This document shows, piece after piece, positions 1-64,000 of a stretch of 64,000 nt of DNA. Positions within the stretch are counted from its first letter, which is position 1. Every line of letters starts with the position of its first letter. The stretch is taken from positions 248,001 through 312,000 of the forward strand of contig NZ_CABPSF010000003.1 in assembly GCF_902459685.1 (NCBI RefSeq), read 5' to 3'. Below the pieces are notes generated by a model. It was given only the letters and a program-made list of their open reading frames with translations, had not been told where the DNA came from and searched no databases. A program made the translations under genes and the position numbers. Source of the stretch: Pandoraea iniqua (lineage in GTDB: Bacteria > Pseudomonadota > Gammaproteobacteria > Burkholderiales > Burkholderiaceae).

Positions 1-619
1 TGCCGTGCGCGGTGTGATCGTTCGGATACGACAGCGCAAAGCCGCTCGGCCAGTGATCCCATCGCCCCGGTTCATCGACGAAACCGTACTCCGCCGTCGG
101 GCCGAATTCGCCCATTGGGCAAATGAACGACGTGCCTGCCGGCGACGTCACCCGCATCTCCCGCGCGGCGCTCAGCTTGGCCGCAGCGGCCAGCACGCGG
201 GTTTTGTCCGCCAGCGTCGGCACCATGCGCGCCAGCACTTCCGGCGGCTCGACCGCGAGCAGGATTTTGGTGCCGCTCTTGAGAATGTCGTGCTGTTCCG
301 GCGAGAACAGCAGCGTCATCAGGTCGAGCACGAGGTCGCTTTCCTTGAGCGCGGCAATCGCGGCGCGGTTGCCGGTCAGCGGCGTCGTGCCGAGATACGC
401 CAGCGAATCACGGCTGAATGCCTTGTCGCCATTGACCGGCGGCAGATCGAGCCGGTTGACGATGGCGCCCATCGACTGGGTGGCGATCAATGCGCACTGG
501 AGGGTTTGCGGATGCGTCGATGCGCTGGTCAGAATCGTGACGGTCTGGCCGCGCTCAAGCTTCGAGAGCGTGAGCACCTCTTTCCACGCTTCGATCAATT
601 GGTAATCGCTGATGGCCAT
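1..619 (-). CDS. nicX: 2,5-dihydroxypyridine 5,6-dioxygenase NicX (3' end cut by window edge)
   Basis: This enzyme opens the ring of 2,5-dihydroxypyridine to N-formylmaleamate, using Fe(II) and O2, in the cytosolic maleamate pathway of nicotinate breakdown. About 206 N-terminal residues are visible, starting MAISDYQLIEAWKEVL. The frame stays open to base 1, so the C-terminal part that should carry the metal ligands lies outside the window. A GGAG ribosome binding site sits just before the ATG. The stretch CPMGEFGPTAEYG is typical of the family of leucyl-aminopeptidase-like dioxygenases. It is the third gene of nicE-nicD-nicX, 26 bases after nicD, and the partner enzymes support the assignment. 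The metal site cannot be judged from here. Confidence 0.85.
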   Translation of the reverse strand, partial: MAISDYQLIEAWKEVLTLSKLERGQTVTILTSASTHPQTLQCALIATQSMGAIVNRLDLPPVNGDKAFSRDSLAYLGTTPLTGNRAAIAALKESDLVLDLMTLLFSPEQHDILKSGTKILLAVEPPEVLARMVPTLADKTRVLAAAAKLSAAREMRVTSPAGTSFICPMGEFGPTAEYGFVDEPGRWDHWPSGFALSYPNDHTAHG

Positions 620-645
620 GCGTTGGCTCCTGTTTCAGAGTGGCG

Positions 646-1488
646 TCAGGCGGTGACGGGGCCGCCCACCTTCGCCCCGAGGAAGTCGCCGAACGCGGCG
701 TAGAAACCGGCCGCGTTGTCCCACGGAATCATGTGGCCAGCGTTCGGCACGCGCACATGACGCATCGTCGGCGTGGCCTGCTGCAACTCGGCCACATCGT
801 CGTCGCGCACCACGTCGCCGTTCTGTGCTGTGATCAACAACGACGGCACTTGCAGGCGCGCGGCATCGGCGTGGAAGTCGTCCGTGTGAAAGCCTTCGTA
901 TGACGCGAGCACCGCGCGCTCGTCGCAGGTATGCAGCCATTCGGCGCGCAGCGTGCGCTCTTCTTCGGTCCACGTGGGGCAGAACGCGCGCATGCCCTCG
1001 GCATCCGTGCCGGCGCGGGCGAGTGCCATCGAGTCGACGTACCACGGCAGCTTGCCGGGGTACTCGCGACGGCCCGGGCCGGACACCGGCGGATCGACCA
1101 GCACCACCGACACCAGCCCACGGGGCTCGCGCATGGCGGCGCGCGCGGCAATGCGAGCGCCCATCGAATGGCCGACGAGGATCGTGCGGTCCAGCTTGAG
1201 TGCGGCCATCAGGGCCGCCACGTCATCGGCTTGCGCATCGAGGCTGTAATCCAGTTCGGGGGATGCACTCGACAGGCCGCGCCCCCGCACGTCGAGCACA
1301 TAGGTGTCGAACTCGCGGCCGAGCACCTCGCCAACGAAGCCCCACGTCACAGCGGGGCTGGTGATGCCGGGAATGAGCACGATGGCCGGTCGCGCCGCAC
1401 GTGCGCCGTGCGCGCCGCCGTAGCGCAGGTAATGCTGGCGAATGCCATTGGCAGCGACATTCGCGCCGTACTGAAAGGTCGAGGGCAT
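646..1488 (-). CDS. nicD: N-formylmaleamate deformylase NicD
   Basis: An alpha/beta hydrolase of 280 residues that should hydrolyse N-formylmaleamate to maleamate and formate, directly after NicX. The nucleophile elbow GHSMGAR places the catalytic serine at Ser108. Asp132 (LVDPP) and His252 (NAGHMIPWD) are good candidates for the rest of the triad, and the length matches the roughly 270-residue family members. The ATG was chosen at MPSTFQYG because a GGAG lies eight bases upstream. An upstream in-frame extension would begin inside nicE and has no such site. It lies 49 bases after nicE and 26 before nicX, so the three are almost certainly co-transcribed. Confidence 0.88.
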   Translation of the reverse strand: MPSTFQYGANVAANGIRQHYLRYGGAHGARAARPAIVLIPGITSPAVTWGFVGEVLGREFDTYVLDVRGRGLSSASPELDYSLDAQADDVAALMAALKLDRTILVGHSMGARIAARAAMREPRGLVSVVLVDPPVSGPGRREYPGKLPWYVDSMALARAGTDAEGMRAFCPTWTEEERTLRAEWLHTCDERAVLASYEGFHTDDFHADAARLQVPSLLITAQNGDVVRDDDVAELQQATPTMRHVRVPNAGHMIPWDNAAGFYAAFGDFLGAKVGGPVTA

Positions 1489-1537
1489 GAAGCAGACTCC
1501 GGAATAGTCGGGACGTCGAACAGGAAAGGCCGGCGCC

Positions 1538-2290
1538 TCAGTACGCACCGGACAGCAGCGCACCCGCGCCCGGCACGATCGGCTCCAGATCGAGCTCGCG
1601 CAGCATCGCGTAGGTCGTAGCGATGGCCGCGGTAATCACCGGCTTGCCGGTCATGGCCTCAACTTGCGCAACGGCTGGCAGCGAGGGCATCTGCACGCAT
1701 GCCGACAGAACGATCGCGTCGGCGTCTTGGTAAGGCAGTGTCTTGACGATGTCCGGCAGACGGCTCGGATCGTGGCGGCCGACATCGAGGTTGTCCGGAA
1801 TTTCCAGTGCACGGTAGGCGATCACGTCGAAGCCCTCGTTGCGGATGTAGTCGACCACGAGCTCGGTGAGCGGCACCATGTACGGCGCGACCACCACGAT
1901 GCGTTTGGCGCCGATCACGCGCAACGCATCGACCAGCGCCCCTGCGCTGGTGAGCACCGGCGCCGCACCGCCATTGGCAATGGTCTGCTCGGTCAGCCGC
2001 TTCTGCGAGATACGGTGATAGCCGTGCCCCATGGCCATGATCGCCACGAGGCAGGCGTAACCGAGCACATCCACGCGCGCATCGCTCAGTTCAAGGGCGC
2101 AGCGATCCGACTCGGCGTCCATCGCGGCAAGTTCTTCCTTGACGACCTTCTTCATGCGCATCCGGCTTGAGTGGAACGTGAACCGTTCCGGCCGGATCGT
2201 TTCGCGCAGCCGCAGCATCGCGGGGATTTCGGTTTCCATGGTGGTGTTGGAACTCGGCACGATCTGGCCGATGCGGTAGCGCTTGCTCAT
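1538..2290 (-). CDS. nicE: maleate cis-trans isomerase NicE
   Basis: A 250-residue Asp/Glu-racemase-fold enzyme that converts maleate to fumarate, the last step of the nicotinate pathway, feeding the TCA cycle. The two cysteines expected of maleate isomerases are present at Cys80 (GYACLVA) and Cys198 (LSACVQMPS), and the N terminus SKRYRIGQIVPSSNTTMETE is family-typical. The start follows a GGGAG box. A longer frame of 39 further residues runs back into the operator region and is unlikely to be translated. It is the first gene of the leftward nicEDX unit and diverges from nicC. The maleamate amidase NicF that should supply its substrate is not in this window. Confidence 0.9.
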   Translation of the reverse strand: MSKRYRIGQIVPSSNTTMETEIPAMLRLRETIRPERFTFHSSRMRMKKVVKEELAAMDAESDRCALELSDARVDVLGYACLVAIMAMGHGYHRISQKRLTEQTIANGGAAPVLTSAGALVDALRVIGAKRIVVVAPYMVPLTELVVDYIRNEGFDVIAYRALEIPDNLDVGRHDPSRLPDIVKTLPYQDADAIVLSACVQMPSLPAVAQVEAMTGKPVITAAIATTYAMLRELDLEPIVPGAGALLSGAY

Positions 2291-3784
<1,494 letters not shown>

Positions 3785-3899
3785 GTGGCGGGCACGGGAC
3801 TTGCATGAACCTGCGGGGTGACGTGTCCGGCGTACGTGATGTATGCGATGTACGCGGTCCGGATGCCGTTACCCCGATTCTTCGTCTGCGAGCCTGCCC

Positions 3900-4403
3900 A
3901 TGGCTGTACCGAATTCCGTTGCAGGACCCATTGCGCTGTGCGTGAACGGCGCGCCGCACGTCGTGGCCGACGCCACCCCGGATACGCCACTGCTCTACGT
4001 ATTGCGCAACGATCTTGCCCTCAACGGCCCCAAGTACGGCTGCGGGCTGGGTCAGTGCGGCGCCTGCACGGTACTGGTCGATGGCCAGCCGACGCGCTCG
4101 TGCGTGGTGCCCGTCAGCGTGGCGCGTGAACGCGAAGTCACAACGCTCGAAGGCTTAGGCAGTGTCGACGACCTGCACCCCATCCAGCGCGCGTTCATCG
4201 ATGAGCAGGCTGCCCAATGCGGTTATTGCCTGAACGGCATGATCATGAGCACCAAGGCGCTGCTCGACCGTAATCCGATGCCCGACGACGCCGCGATCCA
4301 CGACGCGCTGCGCTTCAACCTGTGCCGCTGCGGCACGCACTACGAAATCGTCAAGGCCGTGCACCGTGCGGCGCAATATCTGCGACATGACCCGGTTCGA
4401 TGA
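3900..4403 (+). CDS. nicA: nicotinate hydroxylase 2Fe-2S subunit NicA
   Basis: A 167-residue small subunit of the xanthine-dehydrogenase family, carrying two 2Fe-2S clusters that pass electrons from the molybdenum site to the cytochromes of NicB. The plant-ferredoxin-type motif is seen at YGCGLGQCGACTVLVDG with a later Cys in PTRSC. The second cluster is formed by QCGYCLNG and NLCRCGTH. The start MAVPNS was chosen because it gives the usual N-terminal beta strand directly before ALCVNG. The ribosome binding site is weak. The gene overlaps the start of nicB, which indicates translational coupling. Confidence 0.87.
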   Translation: MAVPNSVAGPIALCVNGAPHVVADATPDTPLLYVLRNDLALNGPKYGCGLGQCGACTVLVDGQPTRSCVVPVSVAREREVTTLEGLGSVDDLHPIQRAFIDEQAAQCGYCLNGMIMSTKALLDRNPMPDDAAIHDALRFNLCRCGTHYEIVKAVHRAAQYLRHDPVR

Positions 4404-6792
4404 CGACGCGCGCCATCGCGCGCTTGACGGCAGTTCACGTCGTGCCGCGCTGAGCGAGGCTGACACCACATCGCCGCAGGATGACGGGCCGCACGCCACC
4501 TACGGCTGGCCCACGCGCGACGGCGATGCGGTCGCGCACCTCGATGTGGCGGCCCAAACCCGCACTGACGGCACACTCCGCACGTGGCGCTATCGCGCAG
4601 ACGTTGGCAGCGATGTCGCGCCCGGCGATGCAGCGCTTCCCGTGCTGCCTTCGCAAGATGCCGCTGCGCTACCGCCGCAGTTGTATCGGCTCGACGCCAG
4701 TGCGGTGCAGGTGAGCGACGCGGGGCACCGCATTCCGCCGCAAGCGCATACGTTCGCGCGCGAATCGTTCATGGATGAAGTCGCCGTCGAAGCCGATCAC
4801 GACCCGGTCGGCTACCGGCTATACCATCTCGACCCCGAACGCGACGCCGGCGCCCGCGAAGTGATTCGCATGGTGGCGCAACGCGCTGCGTGGGGATTGC
4901 CGGAACGGGCCGACGCCATCGGCGCGCCCACCGGCTGGCAACGGGGCCGGGGTTTCGCCTTCGACGGCGAGACATCGGCCGAAAGCGAAGGCGCTGCCCC
5001 GGACACATGGTCGGCGTGGGTCGTCGATCTCGACGTGAATCCGCAATCGGGTGAAATCGCCATTCGTCGCGTGGTCGCGGGTCAGGCGACCGGCGAGCCC
5101 GGCGCAGCGCCAGAAGTTGGCGGCCTGCCTGCGTGGCAGATCACCGACGCGATGCAGCGTGCGTTGGGGATGGCGTGGGATGCTGACGCGACGCACGATG
5201 AAACCGGTAGCGCGGGCGACGGACAGGCCGCTTTGGCGCTCGCACTTCGGCGTGCCTTAATCTCAACGCAGAACAGCGCAGACGCGCCCCACACCGTCTC
5301 AAGCATGGACGCCGAGCGTCTGGCACGCTCTGCGGCACCGGCGGCGGCGGCCATTGCCAACGCGTTGTTCGACGCTACCGGCGTTCGGTTGCGCCGTCCG
5401 CCCTTCGATCCGGCCAGCCTGCGCAGCGCGCTCCGCGACGCGAACGTGTCACCGGAAAATGCCCCCGCCAATCAGCGTCGCCCGGCACGCTGGCGCCGCT
5501 GGCTCGCGGGCGGGGGAATTGGCGGCGTAATGGGCGGATTGATCGGGTTGGCGTGCGCGATGCTGCCCGGTGCGCCGGCGCTCGCGCCAATCACGGCGGC
5601 TGACAACACGCTATGGTCCAGTGCGACGCTCGAGCGTGGCCGTCAGGTGGCATTGGCCGGTGACTGCGCCGTCTGTCACACGGCCTCGGGCGGTGCCGTC
5701 AATGCGGGTGGCCTTGCGCTGGAGACACCGTTCGGCACGGTCTATTCGACCAACCTCACGCCGGATGCCGAGACCGGTATCGGCCGGTGGTCGTACGCGG
5801 CGTTTGCCCGTGCCATGCGCGAGGGCATTTCGCGCGACGGCTCCCATCTGTATCCGGCCTTCCCGTACACCGCGTTCGCGAAGATGAGCGAGCCCGACAT
5901 GCTCGCGCTGTACGCCTATCTGATGTCGCAGCCCGCCGTCGCCAATACCCCGCCGAAGACTGCGCTGCCCTTCCCTCTCAACCAACGGCGTCTGGTGGCC
6001 GGCTGGAACTGGCTGTATCACGACACAACCGAATATCGCCCCGATCCCGCGCAATCGACGCTGTGGAATCGCGGCCGCTATCTCGTCGACGGCGCGGGCC
6101 ACTGCGGCGCCTGCCACACGCCGCGCAATATGCTGGGTGCCGAGCGCGAGAAGCTGTATTTGCGCGGCGGCGAAGCCGAGGGCTGGCGCGCGCCGCCACT
6201 CGTGGCATCCGCTGACGCACCGGTGCCGTGGACAGAAGCGGCCCTGTTCGACTACCTGCGAACCGGCTTCTCGCCCGAACACGGGGTTGCCGCAGGGCCA
6301 ATGGCACCGGTCGTGTCCGGCCTCGCGGCACTGCCCGAAACGGATGTCCGGGCGATTGCGCATTACATTGCTTCGCTCTCGCCGCAGACGAATGCTTCGC
6401 AGGTCGCCGACCTTGCCCGCCAACGCGCGAGCGGCGTCGACCTCGCCACAACGCTAGGTCTGGAGAACGGGCGGCGCACCTTCGAGGCGGCATGCGCCGT
6501 CTGCCATACGGAGTCGGGCGGCGTCGGACACTTTGGCGTGCGCCCGCTCATGGGACTCAACACGAGCGTGAGTCAGGCCAAGCCCGACAACCTCATGCAT
6601 GTTCTGATGAATGGCATCGACCAGCCCGCTACCGAGGCGCTCGGCTACATGCCGGGTTTTCGCGACGCCTTCGACGATCGCCAGATCGCCGAGCTCGCGT
6701 CGTATATCCGCGCACGCTATGCGCCTGACCAACCCGCGTGGCGCGATCTCGACGCTGCGGCGGCGCGCGCCCGCACCGCCCCGTCTCACTGA
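4387..6792 (+). CDS. nicB: NicB-like protein: partial molybdopterin domain fused to tri-haem cytochrome c
   Basis: In known NicB (about 1180 residues) a full molybdopterin domain is followed by three cytochrome c modules, and with NicA it hydroxylates nicotinate at C6. This copy has only 801 residues. The C-terminal half is normal: a membrane segment at about 374-400 and three haem sites, CAVCH (about 426), CGACH (about 572) and CAVCH (about 701). The N-terminal 370 residues match only the later part of a molybdopterin subunit (FARESFMDEVA near 125, AIANALFDATG near 320). The first cofactor-binding domain is missing. The GxGE catalytic glutamate motif, expected just before AIANALFDATG, reads ERLARSAAP. 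There is no frameshift room, because nicA overlaps the start. Electron transfer looks intact; catalysis by this chain alone does not. Confidence 0.75.
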   Translation: MTRFDDDARHRALDGSSRRAALSEADTTSPQDDGPHATYGWPTRDGDAVAHLDVAAQTRTDGTLRTWRYRADVGSDVAPGDAALPVLPSQDAAALPPQLYRLDASAVQVSDAGHRIPPQAHTFARESFMDEVAVEADHDPVGYRLYHLDPERDAGAREVIRMVAQRAAWGLPERADAIGAPTGWQRGRGFAFDGETSAESEGAAPDTWSAWVVDLDVNPQSGEIAIRRVVAGQATGEPGAAPEVGGLPAWQITDAMQRALGMAWDADATHDETGSAGDGQAALALALRRALISTQNSADAPHTVSSMDAERLARSAAPAAAAIANALFDATGVRLRRPPFDPASLRSALRDANVSPENAPANQRRPARWRRWLAGGGIGGVMGGLIGLACAMLPGAPALAPITAADNTLWSSATLERGRQVALAGDCAVCHTASGGAVNAGGLALETPFGTVYSTNLTPDAETGIGRWSYAAFARAMREGISRDGSHLYPAFPYTAFAKMSEPDMLALYAYLMSQPAVANTPPKTALPFPLNQRRLVAGWNWLYHDTTEYRPDPAQSTLWNRGRYLVDGAGHCGACHTPRNMLGAEREKLYLRGGEAEGWRAPPLVASADAPVPWTEAALFDYLRTGFSPEHGVAAGPMAPVVSGLAALPETDVRAIAHYIASLSPQTNASQVADLARQRASGVDLATTLGLENGRRTFEAACAVCHTESGGVGHFGVRPLMGLNTSVSQAKPDNLMHVLMNGIDQPATEALGYMPGFRDAFDDRQIAELASYIRARYAPDQPAWRDLDAAAARARTAPSH

Positions 6793-6836
6793 TCACGCCA
6801 CTGCCCTGCCACTGACACGCTACGGAGCCCCCGCCC

Positions 6837-7844
6837 ATGCACAGCGTCGATCGCGAAGTTCTCGAAACTGCTTCACGCTGGCTATCGCAAGGGCGCGGCG
6901 TGCAGTTGTTCACCGTCGTCGCGACATGGGGCTCGTCACCGCGTCCACCGGGTGCCACGCTGGCGATTCGCGATGACGGCCGGCTCGTCGGCTCGGTGTC
7001 CGGCGGCTGTATTGAAGACGATCTGATCGATCGCTTGCAACGCAGCGGCCCGCCCGGGCCACTCCACGAGCTCCCCGAACTCATCGAGTACGGCGTCAGT
7101 GCCGACGAAGCGCATCGCTTCGGCCTGCCCTGCGGCGGCACGATGCGGCTGGTGCGTGAAACGTTGTCCAGCGCCAGCGCCCTGCCCGGTCTGATCGAAG
7201 CGATTTGCAACGGCCGCGCCGTGCACCGCACGCTCAACATGGCCACGGGACGCGTTACGCTGGCTCCGCTCGCCGAGCACGTCGACGGCGACACTTGTGT
7301 GTTCGACGGGGCGAGTTTGGTGACCACGCACGGCCCCACGTGGCGGCTGCTGCTGATCGGGGCCGGACAACTCACCCAATACGTCGCCAACATTGCGCTC
7401 ACCCTCGATTACGCCGTCACGGTCTGCGATCCGCGTGAGGAATATCGCGACGGTTGGCACATGCCGGGCGTCACGCTGGTGCGCACCATGCCGGACGACA
7501 CCGTCATCGGCATGCGTCCCGATGCCCGCATGGCCGTGGTTGCACTCACGCACGACCCCAAACTCGATGACCTCGCCCTGATGGAGGCGCTGATGTCGCC
7601 CGCGTTTTACGTCGGCGCGATTGGTTCACGCAGAAACAACGACAAACGCCGGGAGCGGTTGCAGCTCTTCGGCGTGACGCAAGCCGCGCTTGCGCGTCTG
7701 CGTGGCCCCGTGGGGCTGCATTTGGGCGGACGCACGCCGCCGGAGATCGCCGTATCGATTGCCGCGGAATTGACGGCGCGCCGGCATCGCTTGCCTGTGA
7801 CGTCGTTGATGGATGTGCAGGCCGGTAAGGCGCTCGCCGGCTAA
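6837..7844 (+). CDS. XdhC/CoxI family molybdenum-cofactor insertion protein
   Basis: A 335-residue protein of the XdhC/CoxI family, cytosolic chaperones that bind sulfurated molybdenum cofactor and load it into xanthine-dehydrogenase-type hydroxylases. The N-terminal XdhC domain shows ATWGSSPRPPGA and VGSVSGGCIEDD. The C-terminal Rossmann-like domain begins near residue 160 (LLLIGAGQL) and includes YVGAIGSRR. It starts 44 bases after nicB and closes the operon before a terminator. A dedicated chaperone implies that an active molybdenum hydroxylase is made, which makes the shortened nicB domain next door harder to explain. Confidence 0.85.
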   Translation: MHSVDREVLETASRWLSQGRGVQLFTVVATWGSSPRPPGATLAIRDDGRLVGSVSGGCIEDDLIDRLQRSGPPGPLHELPELIEYGVSADEAHRFGLPCGGTMRLVRETLSSASALPGLIEAICNGRAVHRTLNMATGRVTLAPLAEHVDGDTCVFDGASLVTTHGPTWRLLLIGAGQLTQYVANIALTLDYAVTVCDPREEYRDGWHMPGVTLVRTMPDDTVIGMRPDARMAVVALTHDPKLDDLALMEALMSPAFYVGAIGSRRNNDKRRERLQLFGVTQAALARLRGPVGLHLGGRTPPEIAVSIAAELTARRHRLPVTSLMDVQAGKALAG

Positions 7845-7876
7845 GCACTCCCGTCGCCATCCCTCCGCAGCGCATG

Positions 7877-7905
7877 AAAAAAGCCGGCTTTTGCCGGCTT
7901 TTTTT
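7877..7905. terminator. bidirectional rho-independent terminator
   Basis: GCCGGC (7883-7888), a TTTT loop and GCCGGC (7893-7898), flanked by six A on the left and seven T on the right. The run of A and T on both sides lets it end both the xdhC-like transcript and the convergent transporter transcript. Confidence 0.92.
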
Positions 7906-7946
7906 CCTGTTCGCAATGCGGGCACCGTCCGGCGCCCGCGCTACGC

Positions 7947-9263
7947 TCAACGATTGACCACGTGCTTCGGATACGACAGCGCAAGTGCGCAGCCAATCAC
8001 CATACAGACACCAAAGCCGTAGATGCCGGCTGACTGCGAATGGAACGTGTCGCGAAGCCAGCCAATGAAGTACGTGCTGAAGAAGCCGCCGAGATTCGCC
8101 AGCGAGCAGGCAAATGCAATGCCTGCCGCGGCCGCCGATCCCTTCAGAAACGTTGACGGCAACGCCCACACCACCGGCATCGCAGCGGCCGCGCCCAGAT
8201 TGATGAGCGAGAACAACACCACCGTCATTGCCGTGCCATGGTTGCCGCTCGCGAAGATGAACATGGCCACCGCCGACAGCAGAAACGGCAGCACGATGTG
8301 CCAGCGACGCTCGCGCAGCCGGTCCGAGCGCGCGCCCCACACCAGCACGCCGACTACGGCGAGTGCATTCGGAATGGCCATCAGCCAGCCGATCGTGTAG
8401 GTGTCGCGCACGCCCGTGTCTTTCAGGATCGTCGGCAGCCAGAAGCTCACGCCGTACAAACCGAGCAGCACGCAAAGGTCGACCAGCCCGAGGATCCAGA
8501 CCTTCAGATCGGTGAAGGCGGCGCCCAGATTGTGGCGCTTGTGAACCCCGGCGTCCTTGTCGAGGTTGGCCAGCAGCACGGTCTTCTCCTGCGGCGTGAG
8601 CCAGCGGGTCGATGCGATATCGTTCGGCAGATACATGAAGATCGCCACCCCGAGCACGACGGACGGAATGGCCTCGATGACAAACAGCCACTGCCAGCCG
8701 CCGAAACCATGGGCGCCGTCGAACATCTGCATGATCCAACCCGACAACGGACTGCCGATCATGCTGGAGAGCGGCAAGCCGACCATGAACAGCGCGATGA
8801 TGCGCGCCCGGCGTTCATCGGGGTACCAGCGCGTCAGATACAGCAGCACGCCGGGCAAGAAGCCCGCTTCGGCGACGCCAAGCAGGAAGCGCAGCACGTA
8901 GAACTGCATCGGGGTGGTGACAAACGCCGTCGCCCCCGAGATCAGGCCCCACGTGATCATGATGCGGGCAATCCACAGCTTGGCGCCCACCTTCTGAAGA
9001 ATCAGATTGCTGGGCACCTCGAAGAGGATATAGCCGGCGAAGAACAGGCCGGCCCCGAGCCCGTAGACGGTATCGCTGAATTGCAGCGCGTTGAGCATCT
9101 GCAATTTGGCCAGTCCGACATTGATCCGGTCGAGATAGGCGGCGAAATAACACAGGCAGAAGAACGTGATCAGGCGCACGGTGACCTTGCGGTACAGCGC
9201 GTCAGCGTCGGTATTCGACGCGCTCGCCTGCGTGACCAGGTCTGGCGTAGAGAGAGAGGACAT
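7947..9263 (-). CDS. nicT: MFS transporter, NicT-type
   Basis: A 438-residue major facilitator of the anion:cation symporter (phthalate/tartrate permease) group with about twelve hydrophobic segments. It shows the early motif YLDRINVGLA and the loop RWYPDERRARIIALF, both typical of the group. NicT of Pseudomonas has the same length and is thought to import nicotinate or 6-hydroxynicotinate. A quinolinate or other pyridine-carboxylate substrate would be equally consistent with the neighbours. The start at MSSLSTPDL follows a GGGA box. A 65-residue upstream extension crosses the intergenic region and is rejected. It is divergent from the nadC-like gene. Confidence 0.78.
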   Translation of the reverse strand: MSSLSTPDLVTQASASNTDADALYRKVTVRLITFFCLCYFAAYLDRINVGLAKLQMLNALQFSDTVYGLGAGLFFAGYILFEVPSNLILQKVGAKLWIARIMITWGLISGATAFVTTPMQFYVLRFLLGVAEAGFLPGVLLYLTRWYPDERRARIIALFMVGLPLSSMIGSPLSGWIMQMFDGAHGFGGWQWLFVIEAIPSVVLGVAIFMYLPNDIASTRWLTPQEKTVLLANLDKDAGVHKRHNLGAAFTDLKVWILGLVDLCVLLGLYGVSFWLPTILKDTGVRDTYTIGWLMAIPNALAVVGVLVWGARSDRLRERRWHIVLPFLLSAVAMFIFASGNHGTAMTVVLFSLINLGAAAAMPVVWALPSTFLKGSAAAAGIAFACSLANLGGFFSTYFIGWLRDTFHSQSAGIYGFGVCMVIGCALALSYPKHVVNR

Positions 9264-9572
9264 GGCGATTCCCGGGTAGCGTAAGAGTCTGGGTGGATCG
9301 TCCGCCCGGCGAGAATTCGGGCGTGTGCGCTCGGCACTGACGGATGTATAGCATGAATAAAAAGCGTATGCGCTAGAAAAATAAGTCGCAAAACATGCCC
9401 GCCGAATGCACTGAAACTCTCCGCACAAAGCCCTGTAAAGGCGGAGATAGAACGCCACCTCATAGCCCTAGGGTTTTCCTCTAGCGACGAATGGAATTGT
9501 TTTCCTTGAAGCGCAAATATTAAGTGTGTACGCTACGAATCAACCCTTCCGAGTCCTGACCGAGGAGCTGCC
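9264..9572. promoter_or_regulatory. nicT / nadC-like divergent control region
   Basis: A 309-base AT-richer gap without a convincing gene. GTATGCGCTA at 9366-9375 lies about 100 bases before nicT and resembles the nic operator core GTGTACGCTA. The exact core is at 9526-9535, in front of the nadC-like gene. Both outward units therefore appear to belong to the nic regulon. Confidence 0.55.
9506..9542 (+). promoter_or_regulatory. predicted nadC-like promoter with nic operator
   Basis: TTGAAG (9506-9511), 17 bases, then TACGCT (9529-9534). The -10 box sits in the same 19-bp element, GTGTGTACGCTACGAATCA (9524-9542), as in front of nicC. The surrounding bases differ, so the identity is not part of a longer duplication, which argues for selection on a regulatory site. 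Confidence 0.65.
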
Positions 9573-10406
9573 ATGTACGACCGTTTTGCTGTTGACCGTC
9601 TGATCGACCTTTGGCTTACCGAAGACATCGGCTATTGCGACCTCACGGCGCAGACGATGATTGACGACTCTGCCACGGGTGCCTTCGTGATGAACGCCCG
9701 TGAGCCGGTAATCGTTGCCGGCATCGATATCGCGGCGCAAATTTTCCTGCGCTACGACCCGACCCTCAAGGTCGACGTGAAGGTGCGCGACGGGCAGCAC
9801 GCCCCGAAGGGCGCCATCCTGCTGCACGTTTCCGGCAATGCCCGCAGCATCCTCACGGCGGAGCGCACCGCCCTGAACATCGTGCAGCGTATGAGCGGCA
9901 TCGCCAACGAGACGGCCCGCTATGTGGCCGCCATCGAAGGCACGCGTGCCCGCCTGCTCGACAGCCGCAAGACGACGCCCGGTCTGCGCATGCTGGAAAA
10001 GCATGCGGTGAGCTGCGGCGGCGGGCTGAACCATCGTCTGGGGCTGGATAACGGCGTGATGATCAAGGACAACCACATCGCCGTCTCCGGCAGCATTACG
10101 GCCGCCGTGGCGCGCGCACGAAAGCTCGTGCCGATGCTGACCAAAGTGGAAGTCGAATGCGATCGTCTCGATCAGGTCGCCGAAGCACTGGAGACCGACG
10201 TGGACGTCATCATGCTCGACAATATGTCGGTCGCAGACATGACCAAAGCCGTCGCGATGATTGGCGGCAAGTGCAAGGTCGAAGCTTCGGGCGGCATTCG
10301 TCTCGAGACGATTCGTCCGATCGCTGAAACCGGCGTCGATTACATTTCGACGAGCAAGATCATGCAATCGGCCCCGGCCGTCGATATCGGTCTGGACGAA
10401 GCCTGA
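9573..10406 (+). CDS. nadC: quinolinate phosphoribosyltransferase (NadC) paralogue in the nic regulon
   Basis: A 277-residue type II phosphoribosyltransferase. NadC condenses quinolinate with PRPP to give nicotinate mononucleotide, CO2 and pyrophosphate. The family residues are visible: TAERTALN (Arg), DSRKTTPGLR (Arg and Lys), NHRLGL (Arg), IKDNH (Lys), VEVECD (Glu) and IMLDN (Asp). The KDNH and NHR motifs separate it from ModD-type relatives. NAD synthesis genes nadA and nadB are not nearby. Instead it shares an operator with nicC and is followed 17 bases later by a PhnN/AMP-phosphorylase fusion. I infer a catabolic role, feeding quinolinate into the nicotinate pathway. A housekeeping role in NAD synthesis cannot be excluded. 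Confidence 0.8.
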   Translation: MYDRFAVDRLIDLWLTEDIGYCDLTAQTMIDDSATGAFVMNAREPVIVAGIDIAAQIFLRYDPTLKVDVKVRDGQHAPKGAILLHVSGNARSILTAERTALNIVQRMSGIANETARYVAAIEGTRARLLDSRKTTPGLRMLEKHAVSCGGGLNHRLGLDNGVMIKDNHIAVSGSITAAVARARKLVPMLTKVEVECDRLDQVAEALETDVDVIMLDNMSVADMTKAVAMIGGKCKVEASGGIRLETIRPIAETGVDYISTSKIMQSAPAVDIGLDEA

Positions 10407-10423
10407 TCCAAGGGATATCGACG

Positions 10424-12211
10424 ATGACGCTCCCCGGGATATTTTTCTTCGTGGTCGGCCCCAGCGGGGCCGGCAAGGACACGCTGATCGACGGTGCACG
10501 CGCGTGCCTCGCGAACAGCGACCGCTACGTCTTCGCCACGCGCACCATTACACGCGCCGGCGATGCCCCGGGGGAAGCGCACATCGGCGTCACCGAGGCC
10601 GAATTCGCCGCGCGTGACGCTGCGGGTGCGTTTCTGGTGACCTGGCAGGCCCACGGGCTGCATTACGGGCTCGACGCCGGCTTGCGTGACGTGCTTGCGC
10701 AAGGCCGCCATGTCGTCGCCAATGGCTCGCGGGCCATCCTGCCCAAACTCATCGGCCGCGTGCAGCGGTTGATCATTGTGGAAGTCAGTGCGCCGGTGGA
10801 AGTCCTCGCCGCGCGCATCGCAGGACGCGGGCGCGAAACGCCCGAACAAATCGCTGCACGGCTGGCTCGCACAGTCACGGCCTATCCCGCCGGCGTGCCG
10901 CTCGTGCGTGTGTCGAACGACAGCACTAGCGATGTCGGCATCGCGCGCTTTACCGCCGCGTTGCAGGCCTGCGCACAGCTGCCGAAAAGCCGCGAATTGG
11001 CGGACGCCAAGCGCGCGGGGGTATCGCTCGATGAAGCCTCGTGGGGCCAACTGCTCGACGATCTGATGTATGACCGCTACGCCCCCGATGAGGGCGAGGC
11101 GCTGCTGCAATTGCTGATCGAGCACATCGACGACGACGAGATCGTTGCGCTCACCCGGGCGCGCACACGCTTGATGCCGCGCATCGACTGGGGGCGGCCG
11201 ATGGTCGTCGACAAGCATTCGATGGGCGGCGTGCCCGGCAGTCGCATCACGCTGATCGTCGTACCGCTCGTTGTAGCGTACGGACTGTGCATGCCGAAAA
11301 CGTCTTCACGTGCCATCACTTCTGCCGCCGGGACTGCCGACGCGATGGAAGCGGCGGCGCGGGTCGATCTCGATGCCATGGAGGTGCGTGCCGCCGTCGA
11401 GCAGGCTGGCGGCTGCATCGTATGGAATGGCCGGCTCAATCATTCCCGCGTCGACGACGTGACGAACGCGATGGTGCGGCCGCTCCGGCTCGATACGCGT
11501 CGCTGGTCGGTGGCGTCGATTCTGTCGAAAAAGTTTTGCGCAGGCGCGACGCACGTCGTCGTGGATCTGCCTTGGGGGCCGCAAGCTAAGATGGCCGACG
11601 AGGCGCAGGCGCGAATGTTGGGCGCGCTGTTCGAGCGCGTGGGTGCCGCGCTGGGGATGACGGTGCAGGCGTTCGCCACTGATGGGCGCGCACCGATAGG
11701 CCGCGGCATCGGTCCCGCACTGGAACTGCGCGACGTGCTGCAAGTGCTGAACAGCGAGGCCGAAGCGCCCAAGGATCTGCGTGCCAAGGCGTTGACGTTT
11801 GCCGCCCGCATTCTGTCGTGGCATCCGGCACTCGGCGGCGATCTTGTGAAGGCGCACGCCATCGCAGAACAACTGCTGGCCAGCGGCGATGCGCGACGTG
11901 CCTTCGAGCGAATTGTCGACGCGCAGGGGCGAAAAGACTTCGCTATGCCTGCCCCGTCATACGTCGACATCGTTGCTCAAACAGACGGCGTAGTGACCAC
12001 CATCGATGGCTGGGAAGTCTCCGGCATTGCCCGCGATGCCGGCGCACCGAGCGATATGGGGGCAGGCGTCGACCTGCTTTGCACCGTCGGGCAATCGGTG
12101 CGCGCCGGTGACGCCTTGCTGCGCGTGCATGGTAACGATCCGCAACGGCTGGCCGCAGCGGCCGCCCGTGCGCAGGCCGTGAGTGGCATCGTGCTTCAAG
12201 CAGCCGGTTGA
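10424..12211 (+). CDS. fusion: PhnN ribose-1,5-bisphosphokinase plus AMP-phosphorylase/thymidine-phosphorylase-like enzyme
   Basis: A 595-residue two-enzyme fusion. Residues 1 to about 186 are PhnN-like, with the P-loop GPSGAGKD at 12-19; PhnN phosphorylates ribose 1,5-bisphosphate to PRPP. From about 190 the chain matches the nucleoside-phosphorylase family closest to AMP phosphorylase: KHSMGGVPGSR near 264, and SSRAITSAAGTADAME near 293, which is the family signature. AMP phosphorylases split a nucleoside 5'-monophosphate with phosphate into base and ribose 1,5-bisphosphate, exactly the substrate of PhnN. The fusion would therefore turn a mononucleotide, phosphate and ATP into free base and PRPP. 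After NadC the obvious mononucleotide is nicotinate mononucleotide. An AAGGGA ribosome binding site precedes the ATG. The substrate is inferred, not shown. Confidence 0.82.
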   Translation: MTLPGIFFFVVGPSGAGKDTLIDGARACLANSDRYVFATRTITRAGDAPGEAHIGVTEAEFAARDAAGAFLVTWQAHGLHYGLDAGLRDVLAQGRHVVANGSRAILPKLIGRVQRLIIVEVSAPVEVLAARIAGRGRETPEQIAARLARTVTAYPAGVPLVRVSNDSTSDVGIARFTAALQACAQLPKSRELADAKRAGVSLDEASWGQLLDDLMYDRYAPDEGEALLQLLIEHIDDDEIVALTRARTRLMPRIDWGRPMVVDKHSMGGVPGSRITLIVVPLVVAYGLCMPKTSSRAITSAAGTADAMEAAARVDLDAMEVRAAVEQAGGCIVWNGRLNHSRVDDVTNAMVRPLRLDTRRWSVASILSKKFCAGATHVVVDLPWGPQAKMADEAQARMLGALFERVGAALGMTVQAFATDGRAPIGRGIGPALELRDVLQVLNSEAEAPKDLRAKALTFAARILSWHPALGGDLVKAHAIAEQLLASGDARRAFERIVDAQGRKDFAMPAPSYVDIVAQTDGVVTTIDGWEVSGIARDAGAPSDMGAGVDLLCTVGQSVRAGDALLRVHGNDPQRLAAAAARAQAVSGIVLQAAG

Positions 12212-12214
12212 CGG

Positions 12215-13405
12215 CTATTTTCTATCGGCAAACCAAACCAATATCGGCGGCTTGTAGAACGTGCGGTCCAGCAGCGTCTTCGCATCGACCCAGCCGTCGC
12301 CATTATCTTTCTGCCAATCGTCGCCCCAACTGTTGACGACACGAATGGCGTCGGTGCAGCGGTTTTTCGCGTCACAGGTGGATTTCAGGCCGACGACGAC
12401 CACCTCGTGTGAATTCTTGCACCCCTCGGCGGTCGGGGTCTTGTCGAGACAAATATTGCCTAAAGCGAGCGGACGTTGATCGGCGAGTGCGGTACGGATC
12501 ACCTCGATCGCCTGCTTGTAGTTGCCGCGACTGGCCGCATTCTTGGTTGGCTTCGATCCCGGCGTGTCGGATTCCGCCGGCTGCGGATAAAACCTGACAC
12601 TGACTTTGTGCATGCTCTCGAACATCACGCTCCTGCTGAGTCGTACACACTCGGCAGGCACGGCGAGCCGGTAAAGGAACTGACCGTAGTCCGGCTCGGC
12701 CAGCGCAGATACCGATCGGGCCTTCTTCTTGCTGATCGCCGGAAACGTCTCGGTGAGAAAGGACACGTCTGTCGCGTGGGACGACTCGAACGTCTTGATG
12801 CAGTCTGTGCAATTCACGTCGACGGACTTGGCCTCATCGTGCAACTGCCGGAAGATCGCCTTGGTCCGGTTCCACATATCCAGCTCGCGCTGCGTCGCAA
12901 GAGCGTCCGTATAGCCGGGCGTCATGATCTTTTTCGAGGCGCAGGCGAGCGACGGTGCGGCGCCGGTGTCGTAAGCCACCACCTGAAGGATCATCGCAGA
13001 ATTGCCCGCTTCGCTGACGTTGAGCGACCCGCTGTCCGCCGGCGCCTTGCGATTGTCAGATGCGGCGGCAGCATCCCTCGTCTTCTGCCGGCCCCAAATG
13101 CTCGCCAGTGCCAGTGGCGAGAACACTTCGGCGTCGGTCACCGCCTTACAGTCGGTCTTCAGCGCCCGGCAATTCTCTGCCGTTAGCATCGTCGACGCCA
13201 CGTGGGCAAAGCAGATGCCCAGCGCGCCCTGCCCCGTCACCGGCGGCAGGTTGGTCACTTCCTGCACGGCGCCCTTTGTCGACCGGTCAGTTGGGACGGG
13301 AGAAAAGCCCCAGACGCCGCCGATGTTATCGCCAGCGGTTTGGGCGATCGCCGGCGTGGCTGCCGCAGAAAAAACCAGAATAAGTGTGAGGAATGTGAGC
13401 TTCAT
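12215..13405 (-). CDS. secreted papain-like (C1-type) cysteine peptidase
   Basis: A 396-residue protein with a clear signal peptide (residues 1-21, ending PAIAQ). Papain-family landmarks appear in order: the oxyanion glutamine and catalytic cysteine in GQGALGICFAH (Gln59, Cys65), a histidine in NSHEVVVVG about 60 residues from the end, and asparagine in VVNSWGDDW. The usual CGSCW is changed to LGICF. Several other cysteines suggest disulfides and a periplasmic or extracellular place of action. It ends three bases from the convergent fusion gene and has no obvious partner. The substrate is unknown. It may be a divergent or regulatory member of the clan rather than a general protease. Confidence 0.65.
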   Translation of the reverse strand: MKLTFLTLILVFSAAATPAIAQTAGDNIGGVWGFSPVPTDRSTKGAVQEVTNLPPVTGQGALGICFAHVASTMLTAENCRALKTDCKAVTDAEVFSPLALASIWGRQKTRDAAAASDNRKAPADSGSLNVSEAGNSAMILQVVAYDTGAAPSLACASKKIMTPGYTDALATQRELDMWNRTKAIFRQLHDEAKSVDVNCTDCIKTFESSHATDVSFLTETFPAISKKKARSVSALAEPDYGQFLYRLAVPAECVRLSRSVMFESMHKVSVRFYPQPAESDTPGSKPTKNAASRGNYKQAIEVIRTALADQRPLALGNICLDKTPTAEGCKNSHEVVVVGLKSTCDAKNRCTDAIRVVNSWGDDWQKDNGDGWVDAKTLLDRTFYKPPILVWFADRK

Positions 13406-13483
13406 AGCGCCTGCGGGGAACCCGATTTTTCGCGCATTGTAAGCAACATCGGCGCGCCACGATATCCGTCATTCAGAGGACAG

Positions 13484-14422
13484 CTAGCGAGGTAGCGCGG
13501 TCTCGTTGCAGCAAAATTCGACAAACGCCTTCACCGCCTCATCCGGCGCCCGCTCCGGATGAGGCCGCATGACATAGCGCCATGAGCCCGCCAGCCTGAG
13601 ATCCGGCACAAGAATCACCAACCGGCGCGCCGCGACTTCCTCGTCGATCAGCGGCGTGCGGCCCAGCGCAATGCCCACGCCCGACACGGCGGCCGAGACG
13701 ACCGCACTCATGCCATGCAGGATGAGCGGGTCGCGCGAAGCGCCACTCGCCACCCCCATGCGATCCAGCCAAGCGTCCCACGACGTTTCCGGGCTGGCCG
13801 TATGGTCCTCGGCAATCAGTCGATGCCGCGTGAACAACGCCGGATCGTCGTGCCGGGATCTGGCAACGAGAGACGGGCTGCAAACCGGCACAACCGTCTC
13901 TCCCACCAACGGCACGTCGTCCGGCTGGGCAACGCGCGAACCCCGGTCATTGATATGCAGAAATGCGAGATCGATATCGCGTGTTTTCCAACTGGGGTTT
14001 TGATTCGTATGGAGGTGGACTTCGATGTCGATGTCGGGCCGTTGCTCCATGAAGCGCCCGATACGTGGCACCAGCCAAAGCGCGCTGAATGACGCATTGG
14101 CAGAAAGGGAAAGTCGCCGCCTCTGGTAGCCGCTTGCCGCTAACCGGGTCTCCCGGCACGCAATCTCCAGCAATCCCAGCGAGCGTTGCACCGACCTGAG
14201 GAACGCCGTACCGAGTTCGGTCGGTTCCGCCTTTTGATCCCGCGTGCCTCGCCGTAACAGCGTGCCGCCGATGTCGAGCTCCAGCGCCTTGATCTGTTGG
14301 CTCACGGCGCCCTTGGTGACGTGTAGTTCATCGGCGGCCCGGCTGACGCTGCCAAGCCGCGCGACCGCTTCGAAGGCTCTGAGTGCCGGCAGCGGCGGCA
14401 AATGTTTGGGCAAGGTCTTCAT
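13484..14422 (-). CDS. LysR-type transcriptional regulator, GcvA-like
   Basis: A 312-residue LysR regulator. The N-terminal winged helix reads LPALRAFEAVARLGSVSRAA and HVTKGAVSQQIKALE, followed by a substrate-binding domain from about residue 95. The LPPLPALRAFEAVAR opening resembles the GcvA/AmpR branch. The ATG at MKTLPKH was taken; a TTG ten codons upstream has no better signal. It is divergent from the periplasmic argininosuccinate-lyase homologue at 14556, the usual arrangement for a LysR protein and its target. The ligand cannot be read from sequence. Confidence 0.85.
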   Translation of the reverse strand: MKTLPKHLPPLPALRAFEAVARLGSVSRAADELHVTKGAVSQQIKALELDIGGTLLRRGTRDQKAEPTELGTAFLRSVQRSLGLLEIACRETRLAASGYQRRRLSLSANASFSALWLVPRIGRFMEQRPDIDIEVHLHTNQNPSWKTRDIDLAFLHINDRGSRVAQPDDVPLVGETVVPVCSPSLVARSRHDDPALFTRHRLIAEDHTASPETSWDAWLDRMGVASGASRDPLILHGMSAVVSAAVSGVGIALGRTPLIDEEVAARRLVILVPDLRLAGSWRYVMRPHPERAPDEAVKAFVEFCCNETALPR

Positions 14423-14555
14423 GGGCGCTTGGGTATAGCAAAACTCAACCAACGGTAGAGAAAGTATCGCTATTTCAAGCGATCGTTATGCGAAAGAATA
14501 CCGCAGGCCCGCACGCAATTGCTGTGCTGGCGCACTGATCGGAGACAACGCCCCC

Positions 14556-16151
14556 ATGGTCAGTTCACCCGTACTTAACTCAAAAAGAAAATCGATGAAC
14601 CGTACACCTCTCGCATTGCGTCTCGTCACCGCAGCCGTGCTCTGCCTTTCATGGGGCGCACAAGCCCAAACGCCTGATGCCAGCCGCATCGGCAGAACGT
14701 CGGTGCCCAAGGCGCCGGGTTTTCAAGCGCTCTACGACTTCGACGCGGCCGCGAAGGCGCTGCCGGACGCCACGTTTCCGTATGAAGTCCGAGTACACCG
14801 CGCGCACGTCGTCATGCTCGCGGAAAAAGGGATCATCAGCCAGGATGATGCGCGCAAGATTCTCACCGGGCTCGACACCATCGATGCACGTGCAGCAAAG
14901 GACCCGGTGCTGCGCACCTATCTGCCCTACGAGGCAGCGCTCGTGAAAGAGATCGGCTCAGTGGCAGGCCGCATGCACACGGGACGCAGCCGCAACGACC
15001 TCGCGAACACCGTGAATCGCATGTTCTATCGCGACCAGATCAACCGGACGGTCGCAGCACTGATAGCTTTACGCACCGCCGTCATTGATAAAGCCGCAGA
15101 CAACATGGATACGGTGATGGTGGTCTATACCCACCGAAAGGAAGCGCAACCGATTACCCTCGGCCACTACTTGATGGCCCTGTCGGAAGCCTTGAAAAAG
15201 GACATCGACCGCTACGAGGAACTCTATGTCCGCATGAACCAGAGCCCGCTTGGCGCAGCGGCCTCAGCAGGTACCGGCTGGCCGCTGGATCGTGAGCGCA
15301 CCGCCAGTCTTCTCGGCTTCGACAGTCTGGTCGTCGATACGATCGAAGGCACCGCCGGTTGGGATCACATCACCGAATTCGCCGCCGACAACGCCATCTA
15401 CCTGAGCGACCTCGGACGCCTCGGTTCTGAAATCCAGTTGTGGACGACGGACGAGTATCGACTCGCAGAGCTCGACTCCGCCTACGCGGGCATCAGCAGC
15501 ATCATGCCGCAGAAGAAAAACCCGGATTCGATCGAGCGCACCCGGGCCATCGTCGCGAACAGCGTCGGCGCGTTGACGTCGATTCTGGTGTCTCTCGACG
15601 GCATCGAATATCAACACAGCGTGGCGCGCGTGGCGTTGGAGCCCCGCTCGATCGACGGCATGATCGCCGCCACGCAGGCAATGACGGGTGTCGTGCAATC
15701 GCTGCACGTGAACAAGGCGCAGATGTTGCGCGACGCGGCCAAGAACTATTCGACGATGACGGATTTGGCCGACGCGATCGTGCGCGACTCGGGCATCGAC
15801 TTCCGCGACGCACACGAAATCGTGGCGAAAGTGGTGGATTCGGCCATTCAGGCGAATCTGAGCGCCGACCAGATTACCGTCGACATGATCCGGCACGCCG
15901 CCGAGCAGCAACTCGGCCACACGGTTCGCATCTCTGAAGCGTCGGTGCGCGACGCGCTGGACCCGGTGCGGAACGTGGCGCGCCGTAACGGCATCGGTGG
16001 CCCCGCCCCGGCGTCAGTCGAGCGCATGATTGCGCAAGCCCGCAAGGAGCTCGATCAGGAGCAGGCCCACCTAACGCAACGCACAGCGGCACTTGCGTCG
16101 GCCGGCAAACGACTCGATGTCGCTGTCGCAGGCGTAACCGGCACCCACTAA
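14556..16151 (+). CDS. exported argininosuccinate-lyase/fumarase superfamily protein
   Basis: A 531-residue member of the argininosuccinate lyase/fumarase superfamily. HTGRSRNDLANT corresponds to the HTARSRND segment of argininosuccinate lyase, and the signature SSIMPQKKNPDS is intact near residue 320. Unusually, the protein begins with an n-region SKRKSMNR, a hydrophobic core LVTAAVLCLSW and a cleavage site GAQAQT, so it should be exported to the periplasm. The ATG at 14556 has GGAG eleven bases upstream; a second ATG at 14595 would still keep the signal peptide. It is divergent from a LysR regulator. The substrate is probably an amino-acid-like fumarate or acrylate adduct. No other arginine-pathway gene is near. 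Confidence 0.72.
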   Translation: MVSSPVLNSKRKSMNRTPLALRLVTAAVLCLSWGAQAQTPDASRIGRTSVPKAPGFQALYDFDAAAKALPDATFPYEVRVHRAHVVMLAEKGIISQDDARKILTGLDTIDARAAKDPVLRTYLPYEAALVKEIGSVAGRMHTGRSRNDLANTVNRMFYRDQINRTVAALIALRTAVIDKAADNMDTVMVVYTHRKEAQPITLGHYLMALSEALKKDIDRYEELYVRMNQSPLGAAASAGTGWPLDRERTASLLGFDSLVVDTIEGTAGWDHITEFAADNAIYLSDLGRLGSEIQLWTTDEYRLAELDSAYAGISSIMPQKKNPDSIERTRAIVANSVGALTSILVSLDGIEYQHSVARVALEPRSIDGMIAATQAMTGVVQSLHVNKAQMLRDAAKNYSTMTDLADAIVRDSGIDFRDAHEIVAKVVDSAIQANLSADQITVDMIRHAAEQQLGHTVRISEASVRDALDPVRNVARRNGIGGPAPASVERMIAQARKELDQEQAHLTQRTAALASAGKRLDVAVAGVTGTH

Positions 16152-16202
16152 GCGCGTCGTTCTCCCGCCGTTTTCGACAGGCCGCCGTGGCGCGTTTGCC
16201 GA

Positions 16203-17012
16203 TCAATGACCGAACGTCATATTCAGCCCCGCAAAGATCTGCCACTTCGGCACGTTGCCGGAGTGCGCCACGGAGTACTGCGGCTCGATGAACGCATTCA
16301 AGATGGTTTTGCCCGCTTTCCACGCCTTACCCGCACCGAAGCCGATGGGGATGTAATACGTGCCGTGTTGCAGATCGAACGTCCATGTGCCGGTGGAGCG
16401 CAGATACCAGCCCTCGGGCAAATTCCAGATCACGACCGGCTGCGCGGTCAGCGACTGGACGGTCGGGCGGTCCGACTGGCCGGCAAACGAGTGCTGCCAC
16501 TGCACCAACGCCCCCAAAAGGCGTTGCTTGCTCGCGTTGATAGCGACGGCGGCCAGCCCGGCTTGCCACTTGCCGGTGCCCAGCGTCTTGTCGGTGGCGG
16601 TAGGCATAGTGACCAGCGGCCCGACACCGATCTCAGTGGATCCGCCCGGATTCAACAACAAGATATCGAAGAGATTGATATCCCCCAGCCCGGTGTTGTA
16701 GCCCCCGTTCGGGTCGGGCCGTGTGCTGATCGGTATCGTTGCGCGAAGAATCTGCGGGACCGGCACCAGCCCGTTCGGACCGAAAGGGATCGTAGGCCGC
16801 AGCAGGAAATCGTTCGTGTGCCCGTCGGTGCCGAAGATGGACGGCGTGTAGAAGTTCTGCACGTTGAACGAGGGCGCGAGATTGAGCGGGTTATTGCTCT
16901 TGTTCACATCCTCCGCCGACGTTTGCGCCCCGGCCATGGGCGCGCACAGGGCCATAACGCCACCGCACACGGCTTGTCGGAACGGAATGCCACGCTTCGG
17001 TGCTGCTGTCAT
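16203..17012 (-). CDS. outer-membrane beta-barrel protein, transporter-like
   Basis: A 269-residue protein with a signal peptide ending PMAGAQT. The mature part has alternating hydrophobic and polar strands, and repeated GLGDINLFD, IGVGPLV and GLAAVAI segments like those of small outer-membrane porin-like transporters. It ends FAGLNMTFGH, with the terminal aromatic close to the C terminus as in barrel proteins. The ATG follows AGGAGAG. It is the last gene of the leftward five-gene operon that begins near 21485. No specific function can be named. Confidence 0.6.
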   Translation of the reverse strand: MTAAPKRGIPFRQAVCGGVMALCAPMAGAQTSAEDVNKSNNPLNLAPSFNVQNFYTPSIFGTDGHTNDFLLRPTIPFGPNGLVPVPQILRATIPISTRPDPNGGYNTGLGDINLFDILLLNPGGSTEIGVGPLVTMPTATDKTLGTGKWQAGLAAVAINASKQRLLGALVQWQHSFAGQSDRPTVQSLTAQPVVIWNLPEGWYLRSTGTWTFDLQHGTYYIPIGFGAGKAWKAGKTILNAFIEPQYSVAHSGNVPKWQIFAGLNMTFGH

Positions 17013-17080
17013 CGCTCTCTCCTGAACACATCGATCATCACGGTGGGGACTCGACGAGCGCCGAGGCGCCCCCAACCCAT

Positions 17081-18346
17081 TTAGAACGCCTCATTGATCT
17101 GGAAATACGCGCCGCGTGTGCCTTTGCCGAAGCCGACATCGAAGCGCACATTGACCCGTGGCTTAAATTCGAACCGATAGCCCACACCGGCATTGGGCAG
17201 CCAGTGAGCTGACGCGAGATCGCCGGGCTGATTAGCGATGGCCCCCGTCCCTGCCCACACCACCATGCCGTGCCGGCCGACCAGATGGGCGCGATATTCC
17301 AGTTGCACGGTGAGTATGTTGCGATCGCGGTACTGGCCAAGAAAGTAGCCGCGCATCCGTTTGCCGTCGCCGAAGGTCGGCATCATGCTCCACGGCACGT
17401 CGCCCCAACCGAACTTGCCGTAGACGTCGAGCGCCAGCACGTCGCGCTCGCGAAAGCGCGTGTAGTGGTCGTAAGACCATTCCAGCGACTCGAACGCGGT
17501 GCTGCTGCCGAAGGCGCGCCGGTAGACCGTGCCGGTCATGATGAACGCCTGCCCCTGATACGGATTGGGCAGAAAATCGCGCGTGTCGTAGGAGAAATTG
17601 GCGCTCACGCCAATACTGCGCACGTAGGGGCCGCCGGGGTCGCTGAGAAACGCACTGGCGTCGCCCTTGTCGCGATTGGCGGCCGCGTCGTAATGCGCGT
17701 CGAGCCCGATGCCGACGTAGGTTTGCGGCACGATTCGCCACAGGAATTTCGGCTGCACGAAGATGCTGCGCTTGGTGTACTTCTCGCGGTTTGCGTCGTC
17801 GCTCGCCCGCGCGTAGCCCACGCCCCAATACTGGGTCGGCATATTCACGAGCGCGCCAGCAAAGACGAACCGGTGACTGTCGTCGCCGAAGAAGGTGGTG
17901 TTGTCCGCCCCGATACCGACGGCCCCGGTGGTCGTGAGAAACCCATGCAATGTCAGTGTCGAGAGTTGCGTGCTCTCCAACGCACCCGGCGCCCGATATA
18001 GCCCGACAGCCGCCGCGCCGATGCCGAATCCCATCTCGGGGTTGTAGAACGGGCCGGGCATGACACCCCAATCCATGCCGTGGCTCACATCGACTTTGTC
18101 CGCCGCCCCCAGCTTCGCCAGCAACCTGTCGAGCCAGCCCGCCGGCGCGGCGGCCGTCGGCGATGCTGGGGACGACGCAGTCGACGCGTCGCGAGACGTC
18201 GCTGCGACATCGGCATCGGCTTCGGCCGCCTGCGTAGCCCCCGTCAAGGCTGACCACACGACCAGCACGCCACTGACCCGTCGGCTGGCAATGCGCCACG
18301 GCATACGCGGGCGTCTCACTCGGTTCGATCCAGTCGATTCCGGCAT
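17081..18346 (-). CDS. BamA/TamA-like (D15, bacterial surface antigen) outer-membrane barrel
   Basis: About 421 residues: an N-terminal export signal, an alanine/serine-rich linker, then a barrel domain of the surface-antigen D15 type. Family-like segments are YNPEMGFGIGAAAVGLYR, SIGVSANFSYDTRDFLPNPY and NAGVGYRFEFKPRVNVRFDVGFGKG. It ends in phenylalanine (INEAF), the usual C-terminal signal for barrel insertion. No POTRA repeats are visible, so it is not BamA itself. The ATG at 18346 follows GAGGT; a GTG two codons earlier is possible. It begins eight bases after the gene at 18354. Confidence 0.72.
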   Translation of the reverse strand: MPESTGSNRVRRPRMPWRIASRRVSGVLVVWSALTGATQAAEADADVAATSRDASTASSPASPTAAAPAGWLDRLLAKLGAADKVDVSHGMDWGVMPGPFYNPEMGFGIGAAAVGLYRAPGALESTQLSTLTLHGFLTTTGAVGIGADNTTFFGDDSHRFVFAGALVNMPTQYWGVGYARASDDANREKYTKRSIFVQPKFLWRIVPQTYVGIGLDAHYDAAANRDKGDASAFLSDPGGPYVRSIGVSANFSYDTRDFLPNPYQGQAFIMTGTVYRRAFGSSTAFESLEWSYDHYTRFRERDVLALDVYGKFGWGDVPWSMMPTFGDGKRMRGYFLGQYRDRNILTVQLEYRAHLVGRHGMVVWAGTGAIANQPGDLASAHWLPNAGVGYRFEFKPRVNVRFDVGFGKGTRGAYFQINEAF

Positions 18347-18353
18347 CGGCACC

Positions 18354-19517
18354 TCAGAACCGCAGGAAGGCGGTGAGAATTACGTCGCTACGGTTGTACC
18401 CGTAGCCGATCTCCGCGAGCAGCCCGAAGCGCTTGCTTGCCGCCCAGCTCACCCCCACCACGCCGCTCCATGCGCCGACCACCGATTCGTCGATCTGATA
18501 GTCGAGCCGTTGGGTTTGTCCACCGGCGGCGTCGATCGGAATATCGAAGTGCCCCGTAATGGTGGCGCGCGTGCGAAACCATGTAGCGCCGATGTAAGGC
18601 GTGAGGATGCCGTAGCCCCCAAGGTGTACGTTCCACCCGATGCGCGGCGAGATATTCCAAGACTGGATGCTGCTGTCCGACATCGAAATGTTCGACACGG
18701 TGTAGGTCACCGGCAGCGAGAAGAACAGGTTGCCGTAGGTGCCGACCAGCGTGAAACCCGCGCCATAGGTGGTGCCGCTGTAGTTCGCCTGCTGCGTCGG
18801 CAATTTGATGGACTTGCTGCACTCGGGCCCGGGCCGCCGCCCGCCACAGCCCACGTTGATGCCGAAGAACTGTTCCAGCGCGGTGAGCGACGAGAAGCTG
18901 ATGCCGATATCGCCGTGCCCGCGCACGTTGCCGAAAATGCCGTAGACGTTCATGAACGGGAACAACCACGCGCCGAACTGAAACTGATTCGATTCGCTGC
19001 GAATGCGCGATTGATCGAATTGCACGAAATCGGCCGAACGCAGACCGTTGCCATTGGCGCCGACCATCAGGTTCGACAACTGGTACCGTTGCGTGCCGTT
19101 GAAGTACGAGTACCCGACGTCATAGGGGTTGGGCAGGTCGTAGCCACGGTCGATCACCCGTTGGGCGAAGAACGGCAACGCACGGTCCCATTGCCTCGCA
19201 GGTTTGGGTTCGACGGTGGCATCGGGCACGCTCAGGTCAACGCTCGGACTCGACGGAGACGCGGGCACAACGGTAGGCCCGACGATGCCGCGATACCATC
19301 CGTGCCGCTCGCTCACCGGCAGTTCAGTGCCGTCCGCACCGACAGCCGGTGTCGGCGCGACGACCGTGGCACCGGTGCCGCCTGCGGTCCACGCAAACGC
19401 GCCGGCACAGACAGACCAGAGCGCGATGGCGGCAAGAAGCCGCGACGTCACACGGTGGCACCCGGCGCGCAACGGTGCAGCGCCGGATTCGCGTGCGTTC
19501 TGCCAGACCGGCGTCAA
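18354..19517 (-). CDS. outer-membrane beta-barrel protein
   Basis: A 387-residue protein ending ILTAFLRF, with the barrel-insertion phenylalanine. The body is rich in glycine/aromatic strands such as YGAGFTLVGTYGNLFFSLPV and WSGVVGVSWAASKRFGLLAEIGYGY. Two cysteines in NVGCGGRRPGPECSK may form a surface-loop disulfide. It resembles MetA-pathway-type outer-membrane proteins, but I cannot name it. The TTG start overlaps the TGA of the preceding gene. A GTG 22 codons in (VTSRLLAAIALW) would give a more standard signal peptide, so the start is uncertain. Confidence 0.6.
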   Translation of the reverse strand: MTPVWQNARESGAAPLRAGCHRVTSRLLAAIALWSVCAGAFAWTAGGTGATVVAPTPAVGADGTELPVSERHGWYRGIVGPTVVPASPSSPSVDLSVPDATVEPKPARQWDRALPFFAQRVIDRGYDLPNPYDVGYSYFNGTQRYQLSNLMVGANGNGLRSADFVQFDQSRIRSESNQFQFGAWLFPFMNVYGIFGNVRGHGDIGISFSSLTALEQFFGINVGCGGRRPGPECSKSIKLPTQQANYSGTTYGAGFTLVGTYGNLFFSLPVTYTVSNISMSDSSIQSWNISPRIGWNVHLGGYGILTPYIGATWFRTRATITGHFDIPIDAAGGQTQRLDYQIDESVVGAWSGVVGVSWAASKRFGLLAEIGYGYNRSDVILTAFLRF

Positions 19518-20146
19518 AGTCGCGTCCCTCGAAATCGGTCACTGGAGGCCGACGGCATGCCGCTGTTGAGCAACTGCGCCAATGCCATCCTCGCCGCCAT
19601 GAGTTGGGCTCTCAATCCCTCGACCTGCATCCGGAGCGAGTGAATCTCGAGTTCAAGGCGTTCGATCGTGCTGCGGTCTTCCGGCTTCGACACGGCGTCG
19701 GACCGGTGAGGCACTTCGAGATCGCCGGCATCGAAGATATTCGTACTCAGTAACGCCATCGCCTTGGCGAGATGCCGAACCACATCCTCCGACACGAAAG
19801 CGGCGCCCGCCGGTGCGGTTGAGGTCGTGGCGATCGTCGATCCGCCTGTCCCCCTGCTTGCCGTCCCGCTGGCCGCCTCGTTCTTCGTCCCGCTTAACCT
19901 TGAACGCATCCGCGTAATCGCGCGCTGCACGGTGCTCTCGCTGGGAAGTCCGGCAACGCCCGCCCCGGCCAATAGCCTCAGATACACCTTCGCGCTGTGT
20001 ACACCATGCGTAATGTCGTAGGCGGCCAGAATGAAGTGGTCGAGCAGTGCGGTCGCATCGTGACCATATTCCGCACCGACGCGCACGGCGGCGTCGCTGA
20101 GTAAGTGTTGCGTTGCCTGATCAAAACTTGGGGCGCTACGTGCCAT
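19514..20146 (-). CDS. unrecognised protein with C-terminal coiled coil
   Basis: A 210-residue soluble protein without a signal peptide, set inside an operon of outer-membrane proteins. The N-terminal third is mostly helical, and STVQRAITRMRSRL could be a DNA-contacting helix. A low-complexity Ala/Thr/Gly linker follows (about residues 88-112). The last 50 residues before the tail form a leucine-heptad coiled coil around RLELEIHSLRMQVEGLRAQ. GGAGGAGGG before the ATG is the strongest ribosome binding site of the cluster. It could regulate the operon, but nothing proves this, and I recognise no family. Confidence 0.55.
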   Translation of the reverse strand: MARSAPSFDQATQHLLSDAAVRVGAEYGHDATALLDHFILAAYDITHGVHSAKVYLRLLAGAGVAGLPSESTVQRAITRMRSRLSGTKNEAASGTASRGTGGSTIATTSTAPAGAAFVSEDVVRHLAKAMALLSTNIFDAGDLEVPHRSDAVSKPEDRSTIERLELEIHSLRMQVEGLRAQLMAARMALAQLLNSGMPSASSDRFRGTRL

Positions 20147-20174
20147 GTGCCCTCCTCCGGATAACGGCTGCGTG

Positions 20175-21485
20175 TCAATGCCACGCGCTGCCGACCTGAA
20201 TGTAAAAAGCGTTCTCGCCCTTGCTGTGCGCCACGTCGATGCCCACAGCCAGCCCCAACTTCCTCGCAATCAGATAACGCACGCCCGCGCCGACACTCAC
20301 CACCGCATCCGCTTCGGAGAACGATTTCCATCGCCCCCACGCGCGGCCAGCACCGGTAAAGCCCAGCAGCGACCAGCGCTGCGTGGCGTTCCAGCGCAGT
20401 TCGGCCTCGACCATCGCGGCATTACGGTCCTGATAACGGCCCTGCTGGACACCCCGCAACTTCACGTACGGCTGCTCGTAGAACGGCACGTCGCCGCTCG
20501 AGAGACGGCCGTCCAGACGCAGTCCGAGCACCCACGCATGAGAAATCGGCAGCCACGTGTAGCCGCGTCCGTTGTAGGTTTCGAACGACTGCGAACTGCC
20601 CGCCCAAGGTCTCGCGGCCTGAAGTTCAAGCTCGGCGTAACTGCCGCGATTTGGGAAAAACATGTTGTCGCGCGTGTCGTAATCGATGACGAGGCCGACC
20701 TTGCCGATACGCCGCGCCACGTCGGGCACACTGAGTTCCTGCGCCACCTGACCGGTGAAATGCGTGTTCGAATCGAAGTAGGTGTAGCGCGGCCCGATGT
20801 ACCAATGCGAATGGCCGATGCGGAACAGCAGTTGTTGCACCGTGAGCCAGCCGTTCAACTGATAGGCGCGTGCCGAGTTGCTCAGACCGTAGTAGTCGGT
20901 CTTCATGTTGACCTTAGCCAACCCACCGAGATAGCGAATGGCGTCGCCGCCCCATGTGTGGAAATGGACGAGCCCCGCGCCCCAGGTGCCGTTCTCGGTC
21001 ATCGCGCCGCCGATGCCGGTAATGTTTGGTGGTGCCATTTCTCCGGTGGTTTTCGCCGACTCCGCAGCCTCGGCCATCGACTCCGAAAAGAACATCAACA
21101 TCACACCGCCGCCGTAGCCGATCGCTGGCTCGGTAATGACCACCGGCACGGGTAACGCGCCCTTGTGGCCCAGCAGAAAATCACTGGCGTCGATCTTGTT
21201 GTCGACAGGGTCTCGCCAAACGACGCTGTTTTTAGCGGGTTCCGTGGCTCGCACCGATTTGGCAGCGCCCGACGGGGGCACGGCCGGAGCGGTCGAATTA
21301 TCACCGTCGCGACGCCCGGTGAATTCGTCGGTCTCACCCGTTCGCTCAGCGGATGTTTCTGCCGTTGTCGACAACGGCCACGCTAAGCCAAGGATCAGAA
21401 GTGTGCGCAGGATCGTTGGCCAACCCCGCACTGCGGCAAAGCATGTCTGACCATAAAAATCTATCAAACCGCATCTCCACGGCAA
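20175..21485 (-). CDS. BamA/TamA-like (D15) outer-membrane barrel, first gene of the operon
   Basis: About 436 residues with a signal peptide (TILRTLLILGLAWPLSTTAE) and a barrel of the surface-antigen type. DASDFLLGHKGALPVPVVIT followed by EPAIGYGGG is the usual entry into this barrel family, and GKVGLVIDYDTRDNMFFPN matches the strand pair found in D15 proteins. It ends AFYIQVGSAWH. No ATG lies before the signal peptide: TTG at 21485 or 21467, or GTG at 21431, must serve, so the true start is uncertain. It precedes the gene at 20146 by 28 bases. Confidence 0.68.
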   Translation of the reverse strand: MPWRCGLIDFYGQTCFAAVRGWPTILRTLLILGLAWPLSTTAETSAERTGETDEFTGRRDGDNSTAPAVPPSGAAKSVRATEPAKNSVVWRDPVDNKIDASDFLLGHKGALPVPVVITEPAIGYGGGVMLMFFSESMAEAAESAKTTGEMAPPNITGIGGAMTENGTWGAGLVHFHTWGGDAIRYLGGLAKVNMKTDYYGLSNSARAYQLNGWLTVQQLLFRIGHSHWYIGPRYTYFDSNTHFTGQVAQELSVPDVARRIGKVGLVIDYDTRDNMFFPNRGSYAELELQAARPWAGSSQSFETYNGRGYTWLPISHAWVLGLRLDGRLSSGDVPFYEQPYVKLRGVQQGRYQDRNAAMVEAELRWNATQRWSLLGFTGAGRAWGRWKSFSEADAVVSVGAGVRYLIARKLGLAVGIDVAHSKGENAFYIQVGSAWH

Positions 21486-21861
21486 AGGGATGTCTTTGTG
21501 GATACACCAAGCGCATCAACTCGCTAAAGCTGACCTGATAACAATCGTCGGACTGACCAATCCTAATCAAAAACCTCCGATCAAAAAACACGACTTGCCA
21601 ATCACATCAGATAGAGGCGCCTTGACCACCAGAAATCCTTTCTAGCAGCCACGTTATCGCCTTACAGATATAAATAAACAAATTTCAGATAATTTAAATT
21701 ACCCGAATAAAATAAATCGACAAATTTCCCTCAAGGACACGAAGCTAAGGCAATAAGACATCTCCGTCAAACAATATTGCGGCGTTGAATAATTAACGTT
21801 GAACTCATCTTGAATTAAGGATAGCCTAAGGCACTCTCGATTCCCGTTCATTCAGAATCAG
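21486..21861. promoter_or_regulatory. AT-rich divergent promoter region with a dyad also found at 39.3 kb
   Basis: A 376-base stretch of strikingly low GC between divergent outer-membrane genes. It contains TAATTTAAATTACCCGAATA (21690-21709), which differs by one base from 39275-39294. The core TAATTTAAATTA is a perfect palindrome. No open frame of note is present. Such AT-rich stretches attract both promoters and silencing proteins such as H-NS/MvaT. Confidence 0.5.
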
Positions 21862-22929
21862 ATGACACTCACAAGCGCATTAATTGTTCATGGCATGTCA
21901 CATTCCGCCTTTCGATCTTTCAAAGACGATGTGACGTGGCGACGCGTCAGTGGTGGTTTTTCGACGCCCCGTCCACGCGAACGCTTCGCGAGGTTAGTCG
22001 CTGGCGTCGCGGCATCTTTGCTAACGTGTACTCATGCGCTCGCGACCGAAGGGGGGCTGGGCCGGCCGATCAGCGGCGCGACTGTCCAGCCGGACGCGGG
22101 CGTCGTTTCGCCCACGCCGATGGTCGCCGTCAACTTTGCCGAGATCTACTTTGACGGCAGCATCGGCGGCAGCAAGTCGGTGCCGGTGGCGGGCAAGACA
22201 TCGCTCGGCCTCGATGGCGAGATTGCTTTCACTCTCGCGACCATTCTGAAGACTTGGGACACGGGAACCGGCAACTGGAATTTCGCTTCCAGCTTCACCC
22301 TGCCGTATGTGTGGACGAAGGTATCCGCGACACTCGCGACCGACCGAAGAAGTGCCACGACGTCGCAGAATGCGTCCAACCTCTTCGACATCAGCTTCAC
22401 CCCGCTGATTGCCGGCTATCACTTTTCGAAGACCGAGCACATTGCGTTCTCGGTCAACGTCTGGGCACCGACGGGCCGGTACGATCCGAATGCGCTTGCC
22501 AATCCCAGCCTGAACAACTGGACGTTTATTCCGCAAGTCGCTTACACCAAGATTCTGCCCGCCTACGATCTGGAATTCGATGTGGTCGCGGGTGTTCAGT
22601 TCTACACCCGCAACACCGCCACGAATTACCAGAATGCCCCGTTGTTCACGCTGGATGTCATGGGGCTCAAGCGATTTTCGAACGGACTGGGCGTCGGCCT
22701 GATCGTCGGCACAGTTCAGCAGTTAGGCAGCGATAGCGGTCCGACGGCCGATCAATTGAACGGCTTTCGCGGGCGCGACATCGCACTCGGTCCGATCGTG
22801 ACCTACGACACCAAACTCGACGGCAAGCATCCGCTGTCCTTTTCCGCTCGCTGGGTGCCTACCGTGAGCAGCACCAACCGCCTCAAGAGCACCGCCACGT
22901 TCATGGCCACGGCGACGCTCATTTTCTGA
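21862..22929 (+). CDS. outer-membrane transporter, phenol MetA-pathway type
   Basis: A 355-residue protein whose mature part matches the small barrels annotated as 'MetA pathway of phenol degradation'. Visible pieces are FTPLIAGYHFSKTEHIAFSV, WAPTGRYDPNALANPSLNNW and LPAYDLEFDVVAGV. It ends TATLIF, with a barrel-type C-terminal phenylalanine. The signal peptide (VAGVAASLLTCTHALA) has an unusually long n-region, so a start later than 21862, for example 21895, is possible. It is divergent from the D15 operon and followed 32 bases later by a glycine-zipper gene. Such proteins are thought to let hydrophobic compounds cross the outer membrane; the cargo is unknown. Confidence 0.65.
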   Translation: MTLTSALIVHGMSHSAFRSFKDDVTWRRVSGGFSTPRPRERFARLVAGVAASLLTCTHALATEGGLGRPISGATVQPDAGVVSPTPMVAVNFAEIYFDGSIGGSKSVPVAGKTSLGLDGEIAFTLATILKTWDTGTGNWNFASSFTLPYVWTKVSATLATDRRSATTSQNASNLFDISFTPLIAGYHFSKTEHIAFSVNVWAPTGRYDPNALANPSLNNWTFIPQVAYTKILPAYDLEFDVVAGVQFYTRNTATNYQNAPLFTLDVMGLKRFSNGLGVGLIVGTVQQLGSDSGPTADQLNGFRGRDIALGPIVTYDTKLDGKHPLSFSARWVPTVSSTNRLKSTATFMATATLIF

Positions 22930-22961
22930 TGTATTCCCTTTCCCCGAAACGGGAGGTACTC

Positions 22962-23411
22962 ATGCGATCCGTCATCTTGTGTGCAGGCCTGATCATGTCA
23001 GGGCTTGCGTTCGCCCAGAAGCCCGCGATCTATCCCGCCCACGGCCAGAGCGCCGACAAACAGAGTAGCGACGATGGCGCGTGCTACGCGTGGGCCAAAC
23101 AGAACACCGGTATCGACCCAGCCGTGGTGGCGCAACAGGCACCGCCCCCGCAGGGACCGACAGGCGCGCGCGTCGGTGGTGCGGCACGCGGCGCGGCAGC
23201 CGGGGCCATCATCGGCGACGTCGCACACGACGACCCGGGCCACGGCGCCGCCGTCGGTGCGACAGCGGGCGCCGTGGCCGGCGGTGTACGCTCGCGACGC
23301 CAGCATGCCGCTCAGGCACAGGCTGCGCAAAACAACCAAAACTCGCAGATGACCAGCTACTGGCATGCCTATGGCGCGTGCATGGAGGGCCGTGGATACA
23401 CGGTCAAGTGA
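22962..23411 (+). CDS. glycine-zipper envelope protein
   Basis: A 149-residue protein with a signal peptide ending GLAFAQK. The middle carries a Gly/Ala zipper typical of the YMGG-like/Rick-17kDa type: GARVGGAARGAAAGAIIGD and AAVGATAGAVAGGV. Two cysteines in the mature part (GACYAW and YGACMEGRG) could pair. The C-terminal half is Gln/Asn-rich. The ATG was chosen at MRSVIL because GGGAGG lies just upstream. Its TGA overlaps the GTG of the MCE gene. The role is probably envelope-structural, or in lipid trafficking together with its neighbour. Confidence 0.65.
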   Translation: MRSVILCAGLIMSGLAFAQKPAIYPAHGQSADKQSSDDGACYAWAKQNTGIDPAVVAQQAPPPQGPTGARVGGAARGAAAGAIIGDVAHDDPGHGAAVGATAGAVAGGVRSRRQHAAQAQAAQNNQNSQMTSYWHAYGACMEGRGYTVK

Positions 23412-25039
23412 GCTTGCCGGATCCGATAACGCCACTCCCCTCGCCTCGCATCGAGCCACGCAAGCGCTGGACGTTGTCGCTCGTCTGGCTCGTGCCGCTG
23501 GTGGCTGCCGTTATCGGTCTGACGTTGGTCGCGAGGTCGATACTTGATCGCGGCCCGACGATCACCATCGAGTTCAAAAGCGCCGATGGCCTTGAAGCGG
23601 GCAAGACCAAGGTCAAGTTCAAGGAAGTTGATATCGGCGTCGTGAAAGACATCGAGCTATCGTCAGACCTCGCCTCGGTGCACGTCACCGTCGACCTGAC
23701 GAAGAATGCGAAGCGATTTGCCACGCGGGGTTCCACTTGGTGGGTAGTCCGTCCGCGCATTGCGGGCGGGAGCGTCTCCGGCCTCTCGACCCTGCTATCC
23801 GGGGCGTACATCGGCGCGGACGCCGGGAAATCGCGCGACGTTGCAACCCGCTTCGTCGGACTGGAGGTGCCGCCGGTCGTCTCCAGCGGGCAGGCGGGAA
23901 AATCGTTCGTCTTGCACAGCGCCGAGATCGGGTCACTGGACACCGGATCGCCCCTCTACTTCCGGCGAATTCAGGTCGGGCAAGTCGAAACCTACAAGCT
24001 CGATGCCGATGGCAAGGGCGTTACCCTGCGCGTATTCGTCAGAGCGCCCTTCGATCAATACGTCGGCAGCAACACACGCTTCTGGCACGCCAGCGGCATC
24101 AACCTGCGGTTGGATTCGAGCGGCTTTCAGGTGAACACGCAATCGCTTGCGTCGGTCGTCATCGGCGGCATTGCGTTTCAGGCGCCGTCGGACAGCGGCG
24201 CCGGTGTCATGGCCAAACCGGATCAGGCGTTCTTCCTCGCCGAAGACGAAGCGAGCGCCATGAAATTCCCCGATGCAGAACCGGTCCGTGCGGTGTTTCG
24301 CTTTTCGCAATCATTGCGAGGATTGTCGGTCGGCGCACCCATCGATTTCCGAGGCATCACGCTCGGTGAAGTCACGTCGATTGGCGTGGAGTTCGATGCG
24401 AAGAACAAGAGTCTGGTCATGCCCGTGACCGTGCTCATCTACCCGGAGCGTCTGCGGCGGCGGGATGCGACAGGGAAATTGCCGGCCGAACGGCACGAGC
24501 GGCGGGAGATATTCACTGCACTGATTGCTCATGGCCTGCGCGGGCAACTCAGAAACGGCAATTTGCTGACGGGTCAGCTCTACATCGCGCTGGATTTCTT
24601 CCCGAACGCTGCCCCCGCTCAGGCGACAGAAAACGACGGTGAAGTCACGATCCCGACGGTGCCCAATACGCTGGACCAGTTGCAGCTACAAGTCGCCGAT
24701 ATCGCCGCGAAGCTCAACAAGATTCCGTTCGACACGATCGGACAGAATCTCGACAACTCGCTGCGCAAGCTCGACAAGACCATGGAGAGCGCGCAGGGCT
24801 TGTTCAAACAACTCGATTCGGAGATCGCCCCCGAAGCGAAATCTGCGTTAGGCGAAGCCAAAAAGACGTTTGGCACCGCCGAGCGAACACTCTCCGAAGA
24901 CGCGCCCATGCAGCAGGACGTGCGTGGTGCGATGAAGGAACTCAATCAAACACTGCGGACGTTGAATGGGCTCGCGGAGTATCTTCAGTTGCATCCGGAG
25001 GCGCTGATTCGCGGGAAACCCGCAGACCCGCAGCCATGA
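23408..25039 (+). CDS. PqiB/YebT-type MCE-domain protein
   Basis: A 543-residue inner-membrane-anchored MCE protein. One membrane helix (LVWLVPLVAAVIGLTLVA) is followed by repeated MCE domains, recognisable by ADGLEAGKTKVKFKEVDIGVV, GSPLYFRRIQVGQVETYKL and GAPIDFRGITLGEVTSIGVEF. A helical tail follows from about residue 430. In PqiB the MCE repeats form a tube across the periplasm for lipid movement. The GTG start overlaps the preceding stop; an open frame extends much further upstream but would run through the glycine-zipper gene. A PqiA-type membrane partner, normally next door, is absent here. Confidence 0.8.
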   Translation: MSLPDPITPLPSPRIEPRKRWTLSLVWLVPLVAAVIGLTLVARSILDRGPTITIEFKSADGLEAGKTKVKFKEVDIGVVKDIELSSDLASVHVTVDLTKNAKRFATRGSTWWVVRPRIAGGSVSGLSTLLSGAYIGADAGKSRDVATRFVGLEVPPVVSSGQAGKSFVLHSAEIGSLDTGSPLYFRRIQVGQVETYKLDADGKGVTLRVFVRAPFDQYVGSNTRFWHASGINLRLDSSGFQVNTQSLASVVIGGIAFQAPSDSGAGVMAKPDQAFFLAEDEASAMKFPDAEPVRAVFRFSQSLRGLSVGAPIDFRGITLGEVTSIGVEFDAKNKSLVMPVTVLIYPERLRRRDATGKLPAERHERREIFTALIAHGLRGQLRNGNLLTGQLYIALDFFPNAAPAQATENDGEVTIPTVPNTLDQLQLQVADIAAKLNKIPFDTIGQNLDNSLRKLDKTMESAQGLFKQLDSEIAPEAKSALGEAKKTFGTAERTLSEDAPMQQDVRGAMKELNQTLRTLNGLAEYLQLHPEALIRGKPADPQP

Positions 25040-25057
25040 GCATCGAAACTCCCTTGC

Positions 25058-25074
25058 GGGGGCGGGGGCGGGGG
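25058..25074 (+). repeat. three G5 runs, possible G-quadruplex
   Basis: GGGGG-C-GGGGG-C-GGGGG between two convergent genes. It could fold as a G-rich structure or slow polymerase at the end of the MCE transcript. Three runs are marginal for a stable quadruplex. Confidence 0.4.
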
Positions 25075-25107
25075 TGAATGGGCGCCTTCACAGACCCTCG
25101 CAGCCGT

Positions 25108-26526
25108 TCAGAACGGATTCAGAGGGGCAAGGGAAGAGGTTAAGGCTCGGTGCACTGGCCGGGTGGCTGCGTCCGCACATCGGTTGAACGCGATAGCGAG
25201 TGGCCTGCCGTCCCATGGGGGCCTCTGCGCCGCATCCTCTGTCTGGGCAAACAGCCATCGCTCCAACGCTGAAACCGCATCGATCAGTGGGGCATCTTGG
25301 GTCGTCCGCGCCCAGACAGCGAGCCCGAGCCCAGTAGCGTCCGCACTCCACTTTTCCGCAAGGCGATACGCCGCGCCAGCATCACCGGACTGGCAAGCCT
25401 GAATCAATTCGGCCCGCAGGTGTTTCGCGCTCGCTTGGGCACTTGAGCGGCGCTGACGGTGGCGTTGACGTAACGTGCGCCATATCGGCAGTGTTCGCCA
25501 GATCACGAGTCCCGCTACGCCCAGCCCCGCCAAGCCAGCCAACACGATTCCGATAGATTCAGCGTCCTGGGGCAGGTGCAACCACCCTTCGCCCGGGGCG
25601 AGTTCGCCGGCTGACGCCCCGGTTGCCACGACGACACGTATGGCAGGTGCGTCCGAATGAGACGCCCGGCCCGTGGCGGGATCGGTCCAGCCGAGCGTGA
25701 TCGCCGGCAAGGTATAAGTGCCTTTGCGCTCGAACACATACGAGAAGGTATCGATACGCCGTCCGCCTGCCGTGGGACTCGCTGAATTCGGCGACACCCC
25801 GTCCGATAACTTCGGATCGGCGGCGAACACGCGCACGCCGCGGGGTGCATTCGATTTGGGCGGCGCAATCAGCATGGCCTGTGTGCCCGGGGCGAACGTC
25901 GACACCGTGCGCACCAGCGTATCGCCGACCATCAACTGCACCACGTCGTGTTCACCGGCCGGTGACAGTGTCTGCGTGACGCTCAGTTGCGCCACCGGCA
26001 GAAGCGTTCCGCCGTTCGGCACCCCGCTAGGCGACACCTTAGGCACCCCTCCTGCCCCAACCCGAATCCGCGTCGCCGGGAGCGTGACCGTGGCCTGTTG
26101 TGGTGCGCCGTCGTTTCCGGCGTAGGTGAGCGCAATGGTCGCCTGCGGCAGATCGAAGTCGCCGTCTTGTCCTGCAACGAACGCATACGTCTTGCTGATC
26201 GTCGCGAAGGTCACTCCGTCGATCGTCTGCGTGCCATTCAGCGCCCGCGCGTCCGGGAGCGTCACGATGGCGCCGGGAACTTCCAACGCTGGAAAAGCCG
26301 GTGCAGACATGAAAAAGTTGGGCGCGAACACTGTCACATCGATACTGACCTGCTGCCCGGCGCGAATCGGTTGTTGAGCTGCCACTTCGACCCGCGCCAT
26401 CGGTGCGGGCGCTGCAACGGCATTCTCAAGCGCCAGCAGTAACACGGCGCAAACACCGGTTAGCATCGCGCGTCGCCAGCGACCGGCGAAACGTACTGCA
26501 TTGAGCACATAAGATGAACAGTTCAC
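25108..26526 (-). CDS. batD: BatD-like protein
   Basis: A 472-residue exported protein of the BatD (oxygen-tolerance) family. A signal peptide runs to AVAAPAP, followed by tandem Ig-like beta domains (RVEVAAQQPIRAGQQVSIDV is the usual first strand pair). A membrane helix near residue 345 (GIVLAGLAGLGVAGLVIW) and a cytosolic helical tail complete it. The GTG start overlaps the stop of the BatB/C gene as GTGA, so it is translated by coupling; the frame extends further upstream without support. Bat proteins with MoxR are linked to periplasmic stress tolerance. It is the last gene of the leftward operon. Confidence 0.75.
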   Translation of the reverse strand: MNCSSYVLNAVRFAGRWRRAMLTGVCAVLLLALENAVAAPAPMARVEVAAQQPIRAGQQVSIDVTVFAPNFFMSAPAFPALEVPGAIVTLPDARALNGTQTIDGVTFATISKTYAFVAGQDGDFDLPQATIALTYAGNDGAPQQATVTLPATRIRVGAGGVPKVSPSGVPNGGTLLPVAQLSVTQTLSPAGEHDVVQLMVGDTLVRTVSTFAPGTQAMLIAPPKSNAPRGVRVFAADPKLSDGVSPNSASPTAGGRRIDTFSYVFERKGTYTLPAITLGWTDPATGRASHSDAPAIRVVVATGASAGELAPGEGWLHLPQDAESIGIVLAGLAGLGVAGLVIWRTLPIWRTLRQRHRQRRSSAQASAKHLRAELIQACQSGDAGAAYRLAEKWSADATGLGLAVWARTTQDAPLIDAVSALERWLFAQTEDAAQRPPWDGRPLAIAFNRCADAATRPVHRALTSSLAPLNPF

Positions 26527-28205
26527 GGCGTGCGCCCTCCCGCACCCTGCCCGTATTGCAGCGCGAACTCGCGTTGCAATAAGGCGGTGGGTGTCGTCTG
26601 GATCGTGCGCATCCATGCTTGTGTCTCGAGCGATGGCCCGACTTTCGTCGAACGTTCGCCGGGGCCGGTAGGCCGTTTCGCGTCGTACTTGATCTCGTCG
26701 GGTGCGACATCCGGTGGAATTTCATCGTCTCCGGACTTTTCCGGCGGCTTTGGCAATGCCGCGATGAGCTGTCCCATCAGCGTGAGATTCGCTCGCGCCG
26801 CTGTCCAGTTGGGAGCGCGCTTGAGTGCCTGTGTATAGCGCGCCTGCGCGGCCTCGTACTTCCCCAAGCGGGCCAGCGCATTGCCCTGATTAAAGTCCGC
26901 CTGCGGGGAATCGACCAGTGCGAAACTCTGCGCTGCCTGCGCATATTGCCCGGCCCGGTACTGCGCCACACCACGCCACATCGGATCGTCAAAGCGGGCA
27001 GCGGCAGTGGTGAAATCGCCGCGCTCGAAAGCCAGCCGCCCTTGCTGGTCATGCGTTAGCCAGAGATCGGCAAAGCGCCATGGCCGCGTGGTGCTCGCAG
27101 GGTCCGGGGTGTCGGGTGTGGCGATAGCACGGGTGAGCGGCTGCGCATACGACGGTGTGTGCGGCACGTGCAGCGATAGGGCAAGCAGCACACCAACGAC
27201 CCACCTCACCGACCACCCTTTGCGGAACCAGAGCGCCCCCAGCACCACGAGCGGCAGCGTGAGCCACCAGCCTTCGTCGCGCCAACGTGCCGTCGTCCCC
27301 GCCTGCGATTGCTCGAGATGCGATTGCACATGCCGTTGCACCCAGTCGATATCGGCGTCGCTGTCCGCCGTGAAGGTGGCAACCGGCACGTCGCTGTCCT
27401 GCGAAAACCGTTTTATGGCGCTTTCATCCAGACGCGCGAAGACACGTGCGCCATCGCGTTCCACATAGCTGCCATCCGGGTTGCGCAATGGTCCACCTTG
27501 CTGTGTGCCGATGGCAAGGACGATGGCCTGACTCGCTGACTGAGCACTGGCGTGAGTGTGAAACGCACGTGCCGCGCCGGGATCGACCGCGTCGGTGATG
27601 AACAAAATGGTGCCCGGGACGGGTTCACGCCGCAGGTCGTTGTCGATCACCTTCAAGGCTTGCCCCATGTCGCGTCCGGGCGCAGGCATGATGCCGGTTT
27701 GCAGCGCGTCGACATAGGTTTGCAGCAAAGCGCGGTCGTCGGTCAGCGGAATGACCCGATGGGCCGAGCCCGCATACGCATAAATGGCGGTGCGTGCGCC
27801 CTCGCGCCGTGCGAGCAGCGCTTTCACTTTCAGCTTGGCGCGTTCCAGCCGCGAGGGCGTGACATCGACCGCGTCCATCGTGGGCGAGAGGTCGATGGCG
27901 ACAGCAAGTGGCGCTTTGTCGTCGAGAAACGGCGGCAGCTCGCGCTTCCACGCCGGGCCCGCCATGCCGATACCGCCCAGCACGAGCACCAGTGCGATCA
28001 GATGCACCGGCCGCAACCGAAGCCCGCGCCGCTCACGAATCATCAGCGCATCGAGCAGGTGCGGTGCAATGGTTTTTCGCCAACGCCGCCGCACATCGGT
28101 GCGCCGCTCGACCGCCCAGAGCAGCCATGCGGCCGCAGGTACAAGGCACAGCCACAGCGGTCGCAGAAAGTGAAAGTCGGCAACGCTCGAGAGGACGCCC
28201 GTCAT
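26523..28205 (-). CDS. batB: BatB/BatC-like VWA-TPR membrane protein
   Basis: A 560-residue protein joining a von Willebrand A domain and TPR repeats, which are separate BatB and BatC proteins in some bacteria. Membrane helices occur near residues 15-32 and 66-84. The VWA domain has the MIDAS start AIDLSPTMD, changed from DxSxS to DLSPT, and TDAVDPG. A second membrane stretch lies near 315-350. TPR units follow around QYRAGQYAQAAQSFAL and GKYEAAQARYTQALKRAP. The ATG overlaps the BatA stop as ATGA. The altered MIDAS may bind metal weakly. Confidence 0.77.
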   Translation of the reverse strand: MTGVLSSVADFHFLRPLWLCLVPAAAWLLWAVERRTDVRRRWRKTIAPHLLDALMIRERRGLRLRPVHLIALVLVLGGIGMAGPAWKRELPPFLDDKAPLAVAIDLSPTMDAVDVTPSRLERAKLKVKALLARREGARTAIYAYAGSAHRVIPLTDDRALLQTYVDALQTGIMPAPGRDMGQALKVIDNDLRREPVPGTILFITDAVDPGAARAFHTHASAQSASQAIVLAIGTQQGGPLRNPDGSYVERDGARVFARLDESAIKRFSQDSDVPVATFTADSDADIDWVQRHVQSHLEQSQAGTTARWRDEGWWLTLPLVVLGALWFRKGWSVRWVVGVLLALSLHVPHTPSYAQPLTRAIATPDTPDPASTTRPWRFADLWLTHDQQGRLAFERGDFTTAAARFDDPMWRGVAQYRAGQYAQAAQSFALVDSPQADFNQGNALARLGKYEAAQARYTQALKRAPNWTAARANLTLMGQLIAALPKPPEKSGDDEIPPDVAPDEIKYDAKRPTGPGERSTKVGPSLETQAWMRTIQTTPTALLQREFALQYGQGAGGRTP

Positions 28206-29260
28206 GACGTGCCCTCCGCGCTGATTCGGCCTGTCGTGGATGTGTCGTCGGGCGTGTCGCTGCTAGCGGCCGCAGACGGTGCACGTGTCACGTAGGCGGC
28301 ATGCATCGCGAGTGCGATCTCGTATAGCAGCACGATGACGAGCGCGGCGCCCAGCGGCCACATGAACAGCTCTCGTTGCGGGCGCCACGAGAGCGTCTTG
28401 TGATCGTGTGGCGTGATCCGGTCCAGTGTGGCGTAAATCTCGGCGAGCGCCGACTGGTCGGCACCGAAGAAGTACCGCCCTCCGGTGACCTTGGCCATGC
28501 GCTGCAACAGTCCGAGATCCACGCGCGCTTCGCCTTGCGCGGCGGGGTCGCCGATGCCGACGGTATGGACGATCACCGATTGTTCGTGGGCGACGTCCGC
28601 TGCGCGATCGGGTGGCATGCGGCTAGCCGTGTCGTTGCCGTCGGTGAGTACGATCATGACCTTCTGCGGTGCTTCGCTGTGCTCGAACATCCGCACACCC
28701 AGTCCAATGGCGTCCCCCAGCGCCGTACTGTTGCCCGCCATGCCTGGCAGCATATCGTCAAGCAGCGTGTGGATCAGATCGTGATCCTGCGTGAACGGTG
28801 CGAGCGGATAGGCCGCGTCGCCGAAGATAACAAGACCGATGCGGTCGTCCGGGCGCTGCGTTACGAAGTCGCCAACGACCTGTTTGACCGCCTGCACGCG
28901 TGGGATGCGCTTACCCGACGCATCCGGAAAATCCGGCGTATCCATCGACTGAGAAAGGTCCAGCGCGAGCAGGATGTCGCGCGACGGCTGCATCTTCTCG
29001 ATAGGCGCTTCCAGCAACTGTGGACGTGCGAGCGCGGTGACGACCAGTACCCATGCCACTGGGGCGAGGACATGTTGCACCCAGTTGCGGCGGGGCACCA
29101 CGGCGCCTGCCGCCGGATGCAGGCCCGCCGCCTCGGCCACCTCTCCGAAGAACGGCAGCCGCACCGAGGGGCTTTCTTCCCGGTAGGGCGGCATCAACCA
29201 CCACAGCAACACGGGCAATGGCAGCACGACGAAGGCCCATGGGTATTCAAACTGGAACAT
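28202..29260 (-). CDS. batA: BatA-like VWA membrane protein
   Basis: A 352-residue aerotolerance-type protein. Two N-terminal membrane helices (residues 6-22 and about 56-72) precede a VWA domain with a complete MIDAS: DLSQSMD near 95, GNSTALGDAIG for the threonine, and LTDGNDTAS. A C-terminal helix (FMWPLGAALVIVLLYEIA) follows. The start MFQFEYPW was chosen because the hydrophobic segment begins there; it overlaps the preceding gene by 14 bases. It should display its metal-binding domain together with BatB, under the control of the MoxR ATPase. Confidence 0.8.
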   Translation of the reverse strand: MFQFEYPWAFVVLPLPVLLWWLMPPYREESPSVRLPFFGEVAEAAGLHPAAGAVVPRRNWVQHVLAPVAWVLVVTALARPQLLEAPIEKMQPSRDILLALDLSQSMDTPDFPDASGKRIPRVQAVKQVVGDFVTQRPDDRIGLVIFGDAAYPLAPFTQDHDLIHTLLDDMLPGMAGNSTALGDAIGLGVRMFEHSEAPQKVMIVLTDGNDTASRMPPDRAADVAHEQSVIVHTVGIGDPAAQGEARVDLGLLQRMAKVTGGRYFFGADQSALAEIYATLDRITPHDHKTLSWRPQRELFMWPLGAALVIVLLYEIALAMHAAYVTRAPSAAASSDTPDDTSTTGRISAEGTS

Positions 29261-29813
29261 GATGGCGCTCGATCCAATCGCGGCAGGCGTGCACCAGCGC
29301 GTCGGTGCGTGGGGCGTCCCATTCCCGGCATAACGAATCGTCGGACCGATATTCGGCACTGGTCACGAGCGCCGCAATCGTGTCTGTCGCGGCACCCCGG
29401 TTGTCATGACTCGCACGCAAGAATGCCGCCCAGGCATTGCCCGTCAGACTGGCCACCGCCTCGCGTGGCCACGCGCTCAACGCCACGCGCTTGAGCAACG
29501 CTGCAATTTCACGTAATGCGCGTGCGCGACTCGCGATATCGGCATCAGCCGCGGCACTTGAATCGGGCAAGCGTAGTGCGATAGTCCACTGCTTCAACTG
29601 CGCCAACGCTTCGCGGCGGTAACGGTTGGTGCGATAACGCCGCCACGTTCGCCAAGCGAACCAGAGCAGCCCAGCCATCAGTATCACGGCAGCGACCGGC
29701 CAGCCGATCGTCTGCGGCGTCCATGAGGGCGCAGGCGTTGTCACGATATCGGCGAGCGCGCTCAGTGTCGGCATGTCGCCGGCTGGGGTGGCCGTCGCAG
29801 CAACGGCCGTCAT
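29247..29813 (-). CDS. DUF4381 membrane protein of the MoxR/Bat cluster
   Basis: A 188-residue protein with one membrane helix (PVAAVILMAGLLWFAW) and a cytosolic helical domain rich in Arg and Ala, including ALREIAALLKRVALSAWP, the usual core of DUF4381. Proteins of this family sit between DUF58 and BatA genes in many gamma- and beta-proteobacteria. The ATG overlaps the DUF58 stop as ATGA. The function is unknown; it may link the DUF58 protein to the VWA proteins at the membrane. Confidence 0.75.
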   Translation of the reverse strand: MTAVAATATPAGDMPTLSALADIVTTPAPSWTPQTIGWPVAAVILMAGLLWFAWRTWRRYRTNRYRREALAQLKQWTIALRLPDSSAAADADIASRARALREIAALLKRVALSAWPREAVASLTGNAWAAFLRASHDNRGAATDTIAALVTSAEYRSDDSLCREWDAPRTDALVHACRDWIERHHVPV

Positions 29814-30799
29814 CGCCCTGCCCCCGCCTTTGCGCGCCTGAAGCCATTGCCGTACGCGGGTTGTCCGCCCAGCAGACGCCGCACTTGGGCCGTCGTATCC
29901 TCTGCCGCTGAGAGCGGCAACATCGGCACGCCAATCGCTTCGTGCCAATCGACCAGATGCTTGCCGTGCGCGGTAAAGAAGTCGGCAATGCTGCGTCTGA
30001 GCGAGGTTTTGCCGAAGCTGAGCTCGACCTGTAATTCCCCGTCGCTCACGACGAGATTGCCCGACGTGGGCAGTGCACTCAGAAACGGGTCGTGCACCAG
30101 CACTGTGAGCACGTCGTTGCGTGCGGCGATGCCGAGCAGCCGTTCTCGAGTGGTCGCATCGTGGCCGTCGAAATCACTGATGACGATGATGAGGCTGTCG
30201 TGCGCCACCATGCGGGCGCATCGTTCCAGCGCGAGATTCAATTGCCCGGCTGACCGGCGCGTCGGCGTATCGGCGCGCAACGCGGCGTTGTGCCGGGCAA
30301 TGCCGCCGAGCAGTTGTTCGACGGCCGCCCGGCTGCGCTTCGGGGGGAAGGTATCGATCGTCGTGTCGCCGAAGACGACACCGCCGACACGATCGCCATC
30401 GGCCAGCACACGCCACGCCGCCAACGCCGCCGCTTCGGCCGCCGTGACCGACTTCATCGCGCGGCGGCTGCCAAAGAACATATTGATGCGTTGATCGACG
30501 ACGAGTACCACCGGCCGGTCCTTCTCCTCGGTGTACACCCGCACGTAAGGCTTGCCGGTTCGCGCCGTGACACGCCAATCCATGCTGCGAATGTCGTCGC
30601 CCGCAACGTATCGACGCAGTTCCTCGAACGCCAGCCCACGCCCGCGCACGCGTGAGCCGTGCCTGCCTGCCAATACGCTGTGTACCGGTTGGCCGGGTTG
30701 AAAGTGAAAGTCACGCGCCGCGCCTTCCAGCGCATTGAGGGCGGCAATGTCGATGCTCACGCCCGCAAGGGGCGTCTCAGAGGTCAAATCCTCGGTCAT
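29810..30799 (-). CDS. DUF58 protein
   Basis: A 329-residue soluble DUF58 protein, a VWA-like partner of MoxR ATPases. The hallmark RHGSRVRGRGLAFEELRRYV followed by AGDDIRSMDWRVTARTGKPY is fully conserved. The VWA-like part has VVDQRINMFFGS in place of a classic DxSxS, and IVISDFDGHD. The ATG (MTEDLTSE) lies 14 bases after the moxR stop. The upstream frame would cover moxR and was dropped. It is thought to be a MoxR adaptor or substrate. Confidence 0.83.
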   Translation of the reverse strand: MTEDLTSETPLAGVSIDIAALNALEGAARDFHFQPGQPVHSVLAGRHGSRVRGRGLAFEELRRYVAGDDIRSMDWRVTARTGKPYVRVYTEEKDRPVVLVVDQRINMFFGSRRAMKSVTAAEAAALAAWRVLADGDRVGGVVFGDTTIDTFPPKRSRAAVEQLLGGIARHNAALRADTPTRRSAGQLNLALERCARMVAHDSLIIVISDFDGHDATTRERLLGIAARNDVLTVLVHDPFLSALPTSGNLVVSDGELQVELSFGKTSLRRSIADFFTAHGKHLVDWHEAIGVPMLPLSAAEDTTAQVRRLLGGQPAYGNGFRRAKAGAGR

Positions 30800-30813
30800 A
30801 TCGGGATGCCGGT

Positions 30814-31782
30814 TCAGGTGACCGCGACCCGCTCGACGAGCCGGTCGATCGCAGCGTCCGCGTCGATACCTGCCGCGTGCGCTTCGTACGAGAGGATCAA
30901 GCGGTGACGGAACACGTCGTGCACGATGGCTTGCACGTCCTCCGGAGTTACATAGTCGCGTCCTCTCAGCCACGCAAAGGCACGCGCCACCTTGTCCAGC
31001 CCAATGGCGCCACGAGGGCTGACCCCCACCTGAATCCACCGGCCCAACTCGTCGTCCAGCGTACTGGCGACGCGCGTAGCCTGTACCAGCGCGACGAGAT
31101 AACGCTCGACAGGATCGCTCACATGAACTTCGTGAATTTCATTGCGAGCCCCGAGAATGACCGCCGGGGCGAGTCGCAAGACGTTCGCCGACGCCGAGAC
31201 TTCGGCCTCTTCCGAGCGCGCCAGCCGTACGATCGCCTGCTCGGCATCCTGCTGCGGATAGCCAACGCTGATGTGCATGAGAAAGCGGTCCATCTGCGCT
31301 TCAGGTAGCGGGTACGTGCCCTCTTGTTCGATCGGGTTCTGGGTGGCCATGACCAGAAACAGCGGATCGAGTTTGTGGGTCACCCCGCCCACGGTCACCT
31401 GCCGCTCCTCCATCGCTTCGAGCAATGCGGCCTGAACCTTAGCGGGTGAGCGGTTGACTTCGTCGGCGAGGACGAGATTGGCGAAGATCGGACCGGCCTG
31501 AAATCGGAACTCGCCTTTACCGCCTTCCGAGAAATAGACCTCGGAGCCTGTGATGTCCGAGGGCAGCAGGTCCGGTGTGAACTGAATACGTGAGAGGCGA
31601 GCATCGAGATGCCGGGCCAGCACCTTGATAGCGCGGGTTTTCGCGAGACCGGGCAATCCCTCGACCAACAAATGGCCGTTGGCGAGCATGCCCAGCAACA
31701 ACCGTTCGATCATCGCCTGCTGACCGACGATGGCTTCGCCCATCGCTTGCTGAAGTAAGAGAACGTCGTCGTGATAGCTCAT
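30814..31782 (-). CDS. MoxR-family AAA+ ATPase
   Basis: A 322-residue AAA+ ATPase of the MoxR family, cytosolic chaperones for metal or complex assembly. Walker A is degenerate (EGLPGLAKTR, as usual in MoxR). Walker B is LVLADEVNR, sensor 1 is VMATQNPIEQEG, and the sensor-2 region is SPRGAIGL. The start MSYHDDV overlaps the upstream stop as ATGA. It drives the DUF58-DUF4381-BatA-BatB/C-BatD set that follows. Confidence 0.87.
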   Translation of the reverse strand: MSYHDDVLLLQQAMGEAIVGQQAMIERLLLGMLANGHLLVEGLPGLAKTRAIKVLARHLDARLSRIQFTPDLLPSDITGSEVYFSEGGKGEFRFQAGPIFANLVLADEVNRSPAKVQAALLEAMEERQVTVGGVTHKLDPLFLVMATQNPIEQEGTYPLPEAQMDRFLMHISVGYPQQDAEQAIVRLARSEEAEVSASANVLRLAPAVILGARNEIHEVHVSDPVERYLVALVQATRVASTLDDELGRWIQVGVSPRGAIGLDKVARAFAWLRGRDYVTPEDVQAIVHDVFRHRLILSYEAHAAGIDADAAIDRLVERVAVT

Positions 31783-34436
31783 GTGCCGATACTCTTCTTG
31801 GACGTCGCCGTTTGCGGTTCGGCTTGACGCGCCGCCGATCGGCCAATGAACCATGCGAAATACGGATTGTCAGGATCGGCGCCCACGGCGGCGGCGATAT
31901 GTTCCGCCCACGCCCGACGATCCCCCCGATAGGCGTCAAGACCCGCGCGGTAGAACGTGTGAAGCACTTCCCGCTCTGCCCGGATGCCGCGCCACATCGC
32001 GTCGTCCGCCCCGCGCAACGGCGGATCGCTTTGGAGCGCCATCAGGTTGGTCAGCGTTTGGGGAAAGGCGTCACGCTTCACCCATCCGGCGTATTCGATG
32101 CGCGGACGATCATCGGTCACCGGCAGTGCATCGGCGGCATACCACTCCAGCCCTGCCCGATCCGTCACCCAGGTGGCGAGCAAGGCCTCGGCTGAGCGTA
32201 CGCCGACGGCCTGAAGCGCATCTCGCGTCTTCGGCTCGGCAAAGCGGCGCTGTATGCGCTGCACGTCGAGGTCCAAAGGCGTGAGCGAACCGATCAGCAT
32301 GGTTTCGTGCAGCTCCGTGGTCCACAGCGAGGCGTACGGGAACACGTCGAGAAAGCTGCGCACGAGCGAGCGCGTGTCTTCGTCGTTCTGCGTGGGCAGC
32401 GGCAGCCATTGCGCAACTAACCCGCCGGGTTGCAGGCGTTTGGCAGCCAGATGGTAGAAGTCCGTCGAGTACAGGCTTGCGACACCTGCGGCAGACGGGG
32501 GCGGCGGCTCCAGCGTGATCAAGTCGTAGGCCTGCTGACTTTGCAGCAACTCCCGGCGGCCGTCGCGCAGTCGAATATCGACACGCTTGTCGGACGCGAC
32601 GTCGAAATTGCCGGAAAAGTTCGGCGCAGCACGAGCGACCGCAGGGAGCAGCTCGGCGACGACACGGTATTGAAGGCCCGGATAGGCCAGCATGGCACCT
32701 GCCGTGATCCCCGTGCCGAGTCCGATGACCAGCGCAGACTTCGGCTCGCCGTTGTGCACGATCAACGGGAGCAACGTCTGCAACCGCATGTAGCGCAGCG
32801 ACGTCATCGCGTCACCGGAGTTGGAAACGCCCTGAATATAGAGACGCCGGAAGGTATTCGACGACGAGCGCTGTTCGAGCACGGCCACGGTGGCCCCTTT
32901 GCCCTCCTCGTAGAACACGGCATCGCCGCCGCGCGACTGGGTCAACAGCGAGGCGAAGCGCTCGGGCGAAGCACCCATCGCCGCCACGACGACGGCGGCG
33001 GTAAGCGCCGGGACCAGCCAGCGCGAACGCGTACGCATGCCCTCGCCCCGCCACACGGCCAGTAATCCGATCGCGCACGCGCTGCCGGCCAATACCGTGA
33101 GCGTGCGAACAAGCCCGATCGAGGGCACAAGCACGAACCCGGCGAGTGCCGAGCCGGCGATGCCGCCAACGGTATTCCACGCCACCACGCGTCCGACATC
33201 CGTCCCCACACGGGAACGGTCGACGCCGATGCGCAGGACGAACGGAAAAGCGGCCCCCAGCAGCAACGTCGGCACAAAGACAATGCAGAGGGCAGCGAGT
33301 GCGAAGCTGGCATACATGGCCAAAGAGGTTTGCGACGTCGCTGCCACCACCCACGCCTGAAGTGCCAACTGTGTGCGTATCAGCCACCCGCCGAGCAGCA
33401 CCGTTTCCAGCAACGCAACGAGTCCGGCCGCACTCACCAGCGCACCAAACGCGCTCCATGGATCTCGCACCCGGTCGGCAAAACGGGCCGCTGCCGCGCT
33501 GCCGAGTGCCAACCCGGCAAGATAAGTGGCGAGTACCACCGAAAACGCGAAGGTTCTCGTGCTCATGAATTGCACGATGCTTTGCGACCAGACCACTTCG
33601 TAGCCCAACGCGATGCCACCGGCAACGGCGTATAGGGCTAGCGCAAGACGCGCTTGGTTGCGGGCCGTGTCCTCTGGCGCAACCACAGCCGGGGCGTTGG
33701 AGACTTGTGCGCGGGCGCTTTCTTCGGCGAAGCGGCGGGAAAACCGCCACGCCAGCAGCGCGGCAAGGCCGTTCAAGCCACCGGCCACCAGTGCACTGCC
33801 GGTCATGCCGAGCGACGGAATCAACACGAAGCCGGCAAGTAACGTGCCGGCGATGGCGCCGACGGTGTTCGCCGCATAGCATCGTCCGCCCGCGCGCCCG
33901 ATCCCGTCAGTGGGCGTAGTGACCAAACGCATCATCACCGGCAACGTGCCGCCCATGCCGATGGCCGGGACGATCACCAGCGCGAGCGGAAGCCCCCACG
34001 CGAGTGCGCCAAGGTGGGCGTCCAGCCATGCAAACGGCGCGGCGGCATACGGGAGCACGAAGGTTGCTGCCACGCCGAGCAAAAGGACGGCGCATTCGAG
34101 TTGTGCATAGAGCCGAAGCGGATTCGGCAGTCGGTCGGCAATCCTGCCGAAGTACCAGCCGCCGAGGGCCAAGCCGCCGAAGAACGCCCCCACCACGAGC
34201 GCCACCGCGTGAACATCCACGCCGACGACGAGGGAGAGCTGCCGAATCCAAACAATTTGATAGATCAGTCCCGCCGCGCCGGACATGAACAACAGCATCG
34301 CGGCGACTACCGCCGCACTCAACCGGCTTGGCCGGCCCAGCCGGCTTTGTTCGCGCGCATGCACCGCCGCCTTCGCGACGGCTTTCGAGGCTTTTGAGGC
34401 GCTAGTCAACGAAGGGCTTGCCGGGGTGCTTCGCAT
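31779..34436 (-). CDS. fused membrane/spermidine-synthase-like protein
   Basis: An 885-residue protein with two parts. The first roughly 500 residues form about a dozen membrane helices in two similar halves: GAAGLIYQIVWIRQLSLVVG and GYEVVWSQSIVQFMSTRTFA start each half, and each has an NTVGxIAG motif. From about 555 a spermidine-synthase-like methyltransferase fold follows, with ALVIGLGTGITAGAML and YDLITLEPPPP. The acidic residues that bind polyamine in true spermidine synthases are not clear, so the product need not be a polyamine. The stop overlaps the moxR start as ATGA, making it the first gene of the MoxR/Bat operon. Confidence 0.77.
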   Translation of the reverse strand: MRSTPASPSLTSASKASKAVAKAAVHAREQSRLGRPSRLSAAVVAAMLLFMSGAAGLIYQIVWIRQLSLVVGVDVHAVALVVGAFFGGLALGGWYFGRIADRLPNPLRLYAQLECAVLLLGVAATFVLPYAAAPFAWLDAHLGALAWGLPLALVIVPAIGMGGTLPVMMRLVTTPTDGIGRAGGRCYAANTVGAIAGTLLAGFVLIPSLGMTGSALVAGGLNGLAALLAWRFSRRFAEESARAQVSNAPAVVAPEDTARNQARLALALYAVAGGIALGYEVVWSQSIVQFMSTRTFAFSVVLATYLAGLALGSAAAARFADRVRDPWSAFGALVSAAGLVALLETVLLGGWLIRTQLALQAWVVAATSQTSLAMYASFALAALCIVFVPTLLLGAAFPFVLRIGVDRSRVGTDVGRVVAWNTVGGIAGSALAGFVLVPSIGLVRTLTVLAGSACAIGLLAVWRGEGMRTRSRWLVPALTAAVVVAAMGASPERFASLLTQSRGGDAVFYEEGKGATVAVLEQRSSSNTFRRLYIQGVSNSGDAMTSLRYMRLQTLLPLIVHNGEPKSALVIGLGTGITAGAMLAYPGLQYRVVAELLPAVARAAPNFSGNFDVASDKRVDIRLRDGRRELLQSQQAYDLITLEPPPPSAAGVASLYSTDFYHLAAKRLQPGGLVAQWLPLPTQNDEDTRSLVRSFLDVFPYASLWTTELHETMLIGSLTPLDLDVQRIQRRFAEPKTRDALQAVGVRSAEALLATWVTDRAGLEWYAADALPVTDDRPRIEYAGWVKRDAFPQTLTNLMALQSDPPLRGADDAMWRGIRAEREVLHTFYRAGLDAYRGDRRAWAEHIAAAVGADPDNPYFAWFIGRSAARQAEPQTATSKKSIGT

Positions 34437-34455
34437 AGGTCTGCCTTGGTAGAGC

Positions 34456-34486
34456 GGCGGACGACCGAGGCAATCGGCCGTCCGCC
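34456..34486. other. long perfect hairpin between sulfatase and spermidine-synthase-like genes
   Basis: GGCGGACG pairs with CGTCCGCC, and inside the loop CCGA pairs with TCGG around GGCAA. No T-run follows on either strand, so it may be an attenuator or RNA-stability element rather than a standard terminator. Confidence 0.45.
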
Positions 34487-34526
34487 CGGGAACTACGAAG
34501 TGATGCGTTGCCTGACTTCTAGCGCA

Positions 34527-36326
34527 CTACTTCGACGCCTTCTTGCTCATCGCTGCCGCGATTTGCTTGTCGACCTGCTCGCGCACCTGATCGATGCTGA
34601 AACTGGCCGGATGCTGGCTCGGCGGATAGTCGACGAACGTCTGGAGGAACGCACTGGCTTTGGCGGTGCCAAGGAAGACCAGATAGTCGTTCTTCACGGC
34701 CCAATCGTTGTATTGATCGGAGACGATGTCCGCGCGCTCGTATGGATCCATCCGCAGGTTGAACATCTTAGGCACTCGCATGCACGTGAACGGTTGTTGC
34801 CAGACAGCGAACCCGCCAGGGTATTTCATCTCGCAGTAGACGATCTTCCAGTTGCCGAAGCGCATCCCTACGAGCACCCCGTCGTCGTTGAAGTAATAGA
34901 ACTCGTCACGCGCGCCTTTGTTCGCCTGACCGGTGAGATACGGCAACTGGTTGTAGCCGTCCAGATGCACCTTGAACGTCGTGCTGCCCACCGATGAGCC
35001 CTTGAGCAGCTTGTCCTTAATGCCGGCGTCGCCTGCGGCCGCCACCAGTGTCGGGAACCAGTCCATGCCGGAGAACATTTCGTTGCTGACCGTGCCCGGC
35101 TTGATCTTGCCCGGCCAACGCACGATGGCAGGTACCCGGAACGCCCCTTCCCAGTTCGAGTCCTTTTCGCTGCGGAACGGTGTCGTCGCCGCATCGGGCC
35201 AGGAGAACTGGTTCGGACCGTTATCGGTCGTGTACACGACGATGGTGTTATCCGCAATCTTCAGGTCATCGAGCGTCTTGAGCAGCTTGCCGACGTCGCC
35301 GTCGTGCTCGACCATGCCGTCGGCGTACTCGTTGCCCTCCATGCCGCTTTGGCCCTTCATCGAATCACGCACGTGCGTGAACATGTGCATGCGCGTGGTG
35401 TTCATCCAGACGAAGAACGGCTTGTTCGCCTGCACCTGCTTCGTGATGAAGTTTTGCGCCGCGGCCGTCGTCTCGTCGTCGATGGTCTCCATGCGCTTGG
35501 TCGTGAGCGGGCCGGTATCTTCGATCTTGCCGTCGGCGGTGCTGTGCAGCACGCCTCGCGGCGTCATGGCCTTGACCATCGGGTCGTTCTTGTCTTTCGG
35601 CCAATACGGGCGCTGAGGTTCCTCTTCGGCGTTGAGGTGGTAGAGGTTGCCGAAGAACTCATCGAAACCGTGTTTGGTCGGCAGATATTCGTCGCGGTCG
35701 CCGAGGTGGTTCTTACCGAACTGCCCGGTGGCATAGCCCATGGACTTGAGCACTTGTGCCATGGTGACGTCACGATCCTGCAAACCGACGGTCGCCCCCG
35801 GCACACCGACTTTCGACAAACCGGTGCGCAGCGGCGATTGGCCGGTGATGAACGACGACCGGCCCGCAGTACAACTGTTTTCTGCGTAGTAGTCGGTAAA
35901 CATCATGCCCTCACGGGCAATCCGGTCGATGTTCGGCGTCCGGTAACCCACCACGCCCATGCTGTACGCGCTGATGTTTGTCTGGCCGATGTCGTCGCCG
36001 AAAATCACGAGAATGTTGGGCTTTGCACCGCTATTGCTCGCAGTGGCCGCCGGCGCTGTTCCCCCGGATGTCTGCCCCGCCGCCGCCGGCAGGTTCGATT
36101 CGGCCGGCGGTTGCGCAGGTGTTGCGTTGGCGTTCGCTGCATTCGTTGCATTCGTTGTTGCATCAGGTGCCGCAGCAGCTGCCGGGGCTGCCGATGACTG
36201 GGGAGCCTGTGTCTTCTGTTCGTCCGACTTTCCGCACCCGGCTAACACTGCGACCGCCAGCGCCAGTACTGCCAGAGCACCGCGTGGGATACGCGCATGC
36301 CCACTGAAGCTTCGCATTGGAATCAT
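34527..36326 (-). CDS. arylsulfatase-type lipoprotein
   Basis: A 599-residue sulfatase with a lipoprotein signal (LAVAVLAGC). An Ala/Asn/Pro-rich spacer of about 70 residues follows, then the catalytic domain from about 100 (PNILVIFGDDIGQTN, metal-binding Asp pair). The formylglycine site is CTAGR in NSCTAGRSSFITGQ, the C-x-A-x-R variant of the common C-x-P-x-R. Later metal-site residues appear in TTDNGPNQ. The ATG at 36326 follows GGAGG. It should hydrolyse a sulfate ester in the periplasm, and the adjacent formylglycine-generating enzyme could mature it. It lies 107 bases after that gene on the same strand. Confidence 0.83.
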   Translation of the reverse strand: MIPMRSFSGHARIPRGALAVLALAVAVLAGCGKSDEQKTQAPQSSAAPAAAAAPDATTNATNAANANATPAQPPAESNLPAAAGQTSGGTAPAATASNSGAKPNILVIFGDDIGQTNISAYSMGVVGYRTPNIDRIAREGMMFTDYYAENSCTAGRSSFITGQSPLRTGLSKVGVPGATVGLQDRDVTMAQVLKSMGYATGQFGKNHLGDRDEYLPTKHGFDEFFGNLYHLNAEEEPQRPYWPKDKNDPMVKAMTPRGVLHSTADGKIEDTGPLTTKRMETIDDETTAAAQNFITKQVQANKPFFVWMNTTRMHMFTHVRDSMKGQSGMEGNEYADGMVEHDGDVGKLLKTLDDLKIADNTIVVYTTDNGPNQFSWPDAATTPFRSEKDSNWEGAFRVPAIVRWPGKIKPGTVSNEMFSGMDWFPTLVAAAGDAGIKDKLLKGSSVGSTTFKVHLDGYNQLPYLTGQANKGARDEFYYFNDDGVLVGMRFGNWKIVYCEMKYPGGFAVWQQPFTCMRVPKMFNLRMDPYERADIVSDQYNDWAVKNDYLVFLGTAKASAFLQTFVDYPPSQHPASFSIDQVREQVDKQIAAAMSKKASK

Positions 36327-36433
36327 TACTGCCTCCACAGGAATTGTGGCGGCCACCGGCCGCCGGAACATGCTGACTTGCCCGTTTGCCTTCGTCTGTC
36401 CGTGCTCGTTCGCCCCTCGCTCGATGGCATCGT

Positions 36434-37690
36434 TCAGTCGGCTGGGCCACTGCGGCTAGCGACGGCGGTGCCGCGACGCAAGGCGGCCCACTGCGCGTCG
36501 TCCATGACGAGGCGGAAGCCCAGATGCGACATGCTGTTATAGGGATCGGTGCCGCGCCGGGCGCTAGGCCGGTAGCTGAGGCAGTAGTCGACGTTGCAGA
36601 GGAAGGAGCCGCCGCGCGTCACACGCTTCGGTGCATCCACTGGCACGCCCGGTTCGCTGGGGTCCCAAGACGCGAGCGGCCCGGTAGGATCGACGATGGC
36701 TTGTTTTTGTCCTGCCTCACGCCGGAATTGGTCGGCGCGATACCAGTCGGCGACCCATTGCCACGCATTGCCCGTCATATCGGATAAGCCGTAGCCGTTG
36801 GGCGGAAACGTGCCCACTGGGCTCGTGTCGACAGCGCCTCCGGCTTTCGGGCTGACGACCGGGAACGGCCGGTTCTGCTGCCCCTGCCAGACGTTGGCCA
36901 TCTGTTTGCCGTCGGGAGTGAACTGTTCGCCCCACGCGTAGGTGGCTTGCTCCAGACCGCCGCGCGCCGCAAATTCCCACTCCGCTTCGGTCGGCAGCCG
37001 CTTGCCGACCCATTTGGCGTAAGCCTGTGCGTCTTCGTATGAGACCTGCACGACGGGGTGGCTATCTTTGCCTGCGATCGACGTGCCGGGGCCGCCCGGA
37101 TGCTGCCAATTCGCGCCGGGCATGTACCGCCACCAGCGGGAGTAGTCCTGCAACGGCACCGGTGCCGACGTGCCCACAAAGACCATCCCGCCTGCCACCA
37201 TCGCACTGTCTGGCGGACGCGGGGTGCCGGGTGGGAGTTGAACGCGCAACGTCTCCCATTCGGGTTTGCGTTCTGCCGTGGTGACATAGCCCGTCGCCTC
37301 GACGAACTTGCGGAACTCGGCGTTCGTGACGTGATGCGTATCCATCCAGAAACCATGCACGCGTGCCTGATGCGCCGGACGCTCATTGGCCTGTGCCAAA
37401 CGGCTGTCGCTTCCCATCAGGAACTGGCCACCCGGGATATGGACCATGCCGACCGGTCCGCGCACGCCGTCGCCGCTCACGACCGTCGGCACGGTGGGTG
37501 CCGCCGTCCGGATTTTCCAGACCGTTCCGGCCGCCACTGCCATGACGACGGCCGCCAGAACAATGAGCTTGCCGTATGGGGGAGTCCACTGCGTGGCAAC
37601 ACGCTTCGCAGTGCCGCCATTTTTGGAGGATTGCGACGGTTTGGCGCGGGCGCTTGATCCAGTGCGGTTGGCGTCGAGGTAAGGCTTCAT
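36434..37690 (-). CDS. formylglycine-generating-enzyme (SUMF1) family protein, membrane-anchored
   Basis: A 418-residue protein with an N-terminal membrane anchor (LIVLAAVVMAVAAGTVW, residues 43-59) and a C-type-lectin-fold FGE domain. MVHIPGGQFLMGSD, RLPTEAEWEFAARGG and LSDMTGNAWQWVADWY are hallmarks. RGGSFLCNVDYCLSYRPSARR holds two cysteines spaced as in aerobic copper-dependent FGEs, so it is likely active. FGE turns the sulfatase cysteine into formylglycine. A periplasm-facing FGE beside a lipoprotein sulfatase suggests maturation after or during export, which is unusual. The ATG at 37690 has AGGTG just upstream. Confidence 0.82.
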   Translation of the reverse strand: MKPYLDANRTGSSARAKPSQSSKNGGTAKRVATQWTPPYGKLIVLAAVVMAVAAGTVWKIRTAAPTVPTVVSGDGVRGPVGMVHIPGGQFLMGSDSRLAQANERPAHQARVHGFWMDTHHVTNAEFRKFVEATGYVTTAERKPEWETLRVQLPPGTPRPPDSAMVAGGMVFVGTSAPVPLQDYSRWWRYMPGANWQHPGGPGTSIAGKDSHPVVQVSYEDAQAYAKWVGKRLPTEAEWEFAARGGLEQATYAWGEQFTPDGKQMANVWQGQQNRPFPVVSPKAGGAVDTSPVGTFPPNGYGLSDMTGNAWQWVADWYRADQFRREAGQKQAIVDPTGPLASWDPSEPGVPVDAPKRVTRGGSFLCNVDYCLSYRPSARRGTDPYNSMSHLGFRLVMDDAQWAALRRGTAVASRSGPAD

Positions 37691-37784
37691 TCAACACCTC
37701 ATAGTGAAGGCGGAAGGAATCTTCGGCCCGGTGAGGGCATCATCTTTTCATCGTCAACGAGGCGCAATCCGGGGTGGGGGCAAC

Positions 37785-37808
37785 GCCATTGCCCTTTCGG
37801 GCAATGGC
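37785..37808. other. 10-bp perfect stem-loop upstream of the FGE gene
   Basis: GCCATTGCCC, a TTTC loop and GGGCAATGGC, without a following T-run. It sits between the HAD gene and the FGE gene and could attenuate or stabilise the transcript. Confidence 0.45.
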
Positions 37809-37832
37809 CGCGTCCGGCGCGCCGCTGTGGCT

Positions 37833-38957
37833 TTATTTGTTGGGGGCCGGGGTGGTTTCGAAGGGGAAGATCGTCGTCCAGTCTTTCTTCATGCTGACAA
37901 CGACCCATCCTGCCCGCGTGGCCTGATCCCAGGCTTTGTCGAGCTTCGCGGTGTGCGAGGCGCGGTCGTAGGCGAACTCGCGCACGCTGTCGTCGTGATG
38001 AATCAGCACGCCCAGTGAGGGGCCGTCGCCGCCAGTGGTGTATTCGATCATTTCCCGGTCGCCATCGGAATTGCCGATGGCGAGCACGGGCCGCCGTCCG
38101 ATCGCCCGGAAGATGCTGACGGGTTTCACGGGGCCGTCGTCGAATACGTCGAAGCCGGGCTTGCGGATCAGCGCCGGCTTGCCGTCGCGCGCTTGGTATT
38201 GGAGCTTCTCCTGACTGCCGACAATTCGCTCCGACGGAATACCGTAGGCGTCGCTCGCCCATACGCGCATGAATTCGGCGGTGCCGCCCGAGACGATCCA
38301 TATCTGGAAACCGTTGGCGCGCAGCAACGCCAGCAGTTCGCGTTGCGGCTGGTAGATCAGATCCGTATAGGCGCGGCCAAATCTGGGGTGCTTCGCTCGG
38401 GCCAGCCAATCACGAATGGAAGCTTCGTACACCTCGGTCGACATACCGCTATTGGCTTCGGCGATCAGCGCAAATGCGTCTTTTTTGTTGGCGGCGAGCG
38501 CTGCGACGTCGTTGGTCATCAACGCTTTGAATGCCGGACGCTTCTTCCACTCGGGGTGGTCCGGCGCTGCCGCCTTGACCTGATCGATCATGAAGATCAA
38601 CTGAAACGGTATCGGCTGCTCGCTCCATAACGTGCCGTCGTTATCGAACACCGCAACGCGCGATTCGACGGGGAGAAACGTCGGCGCGCCCACTCGGGTA
38701 ACGTCGCTGACAAACTTGAGGATGGTGTCACGCGAGGGGCCATCGCGCCATGACGGCAACGATGCGGCCACCGGATCGACCGGCGTAAGGGGTGCAACCG
38801 AATGCACCTCCGCCCGTGTGGTAGCCGTCGCCTCGGGCGGCGTGGCGGCACCGGGAGAATTGGCACACCCGCCAACTGCCGTGACACCGCATGCGGCCGC
38901 CAGTGTCATCGAGAGAATTCGGCGCAGGATAAATCGATGTCGAAAAATGGTTGTCAT
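37833..38957 (-). CDS. HAD-superfamily phosphatase lipoprotein
   Basis: A 374-residue exported HAD enzyme. The lipobox is GVTAVGGC. Motif I is VFDNDGTLW near residue 103, motif II WIVSGG, and motif IV IGNSDGDREM. A helical cap lies between motifs I and II. It should remove phosphate from a small molecule in the periplasm, anchored in a membrane. The ATG follows GGAGA. It is the first gene of the leftward HAD-FGE-sulfatase group and diverges from the two-component system at 39375. Confidence 0.78.
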   Translation of the reverse strand: MTTIFRHRFILRRILSMTLAAACGVTAVGGCANSPGAATPPEATATTRAEVHSVAPLTPVDPVAASLPSWRDGPSRDTILKFVSDVTRVGAPTFLPVESRVAVFDNDGTLWSEQPIPFQLIFMIDQVKAAAPDHPEWKKRPAFKALMTNDVAALAANKKDAFALIAEANSGMSTEVYEASIRDWLARAKHPRFGRAYTDLIYQPQRELLALLRANGFQIWIVSGGTAEFMRVWASDAYGIPSERIVGSQEKLQYQARDGKPALIRKPGFDVFDDGPVKPVSIFRAIGRRPVLAIGNSDGDREMIEYTTGGDGPSLGVLIHHDDSVREFAYDRASHTAKLDKAWDQATRAGWVVVSMKKDWTTIFPFETTPAPNK

Positions 38958-39374
38958 TGGCTATCTCCACCGGCGAGTAAAAGACCACAAAAATCATTCT
39001 CTGTGATCGCCATTGCCAACGACATAGGGGTTTCGGGCAAAAAACCGATTTCACTTTGCAGAAAACAGTTCGTTAATACGAACGATCTGGCAAGCCAACC
39101 CTAGGAGACACGCGGGTTTTGGCTAAATCACGCCGACGGCAGTTCAGGTTAAACCAAATGTCTTTACGGAATTACGCTAAGGTGCTATCAATTGCTCATT
39201 GCTAGATATTCGTGATTCTAGAGAAACCCATCTTCGATTTTTCGGCCGACAATAATTTATTAAATTTAATTGGGTAATTTAAATTACTCGAATAGGAATT
39301 ATTCCTACAAGGCGACGGAATATCGATAACCCCGGGGGAAATTCTTAACGAATCGCGTACTACGCGGAGATGCC
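38958..39374. promoter_or_regulatory. AT-rich divergent control region with palindrome
   Basis: 417 bases without a gene. GGGTAATTTAAATTACTC (39272-39289) is a near-perfect dyad, and TAATTTAAATTACTCGAATA (39275-39294) repeats 21690-21709 with one change. TTCCTACAAGG downstream also resembles TTCCCTCAAGG at the other site. This suggests one regulator for both loci. The adjacent FixJ-type protein is a candidate. Confidence 0.5.
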
Positions 39375-39998
39375 ATGAACGCATGTCGTGAATCGGTGGT
39401 GCATGTCGTCGACGATGACGCCTCCCTGCGCACAGCGCTCACGCGCCTGCTGGCCGCATCGGGTTATGACACGAAGGAATATGCGTCTGCGGGAGAGTTT
39501 CTGGTCAGCGACCCGGATGACCGTCCGGGCTGCGTGCTATTGGACCTCGAGCTCGGCGGCCCGAGCGGTCTCGACTTGCAGCGTGCCTTGCGCCGTCAGA
39601 CACCGGCTTTGCCGGTCGTCTTCATGAGTGGCTATGGTGACGTCGCACGCTCGGTGGAAGCGATGAAGGCCGGCGCCGTAGACTTTCTTATCAAGCCGTT
39701 CGGGCGCGACTCGCTGGTCGGTGCGGTGGAAACGGCGCTGAGTCTCGTGCAGAGACCATCGTCTACCCCAGCGGCCGACTCGGTGGAATCTGCGCTCAGC
39801 AGCAGAGAACAGGTCGTGCTGAAAGGCATTGCCAAGGGACTGCGCAATAAGGAGATTGCGGCCGAGCTGTGCCTGTGCGAGCGAACGATCAAGACGTGCA
39901 GGGCCGAACTCATGCGCAAGTTCAGCGCCACATCGTTGGCGGAACTGATCCGCAACGCCGACAGGCAGCCAGCACCCCATGTGGCACAGATGTCGTGA
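39375..39998 (+). CDS. FixJ/NarL-type response regulator
   Basis: A 207-residue response regulator. The receiver domain has the acidic pocket VVDDDAS, the phospho-acceptor in VLLDLELGG, MSGYGD and the lysine in IKPFG. The C-terminal LuxR-type helix-turn-helix is ALSSREQVVLKGIAKGLRNK through ERTIKTCRAELMRKF. Its TGA overlaps the GTG of the histidine kinase, so the pair is translated together. It probably acts on the divergent HAD-FGE-sulfatase promoter. Confidence 0.87.
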   Translation: MNACRESVVHVVDDDASLRTALTRLLAASGYDTKEYASAGEFLVSDPDDRPGCVLLDLELGGPSGLDLQRALRRQTPALPVVFMSGYGDVARSVEAMKAGAVDFLIKPFGRDSLVGAVETALSLVQRPSSTPAADSVESALSSREQVVLKGIAKGLRNKEIAAELCLCERTIKTCRAELMRKFSATSLAELIRNADRQPAPHVAQMS

Positions 39999-41911
39999 GC
40001 AGTCGTCTCGCCCGTAAGCTCCGAGCCGCAATAACACTGGCGGTCATTGCCTCGTGCGGACTCGTTGCGCCGGATGCAAGCTGCGCCGAGCCGCCCAAGG
40101 TGGTCTTGCTCACGGGCAGCGATCCCATGCAAGCGGCGACGTTGATGCAAACACAGGCGATCCGCGCCGTATTGAACGACGCGTTGCCGCTCGGCGCAGA
40201 AACGTTTCTCGACAGCGTGGACGGCCATCGCTTCAGCGCTGCGCTTCTGACGCCGGAGCTTTTTGCGCTGCTGCGCAAGAAATACGAAGGTCAGCACATC
40301 GATCTCGTGATCGCCATCGGCAACTACGCCGCCGAATTCGCGCGCGCGCACCACGACGCCATCTGGCCCGACACGCCGGTTCTCGTCACGAGCGTGCCCG
40401 ACGCGTGGCTAAAGATGAGCGGCGCGTTCCCGTCGACATTCGTCGTGATCCCCTACCGCATCGAGATCGATAAGACGCTTGCCATCGCGCAAAGACTTCA
40501 GCCGGATGCCACCCGTCTGGTTGTCATCGGCGGGAGCGCTACGCTGGATCAGCACTTCTCGGACGAAATTGTCGACGCGGCACAAGCCAGCGACAAAAGG
40601 TGGGACTCGATCGAGCGATGGGAGGGGCTGCCGGTGCCGGAGTTGCAAAGCCGTCTAGCTAAGCTCGATAAACGCGACAGCGCTGTACTCTACGGCACAC
40701 AGTATCTGGACCGTGACGGCAGACGTTACTTTCCTTTCGAAGTCGTGAACAAGATTGCGAACGACGCGCCGGTGCCCATTTATGGCTGGTACGCCAGCTA
40801 CCTTATTCAGGGGGCTGCCGCCGGCGCGGTGCAAGACCTGGAAGAGAACGGCCGCATGACCGGCACAATCGCGGCCCGTATGCTTTCAGGCGGCAAGCCT
40901 TGGCGTCCCGATGTTACTGGGCGAGCGCTCCCTGCCCGCTGTATGGCCAATGTCGCGGTCCTTAAACGCCTCGGTATCTCCGAGCGGTCGCTGGGGCGCG
41001 ATTGCAAATGGCTCAATGCCCCCCTTCCCCCATACCGGGAGTATTGGAAGGAGATTGCGATCATTCTCTTCGTGATCGGCGCGCAGGCCTTCACCATCTT
41101 CGCCATGCTCCGGCAGCGGCGCGAACGGCGTGCTGCCGAGCGAGAGGCCGCGACACGCCGCGCCGATCTCACGCGCGCGTCGCGTATCGCCACCGTCGGC
41201 GAGCTGAGCGCCTCCATCGCCCATGAGGTCGGCCAACCGCTCGGGGCCATTCTCAGCAATGTGGATGCCGCCGATCTGATGATGCAAAGTGCTGGGCACA
41301 GCGACACCGAGCTTCAGGAAATCTTGAGCGATGTCCGACGCGACGCGCTACGTGCGAACGACGTCGTTGTCCGCTTGCGAACGCTGCTGCAAAAGCAGGC
41401 GATAACGTTCACGCCTGTGGCCTTCGACACCGTGCTCGAGCGGGCGACCGCGCTCGTACGGCCTGAAGCTCGCCGTCGTGGCATCGTCTTGCGCACGGTA
41501 TTCGGCGCACACGACGCCGAAGTTCTGGCAGATCAAGTGCAGTTGCAACAAGTGCTGCTTAATTTGTCGATCAATGCCATGGATGCGATGGAAAACGCGG
41601 AGCAGGAAGATCGGGAACTTGCCATCAGCACCCGTATCGCAGACGACGGCGTCGAACTCGTCGTCGCCGATCGGGGCCTTGGTATTGCGGAGGAAACCGT
41701 CGATCAGCTATTCGAGGCCTTTTACACGACAAAGGAGCGTGGCACGGGGCTCGGGCTGTCTATCGTGCGCTCCATTGCCGAAGCGCATCGGGGAAGCGTG
41801 TTCGCTCGCAGCCGGACCGGCAAAGGGACCGAATTCATTCTCTGGCTGCCGCTGGCACCGGCGATGCCCGGACCGGCGTATCGCCGCGATCCCGAAGAAG
41901 CGAGCGCCTGA
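39995..41911 (+). CDS. histidine kinase with periplasmic substrate-binding (ABC-type) sensor domain
   Basis: A 638-residue sensor kinase. The signal/anchor is at residues 8-28. A large periplasmic domain (about 30-320) resembles the ABC_sub_bind family of solute-binding proteins (VVLLTGSDPMQAATL, LVIAIGNYAAEFA). A membrane helix lies near 352-372. The HisKA box SASIAHEVGQPLG has His near 410, and a HATPase domain follows with LVVADRGLGI and GTGLGLSIV. A kinase that carries its own solute-binding domain probably senses a small ligand directly. The GTG start overlaps the regulator stop. Confidence 0.83.
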   Translation: MSSRLARKLRAAITLAVIASCGLVAPDASCAEPPKVVLLTGSDPMQAATLMQTQAIRAVLNDALPLGAETFLDSVDGHRFSAALLTPELFALLRKKYEGQHIDLVIAIGNYAAEFARAHHDAIWPDTPVLVTSVPDAWLKMSGAFPSTFVVIPYRIEIDKTLAIAQRLQPDATRLVVIGGSATLDQHFSDEIVDAAQASDKRWDSIERWEGLPVPELQSRLAKLDKRDSAVLYGTQYLDRDGRRYFPFEVVNKIANDAPVPIYGWYASYLIQGAAAGAVQDLEENGRMTGTIAARMLSGGKPWRPDVTGRALPARCMANVAVLKRLGISERSLGRDCKWLNAPLPPYREYWKEIAIILFVIGAQAFTIFAMLRQRRERRAAEREAATRRADLTRASRIATVGELSASIAHEVGQPLGAILSNVDAADLMMQSAGHSDTELQEILSDVRRDALRANDVVVRLRTLLQKQAITFTPVAFDTVLERATALVRPEARRRGIVLRTVFGAHDAEVLADQVQLQQVLLNLSINAMDAMENAEQEDRELAISTRIADDGVELVVADRGLGIAEETVDQLFEAFYTTKERGTGLGLSIVRSIAEAHRGSVFARSRTGKGTEFILWLPLAPAMPGPAYRRDPEEASA

Positions 41912-41988
41912 GCATCGGCACTGCCCTCAGTCGCCCGCGCTCCTCCCGCTCCTCCCGCTCATCGCGCTCATCGAGCCTGTCGTACGGG

Positions 41989-42861
41989 TCAGTTGACCGG
42001 TCGAACCGAGCTCACATACGTCGCGATATCGTCCAGTACCGGCGAGAACTGCCTGACCGGGTTGCCGAGCGCGCCCACCAGCAATACGTGTCCCAGCTTG
42101 TAGTGACGGACTTCCACGTCATCGCCCGCGGCGCGCAGCCGCTGGGCGAAGCGCTCGGTATTGCCGGGATCGACGACGCTGTCGCTGTCCCCTACGCCTA
42201 GCCACATGGGGGGCTCGCGGCCCGTCACGAAGTGGATCGGCTGGCTTGCCTCTCTTACCGGCTCGGGGAATATCTTGCGCAATACGTCGCTCTCCAACGG
42301 CAGAAAGTCGTAGGGGCCGGCAAGACCGACTACGCCCGCAATCTCGTTCTGCGTCATCCCCCATTCGCTGAGATAACGCGGATCGGTCGCCAATAGCGCA
42401 ACGATCTGCGCGCCCGCCGAATGGCCCATCAGAATCAGACGCCCGGTATCGCCCCCGTAAGCCTGCGCATGATCTCTCGTCCAACGGACTGCCAACGCCG
42501 CGTCTTCCATGAACCCCGGGAATACCACCTCCGGATACGTCCGATAGTCCGGCACGATCACCAGAAATCCGCGCGACGCCAGCGCCTCGCCGACAAACCG
42601 ATAGTCGGCGCGCTCCCCGTTCTGCCAGCTTCCGCCATAGAAGAACACCACAACGGGGGTGCCCGCCGATGAGGTTGCGCGCTGTGTCGGCACGTAGACG
42701 TCGAGCCGCTGGCGATCGGACGGCCCGTAGGCAAGGTCTGTCGACGCCTGATAGGTAGATCGCGGCGTCAGCGCGTTCACCAGATAGGCGGGACTGCACG
42801 CGGTAAGGGCCGCCCCTGCTGAGACGGCCAACAGCAGCTTGCTGAGCAAGGTGCCTGTCAT
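41989..42861 (-). CDS. alpha/beta hydrolase (BD-FAE-type esterase) lipoprotein
   Basis: A 290-residue lipoprotein esterase with lipobox AALTAC. The oxyanion-hole stretch is VVFFYGGSW, the nucleophile GHSAGAQ, the aspartate in VGDSDSVVDP, and the histidine in LGHVLLVG. The start MTGTLLSK was chosen for its GGGAG; an ATG four codons earlier lacks spacing. It is convergent with the kinase gene and divergent from the lipocalin. The substrate is unknown, probably a carboxylic ester at the cell envelope. Confidence 0.77.
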   Translation of the reverse strand: MTGTLLSKLLLAVSAGAALTACSPAYLVNALTPRSTYQASTDLAYGPSDRQRLDVYVPTQRATSSAGTPVVVFFYGGSWQNGERADYRFVGEALASRGFLVIVPDYRTYPEVVFPGFMEDAALAVRWTRDHAQAYGGDTGRLILMGHSAGAQIVALLATDPRYLSEWGMTQNEIAGVVGLAGPYDFLPLESDVLRKIFPEPVREASQPIHFVTGREPPMWLGVGDSDSVVDPGNTERFAQRLRAAGDDVEVRHYKLGHVLLVGALGNPVRQFSPVLDDIATYVSSVRPVN

Positions 42862-42898
42862 TTTGACTCCCATGCCTTCGGTTGATGACGTGCGGATT

Positions 42899-42922
42899 GG
42901 ATCACCGGATCACTGGATCACC
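42899..42922 (+). repeat. three tandem 8-bp repeats GGATCACY
   Basis: GGATCACC, GGATCACT, GGATCACC in direct succession in the gap between the esterase and lipocalin genes. It may be a slippage product or a short operator array. Confidence 0.6.
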
Positions 42923-43087
42923 GGGCAACTGGACACCTTCGCGCGCGCCCATGCGCAAGCCGGCCGGTATCCGCGACATCCGGCGCACAGGATCGAATAC
43001 GTACCGGACCGGCATTCGGATGCGGGGGGCGCGAAAAAAGGTCGATTTTCTTGATAGCGTCTGCATCCGCCGGGCCGTGCCGCTCGT

Positions 43088-43115
43088 ATACACACGCATT
43101 GATACACACGCATTG
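43088..43115 (+). repeat. perfect tandem 14-bp repeat before the lipocalin gene
   Basis: ATACACACGCATTG occurs twice back to back, ending 25 bases before the lipocalin ATG. The position is suitable for a regulator site or for the 5' leader. Confidence 0.6.
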
Positions 43116-43139
43116 CACGCATCCGATTCCGGAGACCCT

Positions 43140-43736
43140 ATGCTGCGAAACGCTTTGCTGGTATTCACTGCGAGCGCGGTCTTGCTGCTGAGCGCCTGCT
43201 CGGGCGCGCCCGCCAACCCGAATCCCCTCGCGAATACACCGCTACAGGTGGTGCCCGTCGACCTGTCCCGCTATATGGGACGCTGGTACGTGATCGCCAA
43301 TATCCCGTACTTTGCCGAACGAGACTTCGTCGGCAGCCGCGCCGAGTGGTATCTGCGCGACGACGGCCGGATCGACGACCACTTTTACGGGCGGAAGGAT
43401 GGTTTCGACCAGCCGGAGCGCCACTACCAATTCCTCGACAGCGTAGTGCCGGGCAGCGGCGGCGGGCGCTGGAGCGTGCGCCTCTTCTGGCCGATTTACG
43501 TCTCGCAACTCACCTTGTATGTCGATCCGGACTATCGCTACACACTGCTCGGCTACCCCGACAAGTCGCTTGGCTGGGTCTTCTCGCGCGAACCTGTGAT
43601 GGACGACGCCACTTATCGCGGGTTGCTGGCGCGCTTTGAGGCGATGGGTTACGACACGTCCCGTTTTCGACGGGTGCCGCAGGTGAGCGAGCAACTTGGG
43701 CAGCCGGGCTTCGCTTCGCCCGGTGATAAGGACTGA
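43140..43736 (+). CDS. lipocalin (Blc-type) outer-membrane lipoprotein
   Basis: A 198-residue bacterial lipocalin. The lipobox is LLLSAC. The first lipocalin signature is YMGRWYVIANIP near residue 45, and later conserved pieces are YTLLGYPDKSLGWVFSR and FEAMGYD. Blc-type lipocalins bind fatty acids or lysophospholipids at the outer membrane and are often stress-induced. GGAG precedes the ATG. It starts a rightward run with the chalcone-isomerase-like gene three bases downstream. Confidence 0.85.
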   Translation: MLRNALLVFTASAVLLLSACSGAPANPNPLANTPLQVVPVDLSRYMGRWYVIANIPYFAERDFVGSRAEWYLRDDGRIDDHFYGRKDGFDQPERHYQFLDSVVPGSGGGRWSVRLFWPIYVSQLTLYVDPDYRYTLLGYPDKSLGWVFSREPVMDDATYRGLLARFEAMGYDTSRFRRVPQVSEQLGQPGFASPGDKD

Positions 43737-43739
43737 CGC

Positions 43740-44333
43740 GTGATCCCGACTTCAGCACCATCGGCCTTCCGCCACGCTTTCGCCCGGCGCGGCGTCGCGA
43801 TCTCGATCGTATGCATGGCGTCCCTGATCGGCACATTCTCGGCTTCCCCCGCGCAGGCCGGGTGCCGCGATGACATTGCCGGGGCTCGCCACATCGGTGC
43901 CGGAGAATTCTGCGTGCTGGGCTTCTGCCTTTACCGGGCCGAGCTTTGGGCGCCGAAGCCGCCCGTTACCGCTATTGCACCGACGTCGTCCGATATCCCG
44001 TTTGCCCTCTCCCTGACCTACGAACGCAGCCTCAGCGGCGCCCGCATTGTCTCCACGGGCATCGACGAGATTCAGCGACTGGCGACACAGCCGATCGCTG
44101 ATGCAACGCTGTCGGCTTGGCGCGACGCAATGCGACGGGCGTTCGGCGATGTGTCGCGCGGGGACGAACTTTGCGGCGTCTATCTACCGGGGCGTGGGGC
44201 GCGGTTCTATCTCAACGGCAGCCTGTCGGCGGAAATTGACGATCCCGCTTTCGCGCAGGCGTTCTTCGGTATCTGGCTCGACCCGCGCACCCGCGCGCCG
44301 TCGCTTCGCAAGCAACTGCTCGGGGGCACCTGA
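43740..44333 (+). CDS. exported chalcone-isomerase-like domain protein
   Basis: A 197-residue exported protein with the chalcone-isomerase-like fold. After the signal peptide (ending SPAQAGC) come GEFCVLGFCLYRAELW and FALSLTYERSLSG, the usual early strands. GARFYLNGSLSAEI and FFGIWLDPRTRAPSLRKQLL are the usual ending. Bacterial members lack known enzyme activity and may bind small hydrophobic compounds. The GTG start lies three bases after the lipocalin stop, so co-translation is likely. Confidence 0.7.
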   Translation: MIPTSAPSAFRHAFARRGVAISIVCMASLIGTFSASPAQAGCRDDIAGARHIGAGEFCVLGFCLYRAELWAPKPPVTAIAPTSSDIPFALSLTYERSLSGARIVSTGIDEIQRLATQPIADATLSAWRDAMRRAFGDVSRGDELCGVYLPGRGARFYLNGSLSAEIDDPAFAQAFFGIWLDPRTRAPSLRKQLLGGT

Positions 44334-44443
44334 TTTAGTGAATTTTGATTCGTCTGCATCCAAACCAGCATCTCGTGTGTAGAGAAGGTAGCGACCCGAT
44401 ATTCAGGGCGCCAAACGACTCGATCCGACACAGGAGTTTTGCC

Positions 44444-44992
44444 ATGATGCGCATAGTCTCAGTCAGCTTCGCCGCCTCCACCCTGCTCGCCGCTTGCGCC
44501 CAGAACATGCCGATGGCTGGCATGTCAGGTACGACCGCTCCGGTGGCAGCAGCCGTCAAAGTCCCCGACGGCCACACGATTGCCCTGCAAACGGTCGGCA
44601 AGGGCGAAATTCTTTACGAATGCCGGGAAAAGAAAGACGCCGCAGGCCAGTGGGAGTGGACCTTCATCGGCCCCGATGCCGTGTTGACTGACCGGAGTGG
44701 CAACGCCGTCGGCAAGTACTATGGCCCGCCCGCGACGTGGGAATCCAATGACGGTTCGAAAGTAACGGCCACACAGGTTGCGGTATCGCCCGCCGGTGCG
44801 GGCAGCATCCCGCTGCAACTGGTCAAGGCGAACCCCGCCTCCGGCCCCGGTGCCATGCAGGGCGTCACCTATATCCAGCGGCTCGCCACCCAAGGCGGGG
44901 TCGCACCGACGTCCGCTTGTGCGACGGCAACGAAGGGGGCCAAAGAAAAAGTGAAGTACCAAGCCGACTACATTTTCTGGAAAGCCGCTTGA
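44444..44992 (+). CDS. DUF3455 lipoprotein
   Basis: A 182-residue DUF3455 protein with lipobox LLAAC. The family core is complete: GKGEILYECREK, WTFIGPDAVL, GKYYGPPATWES and MQGVTYIQRLATQGG with a following cysteine. The function is unknown, but it is commonly found beside ECF sigma factors in beta-proteobacteria. CAGGAG precedes the ATG. The ECF gene begins 92 bases later on the same strand. Confidence 0.78.
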   Translation: MMRIVSVSFAASTLLAACAQNMPMAGMSGTTAPVAAAVKVPDGHTIALQTVGKGEILYECREKKDAAGQWEWTFIGPDAVLTDRSGNAVGKYYGPPATWESNDGSKVTATQVAVSPAGAGSIPLQLVKANPASGPGAMQGVTYIQRLATQGGVAPTSACATATKGAKEKVKYQADYIFWKAA

Positions 44993-45084
44993 CACATCCA
45001 TGAGCCACGGGCATTTTGCGGAAGACGTAGTCGATCTGTATTGGCGTGCTGCGACATATCGCCGATGGTTTCCGAGAGGTGCCC

Positions 45085-45648
45085 GTGCACGACGAGAAGG
45101 ATGATTTTGACTACGAATCATTGATTGCCGCGTGCGGCGGCAAAGATCGTCAGGCGCTTCAGCGGCTTTATGAGCGCGACGGCGCCTATCTTCTCGGCGT
45201 GGCCCAGCGCATCGTGCGCGACCGGCAGTTGGCCGAAGACGTCCTGCACGATGCCTTCGTCAGCCTCTGGACCAACGCGGCCAGCTTCGATGCTGCGCGT
45301 GGCTCAGGACGCGGCTGGCTTTTCAGCATCGTGCGTCATCAGGCGCTGAATGCGATTCGAGGCCGGCAGCGTGAGATCGACGTGGACGACGAAACCCTCG
45401 ATGCCCATGTGAGTGCCGATGCCATGCATGCGGAAGCTTCGAATTCATTTTCGGTCGATCCCCTGATGCTGGGCCGCCTCGGCCAATGTCTGGAACGACT
45501 CGACGAGTCGCCGCGTGCCAGCATTCTTCACGCCTATCTCGACGGCTATACCCACAGCGAAATCGCCGAGCGGCTGCGCTCGCCGCTGGGCAGCGTCAAG
45601 GCGTGGGTGCGGCGCGGTCTGCAATCGCTGCGTGAGTGCATGGGATGA
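45085..45648 (+). CDS. ECF-type RNA polymerase sigma factor
   Basis: A 187-residue ECF sigma factor. The region-2 helix is RQLAEDVLHDAFVSLW and GSGRGWLFSIVRHQALN. Region 4 reads ILHAYLDGYTHSEIAERLRSPLGSVK. It has no extra domains. The GTG at VHDEKDD follows GAGAGG; a GTG 13 codons earlier is possible. Its stop overlaps the anti-sigma start as ATGA. It probably controls the envelope lipoproteins upstream. Confidence 0.83.
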   Translation: MHDEKDDFDYESLIAACGGKDRQALQRLYERDGAYLLGVAQRIVRDRQLAEDVLHDAFVSLWTNAASFDAARGSGRGWLFSIVRHQALNAIRGRQREIDVDDETLDAHVSADAMHAEASNSFSVDPLMLGRLGQCLERLDESPRASILHAYLDGYTHSEIAERLRSPLGSVKAWVRRGLQSLRECMG

Positions 45649-46343
45649 CGCCAGAAGAACTTAACGCGCTCGATGATCTCGCCGGCGAATACGTCGTCGG
45701 CACCTTGCCATGGGCGCAGCGGCAAGCGGTGCAAACGCGTCTGCGCAGTGAGCCCGTGTTGGCCGCCAAAGTCGCCGAATGGGAAGCACGGCTCCAGCCG
45801 CTGGCCGACACAGTGGCGCCCTTGGCACCATCAAAACAGCTTTGGCCGAGAATCCGCAAAAGCACATCGGTCACTGACGTCGAAGGGTGGCGCCGCTGGT
45901 GGAACGACGTGCGTTTCTGGCGCACCAGCGCCCTTGCCGTGTCGTTCGCCACGGTGGTGCTTGCGGTGGTGCTCGGCGTCCAACTGCGCGCGCCTGCGCC
46001 GGTGCCGCAGTTTGTCGTCGTGCTCATGTCGCCGCAGGACAAGACCCCGGCATGGCTGGTGCAAGTCGGTGCCAACCGGAAACTGCGCCTGATACCGCTG
46101 AAGTCGCAGGAAGTGCAGCCCGCCAAGGCGTTGCAGTTCTGGACCAAGGCCGATGGCTGGTCTGCGCCGATGTCGTTGGGGCTGGTACAAGCGGGAGAAT
46201 CGTTGGAAATCTCACTCGACCGCTTGCCGCCGATGCAGCCCAATCAACTGTTCGAGATCACGCTTGAGCCGCCCAACGGTTCGCCGATCGGGCGTCCGAC
46301 GGGGCCGATCCTGTCTATAGGGCGCGCGGTACCGACGACGTGA
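45645..46343 (+). CDS. RskA-type anti-sigma factor
   Basis: A 232-residue membrane anti-sigma factor. The N-terminal cytosolic helices LDDLAGEYVVGTLPWAQRQA bind the sigma factor. One membrane helix lies near residues 98-116 (ALAVSFATVVLAVVLGVQL). The periplasmic RskA domain carries WLVQVGANRKLRLIPL and LEISLDRLPPMQP. A zinc-binding HxxxCxxC is absent. The 3' end overlaps the convergent sensor-kinase gene by 29 bases. Confidence 0.83.
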   Translation: MTPEELNALDDLAGEYVVGTLPWAQRQAVQTRLRSEPVLAAKVAEWEARLQPLADTVAPLAPSKQLWPRIRKSTSVTDVEGWRRWWNDVRFWRTSALAVSFATVVLAVVLGVQLRAPAPVPQFVVVLMSPQDKTPAWLVQVGANRKLRLIPLKSQEVQPAKALQFWTKADGWSAPMSLGLVQAGESLEISLDRLPPMQPNQLFEITLEPPNGSPIGRPTGPILSIGRAVPTT

Positions 46344-47787
46344 CGCCATCGACCGGCGTCACGGGAAAGTGCAGGCGGAACTCGGTCCCGGCAATGGCAT
46401 CGCTGGTCGCCGTCACCGAGCCGGCATGCAGTTCCATGATCGATTTGACGATAGCAAGCCCCAAGCCAGTGCCCGTGGATCGCGCGGTTCCGGCGTTGTG
46501 GCGCGATGGGTCCACGCGATACAAGCGGTCGAAGATTCGGGGCAGGTGCACTTCGGGAATGACATCGCCCTGATTGTGCACGGCAATGTCAGCGCCGTCC
46601 GGAGAGGACGAGCAACGAATCGATAGCGTGCTGCCCGGGCGCGAGTGGCGAATCGCATTCGTCAGCAAGTTGGCGAGTGCGCGGCGCACCAACCCTCGGT
46701 CGACGGCACCCGTCGCGTTGCCGCTCACCTGAATCGTCAGACCACCCTCCTCGGCCATCGGCGCAAAGTCCTCGGCAATCGACGATGCCAATTCGTGCAG
46801 CGCCGTGGGCTCCCGCTGCAATTTCGCGTGAGCGGAATCGGCGCGCGCCAGAAATAGCATCGACGTGATCATGTGCGACAGCCGCTCGCACTCCTCGATG
46901 TTCGACGCGAGAATTGCTTTGTACTCCGCCGGCGTGCGCTCCCGCGACAGGGCAACCTGCGACTCGCCCATCAGGTTCGATAGCGGCGTGCGCAGGTCAT
47001 GCGCCAAATCGGAGGAGAACTGTGAAAGCCGCGTGAACGAATCGTTCAGCCGGGCGAGCATGCGATTGAATGCGTGCGACAGGTCGCGCAGTTCTGCCGG
47101 GGTGTCGTCGTCGGCCAGTGGCTGGCCAAGGCGTTCGCTCGACACTTGCTCCGCCGCCTGCGTCAGCGTACGCAAGGGTTTCAGCCCGATGGTCACCAGC
47201 CAGTACGCCATGGCGGCGACCAGCAGCGTGCCAACGATCAACGCCACCAAGGCCGTGAGCGCGAAGCTGGCCAGCACGTTGACCTGCTCTCTCGGGTCGA
47301 GCTGCACCACGATCATGACGTGCTCGCCACCTTGTCCGATGACGTCGTCCGCCGCCACATAACGCAACCGGACGCCCAACTCAGCGTTCGCGATCTTCTG
47401 AACATGGCGCTCATGCGGAATGCTGCGACTATCGACATAAGTCAGCGCCGTCGCCGGGGCGCGATAGCCCCGACTCGCGATCAACGTCTTGCCGCTCGCG
47501 TCGAGCACGGCAAAGTCGAGGTTCTGATGCCCATGCGTCGCGTCATACCAGCGGCGCGGATTCGCACCGATCTCCGACTTGTTCGTGATGCCTCGCAGCT
47601 CCGAGCGCAGCGAACTGACCGTGCCGAGAAGGTCCTGATGGGCGCGGGCGCGCAGCTGTTCCGCCAGTGCGAAGTACAGATACAAGCCCATGAGCGCCAG
47701 CACGGTGAACATGCAACCCGCGATAAACAGCGTGAGTCTGGCGCGCATCGACCGGGCATGCCGCAGCGGTTCCGCAGCGTTCGTCAT
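46315..47787 (-). CDS. czcS: heavy-metal sensor histidine kinase (CusS/CzcS-like)
   Basis: A 490-residue sensor kinase of the heavy-metal type. Two membrane helices (about 20-40 and 178-202) flank a periplasmic loop. A HAMP domain follows, then the HisKA box [14 protein letters not shown], and ATP-binding motifs including GTGLGLAIV. The ATG overlaps the regulator stop as ATGA. It is the last gene of the leftward czcCBARS operon. The periplasmic metal ligands cannot be assigned by eye. Confidence 0.82.
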
Positions 47788-48467
47788 GATTCGCGGGGCT
47801 CGCGAAGTTCCAGCACGTAGCCCATGCCTCTGACGGTGTGAATCATCTTCGTGGCAAACGGATCGTCGATCTTGGCGCGCAAACGGCGCATCGTCACGTC
47901 GACGATATTGGTGTCGCTGTCAAAATTAACGTCCCACACCTGCGACGCAATCAGGCTTCTCGGCAGAATCTCGCCGTGGCGGCGCATCAGCAACGCCAGC
48001 AGCAGAAACTCCTTGGCCGTCAGCGTAATGCTCGTGCCTTGGCGCACCGCTTTGTGGCCGAGCAGATTCAATTCGAGATCGCCGATCTGCAAGACGTCGG
48101 GCTCGCGCGTGCGCCCGCGTCGCAAGAGGGTCCGCACGCGCGCCAGCAACTCGGCAAACGCGAACGGCTTCGTCATATAGTCGTCGGCGCCCAGATCAAG
48201 CCCCTTGATGCGCTCGTCGAGGTCGTCGCGCGCGGTCAGAAACAGCACCGGCGTGTGGCGTCGCGTCCGGAGTTCGGCCAGCACCTGCCAGCCGTCCTTG
48301 CCCGGCAACATGACGTCGAGGACCACGAGGTCGTACGCGAGCGTCGTGGCCATGTGAAGACCGTCAACACCGTCGACGGCTAGGTCGACGACATAGCCGG
48401 CCTCCGTCAGCCCCTTCTTGAGGTACTGCCCCGTCTTGTGCTCGTCCTCGACGACAAGAATGCGCAT
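47784..48467 (-). CDS. czcR: OmpR-family heavy-metal response regulator (CusR/CzcR-like)
   Basis: A 227-residue OmpR-type regulator. The acidic pocket is VVEDEHK, the phospho-acceptor [11 protein letters not shown], and the lysine is in MTKPFAF. The winged helix ends in VRGMGYVLE, as in CusR, CopR and CzcR. The start MRILVVEDE follows AGGA. It lies 26 bases after czcA. Its likely sites are the GGGGATTAC...TTTGTCAT boxes upstream of czcC and of the DUF4148 gene. Confidence 0.85.
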
Positions 48468-48493
48468 TTCGTTCCTAAGGTGATGTTGAGCCA

Positions 48494-51400
48494 CTAACTC
48501 TGCCGGCGGAATTTACGTCCCATCCGGGCAACCCAACGATTTGCCGTCCCGCTCTGCGGCTCGCGCCGGCATACAGCGCGATAAAGCACGGGCAGCACCA
48601 GCAAGGTCAGCATGGTGGACGACAGAATGCCGCCAATGACGACGGTCGCCAGCGGGCGCTGCACCTCGGCACCCGTTCCGGTGGCAATCGCCATCGGAAC
48701 GAAACCGAGCGACGCGACCAGCGCCGTCATCAGCACCGGGCGCAGACGCGTCAGCGCGCCTTCGCGAACCGCCACATCGAGCGGGCTTCCGCCGTCTCGC
48801 AGATTCCGGATGAAGGATATCAGCACCAGCCCGTTGAGCACCGCTACGCCCGAAAGTGCGATAAAACCCACCGCCGCCGTGATAGAGAGCGGAATGCCGC
48901 GCAACCACAGCGCGACCAAGCCGCCGCTGAGCGCAAACGGAATGCCCGTGAACACGATCAGGCCGTCCCGCACGTTGTTGAACATGGCGAACAGCAGCGC
49001 AAACACCAGCAACAACGCCACCGGCACGACAATCTTCAAGCGGTCAGAGGCCGATTGCAACTGCTCGAACTGGCCGCCCCAAGCGGTCCAATACCCGGCG
49101 GGCAGCGCCACCTTCTCGATCTCGACGCGCGCATCTTCCACAAACGATCCCAGATCGCGGCCACGCACATTCGCACTCACCACAATCCGGCGTTTGCCGT
49201 TCTCGCGGCTGATCTGGTTCGGGCCCGGGCTCAAATCCAGCGTGGCGACTTCGGACAGCGGAATGAACGCGGCACGTTGCATTGCCGCGTCGCCCACGAC
49301 GCCGTCGCTGCGTGGCGTTGCCGTCGTTGCTGCGGGAAGCGAGATCGGCAGGCGCCGGATCGCATCGAGGTTCTCGCGCACGTTGTCCGACAGGCGCACA
49401 ACGATGCTGAACCGGCGGTCCCCCTGAAACAGCGTGCCCGCCGTTTGCCCGCCAAGTGCGGCCGCAACCGTATCCTGTACATCCGCGACGTTGATGCCGT
49501 AACGCGCAATCTTCGCCCGGTCGATGTTGATCGTGAGCATCGGCAGCCCGGACGTCTGTTCGACCTTGACTTCCGTCGCGCCCGGAATCGCCTGCAAACG
49601 CGTGCTCATGCGCCCGGCCACTTCGTTCAGCACGTTCATGTCGTCGCCGAAGATTTTGACGCCCACATCGCTGCGCACACCGGAAATCAACTCGTTGAAG
49701 CGAAGCTGGATCGGCTGCGAGAACTCGTAGTTGCTGCCCGGGATCGATTGCGCGACGCGGGTGACCTCTTCAATCAGTTGCTCACGCGTCTTGTTCGGAT
49801 CCGGCCATGCGCTCTTCGGCTTGAGCATGATGTAGCCATCGGAAATGTTCGGCGGCATCGGGTCCGAGGCGACCTCTGCCGTGCCGGTTCGCGCAAACAC
49901 GCGCTCGACTTCCGGCAACTGCGCAATCAACGCCTTCTCTAACTGCTGCTGCATCTGCACCGATTGCGTGAGACTCGTGCCGGGAATGCGCAGCGCCTGA
50001 ATCGAAAGATCGCCTTCGTTGAGATTCGGCATGAATTCGCTGCCCAGACGAGATGCCAGACTGAACGTCATGAGCACCGCAACGACCGCACCGGCCAGCA
50101 CGATGCGAGCGTTCCCGAAAGCCCAGTCGAGTGCGGGCTCGTACAAGCGCCGCGCCGCGCCCATGACACGGTTCTCTTTCTCCTCCACCCGGTTACCGAT
50201 AAAGGCCGCCACCGCCGCCGGAATGAACGTGACCGACAGCACCATAGCGGCGCCCAACGCCATGACCACGGTGATCGCCATCGGGTGGAACATCTTTCCT
50301 TCGACACCTGTGAGCGCAAAGATGGGCAGATAGACCACCATGATGATCGCCTGACCGAACAGCAACGGGCGTCTGGCTTCGCGCGCCGCGGCGTATACCT
50401 CGTGCAAGCGCTCCTGCATGGTGAGCGGGCGGCCATGCGCCTTCTGGGCATGCGCGAGCCGCAATACACAGTTCTCCACGATCACCACCGCCCCATCGAC
50501 GATGATGCCGAAGTCGAGCGCCCCGAGGCTCATCAGATTGGCGCTGACCCGGCCGGCCGCCATCCCGGTAAAGGTCATCAGCATGGACAACGGGATCACG
50601 AGCGCGGTGATCAGTGCAGCGCGCAGATTGCCGAGGAACAGGAAGAGGATGGCGATGACCAGCGCGGCGCCTTCCAGCAGGTTCTTCTTGACGGTTGCAA
50701 TCGCTTTTTCAACCAGCACGGTGCGGTCGTACACCGGAATGGCAGAGACGCCCGCGGGCAGGCTCTTGTTGATGGAGATCATCTTCTCCGACACGGCGCG
50801 CGATACGGTGCGGCTGTTCTCCCCGATCAGCATGAACACCGTGCCGAGCACGACCTCGCGGCCGTTCTCCGTGGCCGCGCCGGTGCGCAGCTCGCGCCCG
50901 AGCGAGACTTCCGCCACGTCCTTCACGCGTACCGGAACGCCGTTGACGTTGTTGAGGACGACGTTGCCGATGTCCTCTGCGTTTTCCACTTGTGCGGGCA
51001 CGCGAACCAGATACTGTTCGCCGCGCCGCTCGATGTAGCCCGCGCCGACGTTGGCGTTGTTGCGCTCCAACGCGCGCACAACGTCGGTAAACGTCAGGCC
51101 GTAAGCAATCAGCCGCGCCGGGTCCGGGGCAATCTGATATTCCTTGGCGAAGCCGCCGATTGTATTGATCTCGGTGACGCCGGGCACGCTGCGCAGTTGC
51201 GGCTTGATGATCCAGTCCTGCATTTCGCGCAGGTCGGTCGACGTGTAGGGCGTGTTGTCTGGCTTGCGCGCGTCGGGCGCCGCTTCGACCGTCCAGAGAT
51301 AGATTTCCCCCAGCCCGGTGGAAATGGGCCCCATCTCCGGGTTGATGCCGGCAGGCAATTTTTCGCGCGCCTGTGCGATCCGCTCGCCGACGAGTTGGCG

Positions 51401-51718
51401 GGCAAAATAGATGTCGGTGCCGTCCTTGAAGATGACCGTCACCTGCGACAGGCCATAGCGCGACATCGAGCGCGTCTGCTCGAGCCCCGGCAGCCCGGAC
51501 ATCGCGGTCTCGATCGGATACGTGACGCGTTGCTCCGCTTCGAGCGGCGAGTATCCCGGCACATTGGTGTTGACCTGCACCTGCACGTTGGTGATGTCAG
51601 GCACCGCGTCGATGGGCAGCCGCTGATAGGCGAAGACACCGGCAATGGCAACGGCGAGCGTGACGATCAGCACCAGCCAGCGGTGCGCAATCGAGAACTG
51701 AATAATGCGTTCGAACAT
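48494..51718 (-). CDS. czcA: CzcA-type heavy-metal RND efflux pump
   Basis: A 1074-residue RND transporter of the heavy-metal branch, exporting divalent cations by proton antiport. [16 protein letters not shown] and [16 protein letters not shown] are HME-RND hallmarks. The proton relay of CzcA is present in [17 protein letters not shown] (two Asp and one Glu), which favours Co/Zn/Cd over copper-type CusA. The full set of twelve membrane helices and two large periplasmic loops is present. It lies 17 bases after czcB. The exact metal range cannot be read from sequence. Confidence 0.88.
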
Positions 51719-51735
51719 GCGTCTGGCTCCGGGGC

Positions 51736-53016
51736 TCAGTGGCTGTGCTCAGCCGTGCTCTTGCCGAGTTCGGCCTTTAGCACGAAGCTGTTGGCGGCCA
51801 CATAGGGGGTGTCGGGCGCCAGCCCGCTGACGATTTCGACGTGCGTGTCGTCGCGGCGCCCGGTCTTCACGGGCGTGGCGACAAACCCCTGCACCGTCTT
51901 GACGAAGACGACCGTGCGGCCTTCGACGGTCTGAATCGCGGTCTCGGCAACCGCCACCGGCACGTTGACCTGACTCGTGCCGATGAAGACATTCACGAAC
52001 ACGCCGGGACGCCACAGGCGGTCCGGGTTCTCAAGCGATACCCGGGCCTTGGCGGTGCGGGTCTGTTCGCCCAGCAGCGAGCCGACATAGGCCACCGTGC
52101 CCTTCGCCTGCGAATCGAAAGCGGTCGAGCGCACAGTCACGGGGGTGCCCACGCGTACCACACCGAGCGATTGCGACGGCACGGCGATTTCCGCCCACAC
52201 CGTGCCCATGTCGGACAGCGTGAACAGGTTGGCCGTCTCCGTGACCGCTTCGCCCAGCGCTGCGTGCTTCTCCACGACGGTGCCGTCGAACGGTGCGCGC
52301 AGCTCGATCCGGTTCAACCCGTCACCGGACGCAGCGCCTGCCCCCACGGCACTCAACTTTTGCCGGGCATTGCGCACCGCAATGTCCGCTTCCCGCAAGG
52401 ACTGCTGCGCGGCAATGAAGTCCTGCTCCGCCGAGATTTTTTCTTCCCACAGCATTTTTTCGCGCTCGTACGTCTTGAGCGCACCCGCCCGGCGCTCCTG
52501 CGCGGTGAGCAGTTCCGCACGCTGTTCCGACACTTGTGTGCTGGACAGCACCGCAAGGACATCACCGCGTTTGACCTGCTGCCCGAGACTCACATTGACG
52601 CGCTCGACCACCCCCGGCACCCGTGGCACCACATGCGCCGTGCGGTCTTCGTTGAAGCGAACCTCGCCGGGTAATTCCATTTGTTCGGAAATCTGAGCGG
52701 CCGCCGCTGTCTTGATCTCGATGCCCGCAGCGGCTTGCTGCGCGTCGGTCAGCGTCACACGCTCTTCGTCACCGGACTTGGCCTCGCCGGCGTGATCCTT
52801 ATGGTCGTCATCGCCCTCACCATGCGCCGCGCCTGATGCCTTCTCGTCATCATGGTCATCGTGGTTGGCTTGCGCGTCCTGCGTCGCTGCATTGGCGGCC
52901 TTCGGGTCGGACGCCGATGGCGATTGACGCCCGTCGGCACGAATGACGCTGACACCGATACCCACACACAGTGCGGCGATGCCGCCAAAAACGATCCACT
53001 TCTTTGCTCGTTGCAC
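51736..53016 (-). CDS. czcB: CzcB-type membrane-fusion protein
   Basis: A 426-residue periplasmic adaptor. An N-terminal membrane anchor is followed by a His/Asp-rich stretch (HDDHDDEK, GDDDHKDHAGE), likely metal-binding as in CzcB. Next come lipoyl and hairpin domains (PGVVERVNVSLGQQVKRGDV, RIELRAPFDGTV), beta-barrel parts, and the C-terminal tail HSH. The protein joins CzcA to the outer-membrane CzcC. It starts nine bases after czcC. Confidence 0.87.
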   Translation of the reverse strand: MQRAKKWIVFGGIAALCVGIGVSVIRADGRQSPSASDPKAANAATQDAQANHDDHDDEKASGAAHGEGDDDHKDHAGEAKSGDEERVTLTDAQQAAAGIEIKTAAAAQISEQMELPGEVRFNEDRTAHVVPRVPGVVERVNVSLGQQVKRGDVLAVLSSTQVSEQRAELLTAQERRAGALKTYEREKMLWEEKISAEQDFIAAQQSLREADIAVRNARQKLSAVGAGAASGDGLNRIELRAPFDGTVVEKHAALGEAVTETANLFTLSDMGTVWAEIAVPSQSLGVVRVGTPVTVRSTAFDSQAKGTVAYVGSLLGEQTRTAKARVSLENPDRLWRPGVFVNVFIGTSQVNVPVAVAETAIQTVEGRTVVFVKTVQGFVATPVKTGRRDDTHVEIVSGLAPDTPYVAANSFVLKAELGKSTAEHSH

Positions 53017-53025
53017 GAGGATTCC

Positions 53026-54327
53026 TCACTGATATTGCGGTTGGGTCAGACGATCGGCCGACAGCAGCGGTACGCCATCGACGCTGCCACCCACGGCAAG
53101 CCCGACGGTGGCGTAGGCGCTGTACGCGCCGGCGACAGAGGTGATGTATTGAGAACGCGCCATCGCGAGCGTGCGTTGGGCATCGAGCACGTCGAGGAAG
53201 CCGAACTTCCCGAGCAGGAAGCCACGGCGCGTGGCGTCGTAGGCGCTCTGCGCCTGCGGCAAGATGTCTTCACGGAGCCTGCGGGCGGCCTCGCGTGCCG
53301 CCGTGAATTCCGCGTAGGCGCTCGTGAGCGTCTGCTGCTGTTGCTGGCGAACCCCGAGGTAAGCGTCACGTGCGATGTCGGCGCGTTGCGCGGCTTCCAG
53401 CGTGGCGCCGCGCCGGATGTCGAAAATCGGCAAAGGGATCGAGAGCCCGACGACCGCCTGATTGTCCGTGCGAGCCCCGTCGGTCACACGCTTCAGACCG
53501 AGGGTGACGCTCAGGTCAGGGATGCGCTGAGCGCGCTCCAGTTTCGCGAGTGCGTCACGACGCTGGATCTCCTCGCTTGCCGAGCGCACCGCAGGCGTGG
53601 TGTCGAGCGCCGCCGCGAGGCGTGACCATTCCGGCAGCATCGGCAACGACTCCAGACTGCCGGACAGCGTGCCGGGCAACTGCCCTTCGCCCACGCTCAG
53701 CACCTGCGCGAGTCGTGCGCGGGCGCGATCTCGCGCGGCATTCGCACTGGCCAGTTCGATCTGTGCATTGTTGGCCGCGATTTGTGCACGCCCTTCATCC
53801 ACGGGCGAGACCTTGCCGGCTTTCACGCGCCGCTGCACCGCCACGTAAGTTTCCTGCGCAATGGTGGCCGTCTGCGTGGCCAGCTCGACCAGCTCCGTGC
53901 TTGCCAGCGTCTCGAAATAACGCACGACGACCTCGCTGCGCACCGAGGCTTCGCTCGCTTGTGCGTCCAGCTCGGCGGCTCGCTGAGCGGCGGATCCGGC
54001 CTCGACACGCCATTGGCGCTGTCCACCGAGTTCGATCGGCTGCGTCAGTTGGGTCGTGGTCGTGCGCGCGGTGCTGCGGAAGTCCTCCTGAAGGACTGAC
54101 AGCGCCGGATTCGGCCGCGCACCGGCTTGTATCAGCGCGCTCGACTGCGCATCGATCTCGCGTCGCGCGACTTTCAGGCCGATGTTGTTCTCGAGCGCGC
54201 TCTGCATGGCTTGCGCCAGCGTAAGCGAGGTAACGGCGCCGGGTGCGCTGACGGCGGGTTGTGCATTTGCCGGGGCGATGCCGAGCAACAGCACGGCAAC
54301 ACACGTCGCGTAGAGGGTGGTCTTCAT
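53026..54327 (-). CDS. czcC: CzcC-type outer-membrane efflux channel
   Basis: A 433-residue TolC-family channel. The signal peptide ends APANAQ. Paired helical repeats show LTLAQAMQSALENNIGLKVA and VVRYFETLASTELVELATQT. The start at MKTTLYAT was chosen because it begins a normal signal peptide; longer frames upstream have no ribosome binding site. It is the first gene of the leftward operon. The putative CzcR box lies about 150 bases upstream. Confidence 0.84.
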   Translation of the reverse strand: MKTTLYATCVAVLLLGIAPANAQPAVSAPGAVTSLTLAQAMQSALENNIGLKVARREIDAQSSALIQAGARPNPALSVLQEDFRSTARTTTTQLTQPIELGGQRQWRVEAGSAAQRAAELDAQASEASVRSEVVVRYFETLASTELVELATQTATIAQETYVAVQRRVKAGKVSPVDEGRAQIAANNAQIELASANAARDRARARLAQVLSVGEGQLPGTLSGSLESLPMLPEWSRLAAALDTTPAVRSASEEIQRRDALAKLERAQRIPDLSVTLGLKRVTDGARTDNQAVVGLSIPLPIFDIRRGATLEAAQRADIARDAYLGVRQQQQQTLTSAYAEFTAAREAARRLREDILPQAQSAYDATRRGFLLGKFGFLDVLDAQRTLAMARSQYITSVAGAYSAYATVGLAVGGSVDGVPLLSADRLTQPQYQ

Positions 54328-54438
54328 GGGCGCAGAGAGAGCCGACGCGCAAGCGAGAAACGATCCGGCAATCCGGCGGATCTGCGAGCGCTGGCGGACA
54401 GGGAAAGGAAGCCCGGTCATGAGAGACCGGACAGCGGG

Positions 54439-54494
54439 CATCGTAAGCACCCGCCGCGATCACCAACATGAAACGGGGATTACATTTTTGTCAT
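54439..54494 (-). promoter_or_regulatory. predicted CzcR-responsive promoter of czcCBARS
   Basis: The block holds CATCGTAAGCA (54439-54449) and, 36 bases away, GGGGATTACATTTTTGTCAT (54475-54494). Both pieces recur with the same spacing at 55445-55500. On the minus strand the box reads ATGACAAAAATGTAATCCCC, an imperfect inverted repeat, and TACGAT could be the -10 box downstream. Confidence 0.55.
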
Positions 54495-54513
54495 CTTCAG
54501 ACGACTGTGGCCA

Positions 54514-55047
54514 TCAGGGATGCTCGCTGCCGTCCGATGCCCGGGCGAGCCGTGCCCCGGCAACGGCCTGTTGACCTGCCACTGCCGGCATCGGGTAAAT
54601 GGCGCCGTACATGGTGTTCAGCCACTGCGTCAGACGTAGTTCGGCGAAGTACATCTGACCGCCTTCAAGACGCAGGCTGCGACCGAACGTGCCGTCTGCC
54701 TGCCCGGTGAACTCGTGCTCGCCCGGTGGAAGATCGAGGACGAGATAGGTCATGGGCGCGAGATCGCCGGCGTGCGTGCTGCCGACGTCCACCGGCGTCG
54801 TGCGCCGGGGATCCGTCGTGCGCGAGCGTACGAGATAGACGCGAGCGACATCGGCGGGCGGCGGCACGAACGTCTTGGCTTGGCCATCGGCGGCGAGACT
54901 CTCCATCGGCACCGAGATGCATTGCGATGGCTTGCCTAACCAGCGGCATGGAACGAAGGCCTCAGCCTGCGCGCCCTGCGCTGTTGCGGACAGCGCGATA
55001 GCCATGAGCGTCGCGGCGGGAGCGAAAGAAAGGAGACGCCGACGCAT
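54514..55047 (-). CDS. exported DUF2846-like protein
   Basis: A 177-residue exported protein. The signal peptide ends TAQGAQAE. The mature part has VARVYLVRSRTTDP, APMTYLVLDLPPGEHEF and QMYFAELRLTQWL, similar to DUF2846 proteins, which display a small beta-sandwich. A cysteine pair is seen in VPCRWLGKPSQC. It starts four bases after the DUF4148 stop. It is probably part of the same metal-responsive unit; the function is unknown. Confidence 0.6.
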   Translation of the reverse strand: MRRRLLSFAPAATLMAIALSATAQGAQAEAFVPCRWLGKPSQCISVPMESLAADGQAKTFVPPPADVARVYLVRSRTTDPRRTTPVDVGSTHAGDLAPMTYLVLDLPPGEHEFTGQADGTFGRSLRLEGGQMYFAELRLTQWLNTMYGAIYPMPAVAGQQAVAGARLARASDGSEHP

Positions 55048-55051
55048 ACCG

Positions 55052-55381
55052 TCACTCGACCAAAGGCAGTTTCGGATACACCGAATCGGGCTGGTTCAGC
55101 AGGCCTTGTTCTGCCGCGGCTTCCAGCTCTTTCTGCACTTGCTCGCGGGTCATTTTCGAAGACGACTGCGTACCTTGCAGTGCCTTGAGATTCGACGGCA
55201 CCGGCACGCCATTGGCATGCATGTCCTTCAGTTGTTTCGCCACATCGTCGCGCGACACGGCCGGTCCGGTATCGGTGGCGAACGGCGGCACATTGTTGTC
55301 GTAACGGGCAGTGGCCTGCACAGACAAAGACAGCAACGCGCCGGCACTGAGGGTGGAGATGACGAGGATGCGTTTGATCAT
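55052..55381 (-). CDS. DUF4148 small exported protein
   Basis: A 109-residue DUF4148 protein, a family common in Burkholderiales. The signal peptide ends SVQATA. The mature part contains SRDDVAKQLKDMHANGVPV, the typical EV/DVxxxLxxLxxxG repeat, and MTREQVQKELEAAAEQGL. An AAGGGG precedes the ATG. A copy of the czc promoter block lies 64-119 bases upstream, which suggests metal control. The function is unknown. Confidence 0.75.
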   Translation of the reverse strand: MIKRILVISTLSAGALLSLSVQATARYDNNVPPFATDTGPAVSRDDVAKQLKDMHANGVPVPSNLKALQGTQSSSKMTREQVQKELEAAAEQGLLNQPDSVYPKLPLVE

Positions 55382-55444
55382 GGTGGTACCCCTTGGGTTG
55401 AGATGACTCGGGAAGACATCAGTCCCTGTGGAACTGTTGGGTAC

Positions 55445-55511
55445 CATCGTAAGCAGCCGCAGCAAACAGCAAGATGAACCGGGGATTACTAATTTGTCAT
55501 GAAGATGACAA
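55445..55511 (-). promoter_or_regulatory. second copy of the czc promoter block
   Basis: CATCGTAAGCA (55445-55455) and GGGGATTACTAATTTGTCAT (55481-55500) keep the 36-base spacing of the block before czcC. Here TTGTCAT-GAAG-ATGACAA (55494-55511) forms a perfect inverted repeat. The remaining bases up to the gene at 55678 hold nothing else recognisable. Confidence 0.55.
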
Positions 55512-55677
55512 GGAGCGACAAGCCAAAGATGACCATCGCATGACGCGTCAATCGATGCTCACACCGGGCGAATTCATGACCTATAGTCGTTACTCCGGCA
55601 GCGCCGGATAGCCCCCTCCCGCCGGCAGGCTATGCGTCGAACATTCGCTGGCGAACAGCATCGACTAGGAGCAGAGC

Positions 55678-56376
55678 ATGAGCGATAAACCGACAGTCAT
55701 TCTGGTTCACGGTTTCTGGGGAGGCGCGGCCCATTGGGCGAAGGTCATTGTCGAACTGACGCGCAAAGGCTATACGTCGATTCACGCGGTTGAAATGCCA
55801 CTCACGTCGCTCGCCGACGACGCCGAGCGTACGCGCAAGATGATCGCGCAGCAGAAAGGTCCGGTCCTGCTCGTCGGCCACTCGTATGGCGGCGCCGTGA
55901 TCACCGAAGCTGGCGATCAGCCCAATGTGATCGGGCTTGTCTATATCGCCGCGTTCGCCCCCGACGCCGGCGAAAGCCCGGGCGGCATCACCGAGCAGCA
56001 TCCCCCCGTCGCGGTGCCGAATCTGGCGCCGGACAGCGATGGCTATCTGTGGATCAAGCCCGATAAATTTCACGAGAGCTTCTGTCAGGATCTGACGCCG
56101 GAAGAAGGCCTCGTGATGGCGGTGACGCAGAAGGCCCCCCTCGCATCGACCTTCGGCGACACGATTACGTCACCGGCGTGGAAGAAGAAGCCTTCGTGGT
56201 ACCAGATCTCCAGCGACGACCGGATGATCGCGCCGGAAAACGAAGCGAAGATGGCCGCGCGGCTCAATGCGAGAAAGGTGATCACGCTGGCCGCGAGTCA
56301 TGCGTCGCTGGCATCGAAGCCGGTCGACGTCGCCGCGTTGATCGACGAGGCCGCCTCGACGCTTGCCAACACCTGA
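55678..56376 (+). CDS. alpha/beta hydrolase
   Basis: A 232-residue cytosolic alpha/beta hydrolase of the small salicylate-esterase/MenH-like type. The oxyanion loop is LVHGFWGGAAHW, the nucleophile GHSYGG, and the histidine AASHASL near the C terminus. AGGAG precedes the ATG. It has no exported signal. It is the first of several rightward genes, but 156 bases separate it from the amidase, so it may stand alone. The substrate is unknown. Confidence 0.8.
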   Translation: MSDKPTVILVHGFWGGAAHWAKVIVELTRKGYTSIHAVEMPLTSLADDAERTRKMIAQQKGPVLLVGHSYGGAVITEAGDQPNVIGLVYIAAFAPDAGESPGGITEQHPPVAVPNLAPDSDGYLWIKPDKFHESFCQDLTPEEGLVMAVTQKAPLASTFGDTITSPAWKKKPSWYQISSDDRMIAPENEAKMAARLNARKVITLAASHASLASKPVDVAALIDEAASTLANT

Positions 56377-56532
56377 AGGCTTCCCATGACGGGCACCCCC
56401 AAAGCGCGGCGCTGAACCGGGGTTAACGTTAGTTCCTCCCAGCAACAGAGAACGTGTCAAACGCTCCTAATCGTCGGGTTTTGTCGGGCACTACCATGAC
56501 TTCACCCTAAAACGAAAATCAGGAGACATGGC

Positions 56533-57603
56533 ATGCTTCACGACCTTCCCGCCCGGCCGGAAACCGTGCATTGGGGCTACTTCGACGCGACTCAGCGACC
56601 CGCGCTGACGGTGAAAAGCGGTGATCTGATTCGCGCCGAAGCCGTCACGCACCACGCGGGCGATGCCCCCGATCTGATGATGGATGCCGCCGTGCGTGCC
56701 ATCTACGACACGATTCCCCACGAAGACCGCAACCCCGGTGTGCACATCATGACCGGCCCGATCTTCGTCGAAGACGCGAAACCGGGCGACATGCTCGAAG
56801 TTCGCTACCTTCAGATGATTCCCCGCTTCCGTTACGGTGCCAACGTGGCCGCCCACTGGGGCCAGTTGTACGACGATTTCAAGAAGGAACGGGTGACCAT
56901 CTACGAGCTGGACAACCGCTCGAACACCGCCCACGCCCTCTTCGCGTTCGACTACCCGGGCAAGCTCACCACGCCCGGCAAGATCGTCGATCACCGCGAA
57001 TGCTGCAAGCAACCGGCGCTGGCGGGCGTGCGTGTTCCCGTGCGCCCGCACTTGGGCACCGCCGGGGTTGCACCGGACGCCAAGGGACGCGTGACCACGG
57101 TCGAGCCCGGGCTGCACGGCGGCAATATCGACAACTGGCGCATCGGTGCCGGTGCCACCATGTACTACCCGGTGCAGGTCGACGGCGCACTCTTCTCGAT
57201 CGGCGATCCGCATATTTCGCAAGGCGACGGCGAGATCAGCGGCACGGCCATTGAAGCGTCGCTCAATGTGCTGTTCCAGATCGTGCTCCGCAAGGACTTC
57301 CACTTCCCGTCGCCCCTGCTCGAGACGCCGGACTGCTGGATCGTCCATGGCTTCCATCCCGACCTCGACGAGGCTGGCAAGAACGCCGGCCGCGACATGG
57401 TTCAGTTGCTCACGGAGCAGCAAGGGCTCTCGCGCGACGACGCGTACTCGCTGATGAGCGTCGCGGCCGACTTCGGCGTCACGCAGGTGGTCGACGGCAC
57501 GCAGGGTATCCATTGCACGATGCCGCGCAGCATCTTCCCGCCCGAAGAGACGGACGCGATGGCGGCGGCCCGGCAATCGACTAAGCCATCGACAAAACCG
57601 TAA
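56533..57603 (+). CDS. acetamidase/formamidase family protein
   Basis: A 356-residue FmdA/AmdA-family amidase, hydrolysing a short amide to ammonia and acid in the cytosol. The opening ETVHWGYFDATQRPALTVKS is typical of the family, and GDPHISQGDGEISGTAIEA is the conserved core. VDFGVTQVVDGTQGIH ends the fold. AGGAGA precedes the ATG. It is followed by two XapX genes and by a paralogue fused to an AraC regulator, so these four form one functional unit. Confidence 0.85.
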   Translation: MLHDLPARPETVHWGYFDATQRPALTVKSGDLIRAEAVTHHAGDAPDLMMDAAVRAIYDTIPHEDRNPGVHIMTGPIFVEDAKPGDMLEVRYLQMIPRFRYGANVAAHWGQLYDDFKKERVTIYELDNRSNTAHALFAFDYPGKLTTPGKIVDHRECCKQPALAGVRVPVRPHLGTAGVAPDAKGRVTTVEPGLHGGNIDNWRIGAGATMYYPVQVDGALFSIGDPHISQGDGEISGTAIEASLNVLFQIVLRKDFHFPSPLLETPDCWIVHGFHPDLDEAGKNAGRDMVQLLTEQQGLSRDDAYSLMSVAADFGVTQVVDGTQGIHCTMPRSIFPPEETDAMAAARQSTKPSTKP

Positions 57604-57615
57604 GGAACCCACGCC

Positions 57616-57855
57616 ATGCAATACGTCTACATCGGGCGCAATGAAATCGTCGCCCTGCTGGTGGGGCTGGTCACGGGCACGCTCTACTCGTGGCTAAACC
57701 TGCCGATTCCGGCACCGAACGTTGCCGGGGGCATTTTCGCCATCGTGTTCACCTATCTTGGCTATCTCATTGTTCAGGCGTGGCGCCGCTCGGTGACGTT
57801 CGGCCGTCCGCCCGCCGAGGACGTGCCGCACACACGGCCGGTCCGGTCTTCCTGA
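57616..57855 (+). CDS. XapX-domain membrane protein, first copy
   Basis: A 79-residue protein with two membrane segments. EIVALLVGLVTGTLYSWLN, LPIPAPNVAGGIFAIVFTYLG is the XapX domain (DUF1427). The C-terminal tail is basic and cytosolic. It starts 12 bases after the amidase. XapX proteins are often next to amidases or isochorismatase-like genes and may help transport the substrate, but this is unproven. Confidence 0.78.
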   Translation: MQYVYIGRNEIVALLVGLVTGTLYSWLNLPIPAPNVAGGIFAIVFTYLGYLIVQAWRRSVTFGRPPAEDVPHTRPVRSS

Positions 57856-57865
57856 GGAGAACGCC

Positions 57866-58057
57866 ATGGTAGAACTCACGCTGGGCGCCACCGAACTTCA
57901 GGCGGCCGCCGTCGGTCTGGTTACCGGCATCGTCTACACGAGCGTGCGGGCGCCGATTCCCGCGCCAAACGTGCTTGGCGGCATTTTCGCCATCTTCGGT
58001 ACGTTTGTCGGTTTCGTGCTCGTCGCCGCGATGCGGGGGCAATTGCACTTCGGCTAG
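57866..58057 (+). CDS. XapX-domain membrane protein, second copy
   Basis: A 63-residue paralogue of the preceding gene. VGLVTGIVYTSVRAPIPAPN and VLGGIFAIFGTFVGFVL match it closely, but without the long basic tail. AGGAGA precedes the ATG. The two together could form a hetero-oligomeric membrane channel. An inverted pair CCGGGCCGG (58085-58093) and CCGGCCCGG (58110-58118) follows the stop and may end the transcript. Confidence 0.78.
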   Translation: MVELTLGATELQAAAVGLVTGIVYTSVRAPIPAPNVLGGIFAIFGTFVGFVLVAAMRGQLHFG

Positions 58058-58149
58058 CCGGATTGCATCATTGACGGTAATTCCCGGGCCGGTGGCAGCG
58101 CAGATTGTCCCCGGCCCGGTGTCCACGTCCCCCATGCAGGAGATTGGTC

Positions 58150-60507
58150 TTGGATCGCGCGCATTTTTCAACCGAGTCCTACGCTCACGACCAGCGGGGC
58201 CCTGCGTGGCAAGCCCGGCTACTCGACGCGCGACTGCATTTTCGTTCGCCCGCCCCCGAGCAGCCGCTGCACGGCACCTTGCTCTCGCACCGCACGCCCG
58301 CCGGCATCGAGGTGTCCGTCATTGCCGCCACGCCGCAGATCGTGTCTGCACGCGCGGGCGGCGAGCGTGGCTATCTGCTCATCATGTTGCTCGACGGGCA
58401 GGCCGAACTCACGGGCAGCGTGATCGACGAGCCGCTGGCGACGGGCGAGATTGCCTGCATTCCGGCAATGGAAAGCGTTGACTTCGTCGCGCGCACGCCT
58501 TTTCGTATCGTCACGCTGCATATTCGGCACGCGCTGATCGCGCCTCGACTGGCAAGTGCACCGCTCGCGGGTACCTGCAAACTGCCGCCGTCGGTCGGCG
58601 GGCTCTTCGGGAGCCTGCTCAGAACGATTGCCGATCAGTTGGACGCGATGGCCGAGCCCGACGCGCAGGCGCTCGAACCGGTCGAAGGTGTCTTGCTCGA
58701 GTTGCTGGCGTCGGCGCTGGTGGCCGCCAAACCCCATGCGACGTCGGGGCTGTCGTCCTCGCGTTCGGCCATGTTCGCGCGCATTTGTCATCGTGTTCAG
58801 GCGCGGCTTGCGGAGCCCGAGCTGTCGTTATCCGCCATTGCCAATGACGAACACATCTCGGACCGCTATCTGCGAAAGCTGTTCGAGGACTCGGGGCAGA
58901 GCTTTTCCACGTATCTGCGCAATAGCCGGCTCGAACGATGTCACGCGGATCTCGCGAATCCGGTCTACGACCAGTTGTCGGTGTCGGATATTTGTTACCG
59001 ATGGGGCTTCAACGACCCGTCGTATTTCAGTCAGGCGTTCCGGGAGCGGTTCGGCGTGTCGCCGAAAGCCTTTCGCGAGCAAAGCCTGAAGGCACGCACC
59101 CTGCCCGCCCGCGCCCGCATCTCCCGGGGACATCCCGACTTTCCCTCGGCGACGTTACCACGGGGTGCCGTGGCGCCAGATGCGGTACGCGCTGCGCGCC
59201 GCGCCACGTCCGATGGCCCGGATGCGCCAGATGCGCACGCCGGTCTGCCTCACGAAGCGGGACAGCATCACTACCTCCGCGCAACGCGCGAGTCGGTGCA
59301 CTGGGGCTATCTGAGCCACGATCTGCCGCCGGTACTGACGGTCGATTCCGGCGACACGGTCACCATCGAAACGCTGACCCAGCACGCCACCGACGACTGG
59401 GAACGTATGGTGCAGGGCGACCCCGGTGCCGAGAGTGTCTTTCACTGGACCGCCACGCAGAAGAACGTCGACCGGCGGGGGGCGGGCCCGATGGATGCCT
59501 CCGTCTACGGGCGGGGGGCAGGCGAAGGTTTCGGCGTGCATATCTGCACGGGCCCGATTGCCGTCAAAGACGCCATGCCGGGCGACGTGCTGGAAGTTCG
59601 CATTCTCGACTTGCAGCCGCGCCCCAGCGCCAATCCGACGTATGCGGGCAAAGCCTTCGGGGCGCATGCCTCCGCGTGGTGGGGGTTTCACTATCAGGAC
59701 ATGCTGACGGCCCCGCGCGAGCGCGAAGTCGTGACCGTCTTCGAAATCGACTGCGAGCGCAATGACGGTGTCGCGCGCGCGATCTACAGCTTTCGCTGGA
59801 CGCCGCAGCGCGATCCGTTCGGCGTCGTGCACACGACCATCGATTACCCGGGCGTGCCCGTCGATCATTCGAAGATCACGAAGAATCTTCGCGCGCTGAA
59901 GGATGTCGAAATCCCGCTGCGTCCGCACTTTGGCGTACTCGCGGTGGCACCTGCGCAAGACGGGCTGATCGACTCGATTCCGCCGTCGAGCTACGCGGGC
60001 AATCTGGACAACTGGCGTGTTACGCGCGGCGCCAGCGTGTTCCTGAAAGTGGCGGTGCCCAACGCCCTGCTGTCGATCGGCGATCCGCACGCGTCGCAAG
60101 GCGATGCAGAGCTAGGCGGCACGGCCATCGAATGCTCGCTCACCGGCAATATTCAACTGATCTTGCACAAGAAGGCGGCGATTCCCGCCAACGCACCGTT
60201 CGCGGACCTCACGTATCCACTCGTGGAAACTGCGCAGGAGTGGATCGTGCACGGCTTCAGTTCCCCGAACCATCTGGCCGAGCTGGGTCAGAAGGCGCAG
60301 AGCCAGATCTACCTGAAGTCGACACTCGACAGCGCCCTGCGCGACGCCTTTTACAAGGCGCGCCGGTTTCTGATGCAGGTCAACGGACTGACCGAAGACG
60401 AGGCGAACGCCATCCTCTCCGTCGGCGTCGACTTCGGCGTCACCCAAGTGGTGAACGGCAACTGGGGCGTGCACGCCATCATCCGAAAGTGCTTATTTCC
60501 GTCGTAA
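58150..60507 (+). CDS. AraC-type regulator fused to an acetamidase/formamidase
   Basis: A 785-residue fusion. The first about 200 residues form an AraC-binding-type sensor domain. Residues about 213-313 are a complete AraC helix-turn-helix pair (HISDRYLRKLFEDSGQSFS and ICYRWGFNDPSYFSQAFRE). After a Pro/Ala/Arg-rich linker, residues about 373-780 are an FmdA/AmdA amidase: ESVHWGYLSHDLPPVLTVD, GDPHASQGDAELGGTAIEC and GVDFGVTQVVNG. No ATG occurs in frame between the helix-turn-helix and the amidase opening, so a separate amidase is unlikely. The TTG start follows AGGAG; an earlier TTG at 58105 is possible. A regulator carrying its own catalytic domain could sense or remove the inducer. Confidence 0.85.
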   Translation: MDRAHFSTESYAHDQRGPAWQARLLDARLHFRSPAPEQPLHGTLLSHRTPAGIEVSVIAATPQIVSARAGGERGYLLIMLLDGQAELTGSVIDEPLATGEIACIPAMESVDFVARTPFRIVTLHIRHALIAPRLASAPLAGTCKLPPSVGGLFGSLLRTIADQLDAMAEPDAQALEPVEGVLLELLASALVAAKPHATSGLSSSRSAMFARICHRVQARLAEPELSLSAIANDEHISDRYLRKLFEDSGQSFSTYLRNSRLERCHADLANPVYDQLSVSDICYRWGFNDPSYFSQAFRERFGVSPKAFREQSLKARTLPARARISRGHPDFPSATLPRGAVAPDAVRAARRATSDGPDAPDAHAGLPHEAGQHHYLRATRESVHWGYLSHDLPPVLTVDSGDTVTIETLTQHATDDWERMVQGDPGAESVFHWTATQKNVDRRGAGPMDASVYGRGAGEGFGVHICTGPIAVKDAMPGDVLEVRILDLQPRPSANPTYAGKAFGAHASAWWGFHYQDMLTAPREREVVTVFEIDCERNDGVARAIYSFRWTPQRDPFGVVHTTIDYPGVPVDHSKITKNLRALKDVEIPLRPHFGVLAVAPAQDGLIDSIPPSSYAGNLDNWRVTRGASVFLKVAVPNALLSIGDPHASQGDAELGGTAIECSLTGNIQLILHKKAAIPANAPFADLTYPLVETAQEWIVHGFSSPNHLAELGQKAQSQIYLKSTLDSALRDAFYKARRFLMQVNGLTEDEANAILSVGVDFGVTQVVNGNWGVHAIIRKCLFPS

Positions 60508-60551
60508 CCTTTCGTCGTAACCTTTCGTCCCAACCCTTCCGACCTGAACGG

Positions 60552-60719
60552 CTACCGCCACACCGCCACCACGACGGCCGTCAGCAGGACGACGGCGAGC
60601 GCAACGCCCGCCACGCTGACGACGTGGGCCGCCACAAACGCATTTGCCGATACCGGGGACTGATCCGGCGAATGTCCGCGCCGAGGCTCACGCGGCGGGT
60701 CGATCTGATATTGAGACAT
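60552..60719 (-). CDS. 55-residue single-pass membrane protein
   Basis: A short gene with a strong ribosome binding site (AAAGGAG, eight bases before the ATG). The N-terminal half is polar and rich in Pro and Arg (MSQYQIDPPREPRRGHSPDQ). The C-terminal half is one hydrophobic helix (FVAAHVVSVAGVALAVVLL and TAVVVAVWR). It is antisense-oriented between the AraC-amidase fusion and the LysR gene. I recognise no family. Confidence 0.6.
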   Translation of the reverse strand: MSQYQIDPPREPRRGHSPDQSPVSANAFVAAHVVSVAGVALAVVLLTAVVVAVWR

Positions 60720-60817
60720 GACGTAGCTCCTTTGACGGAGCCATCGTAATTAGCGCTCGACCATTCGAACAGTGCATGGCAGGATATTTCAATGATGACA
60801 AATTCGAATGATTGATC

Positions 60818-61663
60818 ATGAACGCATTAGATATCGATGCCGTGCGGGCCTTTGTGCTGACGGTCGAACTCAAGAGCTTCACCCGGGCGGCCGAAGTGTT
60901 GAATTCCACCCAGTCTGCGGTCAGCGTCAAGATCAAGCGGCTGGAGGCGGTACTGGGACACCGGCTGCTGGACCGCACGCCACGTCAGGTGCGGCTGTCG
61001 GCTAGCGGACTCGCATTTCTCGCACCGGCCCGTGCGCTTGTCAGTGCGCACGAGACGGCGTTACAGGCGTTCAGCACCCAGACCCGGCGCTTGACCATCG
61101 GCATCAGCCACCATCTGGTCGGCGCCAATCTCCCTCTGTTGATACGACGCATGCACGACGCGGACCCCGGCGTGATTGTCGAGCTTCGCATTGCGCCGTC
61201 GCGCGAATTGCTCGAACACTACGATGCGACGGAGATCGACGCGTGCATTGTGTTGCGCCACGACACCCGGCGTCTCGACGGCGAGCGCATCATGGTGCAA
61301 TCGTTCGGCTGGATGGCGGCGACGGACTTCGAACCGAGTGCCAATGGCGGCCTGCCACTTGCGACGCAAGCCAAGCCGTGCAGCGTGCGCGCCATGGCGG
61401 TGAGCGCACTGGACGCCGCCGGCGTCGCGTGGCACGAAGTCTTCGTGGGCGGCGGTGTCGGCACCATCGGCGCAGCCGTGACCGCAGGGCTGGCCGTCGC
61501 CGCGCTCGCGCATCGGGTAGCCCCGGCCGGCACGGTCGACGTGGGTCAGCGTCTCGGCCTGCCCCCGCTCCCCGTGCGAGACGTGGTGATGCACACCGGA
61601 CTCACCGATGCGCAGGCCAGACGCACACTTCAGACGCTGAGCGCGGCGTTGCGAACGACGTGA
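60818..61663 (+). CDS. LysR-type transcriptional regulator
   Basis: A 281-residue LysR regulator. The winged helix is DIDAVRAFVLTVELKSFTRA and STQSAVSVKIKRLE. The effector domain starts near residue 88 (RLTIGISHHLVG). The ATG after TTGATC was taken. It is divergent from the small membrane gene and convergent with ssuD. It may regulate either the amidase genes or the sulfonate genes; nothing decides this. Confidence 0.84.
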   Translation: MNALDIDAVRAFVLTVELKSFTRAAEVLNSTQSAVSVKIKRLEAVLGHRLLDRTPRQVRLSASGLAFLAPARALVSAHETALQAFSTQTRRLTIGISHHLVGANLPLLIRRMHDADPGVIVELRIAPSRELLEHYDATEIDACIVLRHDTRRLDGERIMVQSFGWMAATDFEPSANGGLPLATQAKPCSVRAMAVSALDAAGVAWHEVFVGGGVGTIGAAVTAGLAVAALAHRVAPAGTVDVGQRLGLPPLPVRDVVMHTGLTDAQARRTLQTLSAALRTT

Positions 61664-61710
61664 GGTCAATGCGTTGCGTGCGGCGGGTGCGAGCGTAACG
61701 ATGATCGACG

Positions 61711-62835
61711 TCAGCGGCTGGCACGCACGTCGAAGGCACCACCGGTCAACGTACGGTCACGCAACGTTACGGGTTGCTTGCCCGGCAGCAACGGGAAGAC
61801 CAGTTCGGCAAAGCGGATGGCTTCTTCCAGATGCGGGTAGCCGGACAGCACAAAGGTGTCGACACCGATGTCGGTGTACTCCTTGAGTCGGGCAGCCACC
61901 TCTTCGGCATTGCCCACCAACGCGGTCCCTGCGCCACCGCGCACCAGCCCCACGCCCGCCCAGAGATTCGGCCCGACCACCAATTGGTCACGCCGCCCGC
62001 CGTGTAAGGCGGCCATGCGCGCCTGCCCGACCGAGTCCATCCCCGCGTAATTGCGCTGCGCGGCGGCGATGTCGTCGTCGCTCAAATGGCTGATGAGACG
62101 GTCGGCATCGGCCCACGCTTCGTCACTGGTCTCGCGCACGATGACATGCAGCCGGACACCGAAGCGCAATGTGCGGCCCTGCTTTTCGGCGCGGGCACGC
62201 ACGTCGGCGATCTTGGCAGCGACTGCTGCCGGTGGTTCACCCCAACTCAAATATGCATCCACATGCTTCGCGGCCAACTCATGTGCGGCGTTCGACGAGC
62301 CGCCAAAATACAGCGGCGGATGCGGTTGCGTCGCGGGCTCGAAGAAGTTCTGCGCCCCTGTCACTTTCAGGTGCTGCCCTTCGAAATCGACCGTCTCGCC
62401 GTGCAGCAACCGGCGCCAGATCGTCAGGAACTCATCTCCGGCGACATAGCGGTCGTCATGCGCATAAAACACGCCGTCAGCGGCCAACTCGGTGGCGTCG
62501 CCGCCCGGCACGACGTTCAGCAGCAAGCGCCCCGGTCCGAGCGCCTGATCCAGCGTCGCCGCCTGTCGCGCCGACGCGGTCGGGTTGCCGAGCGACGTGC
62601 GCAGCGCCACCAGTAACTTGATGCGTTGTGTGACCGGCACGAGACTCGCCGCCGTCACCCACGGGTCGAGGCAGGAGCTGCCGGTAGGGATTAGCAGACC
62701 GTCGAAACCCAGACGCTCGGAGGTTTCTGCAATCTGCCGCATGTAGGCATTCGTCGCGGGGCGGCCGAAGTCGGATTTGCCGAGGTATCGCGTGTCGCCC
62801 GAGGTGGGCAGGAACCAGAATATTTCGGGGCTCAT
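61711..62835 (-). CDS. ssuD: FMNH2-dependent alkanesulfonate monooxygenase SsuD
   Basis: A 374-residue bacterial-luciferase-type monooxygenase that releases sulfite from alkanesulfonates with reduced flavin and O2. [15 protein letters not shown] opens the protein as in SsuD. Cys in GSSCLDPW, Arg and His in RLHVIVRE, the lid GGRRDQLVV and Tyr in LSGYPHLEE are all conserved. The start MSPEIFW overlaps the sigma-54 activator stop as ATGA. The partner reductase SsuE and the transporter are not seen here. Other organosulfur substrates are possible. Confidence 0.86.
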
Positions 62836-64000
62836 GGAGTCGTCCGGAGGTCGTTGTCTTGGGTTGCGCAGGTGTCGGCAGCGGGTCTGCGGGGCAGACC
62901 GATCTCGCCCAAGCGGATCAGGCGCGCGCGCACCACGTTGCGGCTGATGCCGAGCAGACGTGCCGTCTCGCTCTGGCTGTAGTGACTGAATCGAAACGCT
63001 TCGCGCAGTAGCGCGTCTTCGACCAACTGATGCAGGTTGGCGTTGCCGGACTCGCACAGTCCGTAAATCGCTTGACGCAGTGGCTGCAACGGTGGCGAGC
63101 TTTGTGCAGGGTCGTCATGCTGCGGAGCGAGCTGCGCATCGTTGTGTCGATCGTTGCGTAGATCATTGATCACGGGCGCCGCCGTCAATTGCTCGCGGGC
63201 ACCCGCGACGGGCAAGCGAAGGCTCGCCGCGTCGATCTGGCTTTGCTCGCACCGGAGCAACGTGCGATGAATCACGTTCTCAAGTTCGCGAACATTGCCG
63301 TGCCACGGTGCCCGCATCAGCGCTTGCTCCGCGTCCGGGGTCAACGTCAGACGCGGGTAGCCGAGACGGCGGCTATAGGCGTCGATGAAGTAACGCGCGA
63401 GCGGCACGATGTCCCCAGGCCGCTCGCGCAGCGTCAGCACATTCAGGCTGACGACGTTGAGCCGGTAGTACAGGTCCTTGCGAAAGCGCTTTTCCCGCAC
63501 CAGTTGTTCGAGATCCACCGTGGTCGCTGCAAGAATGCGCAGATCGATCGGGATGGGCTTACGGCCGCCGAGGCGCATCACCTCGCGCGCCTGCAATACG
63601 CGAAGCAGCTTGTTCTGCACCGGCAACGGCAGATCGTTGATTTCGTCCAGAAAGATCGTCCCGCCGTTGGCCTCTTCGAACCAGCCGGGTTGCGCGCCGA
63701 AGGCACCGGCAAAGGCGCCGCTCTCGTAGCCGAACAGTTCCGCATCCACCAGCGACTCGGAGTACGCGCCGCAGCTCACGAAAACGAAAGGACCGTCGCG
63801 GCGCAAGCTGCGGCTGTGAATATGCCGCGCGATCAACTCCTTGCCCGTGCCGGTTTCGCCGTTGATGAGGATGCTGGCATCGCTGGGCGCCACCTGTTCG
63901 ACCTCCGACAGTAATTCTCGCGACCGGGGATCGACGAAGATCCAGTCGGCGGCATTGCCGGGCTCGTCGCCGCCACCGGCGCGGGGGGCGTTCGGCCATA
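62832..64000 (-). CDS. sigma-54-dependent activator, SfnR-like (5' end cut by window edge)
   Basis: About 390 residues of an enhancer-binding protein; the frame is open to base 64000, so the N terminus lies outside. Walker A is GETGTGKE, Walker B is FLDEIN, and the arginine region is [12 protein letters not shown]. The loop that contacts sigma-54, normally GAFTGA, reads GAFAGA. The C-terminal Fis-type helix-turn-helix is [20 protein letters not shown]. The stop overlaps ssuD as ATGA, and organosulfur control like that of SfnR is likely. Whether the altered loop still works with sigma-54 is open. Confidence 0.8.

Follow-up and report, generated by a model that had tools for sequence, protein, structure and literature searches.

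A second NadC and a PhnN-phosphorylase fusion as a probable PRPP-recycling route from quinolinate to nicotinate in Pandoraea iniqua and other bacteria

Introduction

In Pandoraea iniqua, a cluster of nic genes (nicotinate catabolism) ends with a second quinolinate phosphoribosyltransferase gene, nadC2, followed by a gene that joins PhnN to a phosphorylase of the AMP-phosphorylase type. We consider it quite likely that the two form a module of quinolinate catabolism that passes nicotinate on to a pathway for its degradation, PRPP serving as a recycled activating group. By the chemistry of its family, and with its active site conserved, NadC2 would convert quinolinate and PRPP to nicotinate mononucleotide (NaMN), CO2 and PPi. 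The phosphorylase half would then turn NaMN and phosphate into nicotinate and ribose 1,5-bisphosphate, where the reaction type is that of the archaeal NMP phosphorylase and the base is suggested by context and clade-specific residues. Finally, the PhnN half, again by family chemistry, would form PRPP and ADP from ribose 1,5-bisphosphate and ATP. The net reaction would be quinolinate + ATP + Pi -> nicotinate + CO2 + ADP + PPi, with PRPP catalytic and the ribosyl group leaving no trace. Nicotinate would go on to the oxidative nic route in Pandoraea and its relatives, or to the reductive 6-hydroxynicotinate/enamidase route in Alcaligenaceae, Bosea and others.

The original prediction had arrived at this PRPP-recycling reading, which the conservation of the gene pair, the nicotinate routes of 65 of 67 genomes and the Bug27-type neighbours described below now support at the level of sequence. 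It had also summed the steps to quinolinate yielding nicotinate and CO2; PRPP would indeed be regenerated, but one ATP and one Pi would be spent per turn and PPi released.

Results and discussion

The nic cluster and a shared promoter element

Coordinates refer to the window, the whole stretch of 64,000 nucleotides that was analysed, in which ORFs were called with a simple ORF finder of our own. The features are:

1..619, minus strand: nicX, 2,5-dihydroxypyridine dioxygenase (7CN3, 409 bits; part in the window, whole gene L114:9585-10619)
646..1563, minus strand: nicD-like alpha/beta hydrolase (PF00561, 98.5 bits; name presumed from position)
1538..2290, minus strand: nicE-like protein, Asp/Glu racemase-type isomerase (PF17645, 73.5 bits; name presumed from position and family)
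2336..2359, minus strand: related inverted element before the divergent nicE, 83% complementary to 2522-2545
2529..2547, plus strand: putative operator before nicC, the same 19 bases as before nadC2
2615..3784, plus strand: nicC, 6-hydroxynicotinate 3-monooxygenase (5EOW, 562 bits; start codon from the sequence)
3843..4403, plus strand: nicA-like 2Fe-2S subunit (PF01799, PF00111)
4366..6792, plus strand: cytochrome c subunit of nicotinate hydroxylase, nicB-like part (PF00034, PF13442)
6837..7844, plus strand: XdhC-type maturation factor for molybdenum hydroxylase (PF13478/PF02625)
7947..9263, minus strand: MFS transporter, divergent from nadC2 (PF07690, 166.5 bits; ATG at 9263)
9524..9542, plus strand: putative operator before nadC2, 30 bases ahead of the start codon, its 19 bases identical to the nicC element
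9573..10406, plus strand: NadC2, catabolic-type quinolinate phosphoribosyltransferase (277 aa ORF, TIGR00078)
10424..12211, plus strand: fusion ORF (595 aa), starting 17 bases after the NadC2 ORF
10424..10969, plus strand: PhnN domain, ribose 1,5-bisphosphate phosphokinase (TIGR02322, P-loop; border approximate)
10970..12211, plus strand: nucleoside-monophosphate phosphorylase domain, AMP-phosphorylase type (TIGR02645/TIGR03327/PRK04350, 4GA4; border approximate)

The matches of NicC to 5EOW and of NicX to 7CN3 confirm that a nic pathway is encoded next door, as had been predicted, and the MFS transporter is a candidate quinolinate or nicotinate permease. The promoter element said to be common to nadC2 and the nic genes is indeed identical at all 19 bases, GTGTGTACGCTACGAATCA being found at 2529-2547 and at 9524-9542; a looser form (17 positions, at most two mismatches) occurs in the window at these two sites only, where 0.25 would be expected. 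The nicC element is identical in L035 and L037, its core GTGTGTACGCT precedes nicC in L036, and TGTACGCTA precedes nicC in L142 as well. Ahead of nadC2, the core TGTACGCTA is found in L035, L036, L037, L141 and L142, and farther upstream in L143, L147 and L148. Four Pandoraea loci and L142 carry the element before both genes. As a universal marker of the pair it can be ruled out, since the 300 bases ahead of nadC2 contain the core in 8 of 58 loci and lack it in the other 50. With regard to BpsR/NicR as a reader of the putative operator, the accessible part of PMC6837509 gave no operator sequence.

NadC2 is a second, divergent NadC

NadC2 scores 317.7 bits against the equivalog model TIGR00078 (cut-off 198.4). 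A ModD identity was rejected, the TIGR01334 score of 114.7 bits lying under the cut-off of 178.85. The prediction that this gene is a NadC paralogue proved right, and it is not the only nadC of its genome: a housekeeping nadC lies on another contig directly 3' of nadA, which rules out NadC2 as the ordinary housekeeping enzyme here, and the arrangement of an NAD biosynthesis operon, a sole nadC with nadA/nadB, is not found in this genome. NadC2 is 60-98% identical to the NadC proteins adjoining other fusions and 38% identical to its housekeeping counterpart in this genome; its clade is separate, at about 38-42% identity to the eight distinct housekeeping NadCs compared (nine rows, L002 and L115 being the same sequence). 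R98, R132, K133, H154, R155, K165, E195 and D216 are invariant in 60/60 NadC2 sequences, and we take these to be quinolinate- and PRPP-binding positions after M. tuberculosis NadC.

Two NadC matches were found in the window's genome and in 10 of the 12 further genomes of the family that were tested; of the remaining two, G379 has more and G195 one. Where two are present, NAD synthesis would not require NadC2. NadC2 is the sole NadC found in 9 of 22 other genomes, and a search for nadA in these nine did not find it in seven. The remaining two, G195 and G794, possess nadA, and because NadC2 is the sole NadC found there it probably also serves NAD synthesis in both.

The pair is conserved and accompanies nicotinate degradation

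The fusion is present in 50 of the 398 genomes of the family sample and was followed in 17 outside the family, although in one of the latter, L056, the contig ends within the PhnN half and the fusion itself is not seen. A member of the NadC2 family adjoins it in 66/67 genomes (49/50 in the family sample, 17/17 outside), the single miss, L181, lying at a contig edge. Pairwise identities of NadC2 and the fusion are correlated (r = 0.945) over 58 loci, a set that, like that of the motif counts, leaves out L181 and L156, where NadC2 is cut. Next to unfused relatives of the phosphorylase, no NadC2 was found within the fetched stretch at any of ten loci (L185-L194). Seven further genomes of the order, in which 42-44% matches cover the phosphorylase part alone, are left out of these counts.

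Among the family-sample genomes with the fusion, 48 of 50 encode NicX at a threshold of E < 1e-150 that was set after seeing the list; of the 348 that lack the fusion, 81 do (Fisher p = 2e-24, a value that ignores kinship and so overstates independence). Within the genus, 6 of 12 NicX-positive and 0 of 20 NicX-negative genomes have the fusion (p = 0.001). Genomes counted as lacking NicX include 18 of the genus (E 1e-61 to 1e-67), G181 (5e-89) and G368 (2e-62).

The two fusion genomes of the family sample without NicX, G225 and G195, both have an enamidase at 77-78% identity, the query being identified by its 2VUN match (377.6 bits). They are the only clear matches in the 14 of 50 family-sample fusion genomes that were searched; the other 12 gave none (three trivial, E about 1e-4). 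Outside the family, the enamidase (at least 59% identity) occurs in 14 of 17 genomes and NicX in one, so that 15/17 have either, but the query was itself a neighbour of the fusion in L047, and 7 of the 14 matches, the query included, were already known neighbours; a 41% amidohydrolase in G790 was left out of the count. A 538-aa neighbour in L047 (11901-13517) was considered as a 6-hydroxynicotinate reductase and set aside as a positional guess, no Pfam, NCBIfam or PDB match naming it.

In the genome search that the original prediction had proposed, for the pair alongside nic genes, 65 of 67 fusion genomes encode one of two unrelated nicotinate-degrading routes. Neither NicX nor the enamidase was found in G788 (a 2.0 Mb MAG) and G794 (an alphaproteobacterial MAG). 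The link runs one way: of the 129 genomes in the family sample that have NicX, 81 are without the fusion, and of 14 genomes of the order with an enamidase of at least 74% identity, it was seen in one alone (G705).

These figures also bear on an alternative that we regard as unlikely, namely that NadC2 turns scavenged quinolinate into NaMN for use in NAD synthesis, while the fusion supplies PRPP from AMP or another nucleotide. It would extend the reading given by Sorci et al. (2024) to a nadC-phnN-bug27 cluster, as far as the accessible part of that paper describes it (PMC11452294), and in the seven genomes without a detected nadA and with NadC2 as sole NadC, quinolinate could indeed be an NAD precursor. 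Such salvage sits poorly, however, with nicotinate-degrading routes in nearly all fusion genomes and with the two NadC matches that make NadC2 dispensable for NAD in the window's genome and most family genomes tested, and the base-side residues of the fusion (see below) are unlike those of unfused relatives. Moreover, AMP is itself made from PRPP, and drawing PRPP from AMP would bring no gain.

Bug27-type neighbours and uptake

A Bug27-type gene stands directly behind the fusion in 29/29 genus-g3 loci, at 46-51% identity to the one in Jezberella. Closer relatives (64-78%) lie beside the fusion in L040, L042, L043, L045, L050 and the Variovorax locus L229, where the gene and the fusion ORF share 4 bases. 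Outside the family the gene adjoins the fusion in 6 of 16 loci; it is absent from the other ten and from the loci of genera g1, g10, g13 and g20. For all three neighbours tested, Bug27 was the best PDB match (467, 440 and 364 bits; next best 197, 185 and 201). According to the accessible part of PMC11452294, Bug27 of B. pertussis binds quinolinate with a Kd of 136 nM and prefers it to nicotinate about threefold by fluorescence and about 20-fold in thermal shift measurements, and B. bronchiseptica that has lost bug69 grows on quinolinate without impairment. Transporters near the pair differ by taxon, and uptake seems, from the neighbourhoods, to be entrusted to whichever is at hand: MFS, NMT1-type ABC, TAXI-TRAP or Bug27-type.

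This variety would also suit a PRPP cycle of the same kind acting on another imported 2-carboxypyridine, such as isocinchomeronate (the 2,5-dicarboxylate), whose decarboxylation at C2 likewise yields the 3-carboxylate, nicotinate. We find this improbable, given that the residues presumed to bind quinolinate are kept in every NadC2 and that G195, where NadC2 is seemingly the sole NadC and nadA is present, calls for activity on quinolinate. Bug27, with relatives beside many fusions, binds quinolinate, and the 2,5-dicarboxylate is not named among its ligands in the ligand section of PMC11452294 as accessible.

The phosphorylase half departs from standard AMP phosphorylases

Residues 5-180 of the fusion match PhnN (TIGR02322, 173.4 bits, above the cut-off of 156) and contain the P-loop GPSGAGKDT, while residues 184-591 match type-2 thymidine/AMP phosphorylase families. 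The predicted joining of these two activities in one chain, 17 bases behind nadC2, stands, except that PhnN is the N-terminal half. The phosphorylase half reaches 390 bits with TIGR02645, under its cut-off, and 340.2 bits with the AMP phosphorylase equivalog TIGR03327, well short of 535; PRK04350, at 518.9 bits across the whole chain, exceeds its cut-off of 434. Judged from these scores, this half is a relative of the standard AMP phosphorylases without being one of them. Full-length fusions, present in five genera within the family sample and also beyond the family, rule out an artefact of assembly or reading frame, although the L045 fusion is spread over two frames.

In the AlphaFold model (mean pLDDT 91.9), residues 187-595 are closest to archaeal AMP phosphorylase 4GA4 (Z 50.2, 1.9 A over 406 residues, 36% identity), the best pyrimidine nucleoside phosphorylase reaching Z 42.8; the comparison bears on this region, and PhnN residues 1-186 are barely covered. 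The SRAITS motif (S295-S300), G269, T304, S365, K369 and K389 are kept in 61/61 fusions and D357 in 59/61, residues that we assume to contact phosphate, ribose, the 5'-phosphate or AMP. Clade-specific residues are R/K337 (60/61), H340 (61/61) and W361 (60/61), at sites where the 22 unfused relatives carry A/S/G/T, L and Q/R, respectively. Positions 247, 273, 335, 340, 348 and 361 are near-invariant in the 61 fusions and different in the 22 unfused enzymes. The base-side location of the clade-specific residues is presumed from the contacts of E. coli thymidine phosphorylase, and the differences suggest a base other than that of AMP, CMP or UMP. The proposal that the phosphorylase acts on ordinary nucleotides (AMP, CMP, UMP), the link to NadC2 reflecting general nucleotide salvage as in archaea, draws on the archaeal AMP phosphorylase as closest solved fold and on the presumed AMP- and phosphate-binding residues, but is very improbable in view of these six positions and of a NadC2 that adjoins 66/67 fusions and none of ten unfused relatives.

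Relation to known systems

NadC2 resembles the NadC of NAD synthesis in family, catalytic residues and presumed reaction, but its product would be consumed by phosphorolysis instead of being sent to NAD. The phosphorylase half resembles the archaeal NMP (AMP) phosphorylase of T. kodakarensis (PMC9700705, in part) in fold and in presumed phosphorolysis to ribose 1,5-bisphosphate; it differs in its base-side residues and in a short form that seems to be without the N-terminal domain. Whereas the archaeal pathway, as that source describes it, leads the bisphosphate to RuBP and Rubisco, the fusion would return it to PRPP. The PhnN half, with its TIGR02322 score above the cut-off, belongs with E. 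coli PhnN, the ribose 1,5-bisphosphokinase (PMC9700705, in part), but lies outside any phosphonate operon and is half of a bifunctional chain.

Sorci et al. (2024) noted that nadC and phnN accompany bug27 in Variovorax and Jezberella and read them as NAD metabolism, not catabolism; their Jezberella cluster is locus L047 (Jezberella montanilacus), L229 is a similar one in Variovorax, and the phosphorylase half and adjacent enamidase genes go unmentioned in the accessible part of the paper (PMC11452294). The routes that the module would feed are the aerobic nic pathway (P. putida type) and the reductive enamidase pathway (E. barkeri, Azorhizobium), both of which start from nicotinate, with no quinolinate entry described in the accessible parts of PMC9304392 and PMC3511419. 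Apart from the nadC-phnN remark in PMC11452294, none of the open-text matches listed concerned PRPP-dependent quinolinate-to-nicotinate catabolism, NaMN phosphorolysis or the fusion, and among these matches the pathway appears not to have been described previously.

We also think it likely that traceless phosphoribosylation is a widespread strategy, in which recycled PRPP brings about the decarboxylation of a pyridine-2-carboxylate, carbon and nitrogen catabolism has recruited NadC, and two unrelated nicotinate pathways are supplied by a cycle that a bifunctional NaMN phosphorylase-ribose 1,5-bisphosphokinase completes. One known form of quinolinate breakdown starts with ring hydroxylation; the substrate is common to both, whereas here decarboxylation would follow N-ribosylation instead. 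We know of no other catabolic pathway with PRPP as a recycled cofactor. If correct, the proposal would provide a genetically defined bacterial route for the breakdown of quinolinate, a neuroactive end-product of tryptophan metabolism, add NaMN phosphorolysis as an enzyme activity, give PhnN a function beyond phosphonate metabolism, and explain the Bug27-type binding proteins beside nadC and phnN. Gut-brain modules reportedly count nadC as 'quinolinate degradation'; surveys that do so would mix NAD synthesis with catabolism, and NadC2 plus the fusion would offer a specific marker.

The original prediction also saw in the fusion a sign that ribose 1,5-bisphosphate is channelled, which is a fair guess from the fusion itself; along the chain the domains run opposite to the reactions, PhnN preceding the phosphorylase. 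A second PhnN-like stretch in this genome stands alone and is 42% identical.

The NadC2-fusion pair and its nicotinate genes

The original prediction, of a NadC paralogue followed 17 bases later by a fusion of PhnN with an AMP-phosphorylase-type enzyme next door to a nic pathway, held, with aerobic nicotinate-breakdown genes located upstream of the pair. The features are as follows:

9573-10406, + strand, NadC2, the NadC paralogue (TIGR00078, 317.7 bits)
10424-12211, + strand, fusion, a single 595-aa chain beginning 17 bases after NadC2
upstream, nicX (7CN3, 409 bits)
upstream, nicC (5EOW, 562 bits)
upstream, other nic-type genes: nicD-like hydrolase, nicE-like isomerase, 2Fe-2S subunit, cytochrome c subunit, XdhC
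outside the window, molybdenum subunit
divergent from nadC2, MFS transporter

Profile matches assign residues 5-180 of the fusion to PhnN and residues 184-591 to an AMP/thymidine-phosphorylase-type enzyme, and AlphaFold models the chain with high confidence (mean pLDDT 91.9). The C-terminal part reached a Z score of 50.2 with the archaeal AMP phosphorylase 4GA4, versus 42.8 with the best nucleoside phosphorylase among the matches listed. The source genome is Pandoraea-type, the nearest named loci being those of Pandoraea (84-94% fusion identity). Since its housekeeping nadC, 38% identical to NadC2, lies on another contig directly behind nadA, NadC2 is a paralogue and not the only nadC of this genome. 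Two further genes of the window encode an argininosuccinate-lyase-family protein (14556-16151), whose apparent signal peptide is an unusual feature in a cytosolic enzyme, and a 396-aa, apparently exported protein without a Pfam match (12215-13405), whose end (NSWGDDW) recalls papain-like proteases.

The promoter element said to be identical at the nic genes and nadC2 was recovered as the 19-mer GTGTGTACGCTACGAATCA, which precedes both nicC (at 2529) and nadC2 (at 9524); a related copy, inverted, precedes nicE. Three further Pandoraea loci have GTGTGTACGCTACGAATCA or the core GTGTGTACGCT at both places. The core TGTACGCTA precedes nadC2 in locus L141, precedes nadC2 as well as nicC in L142, and stands at a greater distance upstream of nadC2 in L143, L147 and L148. 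Over 58 loci, the core motif occurs at most 300 bases from nadC2 in eight and is absent within that distance in 50. A third copy, TTAATGTGTACGTTATAAATT, lies left of the window at L114:5784 (G000:C3; L114 is the locus that takes in the whole of nicX), ahead of the gene for an NMT1-type ABC binding protein. The nicotinate hydroxylase seems to be split, with molybdenum domains in one gene (L114:6465-8753) and cytochrome c domains, accompanied by only weak molybdenum-domain matches, in a second gene about 6 kb away (window 4366-6792).

Conservation of the pair as a unit

NadC2 and the fusion are conserved together. The fusion was found in 6 of 32 genomes of the genus and, at E < 1e-120, in 50 of 398 genomes of the family; outside the family, 17 genomes carry the pair (16 loci plus genome G705, in which both fusion halves and NadC2 were confirmed), including one whose contig ends inside the PhnN half (L056) and one whose fusion is split over two frames (L045). 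The family has 44 fusion loci in other genera; NadC2 adjoined the fusion in 43 of them, the exception (L181) beginning near a contig edge, and the two stand side by side in 6/6 genus genomes and 17/17 outside the family. The two genus-g3 loci scanned have a MarR gene between NadC2 and the fusion, on the opposite strand. MarR proteins are encoded near NadC2 in L141, L153 and Variovorax L229. Pairwise identities of NadC2 and of the fusion correlate at 0.945 (58 loci). The unfused family type-2 'thymidine phosphorylases' (L185-L194), 41-44% identical, had no NadC2 in about 20 kb of sequence at any of the ten loci.

A long form of about 680 aa was seen in seven of the 34 fusions measured (L044, L046, L048, L049, L182-L184), and its roughly 85 extra residues probably make up the N-terminal domain that AMP phosphorylase has and the short form lacks. 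Near the pair, 12 of 69 loci searched encode an FRG-domain protein (PF08867) whose role is not known (L141:6523-7323 and 11 other loci; also annotated at Variovorax L229:10653-11462). A Sheuella MAG has a 188-aa PhnN ORF (L051:7980-8546) behind an ABC transporter, the genes of which precede NadC2-fusion in L038.

Co-occurrence with nicotinate degradation

The proposed search for co-occurrence with nic genes gave an association: NicX (2,5-dihydroxypyridine dioxygenase, counted at E < 1e-150) is present in 48 of 50 family fusion genomes versus 81 of the 348 that are fusion-free. Within the genus, the fusion occurs in 6 of 12 NicX-positive and 0 of 20 NicX-negative genomes (p = 0.001, kinship ignored). 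The two fusion genomes lacking NicX, G225 and G195, both have an enamidase of the reductive 6-hydroxynicotinate route, 77-78% identical to the Jezberella query P0003 (locus L047), and 12 other family fusion genomes searched gave nothing beyond three stray matches at E ~1e-4. These exceptions are a telling test of the fusion's tie to nicotinate. P0003 matches E. barkeri enamidase 2VUN (377.6 bits), which opens the ring in the reductive route of nicotinate breakdown.

Outside the family, an enamidase of at least 59% identity was found in 14 of the 17 genomes and NicX (70%) in one; neither was found in G788, a 2.0 Mb MAG, or in G794. In 7 of 16 named loci the starts of the enamidase gene and of the fusion match are 1.8-3.1 kb apart. 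Because the query came from one of those seven loci, the genomes that count most as independent are G225 and G195 together with the seven outside the family whose enamidase is in another place or more distant (G784, G787, G792, G795, G797, G798 and G705, where about 3.4 kb separates it from the start of the NadC2-fusion pair). Among 399 genomes of the order, 14 have an enamidase of at least 74% identity and only one of these, G705, shows the fusion. The link is therefore one-way: module carriers have a nicotinate route, and many nicotinate degraders have no module. The module accompanies two non-homologous pathways sharing nicotinate as their entry compound.

G788 is the sole betaproteobacterial carrier without NicX or enamidase; in its locus (L042), some 4-6 kb behind the fusion, stand what look by eye like genes for a Rieske oxygenase and a reductase. 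In L047 (11901-13517 and 13521-14980), three proteins are encoded between the enamidase and a Liv-type transporter: one of 538 aa (11901-13517) with no match in Pfam or NCBIfam and no useful one in PDB, one of the PRK04334 family and an AA_synth protein. The trio is perhaps the 6-hydroxynicotinate reductase and two conserved proteins of unknown role mentioned in PMC3511419.

A possible PRPP cycle from quinolinate to nicotinate

These genes could together convert quinolinate to nicotinate. NadC2 would turn quinolinate and PRPP into nicotinate mononucleotide (NaMN), CO2 and PPi; the phosphorylase half would split NaMN with Pi into nicotinate and ribose 1,5-bisphosphate; and the PhnN half would use ATP to return ribose 1,5-bisphosphate to PRPP, the first and third steps being the known chemistry of the NadC and PhnN families. 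The comparison establishes the genes, their order, their partners and the joint conservation of NadC2 and the fusion; nicotinate as the base of the second step, the catabolic direction, transport and channelling in the fusion we infer. The proposal as a whole seems to us likely. The enzyme families are already known, as in part is nadC and phnN clustering; among the open-text papers listed neither the pathway, nor the assignment of an NaMN phosphorylase, nor the PRPP cycle was found.

The main rival explanation is NAD salvage, with the fusion as PRPP supplier; Sorci et al., who noticed that bug27 has nadC and phnN as neighbours in Variovorax and in Jezberella, in the sections concerned read this as NAD metabolism, with the phosphorylase half and the enamidase unmentioned there (PMC11452294). 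NadC2 is the only NadC found in 9 of 22 genomes, several of the nine being MAGs and perhaps incomplete. In seven of these nine nadA was not found, and they would therefore have no de novo route for NadC2 to serve. In G195 and G794, where nadA is present, NadC2 probably serves both NAD synthesis and catabolism, a further argument that quinolinate is a substrate of it. Salvage explains neither the link to nicotinate breakdown nor why genomes that already have nadA and nadC should carry a second NadC, and we favour the catabolic cycle.

The eight NadC catalytic positions tested are invariant in 60/60 NadC2 proteins. The fusion retains the set of motifs of NMP phosphorylases (SRAITS, T304, S365, K369 and K389 in 61/61, D357 in 59) and adds residues of its own: R247, N335 and H340 in 61/61, N348 and W361 in 60, S273 in 59, and R or K at position 337 in 60/61 and at 360 in 56/61. 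At 247, 273, 335, 337, 340, 348, 360 and 361 the 22 unfused relatives mostly or always differ. The basic residues among these presumably lie near the base contacts and would fit an acidic base like nicotinate. Neither R360 nor W361 is present in L048, whose genome, G794, is among the two in which no nicotinate route was found. We regard this as suggestive only, since fixed differences at some positions are found between any two clades.

Transporters near the pair

Binding proteins found near the pair may point to the substrate. In Jezberella, L047:5955-6956 next to NadC2 encodes a Bug27-type protein (2QPQ, 467 bits, next 197), as do L043 (440 bits, next 185) and L165 (364 bits, next 201). Such a gene lies directly behind the fusion in 29/29 genus-g3 loci (46-51% to the Jezberella protein) and occurs at 64-78% in L040, L042, L043, L045, L050 and Variovorax L229, whose copy shares four bases with the fusion ORF; none at that level was found in the loci of genera g1, g10, g13 and g20 or in 10 of the 16 loci outside the family. 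According to Sorci et al., B. pertussis Bug27 binds quinolinate with a Kd of 136 nM and prefers it to nicotinate about 20-fold by thermal shift; fluorescence, compared with earlier values, puts the preference at only about threefold. They also cite work in which B. bronchiseptica grew unimpaired on quinolinate after losing bug69 (PMC11452294). An NMT1-type ABC system 80-82% identical to L114:4548-5612 is present in L044, L150, L155 and L158 (75% in L230), and the NMT1-type binding protein behind the element copy at L114:5784, whose relatives of 75-82% identity lie near the pair in those five loci, may be the quinolinate or nicotinate importer. The Bosea locus has a TAXI-TRAP system, and on a Pacificitalea plasmid a TRAP permease, nadC and the fusion stand in a row.
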